Below are positions 1 through 64,000 of a stretch of DNA of 64,000 nucleotides, one piece after another. The DNA lies in NCBI GenBank assembly GCA_036365515.1, contig CM070874.1, positions 167,957,297-168,021,296 of the forward strand, read 5' to 3'. Below the pieces are notes generated by a model. The model saw only the letters and a list, made by a program, of their open reading frames with translations, ran no database searches and had not been told where the DNA came from. Both the position numbers and the translations under genes were made by a program. Within the stretch, counting starts at the first letter, position 1, and the number at the start of each line of letters is the position of its first letter. Origin of the DNA: Torymus aiolomorphi. Taxonomy: Eukaryota > Arthropoda > Insecta > Hymenoptera > Torymidae.

Positions 1-681
1 TATAAAAAAGGGACCAATTATTTGATTATTTAATATTCCATCCCAAACATTTAATTTTTTTGGGTACTGGGTATTGTCCTCCCGCATCCAAAAAGGATTT
101 TCTTCAGCCCAATACCTACAATTATGCCTATTTAAATTACCATTTAATTGTATTGTAGCTTCGTCGGAAAAAATTACTTTTGATGGAAAGTTAGGATTTT
201 CATTGATTCTAAACATCATATCCCCACAAACCTCAATTCTTCGATCGAAATCATCTTCGTTCAACTCGTGAACAAGTCTAATTTTGAATGGATGAAATTT
301 ATTTTTCTTTCATATCTTATGAACAGAAAATGTGCTTATTTCATGATGTTGAGAGGCTCTACGAATAGTGCTATGAGGATCTTCTGTAAACGTTAATAAC
401 ACGTCCAATGTCTTCTCATAATTTGTTGCGACTTTCGGTCTTCCAGAACGAGGACGATCTTTCACACTTCCTGTTTCTTCGAACTGTCGGATAGTTCGTT
501 CGACTGTGGATTTTGAAATCTGATCTAAACCCATCCTAAATGTTGGGTTAAAGATAGTTTTCACTTGAATGTAAGATCGGATAACCTCATCCCTCCCTCT
601 GATCATCAAAGGCGATATTCTTTCTCTTTCACTAAGACGGTGCATGTTAGTAAAAGAGAAGAATAATACAGGTAAAAACAA
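1..681 (-). pseudogene. mariner-like (IS630/Tc1/mariner) transposase, truncated by the window edge
   Basis: Minus-strand reading shows an N-terminal helix-turn-helix half (roughly 681-310) with a second HTH ending in a basic SGRPK motif, as in mariner-like transposases. A TGA at 310-312 interrupts it. The same frame then continues leftward into the catalytic core with the FSDEA block that holds the first catalytic Asp and an NRHNCRYW block. The equivalent blocks in the element at 61.9-63.0 kb are very similar. A second break, a frameshift, lies near position 60. The second and third catalytic residues lie outside the window. The likely start is the Met at about 645 (MHRLSER), because the residues before it look like leader. 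It would be a DNA-cutting and joining enzyme if intact; with a nonsense codon and a frameshift it is a dead copy. Confidence 0.8.
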
Positions 682-1239
682 AGACCACTAAAGCAGCTAA
701 GTTATAACGCGAATACTCTTTACTATCCTACAGCAACTATCCTAAAAAGGACTATCGAAAGATCAATCACAATGGACCTACAAAAGACCGTTAAGTATGC
801 TGGAAAATAATGTTGGAGAAACAGGCAGGCTGAAACGCATATGGACTTACTATCTTAGAAAGTTCAGTTGAAACGATTATAAGATTTTATTTAGCCAACT
901 AATCTTAAAGGCTATCGAAGACATAACAATTGAAGCGAAAAATTGTAAACTGGTTTGAGAACAACTTGAGAAAATGGTTTATGGAAATATTGGTGACTGA
1001 TGCCAACTAATTGCTTTTGGTGTTCAAAAGTGATTGCAAGTAGTCACCTACGGTCATACTTGATCAACGTGGGTACAAACACGGTCATGGTTGGTCATTG
1101 ATTTCTATTAGAGATCGAACACGGTCATTGATGATCATTTTCGGTTGCTACTGGTAAAAAATAAACGAAAGTGGTAAATATGGATGAAATGGATGATTGT
1201 CAGTTACTAGTGGTCAAAGGTATGGAGCTCTATTCAAAA
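682..1239. other. non-coding interior of the mariner-like element
   Basis: There is no supported gene here. From about 1030 to 1200 the sequence has several irregular copies of a CGGTCAT-type motif. They probably belong to the untranslated part of the mariner-like element between its transposase and its subterminal repeats. Confidence 0.4.
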
Positions 1240-1900
1240 AATCACCATGAACAGGTAATGACCTCCAAGGTCATGGTTGGTCCAGATAAAATCTTACGGC
1301 ACCGTTTGATAACTAGGGGAAAATTCCAGTATTTGATTTGATGGATGTAACATTTGTATCCATCAAATTTTATGAATGACAGCTTGACCTTTAGAGGTTG
1401 AATTTGTAAGAACTCAAAAGTCATTCGGACGTAAAATTCTCTGCTTCTTTGTATTTCCAACGTTAAAAATAGGATTTTCCATTTTAAAAATTGACCTTGA
1501 CCTTGAAATCACCTTCAATATCATGGTCAAGGTCAAATACAAGCTCGCCATCTGATAGCTAGGGAAAAATCCTACAATTATTGTATTGAACATTTTTTTT
1601 TGCAACTCGTGCTTCTCCTATTATTATGCCTTTCTGTAAATGTCTGTTAGTTTGATCTGCAGAGGTCAAATTTGGAAGTATTAAAGTCATATCTGGACGT
1701 AAAATTCTCTGCTCTTTTTATTTCCAATTTCAAAAATAGGGGTTACTATTTTTAAAAAATGACTGACCTTGGAATAATCGTCAAGGTCATGGTCAAGGTC
1801 AAATCCAAGGTCACTATCTGATAGCTAGGGAAAAATCCTACAAATATTGTATTGGACATTTTTCTGTGGGACCCTTATTTTGCATGTTATTTGAGAGTCC
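1240..1900. repeat. three diverged ~250-bp subterminal repeats rich in AAGGTCA
   Basis: The block TAGCTAGGGAAAAATCC recurs near 1556 and 1822, with a weaker copy near 1312, so the unit is about 245-265 bp. Each unit has an ACGTAAAATT...CTGC segment followed by clusters of TGACCTTGA and its complement. The same segment, in a different diverged form, makes up the long terminal repeats of the DD41D element at 61.1-64 kb. I infer that this is the outer end of the mariner-like element at 1-681, with the terminus near 1880-1910. Confidence 0.55.
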
Positions 1901-1920
1901 CGGGACTTTTCTAACATTCT

Positions 1921-1966
1921 ACACACACACACACACACACACGCGCGCGCGCGCACGCATGCACGC
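1921..1966. repeat. (CA)n/(CG)n microsatellite
   Basis: A run of about ten CA dinucleotides passes into alternating CG and then GCACGCATGCACGCG. This purine-pyrimidine alternation is typical simple sequence; open frames across it are artefacts. Confidence 0.9.
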
Positions 1967-2133
1967 GTAAAAAAAGACAAATGTTGTCGACTTAAGTACG
2001 GTTGCATACATGAAAAACAAGCGAAAGAGAAATTCCTCGATGTCGCGTGATTCTGGAAATTTTGAAGCCGGCCGGCAACATGCCGGCGAAACGAGTTCAG
2101 ACTCGCACGTGGGCCGGGCAAATAAAAGCGTGC

Positions 2134-2136
<3 letters not shown>

Positions 2137-2194
<58 letters not shown>
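2137..2194. repeat. (GA)n microsatellite beside the LINE 3' end
   Basis: About 29 GA dinucleotides abut the AATAG-repeat tail of the neighbouring LINE. A second (GA)n tract sits at the other end of the same LINE (5235-5285), so the element may have inserted into a GA microsatellite. Confidence 0.9.
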
Positions 2195-2199
<5 letters not shown>

Positions 2200-2568
2200 G
2201 AATAGAATAGAATGAGTTTTTATTAGAACCAAGGACCAGAGGTCCAAAATAGTCCTGGCAAAGCAGGGCGTTACAAAATTCTGGTATATGCGCAGTATAA
2301 AGTTAAAATTTTATAAAAGCATAACTTTAATATATACAAATATATGTACAAGAAAAAAAAAAGAAAGAATATAAAAAAAAAATAAAGACATACAGGCAGT
2401 CATATTGCAAAAGCGATTATATATGTTTAACAAATAAAATACGCAATTGGTGATTGTCGCAACAGTAAAACTAAGAACAAAATAGAATAAAAACGCAATC
2501 TATTAGGACGCAACACAGCTGCTCGCAGGCAGACAAACGCTCGCACGCACGCATTCTAAACATAGTGC

Positions 2569-3872
2569 CTAGTCCGGAAAAAGCGTTTTGCTATGGCGCG
2601 CGATATCTAAAAGATAAATGTATAAAAGCTTTTTGAAGCAAAGTCGTAAATACAGTGAGCGTATTGACGCTGGTAAGATATTCCACAAACGCGCGGCCTC
2701 GATCGTGAACGAATACTTTTGGCAGTCTGTACGCGGTTTTTTGTAAGTCAGTAACAGATCAGGACACCGCTTAGAACCAGGTTTATCAGGCTCGCGGAAG
2801 GAGAAATTAACAAAAATTGGTTGCGGTTCCTTGTGCGCTAGTATAGAGGCAACAAGGCAAATACAAGGATATTCTCAACGCAAAGTGACCGGCAATATTT
2901 ATAAACTCACATACGTCGGCGTGATGTGGTCGAATCTCGATACTCCGTTAACAAATCTCGTTTTTACAACGAACGAGCGATAAGGAGCGTGCTTATTGTG
3001 TAATTGTACAAGAGAAGACGTGAAAAACTCTACCTTGGCGTCGATATCCAGGATATGTACAATTTGAATCCAATTAATGTTTTCCAGGTCACGCCGAAAT
3101 TGATCTCTGTTAACATTCTTCAAAGAGCGGCGTGTAATTACCCGAGGATCAACAGGTGGTACCTCGAAATTAAATGTAGCGAAGAGGACATCATGTTGTG
3201 AGATACTGGGCCAGTGAACTTGATTATACGAGAGTACTCTATTAGTATCGCTGACATATATGTAGTCGATTGTCGTGTGGCTAGTTCCACGATGGTGTGT
3301 TGTCCGAACGGGATCCTCGCTAAATCGAACGCTTCGAGCGAGTGTACTAGAGTAGAGCGTAAGAAGGAAGGCACATCCCATTTAATATTAAAATCAACCA
3401 TGAGGATGGTGTAGTCATAGGGCTTGTGATAGCTTGAGATGGCATCTTCTACGCTATTCCAAAATTCACCTTTCGTTGTCGCTTTAGGCGAGCAGTAGAC
3501 CAGTATTTTCAGATTCCCTACTCGTACCAAGATGAGAAGAAATTCGGATCTCCAATCGAATATATCCGGATGTTGAGACTAATCCACGAACGAAAACTCC
3601 ATGGAATCATGTATGTAGATCGCTACTCCACCACCCCCGGTACCCACGCGATCCGCTCGTACTAAGTGATAGTCTGGAACATCATAGAGGTTAGGGGCCA
3701 TAGATGGTTTCAGCCACGATTCAGAGATACCAAGAACATGCGAGCGTTTATCGCACAAAATAGTAGAAATGTCGGAAAAGTGCGGGTCAATCGATTGCGC
3801 ATTCAGATGACATACGATGAATTTCGAGGTGTTAATCACTGCCATAATCGATAAATGATTTCTTGCGATCAA
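2569..3872 (-). pseudogene. LINE ORF2 remnant: endonuclease plus C-terminal tail, no RT
   Basis: The first segment (about 3872-3580) reads HLNAQSID..., ISESWL and GGGGVAIYIHDS, the typical start of an apurinic-like endonuclease of LINEs that nicks the target DNA. It continues, with frame changes, through DFNIKWD (about 3400) and TIDYIYVS followed by SQHDVLFATF (about 3200), the last endonuclease motifs. The frame ends near 2905. From about 2830 down to the TAG at 2569-2571 a different segment reads RTDCQKYSF..AARLWNILPASIR, the conserved C-terminal tail of Jockey/CR1-type ORF2 proteins. The finger-palm region with the YxDD site is absent. It is non-functional. Confidence 0.75.
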
Positions 3873-4948
3873 TTTTCCGACGTGAGATCGAGCAGTTCAC
3901 TTTATCAGTCGCGCAACGGGAAGAATCGTTGCCCACAGTGGCGCAGTTAATGCATTTGAATACGTTCACCTTACAATCTTTGGCTGCGTGAGCTTCACCG
4001 CACTTACTGCAACATTCTGACTTTTTGCAAGACTCAGCAACGTGTCCAAAACCTAGACACTTGAAGCATTGCAATAAGCTGATGTGGTCATCAATGCGAC
4101 AGGACTGCCATTCAATATTAACTTTGCCCACACCGAGGAGCTGACGACGGTGCTCCGGATTAATTTCAATAACGCAAGAACGGAATTTTTTCTCACGCGG
4201 CGTGTATAAAAATACATTTGACGATTGCTTCGCTTGACAACTCGACCGGGATATTGTGAACAATGCATGACTTCATCTTAACAGATGGTTTTATTTCAAG
4301 ACCGGCTTCCAGCAAGGGGGCACACGTCCTGAAGGCAGATGAACTCAGATCAGGACCTTCCAGGATTACGCTATTTTGTGGGCCATAAGTAATACGCGTG
4401 ACATTTAATTTCAATTCGGTCGGGTTGATAAATTTTTTAACCGTTTTCTTAGTATCGCTGGCCGATTTATACTTGTATTTGACATCCTCGCGCGGGCCGA
4501 TCGTGACGCGATCTAATCTACAAGCAGGTAGAGAGGGACCCGAGCAAGACATGGTGCGATTCGACAAAACTTGTGCGAAAGTGGGCCCAGCTGATTGAGA
4601 TTGGGTGCTACGGATAATTGACTCTAACAGGCGTTCGATATTATCGCAGGCACGTAACAGTATTGAATTACGAGAGTCTAAGTCCTTGTCGATTTCGAGC
4701 TTATGCAAGTAGGCGGCTGTTATTTTGTGCAATGATTCAAAGGTCGTGGAAATAAACTCACGCAGCTTCTTTTTAGCTTTGGTACCTTTTTCATTGGAAA
4801 GCGCTGTTAGCAAACCATTGTGAGCATCATTTACGTGCGTCATTAACCTGCTGATGTCGTCCTGATTCAGCAAGATAAAGCTGTCGTCATCTCCATTCCG
4901 TCGTGTGCCGGTGATGTTGTTGGACTGCTCTGTCCCCGAATCGCCCAT
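3840..4948 (-). pseudogene. LINE ORF1 (gag-like) protein with three CCHC knuckles, frameshifted
   Basis: The reading frame starts at the Met at 4948 and runs to about 4193 as a gag-like protein of about 250 residues. It then shifts frame near 4200-4260 into a second piece that ends near 3840. That piece has three consecutive zinc knuckles, beginning CFKCLGFGHVAESC, then CSKCGEAHAAKDC, then KCINC with a spaced Cys. The third knuckle lacks the usual His. ORF1 proteins of this type bind the element RNA and form the retrotransposition particle. It lies just upstream of the endonuclease on the same strand, as expected. The frameshift makes this copy a pseudogene. Confidence 0.75.
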
Positions 4949-5222
4949 TATCGACCGAACGCTGTTGTGAGATATCGATTACTGGGCGCCCTCCCTTGTT
5001 ATTACAAACAATGATACTAGCGATATGTGAGAGCTCTAGCGGCAGGCGTTCCATTGAAAAAACTGCGGTACCTCCGTCACCGGTCCACCAGCACACCAAA
5101 CACTAAGACCACCAGAGAGACAGCAAAAAATGCCACCAATACCGCACTACTACAAATTTTCCAGAGCACCAGGTCCCGCGGAAAATAACACCGAAACAGA
5201 GAACGACGCAACTGTCAACCGA
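4949..5222 (-). other. 5' untranslated region of the LINE
   Basis: This holds no supported coding sequence. It separates ORF1 from the GA tract and is most simply the LINE 5' UTR, which in this group usually carries an internal promoter. I see no specific promoter motif I would defend. Confidence 0.4.
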
Positions 5223-5230
5223 CTTCTATC

Positions 5231-5234
<4 letters not shown>

Positions 5235-5285
<51 letters not shown>
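5235..5285. repeat. (GA)n microsatellite at the LINE 5' end
   Basis: About 25 GA dinucleotides. It matches the repeat type found immediately beyond the LINE's other end at 2137-2194. Confidence 0.9.
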
Positions 5286-5286
<1 letters not shown>

Positions 5287-5413
5287 GCATGCCACGGTAG
5301 TGAGAGAGGGAAAGAACAGGCAAGCTATATATTCAACTATAGCTATAGCTACTGAGTGCGGCGCTCGCGGCTGGCCCTGCATATGAGGAAGAGGTGCATG
5401 TCTTATACTACGC

Positions 5414-5680
5414 CAGTGATGGGCCTCCGGAGTTCGAAAACGGGAAATAATAAGTTATTTTCGACCAGTGCTAAGTTCAAGGCAGAGAATTTGCTGAGAA
5501 TGCAGCATGAGATGGGGCCAGCCTAACTAGCCTGACCTGACTCTGAAATACACGTTGCAACGTCGCGCTTACACTCGGTCACTCATTAAAGCAACTTCTC
5601 TGCCTTGAACTTAGCACTGGTCGAAAATAACTAGATCTAGTTATTATTTCCCGATTCCGAACTCTGGGGGCCCATCACTG
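5414..5680. mobile_element. hAT-type MITE with 8-bp target site duplication
   Basis: The element starts CAGTGATGGGCC and ends with the inverted form GGCCCATCACTG. The inverted arms extend about 75 bp with few mismatches (5414-5490 and 5600-5680) and enclose a short non-coding centre. It is flanked on both sides by TACTACGC (5406-5413 and 5681-5688), a perfect 8-bp duplication. CAGTG-type ends with an 8-bp duplication are the signature of the hAT superfamily. It has no open frame, so it was moved by a transposase encoded elsewhere. Confidence 0.9.
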
Positions 5681-5688
5681 TACTACGC

Positions 5689-6625
5689 AGATACGAGCCG
5701 ATGTACCGTGTGGCGCGTGCGTGTGCATACGTGCGCGATAGGCGGCAGGCATAGTGTGCTTTCGCCATCACTGCTACTGGCTGTGCGCCGGTGTGCGAGC
5801 AAGTAGGTGTGTGCGCGTTTGCAGAGCGGCTGTTATGATTTATCTCAGCGTTCTATACTAGTAGCAGGACGTGCGCATGTGTGGCGCTTGTGCTACGCGG
5901 CATCTTGGTGACTTCAATCGACAGCATGGTGTACGCACATGTATGTGATTTGACAATGTAGAGATGTGCGCTTGGCGGCACTGATACACGCGTATACATG
6001 GGTGCATATGTATATGTATCTGCGTTTACACATGTTTATACATATTTAAACTATTGTGGAAATGCATGTAATTGCTTTGCCTATGCACAATACATTTTCA
6101 CTGTGTATTCTAATGAACAAAAATAAATAACATATATTTCTCCTTAAAGCGAATTAGCATATAAGTGCACGCTTTTGTCCATAATAAAAATTATAATAGT
6201 AATTAAATCTATTTTAGCTCAAATTAGGTTAGTTTAGATTAGGGAAATTTAAGAAACAATAATAAAATAATTTGAATTTTTTGAATAGGTGAAGAGAAAA
6301 GGCTGTTAGCCTTGACACTCGAAATTTTGGAGGATCTCGCTTTACCAGGCCAAGTGATATGGATAGAACGAGATTTTGAAGTGTACCTCATATTTGCGCA
6401 AAACAAAGATTTCTACCTACGTATATACATATGCATATGGAAATATTAAAACAATCTAAACACTATAAAACTAGATATCGAATTATATCACACGATTCCT
6501 TGCTGGGTCAGCCTTCGTTGCAGTGTGTATGGTTGTAACCACACTGTGTGAGTCTGACTAGCGTAGCTGTGCTTGATACGTTGATGTTTCCGTAACAGGT
6601 GTAGTCTCTCAGCTTTGGACAGGCT
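5689..6625. other. unassigned non-coding stretch
   Basis: The left part (5690-6010) is rich in GTGTGCG-like words and the right part (6030-6500) is AT-rich. I find no copy of the copia LTR of 12568-12797 here, so the copia 5' LTR is missing or unrecognisable. No supported gene. Confidence 0.4.
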
Positions 6626-7942
6626 GTGTCTGTGTTCGGCAGACTATTTAAGGCTAAACTAATTATACAAACGTCTATAGATCGGGCAAAGTTCACCGAG
6701 GAGGAGCAGGAGTTGCTCGACAGAGCCATGGAGCTAAGCGAGAACAACGTCCTCGAAATAGACGCTAATAAAATCCAGCAAGAAGTTGCTGACGCCAATT
6801 TTAATCAAGAGGATAAAGTGGTTGCTGTGGCTGAACAATGCAAAATTCAATAAGTCGCAAGGTTATGAGCGATGAGAGCAATATATCGATAGGGCAGATG
6901 GACGCTCTGACATCGGCTGATGAAACACCAACAGAAACTATAAAGGAAGGTCAAGTGTCGTGCAGCACAGAAAGTGGCAAAATGGATGTGAGCATAGCTG
7001 AACCACTTAGTAAGTTTGAAGCGTTTAACTGTCACTCGGCGCATGTATGTTTATGGGATCGATATATGTAGAATGAGAAAGCCTGGTCAGGGTTACTGAA
7101 TAAACTTTACGATGAAGGTAAAATGAGATTTTGTAACTAATGTGTGCTTATTTGTGTGATGACAGGTACAGGTGACAGGGCAAAGCTTGAACTCATGCTT
7201 CGAGGCGCCAACAAACTGGTTGAAAACCAGGAAGGCAGCAAATACTTGATTTAACGGCTGAAATTGCAGAATCAGGAGCTACAAATCCAATTGCGAAACT
7301 CCAAATTGACTCATGATACTGAAATGTCAAAGCTCAAGCGATATATGTCTGATCTCAATCGTGAACTGGAGAAGTCAAGAGTGCTGCTGCGTCAGACCAG
7401 AGAAAACCAGCGAACCATTGGGAGCACAGCTACGGCAGAAAATGTAGCTACTATACCGGGCTCAAAGGGACCGACAAATACGACTGTGTTGCAATCACAC
7501 ACAGCGACTGTTCAACAGAATAATGCAACGGTTTCTCGTGCCATTGAGCCCGGAATGAATTTAAATACTCAGCCCAGTGAAAATATTTTGAAGCAGGTAT
7601 ATGCACCTGTACAACTGTCTGGAATACCGATATCTCGGCCAGACGACAGCGAAAACTGGGATTCAGACCCTGACCAATACAGGCCTGATAGATCTGAGGC
7701 GCTGGATGCTAGCGACAGAAGGAATCGTGACCAAGGTTTGGCCGATACACCTGTGTTAGTACAGAACTCGCAGATAGAAAAGCAAGAAGAACGATAGACC
7801 CTAACCTCAATCCGTACGGGGATCTGAATTTTGATTTTGCCGAGTATATCAGAAATCATGTTAGTAAAACGGTACAGTCTGAATTAAATAAACATATAGC
7901 TAGCCACGTTCAACCTGAAAACGATGTAGAAGTTTAAATCAG
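6626..7942 (+). pseudogene. copia gag N-terminal region with coiled coil, broken, possible 48-bp intron
   Basis: Pieces of one protein lie in successive frames: an acidic leader (from Met 6626), a Ser/Thr/Glu-rich piece (6838-7071), a short piece ending at 7117, then from 7166 a piece reading GDRAKLELMLRGANK. A stop at 7252-7254 is followed by a heptad-rich coiled coil (about 7264-7420) and a tail ending near 7942. The stretch 7118-7165 starts GTAAAATGAG, ends GATGACAG, contains CTAAT, and its removal keeps the frame (codons around ...LYDEG/TGDRA), so it looks like a small spliceosomal intron. I do not recognise the N-terminal piece from a named family. It could also be a foreign fragment fused to the copia gag. 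Confidence 0.45.
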
Positions 7943-7945
7943 AAA

Positions 7946-9170
7946 ATTACCTTACTTAATGTTTCGAATTCAATTCTGCATATTAGACGAGATTACAAAT
8001 TAACTACAAGTTCAGATTTCGATTATTTCCTTGATTATCTCAGATCGGAGTTGAGATCGAATGACTTGTTATATGTAATTGACAAAGATGTAAAACCGCT
8101 GTACGATAAAAATGAGAAAATTAAAGAGATCGATAAATTCAAAGTGAGAGATGCAATTCTAAATAGAATTAATAATATATATTACAAAAGAATATCCAAG
8201 CTAGTTGAGCCAGAGATGATATTGAAAAAATTAAAAAAAATTAAAACGATTGAGAGTAATCTAACGACAGGTGTGATAAGGAAACAGTTGTACACATTGG
8301 TATATCAACCTGGTAAGGAAAAGGCATCTGAGTTCAGATGTTAACACTTTTGAAAGCTTACCGAATACTATGTCTTTGCCTGAAGAGGAACGACCCGATG
8401 CATTTTATAATGCAATAAGTAAATCTGTACAGTCGGTTAAGCAGGTCGATTTTCTTACCAGAACTGAGCGTGGTACTAGATTGAGTTATGATTAGTTAAG
8501 AGATTTCATATTACAGGATGAAGCCGAAAATAAACTGGCAAGGAACATGTCTCTACAATAGCCTTAGCTGTTGGGAAAGGCAGATTCAAAATTACGTGAC
8601 GAAATTGTCTGGGTCTTGGTCACGTCAAAAAGGACTGTCCAATTGCGGGAAAGATTCGATGCAGAAATTTCAAATAATTGGGCGATCACATGGCGAGAGA
8701 CTGCCCAAACCCAGCAGTCACAACTGAAATCTCAACACAGAAGAGTAACAGAGGCGGTCATGGACGCTTTCGGGGCGGTTTTGGTCGTGGCAGATTTACC
8801 GAAAGTTCGTGAAACAGCGAAAACAAACGGTTCAAACCCTCTCTATCTGAGCTCCGGCAAGGGGAGATACGGTAGAGGAGGCTATCGAAGAGGTGGGTCA
8901 AACCGTGCCAGAGGCGGTCGTACCAGAGGCAGAGGCAGACCATATCAGGGCAATGGCGGAAATCAAAATAGTCAGAGCGGTGGTGAAAATCAAAGTGAGT
9001 CTCAAGTTTTAACTATATTTGAACAAAACCCGACAAATGATAGTATTGAACCTGGATTCATAGAAAAATTTATAGCCGATTCAGAGGCTACTGATAACTT
9101 AACTAATACAAAGCTTATCTTTAAACAAATCGATCAGTCCCAAGTAGAGAAAATTAAATGAGCGAATTCT
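7946..9170 (+). pseudogene. copia gag capsid (UBN2-like), basic RG-rich region and protease start
   Basis: From about 7980 the frame reads LRSELRSNDLLYVIDKD and continues through a Lys-rich helical region to about 8335. This resembles the gag domain of copia-type elements. After frame changes and stops near 8340-8560, a long frame (8571-9161) runs into an Arg/Gly-rich tract (GRGGYRRGG, RGGRTRGRGR, about 8870-8945) that probably binds RNA. It then enters the protease, whose catalytic motif is DSEATD at about 9079-9096. Copia proteases normally have Asp-Ser-Gly-Ala; the Gly is replaced by Glu, which should destroy the active site. Confidence 0.65.
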
Positions 9171-10520
9171 TACCCTAACGTAGATATTACAACCTCGGGT
9201 AGAGGCACAGTAGATATTAGCTTTAACAATAACTATACTTATAGTTTGAAAAATGTCATCTGCTCAGAAAATTTGTCGTTTAATCTGTTATCTCTCAGAA
9301 GATTAGTAGAGCAAGGACTAACGGTATATTTAGACAAAGAAGTAATAAATATTTTTAAGCCTAAAACTAGCGAGCTGTTTCTTTTAGGAATCTATAATTA
9401 TACATTTTGGGAATTAGGGTTAAAAATCCTTAATGCAAATGAACATGGGAAAGTTAAGTATTTCCAAAATTACAATATGGATATTGTAAATGTAAATCTA
9501 ATAGATAATGAGAGTCAGCGTAGAGTCACTCACAATTACAACACTAGGTCAAATCCTACACAGAAAAAAGACGATCAGACCAATACGATAACTGTTAATG
9601 AGAACGAAATAAATAATGAAGCATCGTCATCAAACAATCATGAGACAACTCCAGGGATAGAGACAAATGAAGAAAGATGTATCTCTACTCCCACAGACGA
9701 AAATCATGCTAAGAGGCCCAACTTTTTGAATCCATAAATGATAGGAAATTGCATGATATCGAGCAAATTCCAGACGTGAACTTGACCTATAAAGAAACAG
9801 AGTCGCTTAAGAAAAATTTAAAAGGAGAAGCTTATAAGATGGCCATGCTGTTGCACTGCAGATTAGGTCATGCTTCGTTAAACTACCTTCAAAACATGTA
9901 TAGTGATCTGAAAGGCGTAAAAGGTATCGATTTCGACGAAGCAGTGAAAGATTGTGAGGTGTGAAAATTTGCTAAAATCAAAAGAAAACCTTTTATAGCA
10001 GAAAGAACGAGAGCATCTAGGCCGCTTGAAAGAATAAATGCTGATACGATGGGGCCTATACGTCCTGTCACACTCCCGCACGGCTACAGATACATAAGTG
10101 CGTTTATCCACAACTTTTCAGAGCTCGCCATGGCATATCCCATGAAGTCGAAGGCTGAGACAGGAAGCTGCTTCGAGTCTTTTGTTAAAAGCTCTAGAAA
10201 TCTTCTTGGAGAAGATGCAAAAGTATGTTACTTGGAAGTTGATCAAGGTACAGAATTCACAGGCGGTTACACGCGTGAAGTTCTGGATAAACTTGGCACA
10301 GAGCTTCGTTTAGCTTGTCCTGACACATCAGTACAATGGCTCGGCAGAGCGTTTTAACCAAACAATACAAAATAAAACTCGTGCCTATATGTATGACAGT
10401 AGGTTGCCAGAAAATTCATGGAATCTGGCGCTCAGTGCAGCTGTGTACACCTAAACAGAACGCCTCATGCATCAAACGAAATGCAAACACCTTTACAGAA
10501 ATTTGCGCCCCATCTTAACT
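9171..10520 (+). pseudogene. copia protease remainder, pre-integrase and integrase, frameshifted
   Basis: The protease tail (SGRGTVDISF, SFNLLSLRRL, to about 9330) leads into a low-complexity linker (9490-9737) and the gag-pre-integrase zinc region at about 9850-9965. That has LHCRLGHASL followed by DCEV, where the second Cys of the zinc-binding pair is a TGA (9961-9963). The integrase core follows: Asp in INADTMGP (about 10040), Asp in EVDQGTEF (about 10240). A one-base frameshift near 10330 puts the third catalytic block (NGSAERFNQ) in the next frame, and a stop near 10450 ends that frame. It would have inserted the cDNA into the host genome. Non-functional. Confidence 0.75.
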
Positions 10521-12248
10521 TTCACATAAATCAGATTAAAAGATTTGGATACTTAGCCTATATGAAGGTCCAAAGCAATGTAGGCCCCAAATTCAAGAAC
10601 GTGGGCAAACGGGTCATTTTCATAGGTTATACACGTACTGGATATTTTCTTCTTATGCCTGAGGAAGGCAAATTTTATGAGAGTAGAGATATCGTTTTCA
10701 ATGAAAAACTGGTCTATGGTGACAGGTATAGCAAAGAAAGCATTAAAAATTGGTGTAATGACAATGAAATCATCGACAAAAACGTTTGGTTCAAAGAGTT
10801 TGACAAACAGGAAGTCTCTGAGAGGATCTCAAGAACGGAGGGAGAACCCAAACGAAAAAGGGGCAGAACTCGTAAAAATCCAGAAGCATTGCAACCAAAC
10901 ACGGAACACATAAAGATGTTGAGGAAGCGCTTGAGGAGAATAATATAATTCAAGACTTTTGCACGATAAGTGAGACTGAAAGAGAAAAACAACACCAAAT
11001 TATAGCTGAAAAGTCTTACTCTCTCTTAGCTGAAATTAATGGCGATCCTAAAACTTTTGAAGCGGCCATGCGTTCACCTGAACGGGAACACGCAAAAGGC
11101 TATACTCGCGGAACTAAATGCAAATTGATGAAGGCCCTTTACGGTTTAAGAATAAGCCCAAAAAGGTCGAATGAACGATTCACAGAAACAACAGAAAAGA
11201 CTGGGCTCGTGAAAAATCCGTTAGATCCATGCTTCTTTATATGGAGAGAAGGTAACTTCGTAGTTTACTTGCTCTTGTATGTTGATGACATTTTACTAGC
11301 TGGAAATAATAAACTTAAATTAAATCACATTAAAAATGTTTTGAAAAAGGAATTTGAAATAAAAGACCTAGGTGAACCGAGAAAATTCTTGGGCGTTAGA
11401 ATCACTAGAGATAGATCGAACAAAATTCTAGAAATAGATGAGCAAAAATTCATCGAAAAAATGATAAAGAAATTTTGTGATACAAATAGTTTCGCTAAAA
11501 GCACTCCGATGATGACAAGTCAAGCTAGAAATAAGGAGCGAGTTGCGAGAGAAGAAGATTTCTCTATCTCTCTGAGCTCTCTGCCCGACACCTTCCCTTT
11601 GTGCGAAGCCGTAGGCTCGTTGCTTTATATAGCTAACCCAACCAGGCCGAATATATCCTATTTAACAAACGTCTTAAGTAGACATCAAATCAATGCCACT
11701 TTAAATGAACTAAATATGCTTCAGAGCGTAATGTGTTATTTAATGGGTACTGCTGACAAAAAGCTGTGCTTTAAAGAAAATGATAACTCATTACAAGGCT
11801 ACTCGGACGCAAGTCTCGCTCATTGCAAAGGATCTCTTATGACTTGTGGGTACGTAATAAAGCTTTTGGAGATTCCATTACGTGGAAAACACTAAAATCA
11901 AATTTTGTCAAGCTTTCTACTTGCGAAGCTGAGAATGTTGCCAAGTGTTTGGCTTGTCAGGAGATGATGGGTACACATAACTCGATTAAAATAATTCTCA
12001 ATAAAAGTCTAACCCCTTTACATGTATTTTACGATAATGAGGCCGCAATTGCTTGTACTAAGAAAGAAGATAATAACAAACTTAGACACCGTATAATAAT
12101 AAAGGAAGATTATATAAAAGTATACTCCGATTTAAATCTTGTTAGAGCTGTTTGGATTCCATCCAAAAGTCAGCTAGCAGATATCTTTACTAAACCCTTA
12201 GCCCTTGATCTTCACACTTATCTTACAAACAAAATAGTTAATAATTGA
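10418..12248 (+). pseudogene. copia integrase C-terminus, reverse transcriptase and RNase H, RT N-part deleted
   Basis: The piece 10510-10740 has the conserved post-integrase block (FGYLAYMKV, KRVIFIGY, YESRDIVF). At about 11085 the frame jumps from the start of the RT region directly to ALYGLRISPKR. The usual first 120-150 residues of the copia reverse transcriptase, which carry the first catalytic Asp, are missing. The palm motif LLLYVDDILLAGN is intact (about 11270-11310), followed by KDLGEPRKFLG. A frameshift at about 11870 leads into RNase H (STCEAEN, DNEAAI, SKSQLADIFTKPL), which ends at 12248. The polymerase copies element RNA into DNA; this copy cannot. Confidence 0.8.
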
Positions 12249-12551
12249 CTTTCCGTATGTTTCAGCCGCCAAGTCCACAGAATAATTCTCGTCAGAGCGC
12301 CTTTATTTTGATTTAGTCGAAAGAAGCCATTTGTTATAAATTTTATATAAAATACCCTGCTTGCCTATGTATTTTATATTAATTGTTGTAATACTTTTGT
12401 ACCAAAGCGTTTGTTAAAGGAAAAATAACCTTTGTATATGTCGTTGTAAAACACAAGCTGATCAATATGTAAAACTAACTGTGATTTACAGATGTATTTA
12501 TCCATTAAATTTCCAGTACAAATTCAACTAAGCGTTAAGTAAGTAAAAAGA

Positions 12552-12567
12552 GAAACACGGGAGGGAG
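12552..12567 (+). promoter_or_regulatory. copia polypurine tract
   Basis: The purine-rich stretch GAAACACGGGAGGGAG lies directly before the TGTTG start of the 3' LTR. This is the expected position of the plus-strand DNA primer. Confidence 0.75.
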
Positions 12568-12797
12568 TGTTGAAATATAGCTCTTTTCTCACTGCCTTCT
12601 ACTTATGTATGTATGCGCTACAAGAGCGCCTCTATATAGATATATGTATGCGTGCGCGCGCAGTGACTAATCGAGCGCCGCCGCTCTTCACTTCGACGCT
12701 GGTCGCCCGACAGGCCGCATCACGAGATAGTTAATAAAAGACACGTTTTGGTTCTCAAAACTCTCGCTTTATCTTTTCTTCAACCCAAACCTTAACA
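12568..12797 (+). repeat. copia 3' LTR
   Basis: Starts TGTTGAAATATA and ends CCTTAACA, giving TG...CA ends, 230 bp, directly after a polypurine tract. A matching 5' LTR was not found upstream of 6626. Confidence 0.75.
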
Positions 12798-12993
12798 GAG
12801 AGAAAGAGAGGACGGGGAGAGTGAGAGACTCTTCTTTTGGCTTCGCGGCAATATTGAAAAATACATAATACACAATGTAGAATATAAAATCTTACATCAT
12901 ATAATATAAAAAATAATATAAAAATTCGATAAAATCATTTTCTAAAAAATTACAAGAAGGTAAAAATATAATAATAAACGAATATAAAAGCTA
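12798..12993. other. AT-rich spacer
   Basis: About 200 bp of mostly AT-rich sequence between the copia LTR and the TTAA that begins the older TTAA-site element. No feature supported. Confidence 0.5.
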
Positions 12994-13000
12994 TTAAGGG

Positions 13001-13425
13001 TGTTTTTTGTTCAATGTGGAACGGATCGTGGACTGTAGAGGTTCAAAGAAGAGTAGGCGTTTCGTGTGGAGAAAAAGATGGATTTATTGCCGTCGTCCGT
13101 TGTGCCGTTGCAAGCTTACAAAATGTTGCTGCTCTCTCTCTGCCGTCGCGCGTGGAGCTGAACTTCCGCTCAGCGCAGCGGGACGCTGCCGTCGTGTTGT
13201 GCGATGGAGGGGCGGAGAGCGGCACATGGCGAGCGATGAGTGGGGCGAGCCTGGTTCCGTGCTCGACCTCGGTTGGGGCGCGGCTCGAGCTGGCTCGTGC
13301 TGGCGAGCTCGTGCTGACGCGGTTCGAGCTGCCGCGAGCTGATGAGCTCGTGCTGCCGCGGCTCGTTGTACAGCTGGAGCAGAGGAAAACGCTTTCTGGG
13401 TCGGCGTTACGTTGAATCCCGAACA
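13001..13425 (-). repeat. BEL 3' LTR
   Basis: Read on the minus strand it starts TGTTCGGGATTCAACG at 13425 and runs to 13001, where the plus strand reads TGTTTTTTGTTC next to the AAGGG duplication. About 310 bp (13113-13425) match the other LTR at 20757-21069. The middle contains repeated CTCGTGCTG/GAGCTGCCGCGAGCTG words that vary between the two LTRs. A purine-rich tract (GAAGGTGGGCGGAA on the minus strand, 13439-13426) precedes it as the polypurine tract. Confidence 0.85.
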
Positions 13426-13896
13426 TTCCGCCCACCTTCACCGAATTGGCGAATAAACCTAACTCATCAGGGTGAAGACGTACGACCTTGGCGATGGGGC
13501 GTCGAAGAGTTGTGGTGGCCGTGCGAAAATCGGCCACGCGAGTGATACCATCACTCGCTGGATGAATGGAGGTGACACGAGTGAGGGGCCATTGGCTGGA
13601 GGTGTGAGCTCGCTTCGAATGAGCACAAGATCACCCACGTTTACTGGGGGATGTTGTTGTCTCCATTTTTGGCGGGGCTGCAGTGAAGTCAGATAATCTG
13701 TTGACCATCAGTACCAGAAGTGTTGAGTCATCTGGGTGATCAACAGCCAGCGCTTTCCGGCTGGGACGTTGACGTTGGTGACATCTTCCTCTGGTACTAA
13801 AAAGGATGAACGTAGTATGAGAAAGTGTGAAAGTGATAGAAACTCAAGGTCAGAAGGATCGTCAATGAGAGCGGTTAAAGATCTGGGGTTAAGCAC
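13426..13896 (-). pseudogene. BEL integrase C-terminal region (DUF5641-like)
   Basis: Minus-strand pieces read LNPRSLTALIDDPSDLE, then QMTQHFWY and a stop, then a continuation with GDLVLIRSE. A final block near 13550-13450 has GITRVADFRTATTTLRRP and AKVVRLHP. This is the conserved C-terminal part of BEL/Pao integrase, which ends the polyprotein just before the polypurine tract. Frameshifts separate the pieces. The integrase catalytic core that should precede it is missing. Confidence 0.75.
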
Positions 13897-14386
13897 GCTT
13901 CAATGCGGCACATAAGGGTAGCAAGTTCGGAAAAAGTGAGAATTTGTTCTCCAATAACTCGGCGCATATGATGTCAAAAAGCGTCGGGCAGAAGAGTGTG
14001 AAGCATCTATTAGCTACGAACACACACCATCTCGATGGGTGGTCTTCTAGCCATAAAAGCACATCTGCAGAGTCAGACCATAGATGAATACTATCAATCT
14101 TTAATGGCAGTGACTCGATGAAAGTATGACTCAGTCGAGCAAGTAGCAAAGCTGCGCAAAGTTCTAAGCGAGGGATACTTAGAGTTTTAAGTGGAGCTAC
14201 GCGCATTTTGGTCACTTGAAGTGTGACAAGCACTTCTTGTGTTTGGATTAAACGCAGGTATACTACTGCCCCATACGCAAATTTTGATGCATCCGCAAAA
14301 CCATGAACTTCAATAAGTTCACAAGTTGGAGGGTATCCACTCCAGCGAGGGATTTTGTTCTCAGAAATATAATGAAGATCTTGCAA
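13889..14386 (-). pseudogene. BEL RNase H region fused to integrase remnant by deletion
   Basis: The frame shows the BEL RNase H blocks ELIEVHGFADASKFAYGAV (about residues 24-42), SIPRLELCAALLLARL and WSDSADVLLWL. After FVANR the expected zinc-binding and catalytic core of integrase (about 300 residues) is absent. The frame passes straight into a remnant of the region that precedes the conserved LNxRxLT block. RNase H would degrade the RNA strand of the hybrid during reverse transcription. The deletion alone makes integration impossible. Confidence 0.75.
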
Positions 14387-14402
14387 CCAAACTTTCTATC
14401 GA

Positions 14403-15564
14403 TTAGAAGTAAGGAAGATCCTCATCCCAACCAACCTTAAGAATCCACAGCAACTGCATAATAATTTTTGCAGTGATCACAACAGGAGCTAACCATCCCA
14501 TAGGATTGAAAATACGAACAATTCTTGAAAGAACTGAACGTTTAGGAAATAGCAGTTCCAAAGGGGTATTCTCAATGTGAAAACTAAAATAGTCTGTGTT
14601 AGGTTGCCAATCGATACCTAAAATTGGTACAAATGTTTCTGATGCAAATAAAGTAATGGAATCTGCAGCTAGCATACTTGAGGATAAGCACGAGAGTACT
14701 TCAGCGTTATTTGAAGTCCACTTACGAAGATTGAGCTGACCCTGTTTAAAGAGTTGAATTAACTCATCCTGTTTAAGCAAAGCTTCTTCTAACGTATGGG
14801 CACCAGAAAGTACATTATCTGAGTACATTTCTGATCGAACAGCTTCATTGGATGCGATCGGATAAGATTGGCCATAGTCATCGGCAAGTTTCAAGAGTTT
14901 ACGAATGGCTAGAAATGGCGAGCATGCCAATCCATACGTCACAGTAGTCAGGCGATAAGTTTGAACACGTTCATCCTTATTGAAACGCCATAAGATCGAC
15001 TGGTAGGGTTGATCAACTGGTTCGACGCCAATTTGTCGGAACATTTTCTCCACGTCAGCTGAAAGAGCGATCTTGTACCTATGCCAAGCACAGACCAAAG
15101 CGACGGGATTCTGAAGAAGATTGGGTCCAACGTGTTCCCAATCCCAACTCGATCGTTGACCGAGACATCTGTTTTGGTTTTACTCGAACCATTAAATACA
15201 GTACGTAATTTGGTAGTCGTACTGGTTTCCTTCCACACTCCGTGATGTGGTAGGAAGGGTTGAGAGTTGTTAGGTAAGGAATCAAGATTTGCGAGTGACA
15301 TATGACCTAGGTCAATGTACTCTCTCATGAATTCTGTATAGACTAATTTCAATTTTTCGTCCTTAACGAAGTTTGCTTCGAGACGAGTGAGTGCGCGTAA
15401 TGCGGCAGAATGAGAGCTCTCGAGATGAGCAGACGTCAACTGGTCTTGACTTTTCCAGGGTAGATTTACTATATATATTGCCCTGTTTCATCTTGACGAG
15501 TTGTTTTTCGATAAAAATCCTCGCATGCTTGTTCGTTAGGCGAGTAAGATTTTTTGTCATTGAC
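14403..15564 (-). pseudogene. BEL reverse transcriptase, frameshifted and with altered active site
   Basis: The upstream part (15564-15040) reads SYSPNEQACEDFYRKT, then after stops LEANFVKD, EYIDLGHM, PHHGVWKE and RTVFNGSSKT, the BEL RT entry. A frameshift near 15080 leads into the palm: ALSADVEKMFRQIG, then YGLACSPFLAIR, then MYSDNVLSGA at about 14810-14840. The catalytic pair is normally Asp-Asp (Y-x-D-D); here it is Asp-Asn, an inactivating change. The frame continues through ILGIDWQP and NPMGWLAPV and stops at 14403. Confidence 0.8.
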
Positions 15565-15566
15565 TA

Positions 15567-15966
15567 CACTGTAAAAAAGCCTTTGTAAAAATACTTCGTT
15601 GGAACTAGGTAATCAAAGTGACCTACGTTAAAAGTGGTAACATTAATAAAAATTCAGCTAATACACTACTTAGAAGTTAGTATTTTTACTACATTGAAAG
15701 TAGTAAATGAATTTTACTACTTTCAATGATGGTCACTTTAATTACTTACTTTCAATGTAGTATTTTTACAATGTGGTTGTAATTTACCTACTTTCAATGT
15801 AGTATTTTTACAATGTGGTTGTAATATAGTTCAGATTTTACAAAAAAACGTAGTAAAATATTCATGAAATTTGTAATTTTACAACTTTCAAAGTAGTGAA
15901 TTTACCGTTGTCTAGTGGAAAAATTTTACTAATCCACTGTAAATCTACAAGGGGTTTTTTACAGTG
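15567..15966. mobile_element. TA-site MITE inside BEL (Tc1/mariner-type ends)
   Basis: The ends are CACTGTAAAAAA and its exact inverse, flanked by TA on each side (15565-15566 and 15967-15968). It is 400 bp with no open frame. It contains two near-identical ~46-bp tandem copies around CTACTTTCAATGTAGTATT (about 15745-15835). TA duplication and short inverted ends suggest mobilisation by a Tc1/mariner-type transposase. Its removal rejoins conserved BEL residues FWRAEEI and DKKSYSPNEQAC. Confidence 0.85.
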
Positions 15967-16250
15967 TATCTCCTCCGCCCTCCAAAAATCTTGTACGAGC
16001 TCCAAAAGTTTGGCTTCATGCTCACATTCGCTAGAGCAATGAAGAGATAAAGAGTCTGGCCCGCTTTCCGGGGGTGACGACGCGAGATTGTCAGTAAGCA
16101 GCCAACCAAGTTTAGTACTTCGTGCTATCGGCTGAAGGCTTTGGCCCTTAAATATTTGGCTTTCAATCATTTGCACATAAGCGCTTGCACCGAGTAGAAT
16201 ATCGATACGTGAAGGTTCGAGATACATGGGGTCCGCTAGTTGCAGCCCTC
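15967..16250 (-). pseudogene. BEL segment between protease and reverse transcriptase
   Basis: The frame reads LEPSRIDILLGASAYVQMI, then STKLGWLLTDN, and ends DFWRAEEI at the MITE. These are the conserved blocks after the BEL protease. Both flanks are insertion junctions: the TA MITE downstream and the TTAA-site element upstream. Confidence 0.8.
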
Positions 16251-16733
16251 TTAAGGGGGTCGGACACCTTTAGAATGACGAAAAATCAATTTTTTTTTAT
16301 TACATATTTTACTAAAAAAACACTTGCAGAATATGTCCCAATTAGTTTTAAAGCATTATCTATTTCTGTTTTAAGAATATACACAAAACACTGATAAATC
16401 TTTTCATTTGTTTTTTGTTCAAATTACATTTTTCCCCTTGTATACATAATTATATAATCATATATTATTTCTACTAATTTTTTTTTCATTTCACTGTTCT
16501 TAATATACTTAAAATTCTCACTCTAAATATCTGTCTGTATATACTTTAAAAGATCCAAAAATAATATTTTAATCATTAATACAAAGATAAAAAATAAATA
16601 ATATAATTTATGGACGGTATTTTTGACAAAAATAAAAATTTGATTTTAAAACTTATATAGTAGTTATGTTGGCACCGTAACAACCTGGCTTATCAACGAC
16701 AGCCTCTTACAGGCTCACAGGTCACTCCTTTAT

Positions 16734-17145
16734 TGTAACAGTGAATCCACATTGCATGCCGTATACCGTATGCCGTATGCCGTCAGAAAAATAGTTGTCC
16801 GAAATCTATAATATTTATAACTCTATGGTTACAATTCCTATAGGGCCGTCACACAGCTCTGAGGAACAGATATAAAGTACAAGAATAACATGGGTTATAT
16901 ATCTATATATACGAAGAACAGCAAGGAACAAGACTCTTGTTCCTTGTGTATCTCACTGTTCCTCGTATATATAGATATACTAACCCATGTTATTCCTGTA
17001 CTTATATCTGTTCCTCAGAGCTGTGTGAAGGCCCACAGGATTTATAACCATAGAGTTATAAATCCTATAGATTTCAGACAACAACTTTTTTTTTGACGGC
17101 ATACGGCATACGGAATACGGCATGCAATGTGGATTCACTGTAACA
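16734..17145. repeat. foldback element nested in the TTAA-site element
   Basis: A near-perfect inverted repeat with arms of about 200 bp meets at about 16935. The ends are TGTAACAGTGAATCC and its inverse with one mismatch. The arms share GCATGCCGTA-type repeated words and the block GAGGAACAGATATA. No coding. It probably inserted into the larger element or is a hairpin product. Confidence 0.8.
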
Positions 17146-18196
17146 GAGCTGATTTTAACCTATGTAAAAGTCCGCAAGCAATGTAAACATGCACAGCTGT
17201 CATTTCGTATAAACACTGTGATATCAGCATCAGCACCTTTTCTATACAAAGTGTTGTTCTTAATTTTCATTGTTTCCAACGGATTTTGGAGTAAACATTT
17301 AGTGTATTATAATACGTAAAAGTATTTTAAATTAGTTTTTAAAAGTGTTTGAATAATACGTGTGACAGTTGAATTAATGCTTTAGAAATAGTTTTTAGTA
17401 CTTGAACTTTAATTGGAAACTTTATACTTAAAATAACAGGGATTGATACTAAAGAAAAATTAAGTCTATATTGACTATTACAAAACACATTTAGTGTACA
17501 GATTTAAATCAACTTTTAAAGGAAGCGAAAGATATGCTATTGTGCCGAAAAATGTTATGCTAGAAAGCTACCATTATCAGCCATTGCCTGAATCTCACTA
17601 TGATATAATTGACATTTTATTTTCTGAAGTAAAAACAGTTATGCACTGCAATAAATATCTATCAGTCGTATTCCCTTTATTAAGTAATAATATTATATGT
17701 GAAAAAGAATAATGAAGGACAAGTAAAGAAGTTCACCTTATCAGACATTAAAAGAAGATCAATATAGTAATGTTGCTGCTATAAACATTTTTTTCAAGCA
17801 TTTGGCTATGGCGATACTGGCTTCATTACATGCATGAAGGATTTTGGATTTCTCAACATATTCTTTATTTACCTCAGTATATGTATAAGAATCTAATATA
17901 TGTGATAAAGATTATTAAAAACATATGGATTTAAAAGCACCAAAGGATCTACATATTAAACTACTTAACAAACTTGACTGACTGATGTGGATATGACTGT
18001 TACGCGTGCTCATAGCTTACAAGTCTGATAGATCGTATACTGAGGTACCAGAATATTTGTTCTAAATGTAAAATATTTTGAGCGAAAAACAATATTTTTT
18101 TGTATTTGAGGACAGAGATGGAGTTCAGAAATAAAGAAGAAGAAATAAAGAAGTATTTTAGTAATTTTATCTTTAAAGCTGTTTTCTACATAATGT

Positions 18197-18545
18197 AAAA
18201 TTTTGAGCTCTGCCGTCGACTCCAGATTCAGAAACTGCATATATTTTAATGGGAGAGGTCCTAAAATTTTGGTATTTTATATGTCTATTGACTGAAGAGT
18301 TGTATGTATCCAATTTATTTGATTAAATAATTTTTTACGGTCAAAGATTGCTAAAAAAATCTGAATTTCACTTAAATTTAAGATTTTTTAGCAATTTTTG
18401 ACCGTAGAAAATGATTTAATCAAATAAATTGGATACGTACAACTCTTCAGTCAATAGTCATATAAAAAACCAAAAGTGTAGGACCTCTCCCATTAAAATA
18501 TATGCAGTTCCTGAATCTGGAGTCGACGGCAGAGCAAAAATTTTG
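18197..18545. repeat. second large palindrome in the TTAA-site element
   Basis: Arms of about 165 bp are centred near 18371, sharing GGAGTCGACGGCAGAGC and AATTGGATACGTACAACTC-type blocks. The DNA or its transcript could fold into a long hairpin. Confidence 0.8.
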
Positions 18546-18714
18546 AAATGGTCATATATTTGGTTAAAATCGATCAAAATTTTTTTTTTGGGTCTCATTT
18601 ATCATAAATTGAATATATTTTTAGGATATTACTTCTAAATATTTCTAATTATGAAAATTAATTTTTTTCAGGTCATTTTATGAAGAAAATTGTAAAGGTG
18701 TCTGACCCCCTTAA

Positions 18715-20435
18715 GTATTCGGAGTTAGAATTACCACCTACGACGGGGGGCTTATAACATGAGAGTTTTGGCAAAACTATAGAGTCAACCTTTAGAGAGA
18801 AAGTTGAATCAAAATGAGGTTGTATAGAAAGATAAGCTACCTCAGAAGAAACAGCAGCTGTCTTTTCACCTATACCTTGAATGTGCGTGTGACTGGTTCT
18901 ACAATCTAATGAGAGCAAGTTACACAAAGCTTGGGTGAGATTTGTGATGCAAGGTCGATGAGCGCACGGACTTGAATTTTGGTTCCGTTAGGACCAAGGG
19001 CGTTAACCCTAGCGGTAGCTAAAAGTACTCCAGTACTTTTAGTACTTACTCCACTATTAAGGGAGACTGACGGTGAGGCAAGTTGAAAGTCATTGGAAAC
19101 GACAATGTTGCTACAGTTTGGGTTAGTGGTGCTAGACACTGAGTCAATCTGATCAGTCTGCAGCGAACTAATTACTTGATTGCTGTCAGTGTGCACCAAA
19201 GTGTGATGCTTAGCTTTACAAAGAATGCATCGGTACGTGGAAGTACAATTTCTAACGTTGTGCTTCCCTAAACAATTGTAACAAAGATTAGAGGATTTGA
19301 TCAATTCCTTTCGCTCAAGAATCGTTTTATTGAGAAATCGTTCACATCTGTTTGTAAAATGAGATTGATGGCAAATCGAACATTTCCTTTTTGATGGGTT
19401 TGAAGATGAGGTTTGATGTAAATAAACTGACTGAGCATTGTCATGCTCTGGTTTATGAGATTTTGAATTCGATGATTGAATTTTCGGGTTATTATTCGAA
19501 GACGATTTAGTGTCAGCTTCGATGGCCTCTAGAGTATGGGTGACGGTTTGACTTCGAAGGAAGGCTTGAAGTTGTTCCAATGTCGGTCGATCGACACTAT
19601 CACCCAGGTGCCTTTCCCATTCTTTACGAGTATTTAAATCAAGCCGATTTATCGCAAAGTGAACGATTAAGTCACTACTTAAAGAGGCCGCTCTATTTAG
19701 AGAGGTCAGACTTGCGATGCGATTGAAAATTTCCCTATAGATCCGTTTGATTTCCGACGAAGAATCTGCCTTCATGAATTTTACTGAAAAGATTTCTGAA
19801 ATGTGAGAGCTAATAATGCGACGTTGATTCTCGTAATATTCGATTAAAGCTGTCCACGCTCGATCATAGTTATCACCAGAAATGGGAAGAGCTTTAATCT
19901 TCTCAAGTGCCTCACCTGTAAGGTGAGTGCGAAGATAATGCAATTTCAGAACAGGCGTTAAATCTTCGCGACGATGTATGACTAAACGAAAGACGTCTCT
20001 AAAATTTTCCCAACCCGAGAATTTCCCCGAAAACTTTGGTAAATCTACCTTCGGTAAAGATTGAAACGAAACGTTAGTTACATGAGCAGGACTAGTGGCA
20101 ACTGGGGCAACATTCGAATTGGAGGAGCCTTGATTGGCATCTCTTTTTCTGACAGCCTTTAAGTAATCAAGAAATTCTCCTCGGCGGACAAAAAAATTAT
20201 CCTCAACCAATTCACAGAGGTTAGTTGTAAAATAGGCATGAGTTTTATCAAGAACCTCGAGCTTCAGAATTGTCTCGTGATGTAACTGAAAAGTCGCATA
20301 ATTTGCTTCAAGTCCGGCGAGACATGACTCCGCATAACCTTCCGTCATGTTATCTTTACCCTTAGATTTGAAATTTTGAAATGAATTATTAATTCTAGCT
20401 TCAAGTAACAACTGTCTAGTATGTAGTCCCTCCAT
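18715..20435 (-). pseudogene. BEL gag (DUF1759-type) with zinc knuckles and protease start
   Basis: One open frame of 509 residues starts at the Met at 20435 and ends at 18906. The central part has the BEL gag signature KVDLPKFSGKFSGWENFRDVF (about residues 129-149), then YLRTHLTGEAL. Cys-rich knuckles follow (CSICHQSHFTNRC; CYNCLGKHNVRNC; CILCKAKHH) at about residues 352-415. Gag binds RNA and builds the particle. Near the end, ALIDLASQIS replaces the usual Asp-Gln-Gly-Ser of the protease active site. A frameshift near 18930 then continues the protease (LCNLLSLDC, HIQGIG) up to the TTAA insertion. Gag itself is nearly intact while the rest is decayed. Confidence 0.85.
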
Positions 20436-20756
20436 TTTGAGATCAAATTATACTGAGTAGCAAGAACTTGACTATTGAAAGTTTGGTATTGAGTTAACTA
20501 TGTTTACCCACTCGAAAGTAGAGTAACCATAAGTGAAAATTGTTACAATTAATCCTTAGCCTAGGTTATAATACTTATGATAGTATGAGCGTAGATATTC
20601 GCTTGAAGATGCGACGTTGAGGGCGTCTGCTAACGTTCCAACGGTGAATCAGCTGATGATCCACAGCGTTGACTGCACGAAGTGAAGTTACTGCCGACGA
20701 TGTATTCAGCTATCCTTGCAGCGTAGTCAGCAACTGAATCAGCAATGCATCAGTCG
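20436..20756 (-). other. BEL leader; primer-binding site not recognisable
   Basis: No coding sequence. The expected U5 part of the 5' LTR (about 110 bp, corresponding to 13001-13112) is absent here and no convincing tRNA-complementary site is visible, so the LTR-leader junction appears rearranged. Confidence 0.5.
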
Positions 20757-21069
20757 TGATTGCAAGCGTACAAAATGTTGCTGCTCTCTCTGCCGTCGCG
20801 CGTGGAACTGAACTTCCGCTTAGCGCAGCGGGGCGCCGTGTATGCTGGAGGGGCGGAGAGAGGCGCGCGATGAGTGGGGCGAGCGTGGTTCCGTGCTCGA
20901 ACTCGGTTGGGGTCTGGCTCGAGCTGGCTCGTGCTGACGAGCTCGTGCTAACACGACTCGAGCTGCCGCGAGCTGACGCGAGCTGACGAGCTCGTGCTGG
21001 CGCGGCTCGTTGTACAGCTGGAGCAGAGGAAAACGCTTTCTGTGTCGGCGTTAGGTTGAATCCCGAACA
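20757..21069 (-). repeat. BEL 5' LTR, U5 part missing
   Basis: It matches 13113-13425 with scattered substitutions and small indels in the CTCGTGCTG-like repeats. The outer end is intact (CCCGAACA at 21062-21069, next to AAGGG). The inner ~110 bp of the other LTR are not found. Confidence 0.85.
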
Positions 21070-22643
21070 AAGGGGTTCATGTACCTAAAATATGTCAAAA
21101 AATAATTTTTTTTTTTTTATTTGATTTTTCAATTATATCTGTTATCCTGAACCTAAAAAAGTTTTGTTCATAAATAAGAAAAAAATTTGAATGTTCGTTA
21201 TAGCTCAAGAAGATAGACACCAATAAAAAGACGAAAAATTTGATTTTCTTTTATTATCTATTTAACGTTAAAGTAACCCACGTTTTAATTTGAAAACTAA
21301 TGGATTAGTTTTTGACCGTAAATATTGACCACTTTACTCGAAATTGACCAGTCAATTTTGATAGCAGTGTACTCTCTTTTTTGTTCCATAACCATAAACT
21401 ATAAGTAATACCTACACATAACAGACTGCTAGCATCAATGTAAACACAGCTGACATCACATAAGCACTGTGATTTTGAACTTCTTTATACAGTATTTCTC
21501 GATGAATTTTAAATTTTTTGCACTCTTGAGTTGATTCGAAAGTAAAGATTCACTATATTATATTTAAAAGTACATCTAATAATTAGTTTGTGAAAGTGTT
21601 TAATACAAGTGGATAGTGAGTGTTTTGTTAAAGTTATAATGTAACTTCAAAATGGGATCGTAGTCTTAGCAGTCTCTATGAATAAAAATTTATTTATATT
21701 AAGATTCAGTTTAATTGAAAAAAGAGAAATACATGTGAGCGAAAGAAAATAAAAACAACAACCTTGGTCAGAAAGTTTTAAAACAGATCACCAATTCTAA
21801 CTCGCTATGATAAAATTAAGTTTACATTTCCTGAATCAGTAATGAATTATTGTAATATCCACCAGATACCTATAGATTTCATATAATACGCCAAAGATAA
21901 TAGTGAAGTAATGATTTCAGAAAATGGACCTACCGCTAATTTATAAATATATTGTACTATTATAAGCTTTGATTGAGATTTTGGATTCGACAAAATGAAA
22001 GATTTTTGTTGTAGAATATTCTACGTTCATCTTACAATTAGTATTTTACTTAATAGTATATTTGATTGCAATGTTTTGGAAAGTCATTTAAGAGTAAGGT
22101 TGGATAAGAAGCCCAAGAGTTCGCATTGCTGTGATATCAAGTTTAAAGGTATGCAAGCCAAGGTGCCAGTATTGTTAATCACCTTTTATAGGGGAACAGA
22201 TCTCAATCTAAGGTAAATGTTTTTCTGATTTATATTGCAATATTATCAATTAAAAATCTGGAGTCAATTTTTGCTTAATTGTTCTCCTTGATTTCAGTTA
22301 CAGAGAATCAGTTAATATTCTATTTGTAAAAAAAAAAAATCTTACTTTAACTGAGTTTCAAAAGATATCTTATAAATAGTAAGATAATTCTGCCACTACT
22401 GTATTTGGCAGAGTTTCATTAATTGTTACAGGTTATTATGTATGAGTTTAGAACGGGTAAGCAATATACTTATTGTAAAATTACATTATATTTAACTATA
22501 AAAACTTATTTTTTATGTTTCAGGAAGGAGAAAAAAATTGGAAACTAGATGGCTCAATATTTTTCAAGTTTTACTGAATTTCCATTTCAAATTTTTTATA
22601 AAATATTGTTTTTAAGACTTTCGCGTAGCTTTTAAAAACAAGT
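21070..22643. mobile_element. older TTAA-site (Kolobok-like) element, left part
   Basis: If BEL and one AAGGG copy are removed, TTAA at 12994-12997 is followed by GGGG and TTCATGTACCT, resembling the GGGGGTCGGACACC start of the element at 16255. The interior near 21440-21620 (AATGTAAACACAGCTGACAT and following) matches the interior of that element near 17180-17340. A 73-residue open frame (21995-22216) with several Cys is unassigned; a transposase remnant is possible but not shown. The element continues past gypsy A at 39991. Confidence 0.6.
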
Positions 22644-23693
22644 TGTAACGCTCTGCTGAGGATCAGGACAGAGGTACGCGGGTTGATCACAGAAATACTT
22701 TAGCTTGACTATAACAATCAAGTTTATTAAGTTCGAATTATCTACAATAACTACTGGGCCACGCCAGGTGCACGCGTCACTTGCACCAGTTTCTTCTCTC
22801 GCGCGGCTAGCATAGCCGAGAGCGCAGAAACCCTACTCTATTACTACAACTACAGCTCCAGCTCGAGCTGCAGCTACGCGAGCTCGGAGTTCACGACTCC
22901 CGACGCGAAGGCGCACACACAAATCACAGGGGGAACGCGGGGAAGGAAAATTGTGCGACAAACCTTGGCCAGGCTTGTTGCTGCTGCGACAGCTTCCTCT
23001 AGAGACATGCTCTCGTCCTCTCCGATGTAGCGTCCTCCGACCACGGTTTCTCGTCGGCGAGGCCACGCAACTTCCAGGCACACTTCCGAGCACTAGCAGT
23101 CACGCGAGCACGCGGCACGGCGGTAAGCAACCGAATGTCTTTTCTGTGTCGGCCGGTCTCGCGCACGCTGCTCCGTTCCGCCGGCTAGTTCGCCGATCGG
23201 CCGTCTTCTTCACCGCGGCGCGAGCGAGCAGTCCCTTGTGGCTGCCGATGCTCGCACGCGCCGTGTGTGTCGGGCGGCCGCGGCAGTGCTGTGCAGCAGT
23301 GTCTCTCTCTATCTCGCTCTCGCTCCCTCTTTCTCTCTTGGCGTCGGCTGCTGCTGTCAGCCGCATGGGAGAGCGCGACTGCTTAGCCCGCTGATGCTAC
23401 AGTTCCAGCTCTCTCCTCGGCCTGCCCATCTCAATGCTCGCTGTTGCTGTTAGTGTGCTGTACATTTCCTCTTCCTCGACGTAGCTGCCGTTGCTCTCGC
23501 TTTCTTCGCTCCAGCTGCTAAGTGAGGAACGACGGGAGAAAAGGGGCGAGGGATCGTGTGCGGAGCAGGGGATGGGACTCGGGCGCGCGTATGTGTGTGT
23601 GCGAACGTTACCGCGCGTCGAGGCGTCGCTCGCCGTGGCCGCCGTGCCTATTTCCCTTCCGCGTTTAAGTGACATGCAATTTGCCGTGTCACA
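22644..23693 (-). repeat. gypsy A 3' LTR
   Basis: On the minus strand it starts TGTGACACGGCAAATTGC at 23693 and ends GAGCGTTACA at 22644. It is 1050 bp against 974 bp for the 5' copy. The difference is mainly in two places, a GCGAAGGCGCACAC-containing segment near 22880-22915 and a segment near 23098-23122 absent from the other copy. Long LTRs with CT-rich tracts. Confidence 0.88.
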
Positions 23694-23712
23694 ACTCCCC
23701 CCTCCTAAACTC
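23694..23712 (-). promoter_or_regulatory. gypsy A polypurine tract
   Basis: On the minus strand TTTAGGAGGGGGGAGT runs directly into the TGTGACAC start of the 3' LTR. Confidence 0.8.
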
Positions 23713-24422
23713 GAAGGGGTCCGCCGACTACCTTCGCACGTTTAATTGTATTCTAATACTACATCTAATTACGGCTCATCCGCCCTAGCTACCTTACTCT
23801 AAGCTAATCGGTATTAGCTACAGCGGTGTGAGTATCATTGTTTGTGTTCATCGTCTTCTTCTGCTGCTGGGCTTAAGTGTAAATCTGTGTGAGTGTAACC
23901 CGGTGAGTGCGTGTCCTGCTCTATGCACCCTGGCGCCAGTAAATTTCAACAATTCTCTCAATCGCAAATACCGAACACGATCGCGAACTCTCACACAACA
24001 CTCCAACATGTTCACTCACGCAAAATTAACATTTTGAGACGAAATTAAAACGACACACTGCCGCAACAGTGACTTACCTGGCCGATCCATTGAGTTACTG
24101 CTCTTTTTGAGCCACGTTCTGGCAACCTAAAATAACATGCCGACTCTATCACGAATAATCAAATTTAGCCAACGATTCATGAGGGTTTCTCTCTGAGGTA
24201 TGTTATTTTATTGCGACTTGCTTAAGGCTTGCTGGTGAGAGAACGCTCTCTCTTACTTAGGAAATCACTGGAAGGGGACAGGTAAGATAAATGAAAAATC
24301 ATCTAGATGAGGTAAGGGGGCTGCTTTATTAGCTTTCGGCTCTCCCTACCGACGCTGCACATACACATTTTATTTGGGGTCTACCCTCTTCCGCTACAGC
24401 TCCAGCTGTAGCTTTTGGAATC
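23713..24422 (-). other. gypsy A 3' untranslated region
   Basis: About 700 bp between the last coding frame and the polypurine tract. I see no gene, in particular no envelope-like frame. Confidence 0.5.
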
Positions 24423-24965
24423 TCACTCTCTCTGACGCTGGCCCCATTCCTGGCAGCAGGTGGGGCAGGTGGCGATGGTGCTGCCCGGACGGCCACACAT
24501 GTAGCATGTGCGCTGGCGGGAGCGGGTGCAATCGACCCGGCTGTGCCCAAACTCGCCGCAATTCCAGCAGCCCGGTCGCACGGTTCCGGCCTCGCGAGAG
24601 GGACGGGCGCTCTCCGGTTTGGGCCACGGCTGCTCCTCCCACAACCACACTTTTGGCGGCTCCACCGCGTCGAACCGCTCTTCCTCTTCGGATGGGGGGC
24701 CGGCGAGGCTAGGCAGCGGTCTCCCTCGGCCGCGGCTCCCCGGGAAGGCCCTTGCGGGGCCTTCCTCGCTTCCTCCGGGGCACTGAAGAGGCCCTGGTCC
24801 TGGTTGGAGTGGGGCCAGTCCCGGTAGGAGCAGAACTTCGCTCCGGCGACCCCGGCCTCGTCCTCGGCCTAGCTGTCGCGGGGGCTGGGGTGACGGTGGG
24901 CGCGCGCAGTGCGCGGCCCTGCCGATGGCCAGGTACGACACGTACTCGTCGTCCGACGAATCCAT
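24423..24965 (-). CDS. gypsy A 3' open frame with CCHC zinc knuckles
   Basis: A 180-residue frame starts at a Met (24965) inside the pol C-terminal region but in a different frame. It begins MDSSDDEYVSYLAIGR, continues through an Arg/Gly/Pro-rich segment and an acidic part (SEEEERFDAVE), and ends with two knuckles, CWNCGEFGHSRVDC and CYMCGRPGSTIATC (about residues 132-168). The first is a canonical CCHC; the second has Thr where His is expected. Zinc knuckles normally belong to gag; a second set downstream of integrase is unusual. It may be an accessory nucleic-acid-binding protein, or the true pol C-terminus joined by a frameshift. Confidence 0.5.
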   Translation of the reverse strand: MDSSDDEYVSYLAIGRAAHCARPPSPQPPRQLGRGRGRGRRSEVLLLPGLAPLQPGPGPLQCPGGSEEGPARAFPGSRGRGRPLPSLAGPPSEEEERFDAVEPPKVWLWEEQPWPKPESARPSREAGTVRPGCWNCGEFGHSRVDCTRSRQRTCYMCGRPGSTIATCPTCCQEWGQRQRE

Positions 24966-26150
24966 TTACTAAAACAACAGGAGTCTGGGTTGTAACTTGG
25001 TCTCCTGGCGATTGGACATTTCTTGGCGGCGTATACCTTTTTAAATCATTCACGAATACTTTCATCCGCCGCTTCGAGTCAAGATCCTCCACCAAGTACA
25101 CCACTGGAGAGTAGACTTCTACCACCTTAGCCGGTCCAACAAACCTAGGTGCTTGCTTAGCTGCAAATCGGTCCTCTGCGGACGCTAGCACATGGTTTCG
25201 GCGCCTCACGAGGTCTCCGACTTGGTAGAGGATCTCTCGTCGGTTTTTGTTGTAATTCCGCGCTTGCCTTGCTACAGCTTTATCCATGTGTCTGCATACC
25301 AAATCATGCAAGGCAGGCAGTCGGCTGGCTCTTGTCTTCCATTTATCCGCATCAGGAGGAGAGGTAGGAATAGGATTTTCCAGGTGATTCCGGAGTAAGG
25401 TGGAGGGGACAGGATTACGCTAAGTTTAAAAACGCGGGAGACACCCCTAACGACGAGTGCACGGCACTATTTAACGCGAAGCACAACTCGCTCAAGTGCA
25501 GATCCCAATCTCTATGATCATCGGTTACAAAGCTATTGATCATCGGTCGTAAATTCCGGTTTACTCTTTCCACCGGGTTTGCTTGAGCGTGGAATTCCAT
25601 ATTCATCTAACCTTTCTGTCACCAAGCGGTTAGCGAATTCTGTGCCATTATCCGTAAGCAGAACCCGGGGACAACCCCAACGATTTACGATCAATTCTTC
25701 AAAAGCTTTCACCACCGATTTCGCATCGGCTTTCCTCAAAGCTTACAACTCAACGTACCTGGTGAATAGGTCTTCGAAAACAATTATGTATCTTTGACCA
25801 GTACGCGAAGGGGGTTTTGGACCCATTATATCAGCGGCAACTACTACCCATGGACCTTCAATGTTGCGCTCGATCATCAGCCCCGCTGGAGCTTGTTGAG
25901 AGCCTTTGTGAGCTTGACATACTTGGCACGCTGCTACATACCAACATACATCTCTATAGTAGCCTGGCCAGTAGTAGTACGTCGCTACTCTCGCAAAGGT
26001 CTTATCTACGCCTAAGTGACCTGCTTGTGGAGTGTTATGAGCTTCAGCTAGAGCTTTTCCTCGATCTGCTTCAGGGAGGACGAGCTTCCACGCATCCATG
26101 TCCGGCAGCAATGGATCTACAGTCTTATTCGGACGATGCGCATACAGCAA
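24709..26150 (-). pseudogene. gypsy A integrase, broken
   Basis: The first piece (26150-25743) has the HHCC zinc domain (HNTPQAGHLG, CQVCQAHKG) and the first catalytic Asp in AADIMGPKP. It ends in a TAA just after RYVEL; the same frame continues with the second Asp in LLTDNGTEF. A frameshift near 25600 leads to the catalytic Glu block (QANPVERVNRNLR) and a stop near 25415. Another break precedes the C-terminal domain (25311-24709), which reads YQVGDLVRRRNHVL, RFVGPAKVVEVYSPVVYLV and NDLKRYTPP, and ends in a Pro/Arg-rich tail. It would join cDNA to host DNA; this copy has at least three lesions. Confidence 0.8.
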
Positions 26151-26165
26151 GCCATGTACTACCTT

Positions 26166-27050
26166 CTAATCCGGGTATTTTCTTGGGTTTTTCTCGATAT
26201 TGCTGATTTTCTCTTGATACCATGGATCTTCAGCTGTAGCAGTGGCGATAGCTGCAAGCTCATAATTTCCCTCCCAAGCACGCGAAAGCGCCTCCGGAAC
26301 TTTGTGCAGCGCTCCCTTACGGTATACAAATTCAATGTTGTACATTTCCAGAACCGTATTCCATCTGGCTAATCGACCAGCTGGGTCTTTGAGGTTATTT
26401 AACCATAACAGGCTGTGGTGGTCGGTGATGACCGTAAATTTCTCACCTAGCAAATAACCTCGCAGCCTCACGACGGACCATAAGACGGCGAGACACTCCT
26501 TCTCAGTGACAGTATAATTTCTCTCTGCCTTCGACAGGGTCCTACTCACAAAATAGATAGGGTACTCCTCGCCATCAAATACCTGCGTCAGTACTCCAGC
26601 TATAGCATAATCACTCGCATCTGTTTGCAGAGTGAAGGGTAGCGACAGATCTGGCCTTGCAAGCACAGGGGCTTGCGTCAGTGCGAGCTTCAGCTTCTCA
26701 AACGCTTGCTGTTGCTCCTCATGCCACTGCCACCGAACATCCTTCCTCAGCAGCTTGGTTAGCGGCGCTTTATACCCTGCTAAGTGAGCTATGAATCTGG
26801 AGTACCAGCCAATCATGCCGAGAAATCTCCTCAGCTGCCTGATGTTGAGGGGTGCTGGATACTCGAGAATGGGCTTCACCTTATCCTCGTCCATCTTTAA
26901 ACCATCCTCGTTGACGACGTAGCCTAAATACTTAACCTCAGCACAACAAAACTCAGACTTTGCGAGATTAATTTGTAGATTGGCTTCTCTTAACGCCGTA
27001 AGCACGATCTCCATCCACTTAGTGTGCTCCTCAAAGGAGGGTGAGACGAT
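26166..27050 (-). pseudogene. gypsy A reverse transcriptase C-part and RNase H
   Basis: The frame starts at the junction with element B and reads SPSFEEHTKWMEIVLTAL, KYLGYVVNEDGLK, RRFLGMIGWYSRF, then the RNase H blocks LPFTLQTDASDYAIAGVL, FVSRTLSKAERNY, TEKECLAVLW and ITDHHSLLWL. The linker toward integrase follows, with a stop at 26166. This half is intact as a frame; its other half is at 34513-35813, separated only by the B insertion and its AATT duplication. Confidence 0.85.
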
Positions 27051-27054
27051 AATT

Positions 27055-27769
27055 TGTAACGTACCTAAGTAATGACATCTCTCAGATTTTAATCTATACC
27101 TTAATAATTGAGTCAACTTGTATGAAACTAGATGTCGTTACTTGGTAGTTATTAACAATTTTTTAAGAGTTCGTGTACTGGACTCGAGCATACAATCGGG
27201 ATGGGAGTAGCCCCGATCTCAGGGTTAGATACCGGCGCGCAATGTGCCGGAGTCCGTGTCGTCGATACAGAGAGGTGGTAGGTGCAGGTAAGTCGTTAGC
27301 GCTGAGTCGCTGCGACCGTGCTGCTTAGGTGATACGGGTAAGTAGTCGGCGTAGAGGGCCAACTACCGTGCCGTGTGAGAAGAGAGGAGCCGGGTAAATA
27401 GTCGACGCAGAGGGCCGACTATCGTGCCGTGGGAGGTGGTGCGGGTGGAGACCAGTCTGGTGACAACGGGCTCAATGGGCGCGGCACATACCTCATGCGG
27501 CGTGCAATCTGCCGCAGCTTTAAAAAGTCCTCGATCGGCGGTCGGCGAATCGGCGTTGGCACGTATTGTTTTAATTCATGCCGAGAGGTAGATGGAGTTG
27601 GTGGTGGTGGCGTTTCCTCGCTCTCCCTAGTGGTTTGGACGGACCGGCTGACCATATGTGGCCTCGCCTGTACCGCTCGTCCGCCCCGGTATGCGCCGCG
27701 GGTTGGAGCCCAGGGTCTCCCTGACGCCGCCTTTACTGCTACGCACTCTATATTAAAGGGTGGCCATAT
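27055..27769 (-). repeat. gypsy B 3' LTR
   Basis: The U5 end (27055, ...GGTACGTTACA on the minus strand) is certain. Positions 27055-27640 match 33313-33913 with few differences, including a ~15-bp insertion in the other copy near 33390. The U3 start is inferred at about 27769, where the minus strand reads AAAGTGGAAGGG (a likely polypurine tract) followed by TGATATGG. That outer ~130 bp has no counterpart in the 5' LTR. Confidence 0.7.
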
Positions 27770-27838
27770 CACCCTTCCACTTTGGACCGCGGCATCGTGT
27801 TTGTAAAAGTTCTCACGATTTGTACCTTGCTCAGGCAT
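27419..27838 (-). CDS. gypsy B small open frame reading into the 3' LTR
   Basis: A 139-residue frame starts MPEQGTNRENFYKHD upstream of the likely polypurine tract and runs through the LTR. It includes a Pro-rich part (ESEETPPPPTPSTSRHEL) and ends PLSPDWSPPAPPPTAR. The C-terminal ~75 residues are also open in the other LTR copy (33691 onward) with one substitution visible. No family recognised. Conservation of the frame between LTRs may simply reflect their youth; expression is not shown. Confidence 0.35.
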   Translation of the reverse strand: MPEQGTNRENFYKHDAAVQSGRVIWPPFNIECVAVKAASGRPWAPTRGAYRGGRAVQARPHMVSRSVQTTRESEETPPPPTPSTSRHELKQYVPTPIRRPPIEDFLKLRQIARRMRYVPRPLSPLSPDWSPPAPPPTAR

Positions 27839-27964
27839 GGTTGTGAAGCGACTGACGTCCTGTGGCTCGATTTTAATTTTCCTTAAATTACTATTTACAT
27901 CTATACTACTAAGAGTTTCGGTGTATGTTTACCTTCACCGAGACCCTTAGTGAACAATAAATAC

Positions 27965-28534
27965 TTAAAAATAAGGCTTTAGATTTTGTACATGGAACTT
28001 TCCGCGTTCCCTATTTGCTTCTATATCTAACAATACATACGTATCGGGCCCGATTTTTTGCGTAATCGTGTATGGTCCCTCGTATACGTGAAAAAACTTC
28101 GCGATCTTTCTTTCAGCCGCATCTGACACGTTTAGTGATTTCACTAAAACTCTATCGCCTACCTTAAACTCAAAGTGTCGCGTTCGGACGTTTTTTCGGA
28201 ACGCTTGCCTCTTTAAGAATGAATGTGCTCGTTCGCGAGCGAGAAACACTTTTCGTTCATGCGTGATTTTATCTGAATCTACTATAGGCAACCACTTTTC
28301 CGATACCCGCGTAGGCTTGATATTAAAATGGAGCTCCATCGGTGTAAACCCCGTGGTCTCATGATGCGTTACGTTAATAATGTTTTGTATAATCTCAACG
28401 TATCTAGCCCAGCTGGTATGTCGGTCCCTTACGAATGTTCGGAAAAAACGCCCGAGTTCTCGATGTACCCGTTCGACCGGGTTACTTTGTGGGTGTCTGA
28501 TGGAGGAGAATACCGGTTGTATTCCTTTATCCAT
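27965..28534 (-). pseudogene. gypsy B integrase C-terminal half, out of frame with the main pol frame
   Basis: It reads MDKGIQPVFSSIRHPQSNPV with the catalytic Glu in the ERVHRELG block, then the C-terminal domain FKVGDRVLVKSLN, IAKFFHVYEGPYTITQ and FHVQNLKPYF. It overlaps the end of the upstream pol frame by a few bases. The break lies in a run of nine A on the minus strand (near 28541-28549), so a single-base slippage explains the frame change. A sequencing or assembly error in the homopolymer is also possible. Confidence 0.85.
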
Positions 28535-31292
28535 GAGTTTTTTTTTCCCATTTACTTGAAGTAAACTGCGTCCCGTGGTCAGAAAGTATTGCTTTCAGTT
28601 TACCGTATTTGCCAATGTAATCACCGAAGATTTTTCTGATCACCGTCGCGGTGTTCGCTTTTTTTATAGGATACATGACCACGTACTTACTGAATACGTC
28701 TACCGTAGTTAAGAGGTATTTAACGCCCCCCTTTGACGTTGGTAAAGGCCCAAAAAAATCTATTGACAGTGTGTCATTTGGTTCTTCGGTTAATATTGGT
28801 TGGACGTGTTCATTAAGTTTGTATGTTAAATATTTCGTTCGTTGACAAGTATCGCATGTACGAAGTATTGTATAAATTTTTTGTCTTAGTTTCGGCGCAG
28901 AGAAATGTTCGTTTATCATTTTATAAATCTTTGACGAACCAATGTGGCCATGTATCTCATGGGCTTCCCGTATCAAACTATCCAGAAGGCTTTCGGGCAA
29001 CATGAGTCTATTATGATTTAATGCAATTTTTCGCATTAAACCATCTTTGAGCACAAAGCGCTTTTGCATTTTTTCGTCATTTGGAATCTCCGTAATTAAT
29101 TTATTGATATAAGGGTCATTTTCCTGTAATGTCTTCAAATTCTTTAAGTTATTCATCAATTCGCGACTCGGTTTTTGCGCGAGTATCGAAGCGATTATGA
29201 TTTCATTTTCCCGACCCGATTCCTCTGGATAGTCGTGTATCTGACGGCTTAGGTAATCGGCGACGGCGTTCTTGCGTCCCGGCAAGTATACCGGTTCTAA
29301 GCAGAAGTCTTGGATCGCGAGACTCCACCTTCGTAATCTAGCATTATTAAATTTACAATGTTTAAGAAAAGTGAGAGCTTCGTGATCGGTTCGTACGACT
29401 ATTTTCGGTGCCCCCCGTAAGTACGTATCTAAACGTGTTAACGTCCAAACTATAGCTAACATCTCTTTCTCAGTCGTAAAGTAAGAGCATTCACTCCCCT
29501 TCAGCGTACGGCTAACGAACGTGACAATTTGTTCTTCGTTTTGATCGTTTACCTGCGATAGCACCGCAGCTATCGCGTAGTCGCTCGCGTCGGTAGTGAG
29601 TATGAATGGACGTTGTGGGTCCGCGTATTTTAATATGATATGCTCATCGAATATATTTTTAATATCATTGAAAGCTTTTTCGTGCTCGTCTGTCCATTCA
29701 TACTTCTTACCTTGTTTTAACAAGTTTAGAAGCGGAACGGTATGCGCCGAGTAATTTCTCGCGAATTTTGTATAGAAACTAACAAACCCGAGAAATTCCT
29801 GCAATTCCCTGACATTTCTAGGTTTCTTAAAGTTTTTAATTGTTCTAATTTTCTCCGGGTCCGGTTTTACTCCTTCAGGCGTTAAAACATGACCCAGGAA
29901 TTTTATTTCTTCCTGTACTAGCTTTGATTTTTTAAAACTAATCCTTAGGTTGTTTTTTAATAAATTCTCAAATAATGATTTTATATTTTGTAAATGACTA
30001 TCGAAATCTTCTGAAATACATAGTAAGTCGTCTACAAAAGTTATAAGAAAATCTTCGAGTCCCGCAACGGCTAGGTCTAGACCTCTTATTAGCGCGGCGC
30101 TACTCGTTTTTATACCGAATGGTACTACATTAAATTCGTAAACTTTATTGTCGCAGATGAACGCGGTATATTTCCTACTTTCTTCTGAAAGTTTTATTTG
30201 ATGGAAACTACTCGTTAAATCAAAGCTGGATAAAAAGTTTACGTTTCTACATCTTAAAAATATCTCCTCTACACCCGGAGGGGATTCATAATCATTTATC
30301 AATTTTTCGTTTAGTTTGCGTGCATCTAAGCATAGGCGGATTGATCCGTCTTTTTTTATCACAACCACGAGAGGGTTTATATATGGACTCGTTGAACGCC
30401 GAATTATTCCAAGCTCTTGCCATTTGTCGATTTCGATTTTAACTTTATCTCTATAATTTATAGGGATGGGATACGGCTTTGAATAAAAGGGTACATCATC
30501 TTTTATTTTAAAAGTATACTCATAGTTAGATAATAGACCTGGGCATTTCTGAAATACCTCTTTGTATTGTACTATTAAGCACTTAAGTTTATCCCTTTGG
30601 GAATTTTTTAGATTTTTGCATGATTTAACCTTTTCTTCGATTTCTTCTATCGAAACTTCGTAAGAAAGATCGTAAGCAATGAGATCATCGTATGAGTCAG
30701 CGTTTCCGCATTCGGACTCATACGATCGTTCGATTCTAAGAGACGCATACTCTTCTGAGTACATTATGGCCTCCTTATAAGAACAATGAATATATTGATC
30801 GTTAATGGTTAAGAGAATTTCTTCCTTGCCGGTATCTATTAGCATACTAAGAGCCTTTTGCGTATCATATCCAATAATGCATGGTTTGACCAGTTTCGGC
30901 ACTACTATAAATATAATATCTAGTTTTATTTTTGCAATTTCGACATTTAGAAGAACTTGGAGTTTTATTCGCGACGACTTTGCGCCCGTTGCTCCCTTTA
31001 TGAATTTTCCACTTATCGGTAGCTTAGGTCGCATCCCGAATATTTTCGCATTAGCGTAGTAAAATTCCTCGGAGATGCAAGTGATCTCACTTCCCGTATC
31101 AATTAGGGCTTTTACCTCTATGTCTTCGACTTTGATATTTACCTCCGGACAACGCGTTTCTTTCGTATTTAGACCTTTTGGTTCTACATCATACAAAAGA
31201 TTTTCTCGCGGGTCCTCCAGTATAGAAGAGATATCTTTATTACAATTTTTATTCTCCGATCGAGTTGCTTGTTGCGGTTTATTTTTTGACAT
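28527..31292 (-). CDS. gypsy B pol: protease, reverse transcriptase, RNase H, integrase (N-part)
   Basis: A 921-residue open frame. Protease motif ALIDTGSEITCIS is at about residues 60-72. The reverse transcriptase shows SSFDLTSSFHQI and the active site FVDDLLCISE at about residues 420-429, then FLGHVLTPEGVKPDPEK. RNase H shows LTTDASDYAIAAVLSQ, FTTEKEMLAIVW and RTDHEAL. The zinc domain of integrase (HEIHGHIG, CDTCQRTK) and the Asp residues in IDFFGPLP and SDHGTQF follow, all intact, before the homopolymer frameshift. It starts just after the gag stop in another frame, so expression probably needs ribosomal frameshifting. This is the best preserved polymerase gene in the window. Confidence 0.9.
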   Translation of the reverse strand: MSKNKPQQATRSENKNCNKDISSILEDPRENLLYDVEPKGLNTKETRCPEVNIKVEDIEVKALIDTGSEITCISEEFYYANAKIFGMRPKLPISGKFIKGATGAKSSRIKLQVLLNVEIAKIKLDIIFIVVPKLVKPCIIGYDTQKALSMLIDTGKEEILLTINDQYIHCSYKEAIMYSEEYASLRIERSYESECGNADSYDDLIAYDLSYEVSIEEIEEKVKSCKNLKNSQRDKLKCLIVQYKEVFQKCPGLLSNYEYTFKIKDDVPFYSKPYPIPINYRDKVKIEIDKWQELGIIRRSTSPYINPLVVVIKKDGSIRLCLDARKLNEKLINDYESPPGVEEIFLRCRNVNFLSSFDLTSSFHQIKLSEESRKYTAFICDNKVYEFNVVPFGIKTSSAALIRGLDLAVAGLEDFLITFVDDLLCISEDFDSHLQNIKSLFENLLKNNLRISFKKSKLVQEEIKFLGHVLTPEGVKPDPEKIRTIKNFKKPRNVRELQEFLGFVSFYTKFARNYSAHTVPLLNLLKQGKKYEWTDEHEKAFNDIKNIFDEHIILKYADPQRPFILTTDASDYAIAAVLSQVNDQNEEQIVTFVSRTLKGSECSYFTTEKEMLAIVWTLTRLDTYLRGAPKIVVRTDHEALTFLKHCKFNNARLRRWSLAIQDFCLEPVYLPGRKNAVADYLSRQIHDYPEESGRENEIIIASILAQKPSRELMNNLKNLKTLQENDPYINKLITEIPNDEKMQKRFVLKDGLMRKIALNHNRLMLPESLLDSLIREAHEIHGHIGSSKIYKMINEHFSAPKLRQKIYTILRTCDTCQRTKYLTYKLNEHVQPILTEEPNDTLSIDFFGPLPTSKGGVKYLLTTVDVFSKYVVMYPIKKANTATVIRKIFGDYIGKYGKLKAILSDHGTQFTSSKWEKKTHG

Positions 31293-31306
31293 GCAGCAAG
31301 CAGCTG

Positions 31307-32686
31307 TTATGCGTTTCCCGAGTTTTCGGTATTAGCATTTCCTAAATTTATATTATTTACGTCAACCTCGTCGTAACTTCGGATTAATTCTTTGTTCCGT
31401 TCGTTTTTCTGCTTCCGAGCTGACTTTTTCTCGTTTGTTTGATTCGTTTGTGGTGGCGTTTTCTCCTTTATCTCCGGCGGCGTCGCTGTCTGTAACTCGT
31501 TTACGTTCACGGTTTTCGACTGCCAATGGGATGGCTTGTTATATGATTTATTTTGTATGTTAGCCGTATCTGAAGGAGGACTGGGTTTGTTGTGGCCCAT
31601 TTTGTCGTGTTTTCGGTGACGTTGGTCGTCTCCGTCATAATCAGCTAATATTTTTAACAACATATTTTTATCTTTGACTTGCCGTCCTAAAACCGCGTGT
31701 CGAATATTTCTTTCGAAATGTTCGCTAACGCGCACAACAAACTCAGTCTCCGTATAGTCGAGATCCAGCTCTTTGCCTAAACCGAACAAATTTGTTGCGT
31801 ATTCAACACGATTAAGACTGCCCCCCAGCTGGTGCTGACCGAATTCTATCTTCCGCTTCGCGGTTCTTTGTGTGTTCGCGCTCCAGTACCGTTCGCGAAA
31901 CCGTTCTGTGAATTGGTCGTACGAGTCGATCTCCGACTCTTGTAGGAACCACCAATCCCTGGCATCACCCTCGAGTGCTTGAGAGATAAGGCATAAGAGT
32001 TGATCGAAATTAGGTTTAACTATGTTTATATATTTCTCGAACTCTGATAAGAATTTAACTGGCCTTTCATTCTCAAGTCCTCGATACTTGGGGATGTCTA
32101 ACTAAATTTTTTGAGATGCTTCGCTCTCAGAATTGCCTTTCTTCATCGGTGATTTTTTTAAGTCTTTAATCGTATTTTTCAATTCTAGAATTTCTTTCTC
32201 AAAGTTTGATTTTATTTGATCAACTTCTCGTGAAAGGTTTCTTTTCAACTCTGCGAGCCTAGAATCTAGCTCGCTTTGTGACAGCGCGGATATTTTGTCG
32301 ATTAGACTGTCGTTCTCGGTTTCTAATAACTGAACCCGACCTCTTAGTTTATTTATTTCGGTAACTAATTCCGCGCGTTCTGCTTTTTTTTCCATACGAG
32401 TTCTCTCGACTGACTGTGTTAACGCGTCATATTTCTCTTTTATCTCATTTCGAATTATCGCGACTAACGTTGCCCTTAATTTTGGTGATTTCGACGTGTC
32501 ATTTTCCTCGTCTTGGCCTTCGAGCATATTTTCGAGCTCATTTTGCCGTTCATCCAATAATCGTAATTCATCAGTTACCGCCCGTTCCCATTTGAAACGT
32601 TTTTGTTCCTTCGCGTTCTCTACTCCCTCGTCAAAGGAGTCTTGTATTTCGCGTATAAACGCTCCCGATTTGCGGTCTTTTGCCAT
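31307..32686 (-). pseudogene. gypsy B gag with one in-frame TAG
   Basis: I chose the Met at 32686 (MAKDRKSGAF) because the residues before it look untranslated; the frame is open from 32776. A long, highly charged coiled coil (about 32600-32140) ends with a TAG at 32102-32104. The same frame continues at once into a capsid-like region (LDIPKYRGLENERPVKFL, DARDWWFLQ, QFTERFRERYW) and a Lys/Gln-rich tail ending at 31307. No zinc knuckle is visible. The TAG is either a nonsense mutation or a readthrough point between two gag products. Gag would form the particle that holds the element RNA. Confidence 0.75.
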
Positions 32687-32859
32687 TTTAACTTTTAATA
32701 GAACACGTGCTTCGAAAAAAAAACGTTGATACGGAAAGTGATGAAAAAGAATTTGATTGAACTTAATTGAATTCACAACGTTGAAAGTTGACTCTAATGT
32801 ATTTATAAAAAACTAATTTATACGAACGTTCAATATTTTAATATAGAATTATCGGCTTT

Positions 32860-33270
32860 TTAATTATCGTTAATCGACAGCCTTTTAAATGATTCGGCTA
32901 TATCCCGAACTCTGTTCTCGATACGATCCATCCTCGAATTTAACATTCTCTCGCTTTTACCAGTTTTACTCGCAACTACTTTTACCATATATCCCAGTTT
33001 CTCGTTTTCCTCGTCCAGCTCATTTACCCGTTGCCTAGCTTCTGCCAGATCTTCCGACATTGTTAATAATGCGTGGCCTTGCCTACTTACGACAGCGCGT
33101 AATTCTTTTATTTGACTCATTAAATATTGCGTCGCCGCGTGATATTGCTGATCGGCTTCCTCAACTTCGTCGACCCGTGTCATTAAATCTATTATCCGTG
33201 CTTCTATGCGACTCTCTAAAAATATATTATGTCGATCGGGTATCATAATCCCTTTTTCGAAGATTCCCAC
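32860..33270 (-). CDS. gypsy B upstream coiled-coil protein
   Basis: A 136-residue frame lies between the primer-binding site and gag, in a third frame. It starts MGIFEKGIMIPDRHN and is mostly a heptad-rich helix (about residues 18-130, e.g. ARQRVNELDEENEKLG), ending FKRLSINDN. I do not recognise a named family. Its position fits an N-terminal gag product or accessory protein. No lesion is visible. Confidence 0.55.
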   Translation of the reverse strand: MGIFEKGIMIPDRHNIFLESRIEARIIDLMTRVDEVEEADQQYHAATQYLMSQIKELRAVVSRQGHALLTMSEDLAEARQRVNELDEENEKLGYMVKVVASKTGKSERMLNSRMDRIENRVRDIAESFKRLSINDN

Positions 33271-33290
33271 TATGCGATTTTAGTTTGCTC

Positions 33291-33310
33291 GGGTCCCTGT
33301 TCGGGCGCCA
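33291..33310 (-). promoter_or_regulatory. gypsy B primer-binding site, tRNA-Lys type
   Basis: Two bases inside the LTR end, the minus strand reads TGGCGCCCGAACAGGGAC. That is the complement of the tRNA-Lys 3' end used as a primer by several retroelements. It fixes the orientation of the element and the inner end of the 5' LTR at 33313. Confidence 0.88.
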
Positions 33311-33312
33311 GC

Positions 33313-33913
33313 TGTAACGTACCTAAGTAATGACATCTCTCAGATTTTAATCTATACCTTAATAATTGAGTCAACTTGTATGAAACTAGTATGAACTAGT
33401 AGAATGTCGTTACTTGGTAGTTATTAACAATTTTTTAAGAGTTCGTGTACTGGACTCGAGCATACAATCGGGATGGGAGTAGCCCCGATCTCAGGCTTAG
33501 ATACCGGCGCGCAATGTGCCGGAGTCCGTGCCGTCGATACAGAGAGGTGGTAGGTGCAAGTAAGTCGTTAGCGCTGAGTGGCTGCGACCGTGCTGCTTAG
33601 GTGATACGGGTAAGTAGTCGGCGCAGAGGGCCAACTACCGTGCCGTGTGAGAAGAGAGGAGCCGGGTAAATAGTCAGCGCAGAGGGCTGACTATCGTGCC
33701 GTAGGAGGTGGTGCGGGTGGAGACCAGTCTGGTGACAACGGGCTCAATGGGCGCGGCACATACCTCTTGCGGCGTGCAATCTGCCGCAGCTTTAAAAAGT
33801 CCTCGATCGGCGGTCGGCGAATCGGCGTTGGCACGTATTGTTTTAATTCATGCCGAGAGGTAGATGGAGTTGGTGGTGGTGGCGTTTCCTCGCTCTCCCT
33901 GGTGGTTTGGACG
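33313..33913 (-). repeat. gypsy B 5' LTR (U5-proximal part)
   Basis: It matches 27055-27640 closely. Its inner end abuts the primer-binding site. Its outer part diverges abruptly at 33914, where the U3 start should follow, and is replaced by unrelated sequence plus an inverted copy of the U5 end. Confidence 0.85.
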
Positions 33914-34121
33914 CACTTGTGTCCGAGCTCTCGCCTATTCAGGATACCGATAAGCATTGCGCTTAGGTAACTGAAGCTGGCCACTCCTTTGCGCTCGTAA
34001 AAACTTATGTCAAATAATTCATTTTGAGTATATTAATAAACATACCTATAATTCTAGATTTTGATTAATGATTTTTTTCTTCTTCAAATAAACTCTCTCG
34101 ATAACAACCGAATCCTAAGCT
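33914..34121. other. 208-bp stretch of unknown origin between the two LTR-end copies
   Basis: It has no counterpart in the 3' LTR. On the minus strand a frame reads FDISFYERKGVASFSYLSAM and then LIGILNRRELGHK, with AT-rich sequence upstream that could be intronic. A captured piece of a host transcript is possible. I cannot identify it. Confidence 0.4.
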
Positions 34122-34508
34122 ACCTACCTCCCACGGCACGATAGTCGGCCCTCTGCGCCGACTATTTACCCGGCTCCTCTCTTCTCACACGGCACGGTAG
34201 TTGGCCCTCTGCGCCGACTACTTACCCGTATCACCTAAGCAGCACGGTCGCAGCCAGTCAGCGCTAACGACTTACCTGCACCTACCACCTCTCTGTATCG
34301 ACGGCACGGACTCCGGCACATTGCGCGCCGGTATCTAACCCTGAGATCGGGGCTACTCCCATCCCGATTGTATGCTCGAGTCCAGTACACGAACTCTTAA
34401 AAAATTGTTAATAACTACCAAGTAACGACATCTAGTTTCATACAAGTTGACTCAATTATTAAGGTATAGATTAAAATCTGAGAGATGTCATTACTTCGGT
34501 ACGTTACA
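34122..34508 (+). repeat. inverted copy of the gypsy B U5 LTR end
   Basis: 387 bp are the reverse complement of the U5-terminal part of the LTR (compare 27055-27435 and 33313-33710). It ends GGTACGTTACA at 34508 directly against the AATT duplication. Confidence 0.9.
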
Positions 34509-34512
34509 AATT

Positions 34513-35813
34513 ATGTCATCTAAATACGCGAAGACATACGGCTCCCACGCAGCTTTGATGAGGTTGTCCATGATACGCTGGAATACTGCTGGAGCGTTCG
34601 TCAGTCCGTACGGTAGTCGGATGAAGTGGAAAAGTCCTCGCCCTGGTACTAAGAATGCGGTGACCTCTCGACACTTCGGATCCAACGGAATCTGGTGATA
34701 CGCTTGACTTAAATCTAACTTAGAAATATACTTGGCAGAACTTAACTTATCAAGTATCTCATCCATATTTCGCAATGGATACGCGATAGACTTAGTATGC
34801 TTATTAACTTGCCTATAGTCTATGCAAAATCGGAACAAATCATACAATTTTGGAACTAGCACAGGGCAGCTTCGCCAGGGGCTATCAGATGGCTCGATAA
34901 TTCCCTCCTCCAGCATTCTATCGACTTCAGCCCAAGCCGTCTGCAACAACTTCGAAGTATACTTCCGAGGAGCTTGGCGAATGGGTTCATTTTCTTGAAT
35001 GTCAATGAAATGCGGGGCGACTTTAGCTAGCCCTAGTTTGTCCGGTGTTGGTGGAATTAGTTCCTTCTTGATAGCGTCGATTTTGACTTGCTGTTCAGCT
35101 GTAGCACGGCTCAGTCCTCCTATGCTAGCTAGAGCGGGAAAACTGGTTGGATCTTGGCCGTAAGGGTAAAACTGATGAACTACTCCCTTCGGCGTCCACC
35201 AGGTGTCATTCTCGTAATCAATCTTCATCTTAAACAATCGTTTGAAGTCAATTCCGAGAATGCAGTCATATTGAAGCTCGTCGGCTATGCAGAAAGGCAT
35301 AGTTACATGCGTATTATCGCTCATGTTCAATACGCCTTGCAGTTTCACTGCACCTCCGTCAACTATTCGTACTGACGCTGCTTCCTGCTCCAGCTTCCCG
35401 GCGAACTCTTTGCTGGCGCCTTTGCCAAGGTACGAATGAACCGATCCATCATCGAGCATGCTCAATAATTTTCTTCCATTCAATTCTATGTTGAAAAATA
35501 ATCGGGGCTCAATGTTGCTTACAGCACTTCTTATAATCAGCGATTCTGGAGCTAAAACTTGAGGGTTGTCTCCCTCGCTCATCGCTGCCGCTGGACTGTT
35601 TTCTGGGATACTAGCGATCGTATCAGAAGTGGGAGGAGTCGAATCTGAAGTAGGAGGGGGTGAGCTGACTCCACTAACTTCCCCTCTTACCCGTTTCCCG
35701 CCGACACAGAGTTGCACTTGGTACATCTTCGCGCAGTCGTGTTCGGTTCTCCACAATTTTGACAGACTGCTGCATTCATGCACTCTCTCCTCCAGTGGCC
35801 GGCTTGACCGCAA
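34513..35813 (-). pseudogene. gypsy A protease and reverse transcriptase N-part, cut by element B
   Basis: The frame overlaps the end of gag by about 125 bases. It shows the protease region with LSMLDDGSVHSYLG (Asp-Asp-Gly in place of the usual Asp-Thr/Ser-Gly) and the RT blocks IIEPSDSPWRSCPVLV, FRFCIDYRQVNKHTK, SKLDLSQAYHQIPLD, FIRLPYGLTNAP and the active-site segment AYLDDII, where the element B junction interrupts it. The partner half is 26166-27050. The halves were one gene before the insertion. Confidence 0.85.
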
Positions 35814-38172
35814 CGGAAAGATGGCTCCCTCATTTTCCTTCGCTGCATATCCTCATATTTGACCTTCGGTGGGACAGTTTCAATCCGCACCAGTTCCTGC
35901 TCCGCCTTCTCCGTCGCTGTCGCTCGAGCTTCCTCTTTGCGGTCAGTCTTCCGACCCTTACTCTTGCTGCGAGCGTCTCGGCCCTGGTCCTTCTTCCCTC
36001 GTGGCCTCTTATTCGGTGACTTGGACTGCTCTCGTGGCGATCGTCGATTTCCTCCGTCGTCCGTCTGCGTAGCGGCTACAGGAGCTAGATTGCTTGAGCT
36101 GGACGGCTTCCGCTCGCTCTCGCCCAGTGTGCTCTGAACCACTGGGGCTAGTTTCACCTGCCGCTGCTGCTTCGGAGGAGTATAAGCTGAAGCAGGGAAC
36201 GCAGAATCCGCTATTGGAGGCGGCGGCTTGTATGCTTTCTCCTGTGCTCTCCTCAACTCTTCTCGCTTCCCTAGCTTCTGCAATTCCGGAAAACTCTCGA
36301 AATCTTTCCTCTCGATGCGCAACCGATAAGATGGGTGCAGCTTCTGGTAAACTCTGTCCAGCTGCTCTCCCAGGGTTAACGGCGGCTTCAGCTGATCCAG
36401 CAGGTCCCGCACCTTCAGTAAGTAAGTCGAAATTTCTTCACTCGGCCCTTGAGTGCGCACCTCCAGCTCCTTCCTTAGTCGCTCCTGCACGTCTTCAAAA
36501 CTGTACTGCAATCGGAAAGCACTAACGAATTCCTCGTATGTTTTCCAAAATTAGTACTCTCGGCGAAATCACTGCCATGACTCATCATCGAGAGCTGTCG
36601 GCAAGGCTTTCACGAATTCCTCGAGAGTCAATTTATAAGTTTCTTTGCATTTCGTCAGATCCGCTAAGAAACTTTCGGGGTCTCTCTTCCTATCCCCTTT
36701 AAACGAAATATGCCACTTAGAAAGCAGCTCTGTCGAACGCTTCTCTTTATATAGCGTTGACTTATCGAAACCCGATGCATCTTGACTCAGCCCGGGAGCA
36801 GAGATATCAAATCTCCCCGGGTGAGGCTGAAAGCTAGCAGCAGTATGCATCGGAGCTGCATAATAACCTGCTGCAGCTAGCTGTGAGACAACAGCTGGCA
36901 TCTGCTGAAACGATTGTGGAAAATTGCAACCATACTGCTGATACGAAGGAATAACTGGATACGACTGCTGTGGGGGAAACAAAGGTTGCGAAAAATACCC
37001 AGGCGGATAATAGAACGACGACGGTGGTGCTGGCTGGCTATAATACGAGCGCGCTGGCTCAACTCGTGCTCCCACTCCGCTCGCTTGTGAACCTCCAGCT
37101 GAAACAAAATTTTGCGCGAGCGACGCTGACGACACGAGAGGCGGCTCCTGATAACCTGGTGTTACTCGCGGCATTGGACATTGTGAATAGACAGCAGGCC
37201 CTGCTACGCCGTCAAAATTTCCTACGGCAACATTAGCTGAAAGCTGAGGAATACTCGTCGAAGGTAGCGAACCAACTCCGGAAACACCGCTGCCGAATTC
37301 TCTCCTCTGATACATCGTGGACGGAGCAGCCGGGTATCTCTTCGGCTGCGACGGCAACGCTGGAAGCGGCAAAAACGACGTACCATCGAAAAATCCGTTC
37401 GGCTGCCTCACCGCCCCTCCTTCACTCGCAGATAATAGAACCTCGTTCCGCGCGCTCGCCACACTCGTTAAATCCATACTATTTTCCATGAACGTGCTAT
37501 GCTCGTGAGCATGAAGTGGACCGAGAGGATAACGTGTGGATTGTGCACGCGGATTAGGAGCTGACTCCCTCGTGTCATGAAACTCTTCCGGCGCGGCGAT
37601 GCTAACACGCCTCTGCGCGTCAGAACTCTGTATCGCTGGAGCAACATGGCTGCCACCTGTAGGCTGCTCGGCCGTACGCCGCGGCTCACTCACTTCGATG
37701 TGCAGCCTCGATGTAAAAGTCTGCGACGGCTCCTCCATCGAAATTGGATCGCGAAATCTACCTATCGATTGGCCTGTGGAGAGCGGCTTTGCTTCTGAAC
37801 ACTCTGGAGCTACCACCGGCTGCATTGGAATCCTAAATGGCGAAAGCCGTGCAACAGAATGCCTACTCGACAACAAAGGACTATGCGCAGAAGTGGACTC
37901 GTCCGCCGGCTCGTCTCTGGCCGGGTCCCATGGCGCGGCGTCTGCGCCAAAATGGCGTGGCGTCGCATCTCGTGCCTCTCCAACCTATTTCGCAAAATGA
38001 TCGCGTCCGAGCGAATATTCAGCCCGAATCGCTGAGCAGTCATCGCGATTTCCCCGTCGGTTAATCGATTGATGGCTCTCTGCAGGCTTTGAGCTGCAGC
38101 TATGGGGTCGACGCACATTAAATCATTTTCGTCAACTCCCAGCGAAGCCCAACTCCTGTCGAGAGTTTCCAT
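35687..38172 (-). pseudogene. gypsy A gag, frameshifted, with degenerate zinc knuckles
   Basis: The frame starts METLDRSWASLG (38172) and shifts near 37880 into a long Pro/Ser/Tyr-rich segment (37876-36750). A capsid-like block follows (LLSKWHISFKGDRKRDP, ESFLADLTKCKETYKL). It breaks near 36570 and resumes (36511) with a second capsid half, a Lys/Arg-rich linker, and two knuckles at about 35810-35700. The first reads FRCGQAGHWRREC with its first Cys lost; the second, CQNCGEPNTTARRC, lacks the His. It would package the element RNA. At least two frameshifts. Confidence 0.8.
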
Positions 38173-39012
38173 CGTACTCTCTCTCTCAGTTAGCCTCGGT
38201 CACTTAGCTCCCCCCCCCCCCCCCCCAATTTCTTTCTTATCAAATACTACGTATAAATTTTTAATTTAAATACAACAGTTGTATTTACATACTCTTAACC
38301 CGAAATACAACTAATTTGTAGCAGAATAAATTATTCTAAAACTAAAAATGCTATTAGCAAGAAAAAGCAAAAGCAAGCAAAAATCAAAAAAAAGAAATCA
38401 AGCCAAGCAACCTAACTACTAACGAGAGATTAGGTGCGACAATTACACACCTGCTCCTCGCAACGAAATCAAAATCCGAAAGCAATCCGAAGAAAATTCC
38501 CTTCCCCGTTTCTATTAAACTCTTGTAACGGAGAAGTGGGAATTTGGGAAAGGTTATGTGAAGGATAGTAAGCGAGAATTCTCTTAAGCCAATACCGTAA
38601 AAGGTTTAATCATAAAAACCCAAAAAAAACTGATTCGGTAGCATTAATGCCCAGGAAGTTAACTTAATTTCAAATGGCTTCCTGAACACTCTGCTATTAC
38701 ACGCCGCGTGGCTTAAGCTGTAGCAAGATGTGATTTTGCGAATATCTCATTCACTCTTAATCGCAAAATCACGCACAAATCGCAATATTTCAACCACAAA
38801 AAATTTTTATAATGATAAATTATTATTCCAATGATAAATAATTAAATTGAAACGTCTGCCTAAACGCGGTAATTTATAAAACGCAAAATGGCTGCCAGAA
38901 CGCTTCTTCCTCGCGGTTTCCGGTTGTGTGCGCGCCGCGATGGCGATTATCACGACGCAGATCCCTTAACTATGCCACGGTTTTACCGTGGCCCCACATT
39001 GGCTGCGCCACT
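38173..39012 (-). other. gypsy A leader with primer-binding site and C tract
   Basis: Non-coding, AT-rich in the middle, with an 18-base C run at 38209-38226. Next to the LTR the minus strand reads TGGCGCAGCCAATGTGG (39010-38994), the expected place and start (TGGCG) for a primer-binding site. The matching tRNA is not certain. Confidence 0.6.
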
Positions 39013-39986
39013 TCTAACGCTCTGCTGGGGATCAGGACAGAGGTACGCGGGTTGATTACAGAAATACTTTAGCTTGAATATAACAATCAAGTTTATTAAG
39101 TTCGAATTATCTACAATAACTACTGGGCGCCAGGTGCACGCGTCACTTGCACCAGTTTCTTCTCTCGCGCGGCTAGCGTAGCCGAGAGCGCAGAAACCCT
39201 ACTCCATTACTACAACTACAGCTCCAGCTCGAGCTCGAGCTGGAGCACACACAAATCACACGGGGAACGCGGGGAAGGAAAATTGTGGGACAAACCTTGG
39301 CCAGGGTTGTTGCTGCTGCGATAGCTTCCTCTAGAGACACGTTCTCGTCCTCTCCGATGTAGCGTCCTCTCGACCACGGTTACTCGTCGGCGAGGCCACG
39401 CAACTTCCAGGCACACTTCCGAGCACTAGCAACCGAATGTCTTTTCTGTGTCGGCCGGTCTCGCGCAGGCTGCTCCGTTCCGCCGGCTAGTTCGCCGATC
39501 GGCCGTCTTCTTCACCGCAGCGCGAGCGAGCAGTCCCTTGTGGCTGCCGATGCTCGCACGCGCCGTGTGTGTCGGCGGCCGCGGCACTGCTATGCAGCAG
39601 TGTCTCTCGCTCCCTCTCTCTCTCTCCTGGCGTCGGCTACTGCTGTCAGTCGCATGGAAGAGCGCGACTGCTTAGCCCGCTGATGCTACAGCTCCAGCTC
39701 CCTCTCTCCTCGGCCTGCCCATCTCAATGCTCGCTGTTGCTGTTCGTGTGCTGTACATTTCCTCTTCCTCGACGTAGCTGCCGTTGCTCTCGCTTTCTTC
39801 GCTCCAGCTGCTAAGTGAGGAAGGACGGGAGAAAAGGGGCGAGGGATCCTGTGCGGAGCAGGAGATGGGACTCGGGCGCGCGTATGTATGTGTGCGAATG
39901 TTAACGCGCGTCGAGGCGTCGCTCGCCGTGGCCGTCGTGCCTATTTCCCTTCCGCGTTTAAGTGACATGCAATTTGCCGTGTCACA
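39013..39986 (-). repeat. gypsy A 5' LTR
   Basis: Minus strand TGTGACACGGC at 39986 to GCGTTAGA at 39013. It matches 22644-23693 apart from substitutions and two deletions. The inner terminus has C where the 3' copy has G (TCTAACG against TGTAACG on the plus strand). Confidence 0.88.
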
Positions 39987-39990
39987 AAGT

Positions 39991-40310
39991 ACTCGACAAA
40001 TTTACATGGGACAAGTCCTAAAATAGTCTAAATTCATCCAGTTTTCTACGTAAGAGTTGGAAATATAACATTTTTGGAAACTGATATTTTTGAAATGCTA
40101 AAATCCACAAAAAACATAAAAATTCATAAAATTCATGAATTTAAAGTAGTTTTCTCCATTAAAAAAAATAGTGGTGTCAAGAAATTTGATATTTCCAACT
40201 CTTAGGTAGAAAACTGGATGAATTTAGATTATTTTAGGCCTTGTCCCATGAAAATTTGTAGAGTACTTGTTTTTAAAAACTACGCCAAAGGAAAAATCTT
40301 GGCAAGGCAA
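39991..40310. repeat. older TTAA-site element, right part, with large palindrome
   Basis: 39991-40080 plus the sequence just left of gypsy A (22615-22643) form one arm, and 40170-40310 the other, of an inverted repeat that shares TTTTTAAAAACAAGTACTC- and GGAAATATAAC-type blocks. This mirrors the palindrome near the right end of the other TTAA-site element (18197-18545). The terminal TTAA on this side was not found. Confidence 0.65.
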
Positions 40311-41515
40311 TATCTCTGACAAGGGGAGGCAGATTGGTGTGAATCACCGATTACCATGAAACTTTGCAGGTGAATAGAGTATCAAAAAACCGCTGCCAAT
40401 TCATTGACACGTAGCTTCCTCAAACTTAATTTACTGATTCCTTTAATTCATTTTTAATTCCAATATTTAAAATTTAATACTTCAGAAAGACAGAAATAAC
40501 AAAACTACAACATAATTTATTCAAATTTTTATAGATTATACATTTCCACAAAATTTCACATACATAAAATATATATCACAATTGCCTATAAATTTGCAAC
40601 TGATATTTAGAGCTAAATGTCTAGAAAAATTTTAACCTCAAATATCTCTGAAATTTATGAACCAATCACTTTGCCAAAAGAACTCATCCGAGAACTATCA
40701 ATAATATACCTCTACAATGAATTTTGAAGCGAATAAGACAATTTTACTCTTGTAATACGAACATATAAAACTCATTTTTTTCATTTTTCAATTTTTATGT
40801 TTTTGTTAATAACAAAAGAACCGTGATAGCTAGAGAATTAATTTTTTTTATAAAATATAGGTAATTTAATTCTCTTTCGAATACCACCCACCACATTTAG
40901 ATACACAGAGCCGTTCTCGAGAAATTACGATTTAAAAAAAATTGAAAAAAATTTTAACCTCAAATATCTTCGAAATTTATGGATCAATCCTTTTGCCCAA
41001 AGAACTCACTCGATTGGTATACAAAATCTACCCCTACAAAGAATTTCAAAGTGATTAAGCCAATTTTACTATAAATCACTTTTTTTTATAAATTATTTTT
41101 TTTCTGAAAAAATAATGAATAAAGAAACCTAAAAATTTAGTAAGTTATAGTACTTAATATCCTTTATAACCAAAAAAATATTCATGTTAATATCTTTTTT
41201 TAATTTCGAAATATAACCTATTTACAAAAAATTACGTTTTCATCAATAACTTATGACGAAATATAGCTACCGACTTTTTTTTTTAATTGTAGATAATTTT
41301 ATTCTACATACAGAAAATTCATGATATATAAACAATATTTGTTCTAAATATTAAAAAAATCGAAAAAAAAATTTTGAAAATAAAAAAATGGCTATAAAAA
41401 AAAATTAAATTTTACAAAAATAGAATATTGACCCCAATTGTGGAAGCAAAATCTAAAAAAATGATCTCTCTCCCGTTAAAATCGGTCGAGTAGATCATGA
41501 GATATCAGCGTATAC

Positions 41516-41801
<286 letters not shown>

Positions 41802-42310
41802 TTTTCTAAAAATAGTGTATTTTTTTTTTTACTATCACAAAGCTTCCTCTATGAGGAAGGAAAATACTCGACACGTGTTTTTTTATTTTTGCCAACTCGC
41901 TGGTTTAGGGGGTTAAAACCACCCCCGAATTGATAAAAATAGGCATTTTCGGCATTGAAAATGCATCAGTTTCAGATAGAAAATAGTAATAAATAATTAT
42001 TATGATTATATGACTCGAAAGAGAAACAAAAAATATTCGACACGTGTTTCTGATTTTTTTCCTTGGAGTTTATACAGCGAGTAAAAACCGCCCTTACAAA
42101 TACAAATATTCAATGTGCAATTTTAATTTATTAACGCTATTCTCTCGTTAGAATCACATTTAAAAAAATGATTGTAATAATTAGACAAGGACATCGAGTG
42201 GTGCTTCCCGCTTTGACCTTGGGGTCCAATTTGAAGGTCATTACAAGCTCAACTTCGATTTTTTTAATAGGAACCAATACTTCATTTACCTGACATAAAG
42301 ACTGGAATTT

Positions 42311-42942
42311 TCTACGTTTAAATATGTCACTATGGCCTTGGTCAAGGAGGTCCCAGAAGTTATTTCACGGTCATAACAACGGGGTGGGGGGGAGTGTGAG
42401 GAGGTCTTTCATGACAACAAAGTGGGGCTACACAATTAGGTCGTGAATACAGTTCACGGTACATGCAGCACGGAGTAAAGTCAATTATTTTCTCGAGTGA
42501 TTACTGCCTTATAGCATCTGCGGGCATAATCTCCAACTATACTTTCTTATTGCATAATGTAATAGTCTTCGTGTTATAAGTATGATATTTCAAAAAAATC
42601 ATATTCACTGGTTAATGTTGATTTTTCTAATCATACATCATACGACTGTGATATACTATTTGTAACCAGCTGACGCTAGAAACGAGTTATAATTGATTTC
42701 AATTTCTTTTTATCCAAGTGTATGCTAAAAATATTAGATACGTGCTTTTTTTATTCTTGGCAACTAAAAATAATTCTTAAAATCAACTGTAAAATTTTTT
42801 TACTTTCCGAATTGCGAAATTATGCATATTTCTTCGTTTTTATAGATTTCTCAATTTTTCATAAATAATCTGAAAATATAGTAGATTACCAAAAAATGTA
42901 TTAGATTACCAATAATTTGAAAACCACTACAATATATGCGAC
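42311..42942. other. non-coding region before the pogo-like transposase
   Basis: No supported feature. A G-rich stretch GGGGTGGGGGGGAG lies at about 42380 and the rest is AT-rich. Confidence 0.4.
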
Positions 42943-44565
42943 TTGTACATAGAAGAAAGTTGTAACCAATGTAATACTGTTAAAACTATATTCAATAATT
43001 TAATTTCTTATTCTTTATTTTTTATCATGATTATTAATCCAATAACTATTGTTACATTATTATCTTTAACTTTTAATCCAAATAAAATCGAAATTGACCG
43101 TTCAAAAGTAAACGAAGATGAACGACTTCTACATGATTATATAGAAGATATAATACGACATAGTATTGATAATCCTATTGGAATTCATCAAGAAATACAA
43201 CTACATTTCAACGAGTATGATAGTGATATCTTTGTACAAGCTATTGATGAAAGTGACACATCTCAAGATTATGCTGAGACTCCTGCTTGTTTGCATAGAG
43301 ATGAACCAATAAATTTCGATTACAAGAAACGAGTGGTCACATTTTGGCAGAGTTGAAAAACAAAGCCTTTATCATTAGAAAGCGTAAAAAAAAATTTCAG
43401 AAAAGTGACTTCAATTCAGCAATTGTATCGGCGGAAAGATCAAGAGGAAGCAGGAGGTTATAGACACGAAAAATTCTACCAAGTTTCGAATTATACTTTA
43501 GATAAATTTCAAGAAGCAATTGCCTTTAAAATAGCTGTCCACGATATAGACTTGAAGAAATGGGCTCTACAAAAAAAAAATTGAGTCGAAAATGTCATGG
43601 TTTAAAGCATCTCGTTGGTGGGTACAGCAGTTTAAGAGGGAACACAATATTGTTTCCAGAAAAATAATTAAATTTGTTACTCATTCGTCTGTGGATAACA
43701 TGAAAGATTTACAGCAACAATGCGAGAATTTTAGAAATGATGTTAGTGGATTAATTTCCCAATACGGTGCACAAAATGTTTTTAATTCACATCAAAGTGG
43801 ATTTAATTTCGAGATGCACAGTGGTAGAACACTGTGTTGTGAAGGCGCAAAAAAAGTAGAATATGTTGCTCAATCTCTTTCCTCTATAACACATAGTTAC
43901 ACAATACAACGGACTGTATTAGCGGAAGGAAAGTTACTATCACCTCTATTTATAGTTTTAAAGTAAAAAGGTGGGACATTTGGACCACGAGTTATCGAAA
44001 ATTTATTTGTACCAACAAATCTACGCGTTGAAGCATGAACCTCTGGAAAATTATCGAAAGAATTACTTCTCCCAGTTGTATTATTGGATTCATGGAGCGG
44101 ACAATGTGAAAAAACAGTAAGAGAGTTATACCACCACATGTTAACCTAAAGTTGAAAATAATACCGAAAGGTACAGCAGGCATGATTCAGCTTTTAGATG
44201 GGTACGGTTTCCGTTTCTGGAAGAACTTTGTTAGAAAGTTTTCAGATATAGTAATTTTACTCAACTACAATGTTAATTTTCACGAACGAAATAATATTAT
44301 AAAAATGCAATCTCTAACGTACAATCAGCTTTCTTCGCCAAGATTTCAGGATGTATTTAAATATGGATGGTACAAAAGTGGCTATGCTGTGACTAAACCT
44401 ATAAACTTTAAAAATCCAGTTGAATTTTGTTTTAATACCGAACAGGAACCGATTTGTGACATATGTGGAGAAACAGCAATAATAAGATGTACATGGTGTA
44501 AAAAACAATTATGTTTTAAGCATTTTTTCATAGATTTCCATTATTGTACAAAATACGTACCCTGA
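42943..44565 (+). pseudogene. pogo-like DDE transposase with Cys-rich C-terminus, broken
   Basis: Successive frames (42943-43356, 43357-43584, 43592-43966, 43967-44135, 44152-44565) form one protein. An acidic N-part and a DNA-binding helix region are followed by a CENP-B/Tc5-like domain (WFKASRWWVQQFKREH). The DDE core starts NSHQSGFNFEMHSGRTL, where His replaces the first catalytic Asp, then LLDSWSGQC with the second Asp, then IQLLDGYGFRFWKNFV with the third. The tail has paired Cys (CDICGETAI, CTWCKKQLC, HYC) and probably binds zinc. Stops at 43354-43356, 43582-43584 and 43964-43966, a further stop near 44035 and at least one frameshift near 44140 inactivate it. A second C-terminal fragment of the same family is at 60293-61005. 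Confidence 0.7.
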
Positions 44566-44604
44566 ATTTATTATTCGTGTGAATTACCATATTCTTAATT
44601 TAAT

Positions 44605-44750
44605 TTTTGATACAGTATGCGTAAAATGCGATTTTACGCATTGTTTTTGGTGCGTAAAAAATTTTGCGCACCCGGATATGTAGAACACTATTTAAAATCA
44701 CTTAAAAAATGTATTAAAAATCTCATTTTACGCATACCGTATCAAAAAAT
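44605..44750. repeat. inverted repeat with TGCGTAAAAT motifs
   Basis: Arms TTTTTGATACAGTATGCG and its inverse with one change (CGCATACCGTATCAAAAA) enclose further TGCGTAAAA words. It could form a hairpin, or be a small MITE downstream of the transposase. Confidence 0.65.
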
Positions 44751-44969
44751 AATGTTCGACACTTGTGCGTAAGGATTTCCGACCTCGTGTGATCGCACCA
44801 CACTCGGTGCGTAAAACCCTATTGCTCTAGTAACGGAAAATACTATTACTGCATAGATATAGATAGTTAGTCGTAGTCATAGTAGTAGCGGGGACTGTCA
44901 GCGGCCCCTTTCGGGGACTTGCCTTCATAGCACTCAGGCCGGGGCCCATTCTGCTATACCCCTGGTTAA

Positions 44970-47900
44970 TCACCCACTACTCACCTTTGCTTTGATCAGT
45001 ACGATTGCTTTGCATATCGATGCTAGATCAAGTTCCCTAAGATCGTGTGGTTCCAGGAAAAAGAGTCCCCAAACCCTCCTTCTGATTGCTTCCATCACTG
45101 GACAGCGACACAGAAGGTGAGCTGAGGTCTCCTCTTCCCCACATCTTCTGCACCGATCCGTATTCACGAGACCTAACCTGTATAAGTGGTGTCCGACCAC
45201 ACAGTGGTCTGATAACCATTCTACCGCTGCTTTGATGCTCCTCCTGGTGAGACTGTCTGCAACTCTTCAAGCGCTGCCATTCCTCTGCCGCCTTCGCCGT
45301 TGTCCAACTGGCAAGCGCCCCTTTCAACACACTCTCTGCCATTGTTACCCTGCAGTACAGCGCCCGGCATCGAGCCGCGCCTCTTTTTGCCAATCGATCC
45401 GCCTTTCCGTTACCGATTACTCCCGCGTGCCCTGGTACCCAATACAGAGTGACACTGTTCAAGGAAGATAGCCTATCTAATGCTACCCTGCAGCCCCACG
45501 CCTTTTCCGAGTGAAACTGCGCAGCTCTCACCGCCGAAGTGCCGCTTGGCTATCTGAGCAGATGGTGATCCGCTTCCCCTCTAACCCGTTCGAGGTCATG
45601 GTTTCTGCACATTCCTTTATTACTCTTACCTCCGCTTGAAAAACGGTGGCATGCGAGTCTAGCCAAAGAACAAGCTCAGTCATGCTTCGCTTTAGCCATG
45701 CCTCCACCCCTGTACCTACCTCACTCTTAGAGCCATCCTTGTACCAGACCAGGTCCTCCTGGTTGCGGGCATCCTCTAAGCAATCTGTTCTTGCAGGAAT
45801 GGTCACCTCAAAGTTCCTGCCAAAGGCAAACTTGTTAGTTGTCCTATCCCTACCAACCGTTATCAGATCCTTTCTCACGACATCCACCAGCTCTCCGTCC
45901 CAATGTTGCCATCTTCTCAGGTCACTTAGGACTCGTGTTTCTGCTCTGCAGGCCTCCGCCTTGACCACGAGTCTCAAAGGTGGAATGCCAAGTAACCTCT
46001 CCTTGGCTCTCAGGGGTACTGAAGCACGCGTTCCGGTGATGTCCCTGAGCATCATATTCTGGATCGAGTCCAGTACCCTAGTTCCTCCCTTTCGCTCACA
46101 CCTAGCCGCCCAGGCTATAGTCCCATGAAGTAACCTGGGACACAGCACAGCGGTAAAGAGCCACAGGATCATGTGCGGCCTGAGGTCCCACGTGAAGGCA
46201 AAGACCTTCCTACACGCCCAGTAGGAGGCTATGAACCTCCTTTTAACCACTCCCAGGTGCTCCGCCCAATTTAGTTTCGAGTCAAAAATGACTCCTAAAT
46301 ACTTCGCCTGTTTTGAGATCGACAAACTCTCCCCAAACAACCGAATTTCCCCTAGCGGCTTTACTTTATACCTACTCGTGAAGTTGACTAGCACCGTTTT
46401 TGCAGGGTTAACAGTGAGTCCCACCTCCCGGCACCAATCCTCCACTATTGAGAGAGCTTGCGGCATAAGCTCCACCAATACCGTTGCGTCATCTGCCTTG
46501 ACCAACAATAGCAGATCATCCGCATAGGCTTGAGTATAAAAACTCGCCTCATTTAACCTTCGTAGGAGTTCGTCCAGGGCCAGAGCCTAGAAGGTCAGTG
46601 AAAGGACCCCCACTTGCGGACATCCCTTACTCATGTATCCTTCCGCCTCTTTGGTCTCCCACCCTGCAATGACTCTTCGCCATCGCAACAGTGCTCATAT
46701 CCATCTCTCAATGCCACTGGATACACCATGCACCCTTGCACCCTTGGAAATGCATTCTGCGGTTGTGAAGTTAAAAGCTCCCTCCACGTCCAAGAAAGCT
46801 GCCAGGACCATTCCCCTATTCCTAATTCCTCTGCTTATGCGCTCCGTTGCTCCGCGCAGAGCTGAGTCCACTGACTTACCGACCTGATACGCGTGCTGCG
46901 TGGTGTGTAGCGGCCTTTCCACCAGTGGTCCATCTCTGATGAAACGGTCAACCAGTCTCTCCAGTGTTTTCAAGACAAAGGACGTAAGACTGATAGGTCG
47001 ATAGTCCTTTGCCACCTCGTGTGTATGCCTTTCCGGTTTAGGTAGGAACACCATGCGTGCCACCCTCCACGAAGCGGGAGTGTGGCTCCACTTAATACTC
47101 GCCTTGAAGATGACGGTGAGAGGTTCCAGAAGCTCATCCAAACGGCACTGAATAAGGGCCGGGAAAATCCCGTCCTCCCCAGGCGTCTTGAATGGTTCGA
47201 ACGTGTTCACCGCCCACCTGATCCTGTCCGCCTAGACTACCTGCTTCGCATCCGCCTCAAATTTTGCACTCCCCACCTCGCTGATCCCATTCTCCGGTAG
47301 CTCTAGGGCCATACCCGGAAAATGGGTGGTCAGCACCTGGTCCAGTGCCTCTCCGCTGCTTCCAGCCCATTGTCCCGATGAGAGCTTAATCAGCCCCGTC
47401 CTGTTCGCCGTTCTGGCTACAAGTCTTCCGAACCTCGCAGTATCCTGCTCATCTCCTCACAGTACTTCCTTATACTGCTCATCTCCTCATAGTACTTCCT
47501 CTATCCTCCCTTTTTGCCTGTTCAATGGCTTTCTTGTACTACCTCTGAGCCGACCTAAAGGTCCGGAGACTCCTCATTTCTGGTTCTCCTCGATCTGTTG
47601 AAGAGACTCCTAAGCTTCTTCCGATACTTACTGAGCTAGTCTTTCAACCAGGGTGCCCCTCCGGTCAATTTCCTTGCCTTCAGGTCGTAGCTGCTCTCGA
47701 AAGCTTGAGTTACCTTTTCCTTCAAGAGCATCGCCGCCCTGTCAATATCCTCAACTGTGTTGAGCTCTTTCGAAAAACTCTCTAGCCCGACCGCCAATTT
47801 CACTTTGTACTCCGCCCAGTGGGTTCTCCTCGGATTTCTCCATTGTGTCACCAGCCGTACCATTCCATCAACTTCGAAGCAAATGAGGCTGTGGTCCAAC

Positions 47901-48530
47901 ATGGATACCTGAGCTGAGACTCTCCAATCGTTGATCCACGCCCACACACCTCTACAGGCGATTGTTATGTCAATCACTTCCTCTCGGATCCTATTCCTGA
48001 ATGTGGGTTCCCGCCCCCTATTCAGTATGCCCAGATTTGTTCCTGAGATGAAATCTAGAAGAGTTTCCCCTCTACCATTGCAGTCCGAGCTACCCCACAC
48101 CGTTTGTTGCGAATTAGCATCGCATCCCAAAGTGAGATGTTTGCCTTGCCTCTCGCAGTCCCCTATTAACTCCCTCACCCGTGCCGGAGGTGGCTGTTTC
48201 CTAGCATCATAGGGGAAATACGCCGACTCCACGACCAGCTCCACCGTTTCCACGGTACTTCTCCTAATCCAGACTACTGCCTTCGCAAGATCTTTATCGC
48301 AGTACCTGGACCAGACCTCACCGGTCACGCCTTAGAGAATCTCACAGGCTCTAGGTGGGTCTTCGGCTCCAAGAATAAGTGTTTACCACAACTTCCACAA
48401 CCGTTACCCTCCCCTTACTGATTCAGAGTTCCTGGATCAGTGCTATACCCGTGTGCACTTCCGCCAACCGCTTGGCCAATACCGCAGTAGCGCTTCTTCA
48501 GTGTTGCAAGTTAATCTGGGTGAAGGGGAT
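44970..48530 (-). pseudogene. LOA/R1-like LINE ORF2: endonuclease, RT, RNase H, Cys-rich tail
   Basis: It begins near 48530 with QINLQH and SATAVLAKRLAEVHTGIALI, interrupted by stops. The endonuclease continues (48328-47636) with ESAYFPYD, LGCDANSQQTVWGSSD, EPTFRN and a DHSLI motif. Reverse transcriptase follows from about 47200: FKTPGEDGIFPALIQ, YRPISLTSFVLKTLERLVD, FLDVEGAF, then after a frame change AYADDLLLLVKAD at about 46535-46500. RNase H shows WYKDGSKSE, ICSDSQAALR and VPGHAGVIGNGKAD, split by a frameshift near 45530. The tail (45200-44970) has CRRCGEEETSAHLLCRCP. ORF2 nicks DNA and copies the RNA into it. All catalytic motifs are visible but at least four lesions separate them. Confidence 0.85.
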
Positions 48531-48599
48531 AGTGGAGTTAGCGACATTTGCTGCACCCGAGACCCCCCCCCCCTACCCCGCGCGCCCCTCTTGCCCCCT

Positions 48600-49825
48600 T
48601 AAACATCAGGAACCGAGGTTACCACTCCTTCCCCTGTGGAGGAGGCGTCCACTTGCATGGGCGCCTCCGCCCAGTCCTCTGCCTGCACCACCACTTCCTT
48701 AGCGGTCCTGATGGTGCAGTGCTCCCGTGCCGACCTGCAGAAGGGCCTGAAGTCGATTTTCCTAAGAGAATCAATACCAGACCCCTCCAGCAGGACGTAC
48801 ATCGCCGTTTCAATCCTCTTTTTCATTTTATCCTCGACCTCTCTGAAGCCGAGGACCTTCCCTTTCCCAGCTTCCAGTGTTGGATTCTGCTTTCTAGGCG
48901 CCTCATCACGACCGCAGGGGTGTGTTTTCCCGGTACGTAAATCACCGCCCTAGCCAGCTTCTGGAGCTTGCCAGAATCCACCACTGTCAGCTGGGCTCCT
49001 TCGCAAGGTTTCAGTTTGCTGACGACTTCCGTCAGCGACGCCTTGTCCTCCTGGTTGTTGCAGTGGAAGACTTGCGCCCCCCTCTGCCACCAATTTTCCA
49101 GGAACCGTGATATATGGTCCTCCTCGTACTCATCAATAGCCGAGTCCACCGCTGTCACCACGCCCCCCCCCCCTGTTCCTCGCTAAGGCGCCCCTCCGGA
49201 TAATCCGCAGGGATAACAGCCAGCTTAAGATCACTGACCATCGCCCTACTAAAATCGTGGCCCCTTCGCGGGCCTGTCTCTTAACCTCCCTTGGGGTGGA
49301 GCTATCCGAATGATACCTCTTTCCCGGTGTCATCGGCGCCCCGTCATCTGAGCGGCCCTCTCCGGAGGCCCTCCTATGACGGCGCCATACCGCCCCCGAG
49401 GCATTCTTTTTATGCTTCTTGCCTGTTTTACCCCTTTGCGATGGGGAACAGACCCCGGATTTGGCGATGGCGGTATTTGTGCCCAAAAGTGCACTCGCCC
49501 GTCCATCGTCTCCTACCGGAGTCATCCCCCCGGACGAAGTAACCGTGTGAGCAATGCCGGTATTGTCGACGGCCAGCAGCTGCTGCCCGGACGCCCTGAC
49601 GTCTCCACTACCTGTCACCCCCTCGGTATTGTCAGCCGATTGGCCAGGCGCCCGAGTTGTGGATGTTTTTTCCGATGCCTCGTACCTTTGTTGAGCGCTA
49701 GGGCGCCCAATCTTACAGGTTGACACATTTGTACTTTTTTCTTCTTTTTCTTTTTTCATTTTGGGTATATGGGTGGGCGGAGTTGGATCTGTATGTGTAG
49801 GTGGTCGGCTTAGCTCCCCATCCAC
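48600..49825 (-). pseudogene. LOA/R1-like LINE ORF1 with DUF4780-like domain
   Basis: The N-terminal frame (49825-49133) starts MDGELSRPPTHTDPTPP, is low complexity and basic (KTGKKHKKN), and ends near a C-rich run at 49165-49176, where the frame shifts. The second frame (49161-48823) reads EEDHISRFLENWW, then VVDSGKLQKLARAVIYVPG, the signature of the domain found in ORF1 of LOA-type LINEs. A short third frame continues to about 48600 (the FRPFCRSAREHCTIRTAKEVV block), followed by the start of ORF2. It is the RNA-binding partner of ORF2. Confidence 0.75.
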
Positions 49826-50539
49826 GGCCGAGCATAAGGGGAACGAGAATGCGCCCTACGGACGTCACCCAGGCCGAGAGCGTGGGCTCAGACAAAGCAC
49901 CCCCCCTCATGCAGCATGGCCCTATCTGGACGCCATCCAGCACTACACAAGGGGAGATTTTACACCGGCTGATAGGGCAGCCAGAGCAGATTGGCTAGAT
50001 CGCTCCGGGCCCCTGTACTATCCGGCGGCCTGGGAGTGTCATCCCCAGTTTTATGCTGTACCCTCGCCCTCACCCCGAAAATAACGCCCTTCAGTGCCCT
50101 CGCCACCCGCCCGGTCGCAGCGGTAGGTAACCCGCAGTGTGTGTGTGTGTGTGTGTATGGTGTCTGTGGACAGTGTACATTCGTGTGAAGCGGGATTGCC
50201 GCCCCGATGGCCGTTGGTGATTTGATGCACCCAGCCAGACTGAACCACCACAGCCACGAATGGAGGGCTGCTTCTTGGTCGATTGAGAGGGCTGCTGTCC
50301 TCCCTCGGATTCGGCCGAGGTAGTCTTGTCCCGGAGGGCTGCCCCTACATCCGCTTGGACTGGTATCCCGCGATACCGCCTCTCAATCACCTGGACTGAC
50401 CCCTACCGGGGTCGCCTCATTCATACAGGACAAGACCTTTCAGAACCCGAGCTCTACACAGTCTAAGCCTCCCCACCAGGTCACGTACCTAAATCCAGCT
50501 ACGCGACACTCGTCAAGATCCTGCAGCCCCTACGGGAGG
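49826..50539 (-). other. 5' UTR of the LOA/R1-like LINE
   Basis: GC-rich, with a (GT)n stretch at about 50135-50156. No supported coding. The 5' end abuts the 12-bp duplication. Confidence 0.55.
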
Positions 50540-50551
50540 TATAGATAGTTA

Positions 50552-51119
50552 TGTAAACATGGTATATTTTTCTTGTATAACGAATTTATTTATAAATATA
50601 GTAAAGTATGGATAAAATTTTGAACTGCCATATCTTTGATTTTTGATAATTTTAGGATTTAGTTTATAACTACTTATAATCTTGTTACGAAACCTACAGG
50701 ATAAAGCATATTATTTTAACTGCGTAGGATCAATAATTATTCATATCATACAAGTCGTAAAAAATTACAATTTACGAAAAAAAAATTGCTGAATCTATAC
50801 TTCATATCTGATTTAAAATTACTTATCAACACAAATAATTTTCTAGATTTCATTTATGAAAAAAACTATTGGTACTAATTGGTGGATGTATGAAATGGTA
50901 ATATTGTAGTCAAGCTCCTCTATCATTATGATGAAGGTTAAATCTCCGCATGATTCAAAATCGATGGCGTGGACGTAGCGAACTTCAGATGACCTTGAGA
51001 TGTTAGGTAAAATGAGGCCCCTTGCTACGATTTTTAACTCCTGCAATCTCCGCTCACGTAAATTTTTCTTAAACACCATATTGTCACAATTGAGTGTTGA
51101 AAACTATCAATGACTTCGA
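50552..51119. other. pogo-like element interior, non-coding
   Basis: AT-rich sequence between the LINE and the right inverted arm. No gene supported. Confidence 0.4.
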
Positions 51120-51668
51120 AATGACCCTGGGATCCGCTTGATAAGAACATAGAACATTCAAGTCTCCAGTTCCGCTAAAAAATAAGTTTTTATTAAAAAA
51201 ATCGAAGTTGACCTTGAAATGACCTTCAAATTTGACCCCAAGGTTAAAGCGGGAAACACCACTTGATGACCCTGTCTAATTATTAAAATTATATTTTTTA
51301 ATGTGATTCTAACGAGAGAATAGCGTATAATAAATTAAAATTGGGCACTGAATATTTGTATTTGTAAGGGCGGTTTTTACTCGCTGTATAAACTCGAAGG
51401 AAAAAAAATCAGAAACACGTGTCGAATATCTTTTGTTTCTCTTTCGAGTCATATAATCATAATAATTATTTATTACTATTTTCTACCTGAAACTGATGCG
51501 TTTTTAATGCCGAAAATACTTATTTTTATCAATTCGGAGGTGGTTTTAACCCCATAAACCAGCAAGTTGGCAAAAATAAAAAAACACGTGTCGAGTATTT
51601 TTTGATGCTCTATTCACCTGCAAAGTTTCATTGTAATCGGTGATTCACACCAACCTGCCTCCCCTTGT
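51120..51668 (-). repeat. right inverted arm of the pogo-like element
   Basis: Inverted match to 41862-42310 and 40319-40388. It includes TGACCTTGAAATGACCTTCA, the AAGGTCA-type motif also dense in the mariner-like ends. Confidence 0.75.
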
Positions 51669-52238
51669 GAGTAAAATTGGTCTACGGATTACATCTTGAC
51701 TATTTTATCAGAAATTGTTACTACTTATAATATACTATTAATATATGTAAATAATTATATTTTATTTTATTTTTTCAAGTGGTTTTGGCCTCAAAGGCCT
51801 ATAGGTCTATAACTCCCTTAAGTATATATGACACGTAGTCATATTATCACAGACGAGATTGATATTAAAAGTATAATTTTCTAATTGAGGACCCCAAGCC
51901 ACAATATATCCCACTATAATAATAAAATATCAGATAATAACGCTTCCGAAAATCAGAATTCGATGCCTATTAGCTGAGTCCGATTAGATTAGGTTACTTG
52001 TGATCCTCGTATGAAGAGTTAAAAATTCTGACCAGATAGTTACCAATGACAGGGAGAGCTTTCACTATTATCTCTCGAGGTACTCCCCGTTGCCTGCGAG
52101 AAGAAGTGAGAAATTGTAAGAACTACATCACTCAGCATAACTGGTTTGAAAGAAAAACCCTCCTTGCAGGTAAAATAGTGTCCATTGCTTCATTGATGTT
52201 TTCAAGGGGGGACACAGAGATCCCAGCAAAGTGAGCGT
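51669..52238. other. unassigned non-coding stretch
   Basis: AT-rich. Contains GGCCTCAAAGGCCTATAGG near 51788. No feature I can support. Confidence 0.4.
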
Positions 52239-52660
52239 TTAAGGGAGTTAGTGCGATTTAGGGTTTTCTTCAGAATTTCTTGAAACTTGCAGGGTAGACT
52301 CTTATTGCTATTATCCACAACATCTGCAAATTTCAGAAAGCCTAGCTTTACCGTTTGTTAGATATAAGCTCCGCAAGTTACGAAATTCAACACGGTGTCT
52401 TATGTTGTTTAAAGTACGTAGCCTCGGTTTAGACTACGCCGCGCGTGCCCTTGTGTGCGTGTAAACAAACGAAGGCGTTCTGCGTGTGTGTCTACACAGA
52501 TGGAGCGCTTCTACGTGTATGTATAGATGAAGTGGCGCTATGTGTGCGTGAACAGTCTCGCGTAAAATTTTGAGAGTGGGGTACTCGAGAGAGTGCTAGT
52601 CGTACGACATTCGACGCGCTATACTTTTGGCTCGTAGTCTATCGCACTAACCCCCTTCAC
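52239..52660. mobile_element. MITE with AAGGG ends (TTAA-type)
   Basis: The left end reads TTAAGGGAGTTAGTGCGAT and the right end ATCGCACTAACCCCCTTCA, an inverted pair with one mismatch within the repeat. TTAA is present on the left and TTCA on the right, so a decayed TTAA duplication is likely. The 420-bp interior is non-coding and carries GTGTGCGTG-like words. The ends resemble those of the TTAA-site element at 16255. Confidence 0.6.
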
Positions 52661-52689
52661 TCGCCCGGCGTGAAGCCATAAAGGTTCTC

Positions 52690-53360
52690 CTAAAGTCAAT
52701 TCATGTGTGAGATGCCGGCGTGTGATGATGTGTTGGGCCATGCAGCATAATTTGTAATTTTAACTCTTTGGTTAGCTTTCTGATAGTATATGCATCAGCA
52801 TCGGAACCCAATGACAAATGAGCATTCAGATCCTCCATGATGAACTTGTAACTATACTCGCCACTTAGGTCGCGCTTAACATCCAAAAGGTCGGTGACCT
52901 TTTGCATGGTGATGTGTAGGGGTCTATAAATAACACCGACTAAAATGGAAGGAGAGGAGGCCTGCTGCACACGACAAAATAAGTACTTGGGGACGGAAGG
53001 TCTTCCCAATCCCTGAGTCATGGATGACCCCAGTTTCATAATTGTGAATCGTTTCGTATTGTACAGTCCGCCCCCATTTATATTGCGAACTTGCCTAAAT
53101 ACCGAATAGCGTTCAATCCGAATGAGATTGTCATCAACGTCAGGGCCCAGCTAAGATTAAATGATTTGTAGGTTGGAAACTGTGGCAAAGACATGCGCAC
53201 GCTTGCCTCCCTTACGTCTACCCAGGAACCTGCCACCCGAGTACCACACATATTTAAAGCCCATCCCCCGGGTGATGGACCTTAGTCTCCTCAACGCCTG
53301 GAACTTGTCGTGGCGAAACATCTCATTTATGAATATTTTATGTTTCACCTCGAGGCACCA
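52690..53360 (-). pseudogene. LINE fragment: ORF1 C-terminal FP-like domain and endonuclease start
   Basis: The minus strand (53348-53157) reads KIFINEMFRHDKFQALRRLR and then GMGFKYVWYSGGRFLGRRKG, like the C-terminal domain of LINE ORF1 proteins related to baculovirus FP protein. About 60 bases later the endonuclease begins with a frame change, and 53039-52701 reads LVGVIYRPLHI, FIMEDLNAHLSLGSDAD and HHHTPASHT, the middle of a Jockey/CR1-type endonuclease. It stops at 52701. The rest of ORF2 is absent. Confidence 0.65.
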
Positions 53361-53829
53361 TACTACATCTTTTCATATGGTGTCTTCTCACACGGCGTCT
53401 CCTTACCTGCTTCGGATCACATCTGCCCTCTCACCAAGGCAATCATCCCCGGTAGCAAACTCAAGATCACCGACATCAATAACATCATCGGGATTAGGGC
53501 AAGTATTCTCATCGATAATCATCAAGTGCAGTTTGTACGGCTCTCTGCATCTAGCACGCCAGGACAACACCTCAACGCAACAGCTACTGCAACTCCCGGC
53601 TTTCTCACGCTTTATCGCTGGCTCAGCTCATTTCATCTCATCTTCTTTGGCTCTTCTCATCTGGCTTTCTCACCGTTCCATGCGCATCAACATCGGTTTG
53701 CACCAGTAGCATCCACAATTAATATAATCACTGCGACAGCTAAGGTAATCACTCACGCAAGCGTGGCCATATGACTCAACCATGTTGGAGCACCGGAAAT
53801 ACTCATGACACTCCTACAGCTCGGCAACT
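53361..53829. other. possible ORF1 upstream part of the LINE fragment
   Basis: Degraded sequence upstream of the FP-like domain; probably the N-terminal part of the same ORF1 on the minus strand, but no domain can be assigned. Open frames on the plus strand look like shadows. Confidence 0.3.
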
Positions 53830-54790
53830 CTTAAGCCGCAGTAAATAAATATTATTTAACTATGCGACTTTATTTTAAGCAGTGTCGTCACAAGTGAGCC
53901 GAGGAGATATACAAGGAGAAACTCTCTGTTTTCTCATCACCTAAACCGCAGAACTCAAACTGAAAACTCACTCCCCACATAATAGGTTAGTTTCCTCACG
54001 AAGTGGACATCACACCATCCTACAACCAAATTTGTTGTAAAATAACTATAGATTGAAGACAACAAGAATGTAAATTATTTCAATACATTATAAATTGAAC
54101 TGTTAATTTGTGTGAGTCAATTTATTTCAAACACCCACAGCATGTTCTCATTAATTATTGCATTCTCAAACATTTTGGTCCTTCGAGCCGGATAAACATG
54201 TTGCGGTGTGTAGTAGAGCCAGTGAAAGATGCTTATTTGATGAAATCTCAACAGTATTTCTCATGATGGCAGACAAACTCAAGGACTAGGACAATCCTAA
54301 GGACTCGGATGCAGTCTCCAAGTCCAGCAGTGAGGATGGAAATCTCAAGGTGGCTGCTGACCACATCGAGTCTGAAACACTATCTGGAAGGACAGGTCCA
54401 CCTGGAACGTCAACCAGCAGTCAACACAGCAAATTACCTGAAATAGGCCTCAACATGAACGTGACTAACAGCATGTGAAGATGACAGAATCTAAATCTTC
54501 AACTACTGTCCCGACTTCATACATCTGTAAGGTCAACCCTCAATACGTGTGCCCCAATAGTCTGGAACGGATTGCAAAATTCATAGAAAAAAGGAAGGAA
54601 CATGCTTAACTGATGATATTGCTGACGTAGAGGCAGGATTCTGATAAAATCTACACCACATACCAGAAGGTGCATGCCATCATAGAAGCTGGTTTCCCAG
54701 CTTCATTTATCAGTAACGACTACTTCAAGTCCGACTTCCACGACTCATTTCATGAGCGGTATCATTCACAAGAAAACTACCCGAGGTGTC
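53830..54790 (+). pseudogene. 5' fragment of a BEL-like LTR element (leader and gag start), decayed
   Basis: TTTGGTCCTTCGAGCCGGAT at about 54174-54193 resembles the primer-binding and leader sequence of insect BEL/Pao elements. It is followed at about 54265 by a broken gag-like frame starting MADKLKD with stops within the first ten codons and a Ser-rich continuation. The stretch 53830-54165 may be the remaining LTR. Identification rests on the leader motif and is tentative. Confidence 0.35.
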
Positions 54791-54859
54791 CGCCTCCGAT
54801 TTTCCTGAATTTTTAATATGTTGTAGAGGATCGAGAAGTAAGAGACACGTAGATTTTTA

Positions 54860-55790
54860 TCGACCCAATGACTTATTAAAGGGGTGAAAACCGCCCTTGA
54901 AGTTTACCCCCGAAAACGTTTTTTTCTTAATATATTAAGTTCTAATTCATGTTTTGAAATGAAACAAAATGGAAAATTCTTCTCTTTGAATGACGAAATT
55001 AGCAAGTATAGTGTGGTCCCCGGGGGTGGCAATCTTTACTTTTTATTTTAGAAAAACTTTATTTTTTAAACTATTTTAGTGTATAATATTTGCAATAAAA
55101 TTAATTGATTATTATAAAAATCATTTTTGGGCTTAAAATAAAAAATTAAAGTTGACGTGATTCAGGGTTTTTGCAAATAAAAGCGTTATCGGGGGTAAAC
55201 TACCCCTTAAGCGCAAAATACTTTCAAACCGTTAAAATAAATATTTTATGTTATATAATACATAATTTATTTTTATTTGGACTATTTTTTTCTATGAGCC
55301 CAATTTCCTATTAAAGGGGTGAAATGCGCCCCTAAAATTCACCCCCAAAAACGGTTTTTTTAGATATTCCGAGTTCAGATTAAAATTTGAAATGAAAAAA
55401 AAATGGAAAATATTTCTTTTTGAAATACGAAATTAGCAATGGTTGTTTCATCCCGTGGGGTAGCAACCCTTATATTTTATTTCGAAAAAACTTTATTTTT
55501 AAAAATTATTTTTGTATATAATATTTGCAATAAAATTAAATAATTATTGTTAAAATTATTTTTAAAATTACAATAAATTTTAAAATTAAAGTTGAAGTGT
55601 TTGAGGGTTTTGTGCAAATAAAAGCGTTATCGGGGTACAGAACCCCTTTGGCACGCAATACTTCGTATCATTTAAATAAATATTTTAAGGTGTATGATGT
55701 GTATATTCATAATAATTAATCATAATTATTCTGTTTATTTTAGATTAATTTGTTTATGGGCCCAATTTTCTATTTAGGGAATAAATAATT
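54860..55790. repeat. two and a part diverged tandem repeats, ~430-455 bp
   Basis: The block CCAAT..CTTATTAAAGGGGTGAAA recurs near 54870 and 55298, with a degraded copy near 55758. Each unit also has ATGGAAAATTCTTCT-, AAACTTTATTTTT- and GTTGA(A/C)GTG-type blocks in the same order. Non-coding. Confidence 0.75.
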
Positions 55791-56047
55791 ACATGAGTAT
55801 ATTTTCATTTTAACTGCACGAATGTTTGTATGCATAATAGCTGGCTTTTAAAAGCTCTGCCTAGATTAAAATTATTTTTATGGTATATTTTAATCGTTTT
55901 AGAAATCACTCCTTGATAATTATAATTTGCTTATAATTTTAGGATATTCATATTTCCGTATCTAGGCATGTCATATTATATTACATTTCTGCTTCTTCAT
56001 TAATACTTATTCTTCAGTAAATATTTTACTCATTTCTATTTATATAT
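55791..56047. other. AT-rich spacer
   Basis: No feature supported. Confidence 0.5.
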
Positions 56048-56108
56048 TTATGAATAAGCTTTTTTTTTATTTTTTTTTTTATCAATTGAAGGTCTAGAAA
56101 GGGTTGTC

Positions 56109-56180
56109 AGCCCAGTGGTGCAAATGATAGCGTAGCTGCCCGGTAAGCAGCGGGTTGTCGGTTCGACCCCGGCCTGGGCC
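56109..56180 (+). tRNA. tRNA-like module 1, complete cloverleaf (anticodon loop GGT)
   Basis: It folds as a 72-nt cloverleaf: acceptor AGCCCAG/CTGGGCC (6 of 7 pairs), D arm GTGC/GCGT, anticodon stem GCTGC/GCAGC around CCGGTAA, and T arm GTCGG-TTCGACC-CCGGC. The pol III B box GGTTCGACCCC is canonical and the A box is close to consensus. The anticodon position reads GGT (Thr), but position 33 is C instead of the near-universal T, so a working tRNA is doubtful. D arm and variable region resemble tRNA-Trp. Likely a tRNA-derived repeat head. Confidence 0.5.
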
Positions 56181-56571
56181 GTTATTTTTTCGTTCTCATT
56201 TTTTATCTTATACGATTACCTTCCCTTACCATATCATTTAAAAATTCTTGACTGCACTTTAATTATTATAATATTGTGCATAATTCTTTGACTACTATTG
56301 TGTGAAATAGCTTTAAAAAAAATTTTAAATTGGTATTTAAACACATATATAGAAAAAAAACGATTGATAAGTTAGTTGCCTTCCTTATCTATTATCTCTC
56401 GCCCTGAATAGCCGTTAGATTCACTTATTAAATTAACATAAATCGTCGGGCGTTTCCTTCAATTGATAAAATAATATTGTCTGCTTCGGCTGAAAATAAT
56501 GCAGACAGGGGGATTTGGGAAATAAAAATTGAGAACGAATAAGTAGCGGTTAGGGTCTGGAAAGGATTGTC

Positions 56572-56640
56572 AGCCCAGTGGCGCAAATGGTAGCGTAGCT
56601 GCCCGATAATCAGAATGTTGACGGTTCGACCCCGGCCTGG
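56572..56640 (+). pseudogene. tRNA-like module 2, interrupted by a MITE
   Basis: Same layout as module 1, with CCGATAATCAGAA in the anticodon region, which breaks the stem. The B box GGTTCGACCCC is kept. The acceptor 3' strand is separated by the 127-bp insertion at 56639-56765. Confidence 0.7.
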
Positions 56641-56765
56641 GGCCTGATTCTAAATGTGTCTCGGCCTCGAGACAACTGCTTTTCCTTTTAAAGGAGCTCC
56701 CTGATTGGTCTACATCTCCGGATTTGGTGTGTCTCGACGTCGAGACAAATTTAGAATCAGGCCCC
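56639..56765. mobile_element. 127-bp MITE in tRNA-like module 2
   Basis: The ends GGGGCCTGATTCTAAAT and ATTTAGAATCAGGCCCC are inverted, followed inward by GTGTCTCG / CGAGACAAA. This segment is absent from the other seven units. The exact boundary is ambiguous because host and ends share GGCC. Confidence 0.75.
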
Positions 56766-57169
56766 AGGGCCGTGATTTTTTCGTTCTCATTTTTTATCTT
56801 ATACGTTTACCTTCCCTTTCCATATCCTTTAAAAATTCTTGACTGCACTTTAATTATTATAATATTGTGCATAATTCTTTGACTACTATTTATTGTGTCA
56901 AATAGCTTTAAAAAAAAAAAATTTTTAAATTTATTTAAACACATATGTAGAAAAAAAGTGATTGATAAGTTAGTTACCTTCCTTATCTATTATCTCTCGC
57001 CCTGAATAGCCGTTAGATTCACTTATTAAATTAACATAAATCGTCGGGCGTTTTCTTCAATTGATAAAATAATATTGTCTGCTTCGGCTGAAAATAATGC
57101 AGACGGGGGGATTTTGGAAATAAAAATTGAGAACGATTAAGTAGCGGTTAGGGTCTGGAAAGGATTGTC

Positions 57170-57241
57170 AGCCCAGTAGCGCAAATGGTAGCGTAGATGC
57201 CCGATAATCAGAATATTGACGGTTCGACCCCGGACTGGGCC
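57170..57241 (+). pseudogene. tRNA-like module 3
   Basis: Anticodon region ATGCCCGATAATCAGAATATT, stem broken; B box GGTTCGACCCC kept; acceptor AGCCCAG/CTGGGCC. Identical to module 6. Confidence 0.7.
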
Positions 57242-57640
57242 GTGATTTTTTCGTTCTCATTTTTTATCTTATACGTTTACCTTCCCTTTCCATATCCTTT
57301 AAAAATTCTTGACTTCTCTTTAATTATTATAATATTGTGCACAATTCTTTAACTGCTATTTATTGTGTCGAATAGCTTGAAAAACAAAAAATTTTAAATT
57401 TGTATTTAAACACATATATAGAAAAAAAGTGATTGATAAGTTAGTCACCTTCCTTATCTATTATCTTTCACCCTGAATAGCCGTTAGATTCACTTATTAA
57501 ATTAACATAAATCATCGGGCGTTTCCTTCAATTGATAAAATAATATTGTCTGCTTCGGCTGAAAATAATGCAGACGGGGGGATTTGGGAAATAAAAATTG
57601 AGAACGAATAAGTAGCGGTTAGGGTCTGGAAAGGATTGTC

Positions 57641-57712
57641 AGCCCAGTGGCGCAAATGGTAGCGTAGCTGCCCGGTAAGCAGAAGGTTGTCGCTTCAACC
57701 CCGGCTTGGGCC
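57641..57712 (+). pseudogene. tRNA-like module 4 (anticodon loop GGT)
   Basis: The anticodon arm keeps CCGGTAA with 4 of 5 stem pairs, but the B box is changed to GCTTCAACCCC. Identical to module 7. Confidence 0.7.
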
Positions 57713-58112
57713 GTTATTTTTTCGTTCTCATTTTTTATCTTATACGTTTACCTTCCCTTTCCATATCCTTTAAAAATTCTTGACTGCACTTTAATTATTA
57801 TAATATTGTACATAATTCTTTGACTGCTATTTATTGTGTCAAATAGCTTTAAAAAAAAAAAAAATTTTAATTTGTATTTAAACACGTATATAAAAAAAAG
57901 TGATTGATAAGTTAGTTACCTTCCTTATCTATTATCTCTCGCCCTGAATAACCGTTAGATTCACTTATTAAATTAACATAAATCGTCGGGCGTTTTCTTC
58001 AATTGATAAAATAATATTGTCTGCTTCGGCTGAAAATAATGCAGACGGGGGGGATTTGGGAAATAAAAATTGAGAACGATTTAGTAGCGGTTACGGTCTG
58101 GAAAGGATTATC

Positions 58113-58184
58113 AGCCCAGTGGCGCTAATGGTAGCGTAGCTGCCCGATAATCAGAAGGTTGACGGTTCGACCCCGGCCTGGGCC
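58113..58184 (+). pseudogene. tRNA-like module 5
   Basis: D arm GCGCTAATGGTAGCGT, anticodon region with CCGATAATCAG, B box GGTTCGACCCC intact. Identical to module 8. Confidence 0.7.
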
Positions 58185-58582
58185 GTTATTTTCTCGTTCT
58201 CATTTTTTATCTTATACGTTTACCTTCCCTTTCCATATCCTTTAACAATTCTTGACTGCACTTTAATTATTATAATATTGTGCATAATTCTTTGACTACT
58301 ATTTATTGTGTCAAATAGCTTTAAAAAAAAAAAATTTTTAAATTTATTTAAACACATATGTAGAAAAAAAGTGATTGATAAGTTAGTTACCTTCCTTATC
58401 TATTATCTCTCGCCCTGAATAGCCGTTAGATTCACTTATTAAATTAACATAAATCGTCGGGCGTTTTCTTCAATTGATAAAATAATATTGTCTGCTTCGG
58501 CTGAAAATAATGCAGACGGGGGGATTTTGGAAATAAAAATTGAGAACGATTAAGTAGCGGTTAGGGTCTGGAAAGGATTGTC

Positions 58583-58654
58583 AGCCCAGTAGCGCAAATG
58601 GTAGCGTAGATGCCCGATAATCAGAATATTGACGGTTCGACCCCGGACTGGGCC
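58583..58654 (+). pseudogene. tRNA-like module 6
   Basis: Same sequence as module 3, displaced by 1413 bp. Confidence 0.7.
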
Positions 58655-59053
58655 GTGATTTTTTCGTTCTCATTTTTTATCTTATACGTTTACCTTCCCT
58701 TTCCATATCCTTTAAAAATTCTTGACTTCTCTTTAATTATTATAATATTGTGCACAATTCTTTAACTGCTATTTATTGTGTCGAATAGCTTGAAAAACAA
58801 AAAATTTTAAATTTGTATTTAAACACATATATAGAAAAAAAGTGATTGATAAGTTAGTCACCTTCCTTATCTATTATCTTTCACCCTGAATAGCCGTTAG
58901 ATTCACTTATTAAATTAACATAAATCATCGGGCGTTTCCTTCAATTGATAAAATAATATTGTCTGCTTCGGCTGAAAATAATGCAGACGGGGGGATTTGG
59001 GAAATAAAAATTGAGAACGAATAAGTAGCGGTTAGGGTCTGGAAAGGATTGTC

Positions 59054-59125
59054 AGCCCAGTGGCGCAAATGGTAGCGTAGCTGCCCGGTAAGCAGAAGGT
59101 TGTCGCTTCAACCCCGGCTTGGGCC
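59054..59125 (+). pseudogene. tRNA-like module 7
   Basis: Same sequence as module 4, displaced by 1413 bp. Confidence 0.7.
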
Positions 59126-59526
59126 GTTATTTTTTCGTTCTCATTTTTTATCTTATACGTTTACCTTCCCTTTCCATATCCTTTAAAAATTCTTGACTGC
59201 ACTTTAATTATTATAATATTGTACATAATTCTTTGACTGCTATTTATTGTGTCAAATAGCTTTAAAAAAAAAAAAAAATTTTAATTTGTATTTAAACACG
59301 TATATAAAAAAAAGTGATTGATAAGTTAGTTACCTTCCTTATCTATTATCTCTCGCCCTGAATAACCGTTAGATTCACTTATTAAATTAACATAAATCGT
59401 CGGGCGTTTTCTTCAATTGATAAAATAATATTGTCTGCTTCGGCTGAAAATAATGCAGACGGGGGGGATTTGGGAAATAAAAATTGAGAACGATTTAGTA
59501 GCGGTTACGGTCTGGAAAGGATTATC

Positions 59527-59598
59527 AGCCCAGTGGCGCTAATGGTAGCGTAGCTGCCCGATAATCAGAAGGTTGACGGTTCGACCCCGGCCTGGGCC
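59527..59598 (+). pseudogene. tRNA-like module 8
   Basis: Same sequence as module 5, displaced by 1414 bp (one extra A in a homopolymer). Confidence 0.7.
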
Positions 59599-60114
59599 GT
59601 TATTTTCTCGTTCTCATTTTTTATCTTATACGTTTACCTTCCCTTTCCATATCCTTTAACAATTCTTGACTGCACTTTAATTATTATAATATTGTGCATA
59701 ATTCTTTGCTGCTATTTATTGTGTCAAATAGCTTTAAAAAAAAAAATTTTTTTAAATTTGTATTTAAACACATATATAGAAAAAAAGTGATTGATAAGTT
59801 AGTTACCTTCCTTATCTATTATCTTTCGCCCTGAATGGCCGTTAGATTCAATTATTAAATTAACATTAATCGTCGGGCGTTTGCTTCAATTGATAAAATT
59901 ATGAATAAGCAATTATTTGAAATCTTGAAATCATGGATAAAAATAGCTAATTTCGCGGAGAAAAACATCCGTGCAAAAATAACACGAGTGAGTCTGGAGT
60001 CCGCGAGTGTATAAAAACAGATCAGTTAGTCAGTATATTTTTAGTACCCCAAATAGCAGTAGTTTACTGTAATGATCTGCGAAATTTATTTGCTTATAAT
60101 TTATTTTTAGATCA

Positions 60115-60280
60115 GATAGATAGTTGAAGCTGATGGTAGTTTTTTAATGTAGTTTGATGTGGAGATTAATGACCATACTACCAGGTAGGAAAAGAAATAG
60201 ACAAAACATTTTTTGGTTATTTCTTTTCCTACCTGGTAGTGTGGCCATTAATCTCCACATCAAACTCAAAAAAAAAAACT
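60115..60280. mobile_element. hairpin element between 12-bp direct repeats
   Basis: Inverted arms of about 65 bp share GAGTTTGATGTGGAGATTAA- and ACTACCAGGTAGGAAAAG-type blocks around a centre near 60207. ATTTTTAGATCA occurs on both sides (60103-60114 and 60281-60292), as a target duplication would. Non-coding. It lies at the left edge of the pogo-like fragment. Confidence 0.7.
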
Positions 60281-60292
60281 ATTTTTAGATCA

Positions 60293-61005
60293 TTTTCGAA
60301 AATGGTTAAGGGATGTGTTTTTTTCAAATGTTGGAAAAAACAGTTTGTTATTGCTAGATTCTTGGAGCGGACATTGCACAGAAGCAGTAAAAAGAGAAAA
60401 ACCTAGTGATAAAAACATTAAACTTTCCAAATTCTTCAAGGTACAACGGGAAAAATAGAACCACTGGATGTGGTTTGGCTTTCGTATATGGAAAAATTTT
60501 GTAAGACACTTTTCCGATAGTGTAATTTTGTTGGATAAATACATAAGTTTCCACGTACGAAATAATGCAATTAAATTACAATCTCTGGTGCACAATCAGT
60601 TATCTTCTCCTCGATACGTAAATTTGTTTAAGGTTTTTCTCCTTCAATTTTAAACTTTTTGAAAAAAATTTGACACATTTTAAGTTTAATAAAGAACTAC
60701 AACATTTCAAAGAGTTTTTTTCTTAAGATTAAAACTTGAATGAGAAAAACGGGACCCCAATTTTAAGTAATAGCGTGAGTATCGCATCACCTTAAATACT
60801 TTTGGTATAAAAGCGGCTATTTCGATAATAAACCAAATGAATTTGTAAATCCGGTGGACTTTAGCTTTGGTGGATCCCAAACTCATTCGGAGGTACCAGG
60901 ATGTAAAAATACTGCTATTATAAAATGTTCATGGTGTCAGAAACCACTGTGCTTAAAATATGTTTTTGAAGATTTTCATTACTGTTCAACCTATAATCCT
61001 TAAAC
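60293..61005 (+). pseudogene. C-terminal fragment of a second pogo-like transposase
   Basis: It begins within the core: LLLLDSWSGHC (about 60345-60377, second catalytic Asp), then GTTGKIEPLDV (about 60440-60470, third Asp), then after a frame change WFGFRIWKNFVRHFSDSVIL and LVHNQLSSPR. About 120 bp of AT-rich sequence interrupts. It then resumes (60805-61005) with WYKSGYFDNKPNEF, NPVDFSFG, CSWCQKPLC and DFHYCSTYNP, ending in TAA. This matches the C-terminal half of the transposase at 42943-44565 block by block. Only the C-terminal half remains. Confidence 0.72.
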
Positions 61006-61197
61006 AAAATTAATTGTGATAAGGAACAAACGGCAAGCTCTTTTATATATTTCGTCGAATCTTTTTTGACAATTTGCAAAAACAAATATACTTATATTTT
61101 ACTTTTCATATAAAGTAATTATACCGGGTGTCCCATTTTAAAACCACCAGGCAAATATCTCGAAAACTAAGGGAGATGGAAAAAAACTTTTAATACA

Positions 61198-61615
61198 AAA
61201 GTTGTAGGGTTCAGAGGGGCCCAATTGATCGTGACCTTGGTTATGACCTTGAGGTCAATTATCAAGGTCTTTTGAAGGTCAAATCGATTTTTTCAAATGG
61301 GAACCCCCACTTTTGACATCGTAAATGGAAAGAGCGGAAAATTTTACGTTCAGATATGTCCTTGAGTCAAGGTCATGGTCATGGTCATGGTCATGTTTAA
61401 AATCAAAATCAATCAACGCATCCAAACATTCCCATAATTACGCATACGAGTGTTAAATAAAGAAGTTGTAGGGTTTGGAGCGGCCCAACTGATCGTGACC
61501 TTGGTTATGACCTTGAGGTCAATGATCAAGGTCATTTGAAGGTCAAATCGATTTTTTCAAATGGGAACCCCTATTTTTGACCTCGTAAATGGAAAGAGCG
61601 GAAAATTTTACTATT
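61198..61615. repeat. left subterminal repeats of the DD41D element
   Basis: Two copies, starting GTTGTAGGGTTCAGAG (61198) and GTTGTAGGGTTTGGAG (about 61464). Both carry TGACCTTGAGGTCAA and GAAGGTCAAATCGATTTT; the first also has four CATGGT repeats. Confidence 0.85.
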
Positions 61616-61898
61616 TTTACTATTATCAATATTTACCAGGGTTAACCACTTATATCAAATAATAACAAAAGTTAATAAGTATTGACCACCTGTATCCAAT
61701 AGTGACCGGTAGTATTCAGCATTGATCGGTAATAGTCAATAATTATTACTGTTTACATCAAATTGTTTTCAAATTGAGCACACTTATATTGGCACAGAAA
61801 ATTAAACTTTTTCGTTTTAAAATATTGTATAGTATAATAACATATTATTTCTTTTGTGGTGTGTTTTGATAAATAATTGCATTTACAACTAAAAAAGA
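61616..61898. other. transposon 5' untranslated region
   Basis: AT-rich sequence with several short diverged repeats of GTTAATAAGTATTGACCAC type (61640-61750), leading to the transposase start. No distinct promoter can be asserted. Confidence 0.4.
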
Positions 61899-62966
61899 AT
61901 GCCTGACTATTCTGCTAATGAAATAGTTGACATTCTTCTTATTTTAGGAGAATGTCGACGAAACTATCGAGAGGCAAGCAGATTGTATCGTGCTCGGTTC
62001 CCTCAACGACAACATCCTGATCATACGGTAATACGTGATATTGAACTGCGCGGTCGACAAGGAAACTTCGTTCGAAGAAGGAGGACACTGAATGATCACG
62101 ATTATGAAAATAATCCTCGCTTTCTTGCTGTTCTAGCCATGGTACATTTAAATGTTCATGTCAGTTTACGCGAAATCGAGTTAACAATGGGTATTCCAAG
62201 ATCTACGGCCAGTAGATATTTACGATATGCGCGTTACCATCCTTACCACATTACTCTAAATCAAGCTTTAACTGTGGAAGATTATCGACGGAGAATAACA
62301 TTTTGCTAATGGGCAACACAACAAATTACTGATGATGAAAATTTCTTTAACAATGTTCTTTTTAGCGACGAGGCTACATTTCAGAGTACTGGTATGTTGA
62401 ATCGCCATAATTGCCACTACTGGTCTCCTGTTAATCCTCATTGGATGCGAGAAGTTGATCATCAGCATCGCTGGAATGTAACGGTATGGTGTGGTATTAT
62501 TAACGGATGTCTGATTGGACCTTATTTTTTTGAAGGTCACGTAACTCAACATACTTATTTACAGTTGCTGAGAGACGAGCTGCCACTCTTTCTAGAAAAC
62601 GTTGATCTTCATACAAGGGCCAGAATGTGGCTACAACAAGATGGTGCTCCTCCACATTATGCCAGAATTGTCAGAGATTTTCTTAATGAAAGGTTTAACG
62701 GTCGATGGATTGGTAGAGGAGGTCCCGTAGCATGGCCACCAAGATCTCCAGATCTGACATCTCCAGATTTTTATTTATGGGGCTTCCTAAAAAATACAGT
62801 CTACCGCAACAGGCCAACTACAAGAGATGACATGATTCAAAGGATTACACAAATCTGTTTAAGTATTCCACGTCAAGTATTATTAAATACTGTTAGAAAC
62901 TTTAAAAGGAGAATAGAATGTTGTCAACAAGTAAATGGTGCAACTTTTGAGCATCTTCTTCAGTAA
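61899..62966 (+). pseudogene. DD41D mariner-like transposase with one premature stop
   Basis: A single frame of about 355 codons from the Met at 61899 (MPDYSANEIVDILLILGE). An N-terminal helix-turn-helix (residues about 5-50) and a second HTH (SLREIELTMGIPRSTASRYL, about 89-108) bind the ends. The catalytic core has LFSDEATF (first Asp), WLQQDGAPPHYA (second Asp) and SPDLTSPDFYLWGF (third Asp, 41 residues after the second). A TAA at 62307-62309 lies between HTH and core, with the frame continuing directly after it. The C-terminus FEHLLQ ends at 62966. The lesion could be recent or a sequencing error; otherwise the gene looks complete. Confidence 0.88.
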
Positions 62967-63045
62967 ATGGTGACCGAAACACTTGGATCCTATGACTAAA
63001 TACACATGAACGTGGAATTTTCCAATGAATTTTTAGCTGGCCTGA

Positions 63046-63275
63046 TCATCCCCGACCTTGCCTTAACTGGCCGGGTATCTCCGACCTTGCCTTAACTGAC
63101 CGGGTCATCTTCGACCTTGCCTTAACTGGCCGGGTCATCTCCGACCTTGCCTTAACTGGCCGGGTCATCTCCGTCCTTGCCTTAACTGGCCGGGTCATCT
63201 CCGACCTTGCCTTAGCTGGCCAGGTAATCTCCGACCTTGCCTTAGGTGACCGGGTCATCTCCGACTTTGCTCTTA
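63046..63275. repeat. minisatellite, ~30-bp unit, seven to eight copies
   Basis: Unit CCGACCTTGCCTTAACTGG followed by CCGGGTCATCT, with small variants (GGTATCT, GTCCTTG, TTAGGTGACC). It sits between the transposase stop and the right subterminal repeats. A long open frame on the other strand across it is an artefact of the 30-bp period. Confidence 0.9.
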
Positions 63276-63279
63276 ACAG

Positions 63280-64000
63280 CACGGAAACTGACCATAACTT
63301 TGACCATGACCTTGACCCAAGGTCATATCAGAATTTTTCGGTTTTTCTATTTACGAGGTCAAAAGTGAGGGTTGCCGTTAAACAAAATTGATTTAACGTT
63401 CAAACGACATCATCCTTGACCTCAAGTTCATGGTCAAGGCCACGATCAGTTGGGCCCCTCCAAACACTACAACTTCTGTATTTAACACTCGTATGCGTAA
63501 TTATAGGAATGTTTGGATGCGTTGATTGATTTTGATTTTAAACATGACCATGACCATGACCATGGCCTTGACTCAAGGACATATCTAAACGTAAAATTTT
63601 CCGCTCTTTCCATTTACGAGGTCAAAAGTGGGGGTTCCCATTTGAAAAAATCGATTTGACCTTCAAATGACCTTGATCATTGACCTCAAGGTCATAACCA
63701 AGGTTACGATCAGTTGGGCCCCTCTGAACCCTACAACTTTTGTATTTAACAATTTGTCTCGTATACCTAATTATGGGAATGTTTTGATGCGTTTATTGAT
63801 TTTGATTTTAAACATGACCATGACCATGACCATGACCTTGACTCAAGGACATATCTTCACGTAAAATTTTCCGCTCTTTCCATTTACGAGGTCAAAAGTG
63901 GGGGTTCCCATTTGAAAAAATCGATTTGACCTTCAAATGAACTTGATCATTGACCTCAAGGTCATAACCAAGGTCACGATCAGTTGGGCCCCTCTGAACC
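63280..64000. repeat. right subterminal repeats of the DD41D element, cut by the window
   Basis: Inverted copies of the left subunits, starting near 63290, 63535 and 63810, each with CATGACCATGACCATG, TTACGAGGTCAAAAGTG and GATTTGACCTTCAAATGA. The terminal sequence lies beyond 64000. Confidence 0.85.

Follow-up and report, generated by a model that had tools for sequence, protein, structure and literature searches.

Within the window, i.e. the complete 64-kb stretch of DNA that was analysed, positions 56060-59898 are occupied by a tandem array of eight head-to-tail units with a period of 471 bp and a GC content of about 34% (Table 1). The TRF row covers 56767-59899 (score 5559), and the first units were appended by alignment. 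The eight units of about 471 bp named in the original prediction were thereby recovered, with cut lengths from 394 to 598 bp. Within the array no stop-to-stop ORF of at least 150 aa was found. Outside of it, the 64-kb window held no convincing single copy of the unit (best match 29 bp, E 0.001, AT-rich), and no convincing match to paralogues of the flanks or to the 3' end of a donor was obtained elsewhere in the window. Exact pieces of the units gave 0 matches in viral and prokaryote contig collections, as expected from the content of these collections. The array is known from one locus only.

Table 1 Features of the tandem array and its ends (positions in the window; lengths of the units according to our own cut; scores for the Rfam tRNA model)
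Feature	Positions	Strand	Length (bp)	Description
Left TSD TTATGAATAAGC	56048..56059	.		exact match to 59899-59910
Left end piece	56060..56091	.	32	T-run 56060-56080 and 15-bp inverted copy of the right end, 56077-56091
Unit 1	56091..56549	+	463	begins mid-unit at GGTCT (56091), without upstream linker; module 56109-56181; 42.1 bits
Linker, first of seven	56472..56553	+	82	contains the hairpin GTCTGC...GCAGAC (by eye)
Unit 2	56550..57147	+	598	module from 56572, split by a hairpin insert of ~128 bp; 28.8 bits, below cut-off
Unit 3	57148..57618	+	471	module 57170-57242; 21.6 bits, below cut-off
Module with 28-bp inverted arms (example)	57591..57738	+		arms 57591-57618 and 57711-57738, 86% complementary; one long hairpin
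Unit 4	57619..58090	+	472	module 57641-57713; 38.0 bits; B box lost
Unit 5	58091..58560	+	470	5' part of unit 8 joined to 3' part of unit 2; module 58113-58185; 34.6 bits; canonical A box lost
Unit 6	58561..59031	+	471	identical to unit 3 (0 differences in 471); module 58583-58655; 21.6 bits, below cut-off
Unit 7	59032..59504	+	473	identical to unit 4 except one A-run base (0 substitutions in 472, 1 gap); module 59054-59126; 38.0 bits
Unit 8	59505..59898	+	394	stops mid-unit at CTTCAATTGATAAAA; module 59527-59599; 34.6 bits
Right inverted end CTTCAATTGATAAAA	59884..59898	.	15	ordinary unit sequence, found in every unit
Right TSD TTATGAATAAGC	59899..59910	.		flush with the array end

The 12-bp sequence TTATGAATAAGC has exactly two copies in the 64 kb, and both abut the array. 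In an anchored control with pseudo-boundaries of equal geometry, a comparable direct repeat was seen at 1 of 51,900 positions. In looser controls without anchoring, such a repeat occurred in 2 of 1,960 genomic pairs; dinucleotide shuffling produced it in 22 of 5,000 cases. The direct repeats, which had been described before, are a well-supported target-site duplication (TSD). Because of this duplication and of the tRNA-derived module discussed below, the array can be regarded as a transposed unit, in line with the original prediction.

The 15-bp inverted ends and the T-rich run next to the left repeat were likewise confirmed. At the left end, the sequence TTATCAATTGAA occurs once in the window. 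The remainder of the window was compared as 59,968 overlapping segments of 41 bp, and none matched the inverted right end over at least 12 bp. No genomic pair out of 1,960 reached an inverted match of 15, but shuffling of the T-rich ends did so in 4 of 5,000 cases. For such T-rich ends neither shuffle frequency, that of the direct repeat or that of the inverted match, is negligible. The array reads T-run/GGTCT at its left end and GATAAAA, with only four A's, at its right end. Start and stop are unrelated points within the unit.

The 82-bp linker, in which the purine-rich GGGGGGATTTGGGAAA is located, was found at all seven internal junctions and is absent from both array ends. Therefore, the inserted molecule already had more than one unit; a single inserted unit and its duplication alone cannot yield the array, since the linker is missing at both ends. 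Two courses had been considered originally, one insertion followed by expansion and the insertion of an already tandem molecule. The linker pattern favours the latter and contradicts a single-unit insert, while the expansion itself could be retained. A three-unit duplication with a period of 1,413 bp is free of substitutions across 1,461 bp, and hence later expansion took place in situ. The growth from five to eight units can be read as a single unequal crossover in which unit 8 recombined with unit 2, the crossover point of unit 5 falling in 58247-58294.

The left T-run had been interpreted as the A-rich tail of the minus strand. It is not simply such a tail of a minus-strand array RNA. Next to it lies the right end of the plus strand in inverted form, and the T-run therefore resembles the tail of a second RNA end that was attached head-to-head. 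The appearance of both ends is that of cDNA started at a single RNA site, which has been reported for a Penelope-like enzyme; twin priming would fit too.

Covariance-model scoring of the eight modules, proposed together with the original prediction, placed five of them (units 1, 4, 5, 7 and 8) above the Rfam tRNA gathering cut-off of 29 bits. By this match over a curated cut-off, the assignment of the module as a tRNA-derived sequence is supported. From unit 1 to unit 8, 20, 16, 15, 18, 17, 15, 18 and 17 of 21 tRNA pairs are intact. Only the module of unit 1 was called by ARAGORN (bacterial code). With box patterns that we take to be the canonical ones, A and B boxes were found together in four of the eight modules (units 1, 2, 3 and 6); units 4 and 7 lost the B box, units 5 and 8 the A box. 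D, anticodon and T arms together with a B box had been proposed for each unit, and this applies to a part of them only. Position 33 is a C in all eight modules (by eye). Variable columns make up 21 of 95 in leader and module versus 41 of 379 in the rest of the unit (Fisher p 0.006). A functional tRNA gene was rejected on the number of intact pairs, on C33 and on this higher variability. The modules of units 1, 4 and 5, the three that were folded alone, gave a minimum-energy fold other than a cloverleaf.

Directly 3' of the module a T-run follows in seven of the eight units, T6 in units 1, 3, 4, 6 and 7 and T4 in units 5 and 8. In unit 2 the hairpin insert occupies its place. These T-runs should stop pol III, if they act as terminators. 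The stretch 57591-57760, including the long hairpin of Table 1, folded with -60 kcal/mol and a z of -4.75 on the plus strand, not as a cloverleaf, and with a z of -2.23 on the minus strand. In a local structure scan from 57550 to 58209 none of the 38 windows of 120 nt (19 per strand) fell below a z of -2. A permissive cmscan of both strands of 55900-60300 (E up to 5) detected no ribozyme family. The hammerhead core CTGANGA is absent from the array; one match lies to its left at 56017.

We tentatively read the array as a tandem retroelement that is non-autonomous, is laid out like Penelope elements or retrozymes and has a tRNA relic aboard, and which was inserted as a multimer and grew later by crossover. 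A probability of roughly 0.4 is assigned to this reading. The layout that supports it consists of the right stop in mid-unit at CTTCAATTGATAAAA, the inverted copy with T-run on the left and the linker missing only at the two ends. The RNA of the element would have been a plus-strand tandem multimer with one unit junction or more. Its reverse transcription into a staggered break would have given rise to the 12-bp duplication. On both target strands cDNA synthesis would have begun where CTTCAATTGATAAAA ends, at one and the same site of the RNA. From the right-hand start the multimer would have been copied. On the left, a second, A-tailed RNA molecule may have served, of which only about 15 nt of element sequence were copied. 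This cDNA would have joined the first one at a 2-base overlap (GG, by eye), producing the inverted end and the T-run. Afterwards the array was enlarged from five to eight units by one unequal crossover. The module cannot easily make the multimer RNA, because the T-runs come after it; it may be no more than a relic or, at best, a site of local pol III initiation. The T-run is also compatible with a poly(A)-driven LINE integration (twin priming), and insertion of a circle into a staggered break, a route at the DNA level, could give a TSD as well.

The proposed double start corresponds to what is described for Penelope-like elements (PLEs). According to the available text of PMC11167929, a purified PLE protein carries out cleavage and extension on both strands of the target and starts internally on RNA with no visible strand difference, and PLEs lie in tandem. 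PLE inserts with an inverted 5' pLTR, an optional tail of about 31 bp and TSDs of 8-10 bp are reported in the accessible part of PMC3846280. In a rotifer example given there, the inverted piece is almost the whole pLTR (181 bp) and the tail consists of element sequence; another partial tandem insert has no TSD. As far as these sources describe them, PLEs (e.g. Pen2a of Adineta vaga, PAc of Anolis) and the array are alike in form in the tandem or partial-tandem insert, the inverted end piece, an optional tail of 30-40 bp and a TSD (8-10 bp in the examples, 12 bp here). A further likeness would be that cDNA begins on each strand at the same internal position of the RNA. In contrast, the inverted piece of the array has only 15 bp, its tail is a T-run, it contains a tRNA-derived module, and no hammerhead was found in it. 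PLEs encode an RT plus GIY-YIG endonuclease ORF; the array has no ORF of at least 150 aa, and a non-autonomous rider would lack one. With Pfam a PLE was recognised in none of the ten ORFs scanned, out of 39 listed.

Animal retrozymes are described, in the available portion of PMC7229834, with tandem units of 150-450 bp, low GC content and TSDs, if present, of more than 4 bp. In the non-LTR forms with type I hammerhead, short AT-rich tandem units, dimers to multimers and a TSD of more than 4 bp are common to both, as far as described there. However, the unit of 471 bp is slightly longer than the given range, and the array has a tRNA-like module instead of a hammerhead core or Rfam ribozyme. A further satellite with hammerhead is the W-element of Schistosoma, for which tRNA is not mentioned in the available text of PMC8490949. 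Among the open PMC papers listed for the terms searched, none was recognised as a description of a tRNA-bearing tandem element driven by Penelope.

Alternatively, a tRNA-derived SINE or SINE multimer could have been inserted by LINE machinery, twin priming (5' inversion) providing TSD, T-run and inverted end, and have turned into a short SINE-derived satellite. LINE machinery usually leaves such traces as a 12-bp TSD and a run resembling an A-tail. The available part of PMC10702118 describes SINEs in tandem, with up to eight units, as well as SINE satellites whose terminal units are extended, and a table in PMC6947457 includes a SINE-like Pol III satellite from salamanders. As presented in the accessible text, SINE-derived satellites (squamate sSats, Hy/Pol III of salamanders) resemble the array in the formation of a short tandem array from SINE sequence, but in the present case TSD and inverted end belong to the array as a whole, and the module is followed by T-runs. 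Because of these runs, T4-T6 at once after the module in seven of eight units, pol III should not make a SINE RNA of 470 nt, still less a multimer. The right end with only four A's and the absence of a convincing single copy outside the array within the 64-kb window also oppose a LINE-driven origin, which we consider somewhat unlikely.

Satellites may spread via extrachromosomal circular or rolling-circle routes. Units excised as such DNA could have formed a multimeric circle captured at a staggered double-strand break, and start and end at unrelated points of the unit are what a cut circle would leave. However, capture does not predict an inverted copy of the other end beside a T-run, for which the control segments offered no counterpart. 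This makes the circle a distinctly unlikely source.

The retroelement reading could be extended to a new, hammerhead-less group of Penelope-mobilised tandem retroelements, in which the tRNA-derived module would replace the ribozyme. Either the module or its 148-nt hairpin would be where tRNA-type enzymes process the multimer RNA, and a single internal site would serve as the start of reverse transcription on both strands of the target. We regard this extension as very doubtful.

Helenus, a TRIM with tRNA-like LTR (TRIMp3), would form an array (LTR-internal)n by LTR recombination. The available text of PMC10886601 reports Helenus from several chalcidoid wasp families, with a tRNA-like sequence in the LTR, and none from Trichogrammatidae and some other chalcidoid families. 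The array lies in DNA that is probably from an insect and may be from a wasp, but Trichogramma is among the closest named matches. Within the sources available, Helenus and the array are alike in a short repeat and a tRNA-like sequence with A and B boxes, which in many families is unable to make a tRNA; the purine-rich GGGGGGATTTGGGAAA of the linker would also suit this origin. In contrast, the TSD has 12 bp instead of the 4 bp reported for animal Helenus, the array ends are not TG...CA, and inspection of the unit alignment by eye revealed no TGG primer-binding site after a CA. An LTR origin already fails on TSD length and end sequences and is highly unlikely. Hardly credible is a DNA transposon, MITE or Mutator-like, whose TIRs would measure 15 bp and whose interior would have expanded in tandem: perfect 15-bp inverted ends do adjoin a perfect direct repeat, but the right 'TIR' belongs to every unit whereas the left is single-copy, a T-rich stretch of 17 bp separates the TSD from the left TIR, and a 12-bp TSD is unusual for those superfamilies. 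Helitrons/Helentrons, which insert without TSD, were rejected on the 12-bp TSD, and chance as origin of the ends was set aside on the anchored, unanchored and inverted-match controls. No named family had been recognised for this combination in the first place. By comparison, PLEs, animal retrozymes, Helenus TRIMs and SINE-derived satellites come close, though none fits every defining feature.

Satellites are commonly explained by insertion of a single copy and subsequent expansion in place. The end structure of this array argues that a multi-unit molecule itself was inserted, and the later growth is readable as one crossover. If other loci have these two ends, tRNA-derived repeats would be tied to the Penelope/retrozyme way of moving. 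Such loci would also test whether structures with an inverted end plus tail arise generally from cDNA synthesis that begins on both strands at a single internal RNA position.

The array consists of eight units, all arranged head-to-tail, and is bordered on both sides by TTATGAATAAGC, a putative 12-bp target-site duplication (TSD) with no further copy in the 64 kb. In an anchored control, with positions left of the array as pseudo right boundaries and the geometry found at the array, such a direct repeat occurred at 1 of 51,900 boundaries. Unanchored controls (2 of 1,960 genomic window pairs; 22 of 5,000 shuffles) were weaker because the array ends are AT-rich.

Features of the window. For units, the module start, the length (dependent on the cutting points chosen in the alignment), the Rfam tRNA score and the intact pairs of 21 are given.
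Feature	Position	Characteristics
TSD copies	56048-56059, 59899-59910	
Array	56060-59898	period 471 bp; TRF row 56767-59899
Inverted match of the ends	56077-56091, 59884-59898	perfect
First linker	56472-56553	
Unit 1	56109	463 bp; 42.1 bits; 20
Unit 2	56572	598 bp; 28.8 bits; 16
Unit 3	57170	471 bp; 21.6 bits; 15
Unit 4	57641	472 bp; 38.0 bits; 18
Unit 5	58113	470 bp; 34.6 bits; 17
Unit 6	58583	471 bp; 21.6 bits; 15
Unit 7	59054	473 bp; 38.0 bits; 18
Unit 8	59527	394 bp; 34.6 bits; 17
Insert in module of unit 2	56636-56768	MITE-like hairpin; 39-bp arms, 92% complementary
Inverted arms enclosing a module	57591-57738	28-bp arms
Hairpin just right of array	60140-60277	67-bp arms, 88% complementary, 4 nt between
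Gypsy-like pol ORF	28527-31331	
~600-bp direct repeats flanking this ORF, with adjoining inverted partial copy	27055-27644, 33313-33916, 34126-34514	direct repeats 95.7%
~1-kb repeat, two direct copies	22643-23694, 39012-39987	88.6% alike
AC microsatellite	41518-41801	pure, 97 copies; continues into 13-bp tandem array
30-bp tandem array	63033-63277	
Repeats with CATGAC runs	61189-61611, 63285-64000	longest inverted pairs 91-94% alike; period 270 at 63285-64000

CTTCAATTGATAAAA is present in all eight units. An 82-bp linker separates each of its seven internal copies from a GGTCT, but the copy of the last unit abuts the TSD directly, and unit 1 starts with GGTCT without a linker. The presence of the linker at seven of seven junctions, yet at neither of the two array ends, requires that the molecule, when inserted, already contained one or more junctions and hence two or more units. 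The one alternative we see is that conversion from a different array brought in the linkers later. At the left end there is no unit sequence; the TSD is followed by a 21-base T-rich run and then by an inverted copy of the right end, whose inverted 12-mer was found nowhere else in the window. The plus strand reads as two 3' ends pointing outwards, both closing ...CTTCAATTGATA(A)n.

The most economical account is retrotransposition of a tandem RNA, with cDNA starting on both target strands at the identical RNA site. Enzyme, RNA and direction are what we infer here. For a purified Penelope-like enzyme, cDNA start on both strands at the same RNA site is described in PMC11167929. Among genomic Penelope-like elements (PLEs), partial tandems occur, as do inverted copies of the ends, tails and 8-10 bp TSDs; at least one partial tandem lacks a TSD (PMC3846280). 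The array agrees with PLEs, as portrayed there, in layout but not in detail; its inverted piece has only 15 bp and its tail is a T-run. The main rival is LINE twin priming with poly(A), with which the left T-run is compatible. Animal retrozymes have short AT-rich tandem units and, when present, TSDs >4 bp (PMC7229834). These two traits are shared by the array; however, animal retrozymes are defined by a hammerhead, and a hammerhead was looked for in the array and not found. Among chalcidoids, Helenus TRIMs with tRNA-like LTRs are known from some families, and others, including Trichogrammatidae, yielded none (PMC10886601); neither the 12-bp TSD nor the structure of the array ends fits such an element.

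All 471 bp of units 3 and 6 are the same, and a single base in an A-run is the only difference between units 4 and 7. With gap columns counted, unit 5 agrees with unit 8 through 58246 (seven diagnostic columns) and with unit 2 from 58295 on (14 of 14). This hybrid pattern indicates that a single crossover joining units 8 and 2 in the interval 58247-58294 expanded the array from five units to eight. Divergence among the five older units is 4-8%. Possibly, the unit number as assembled results from collapsed or expanded assembly. Unit 2 owes its extra length to a ~128-bp hairpin inside its module; this insert was not part of what the crossover duplicated. At the hairpin right of the array, microRNA-precursor matches were all under Rfam cut-offs and are probably mere hairpin mimicry.

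Several of the ORFs scanned with Pfam (10 of the 39 listed in the window) are retroelement pieces. One ORF with protease, RT, RNase H and integrase domains was labelled Gypsy-like, another has a Pao peptidase domain, and a third has RVT_2 and is of Copia type. Among the 120 listed of 495 matches of the Gypsy-like ORF, seven proteins are organism-named (Trichogramma, Orussus, Copidosoma, Cuerna, two Aphis, Nesidiocoris), the top three being from wasps. The first three genera are Hymenoptera and the others Hemiptera. This single transposon protein points to a parasitoid wasp, or a relative of one, as the probable host, which is no more than a guess. The ~600-bp direct repeats around the pol ORF are perhaps its LTRs.

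The modules of units 2, 3 and 6 scored below the curated Rfam tRNA cut-off of 29 bits, the other five above it. A- and B-box patterns both stand at canonical places in four of the eight modules; outside the array the window has one further instance of this pattern pair, located on the minus strand. Leader and module contain 21 variable columns of 95, against 41 of 379 in the rest of the unit (Fisher p 0.006), counted over units 1, 2, 3, 4 and 8, with units 5-7 omitted as duplication products and unit 8 without letters in the linker columns. CpG decay may lie behind part of this excess, given the GC-richness of the module (six CpGs in 73 bp). One module is enclosed by inverted arms, and the plus strand there folds as one long hairpin without cloverleaf. 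Directly 3' of the module, seven of the eight units have a T-run (T6 in five, T4 in two). Together, the Rfam scores, lost pairs, excess variability and T-runs indicate a module of tRNA-gene descent that shows no sign of constraint and whose pol III transcript, if any, should be about tRNA-sized.
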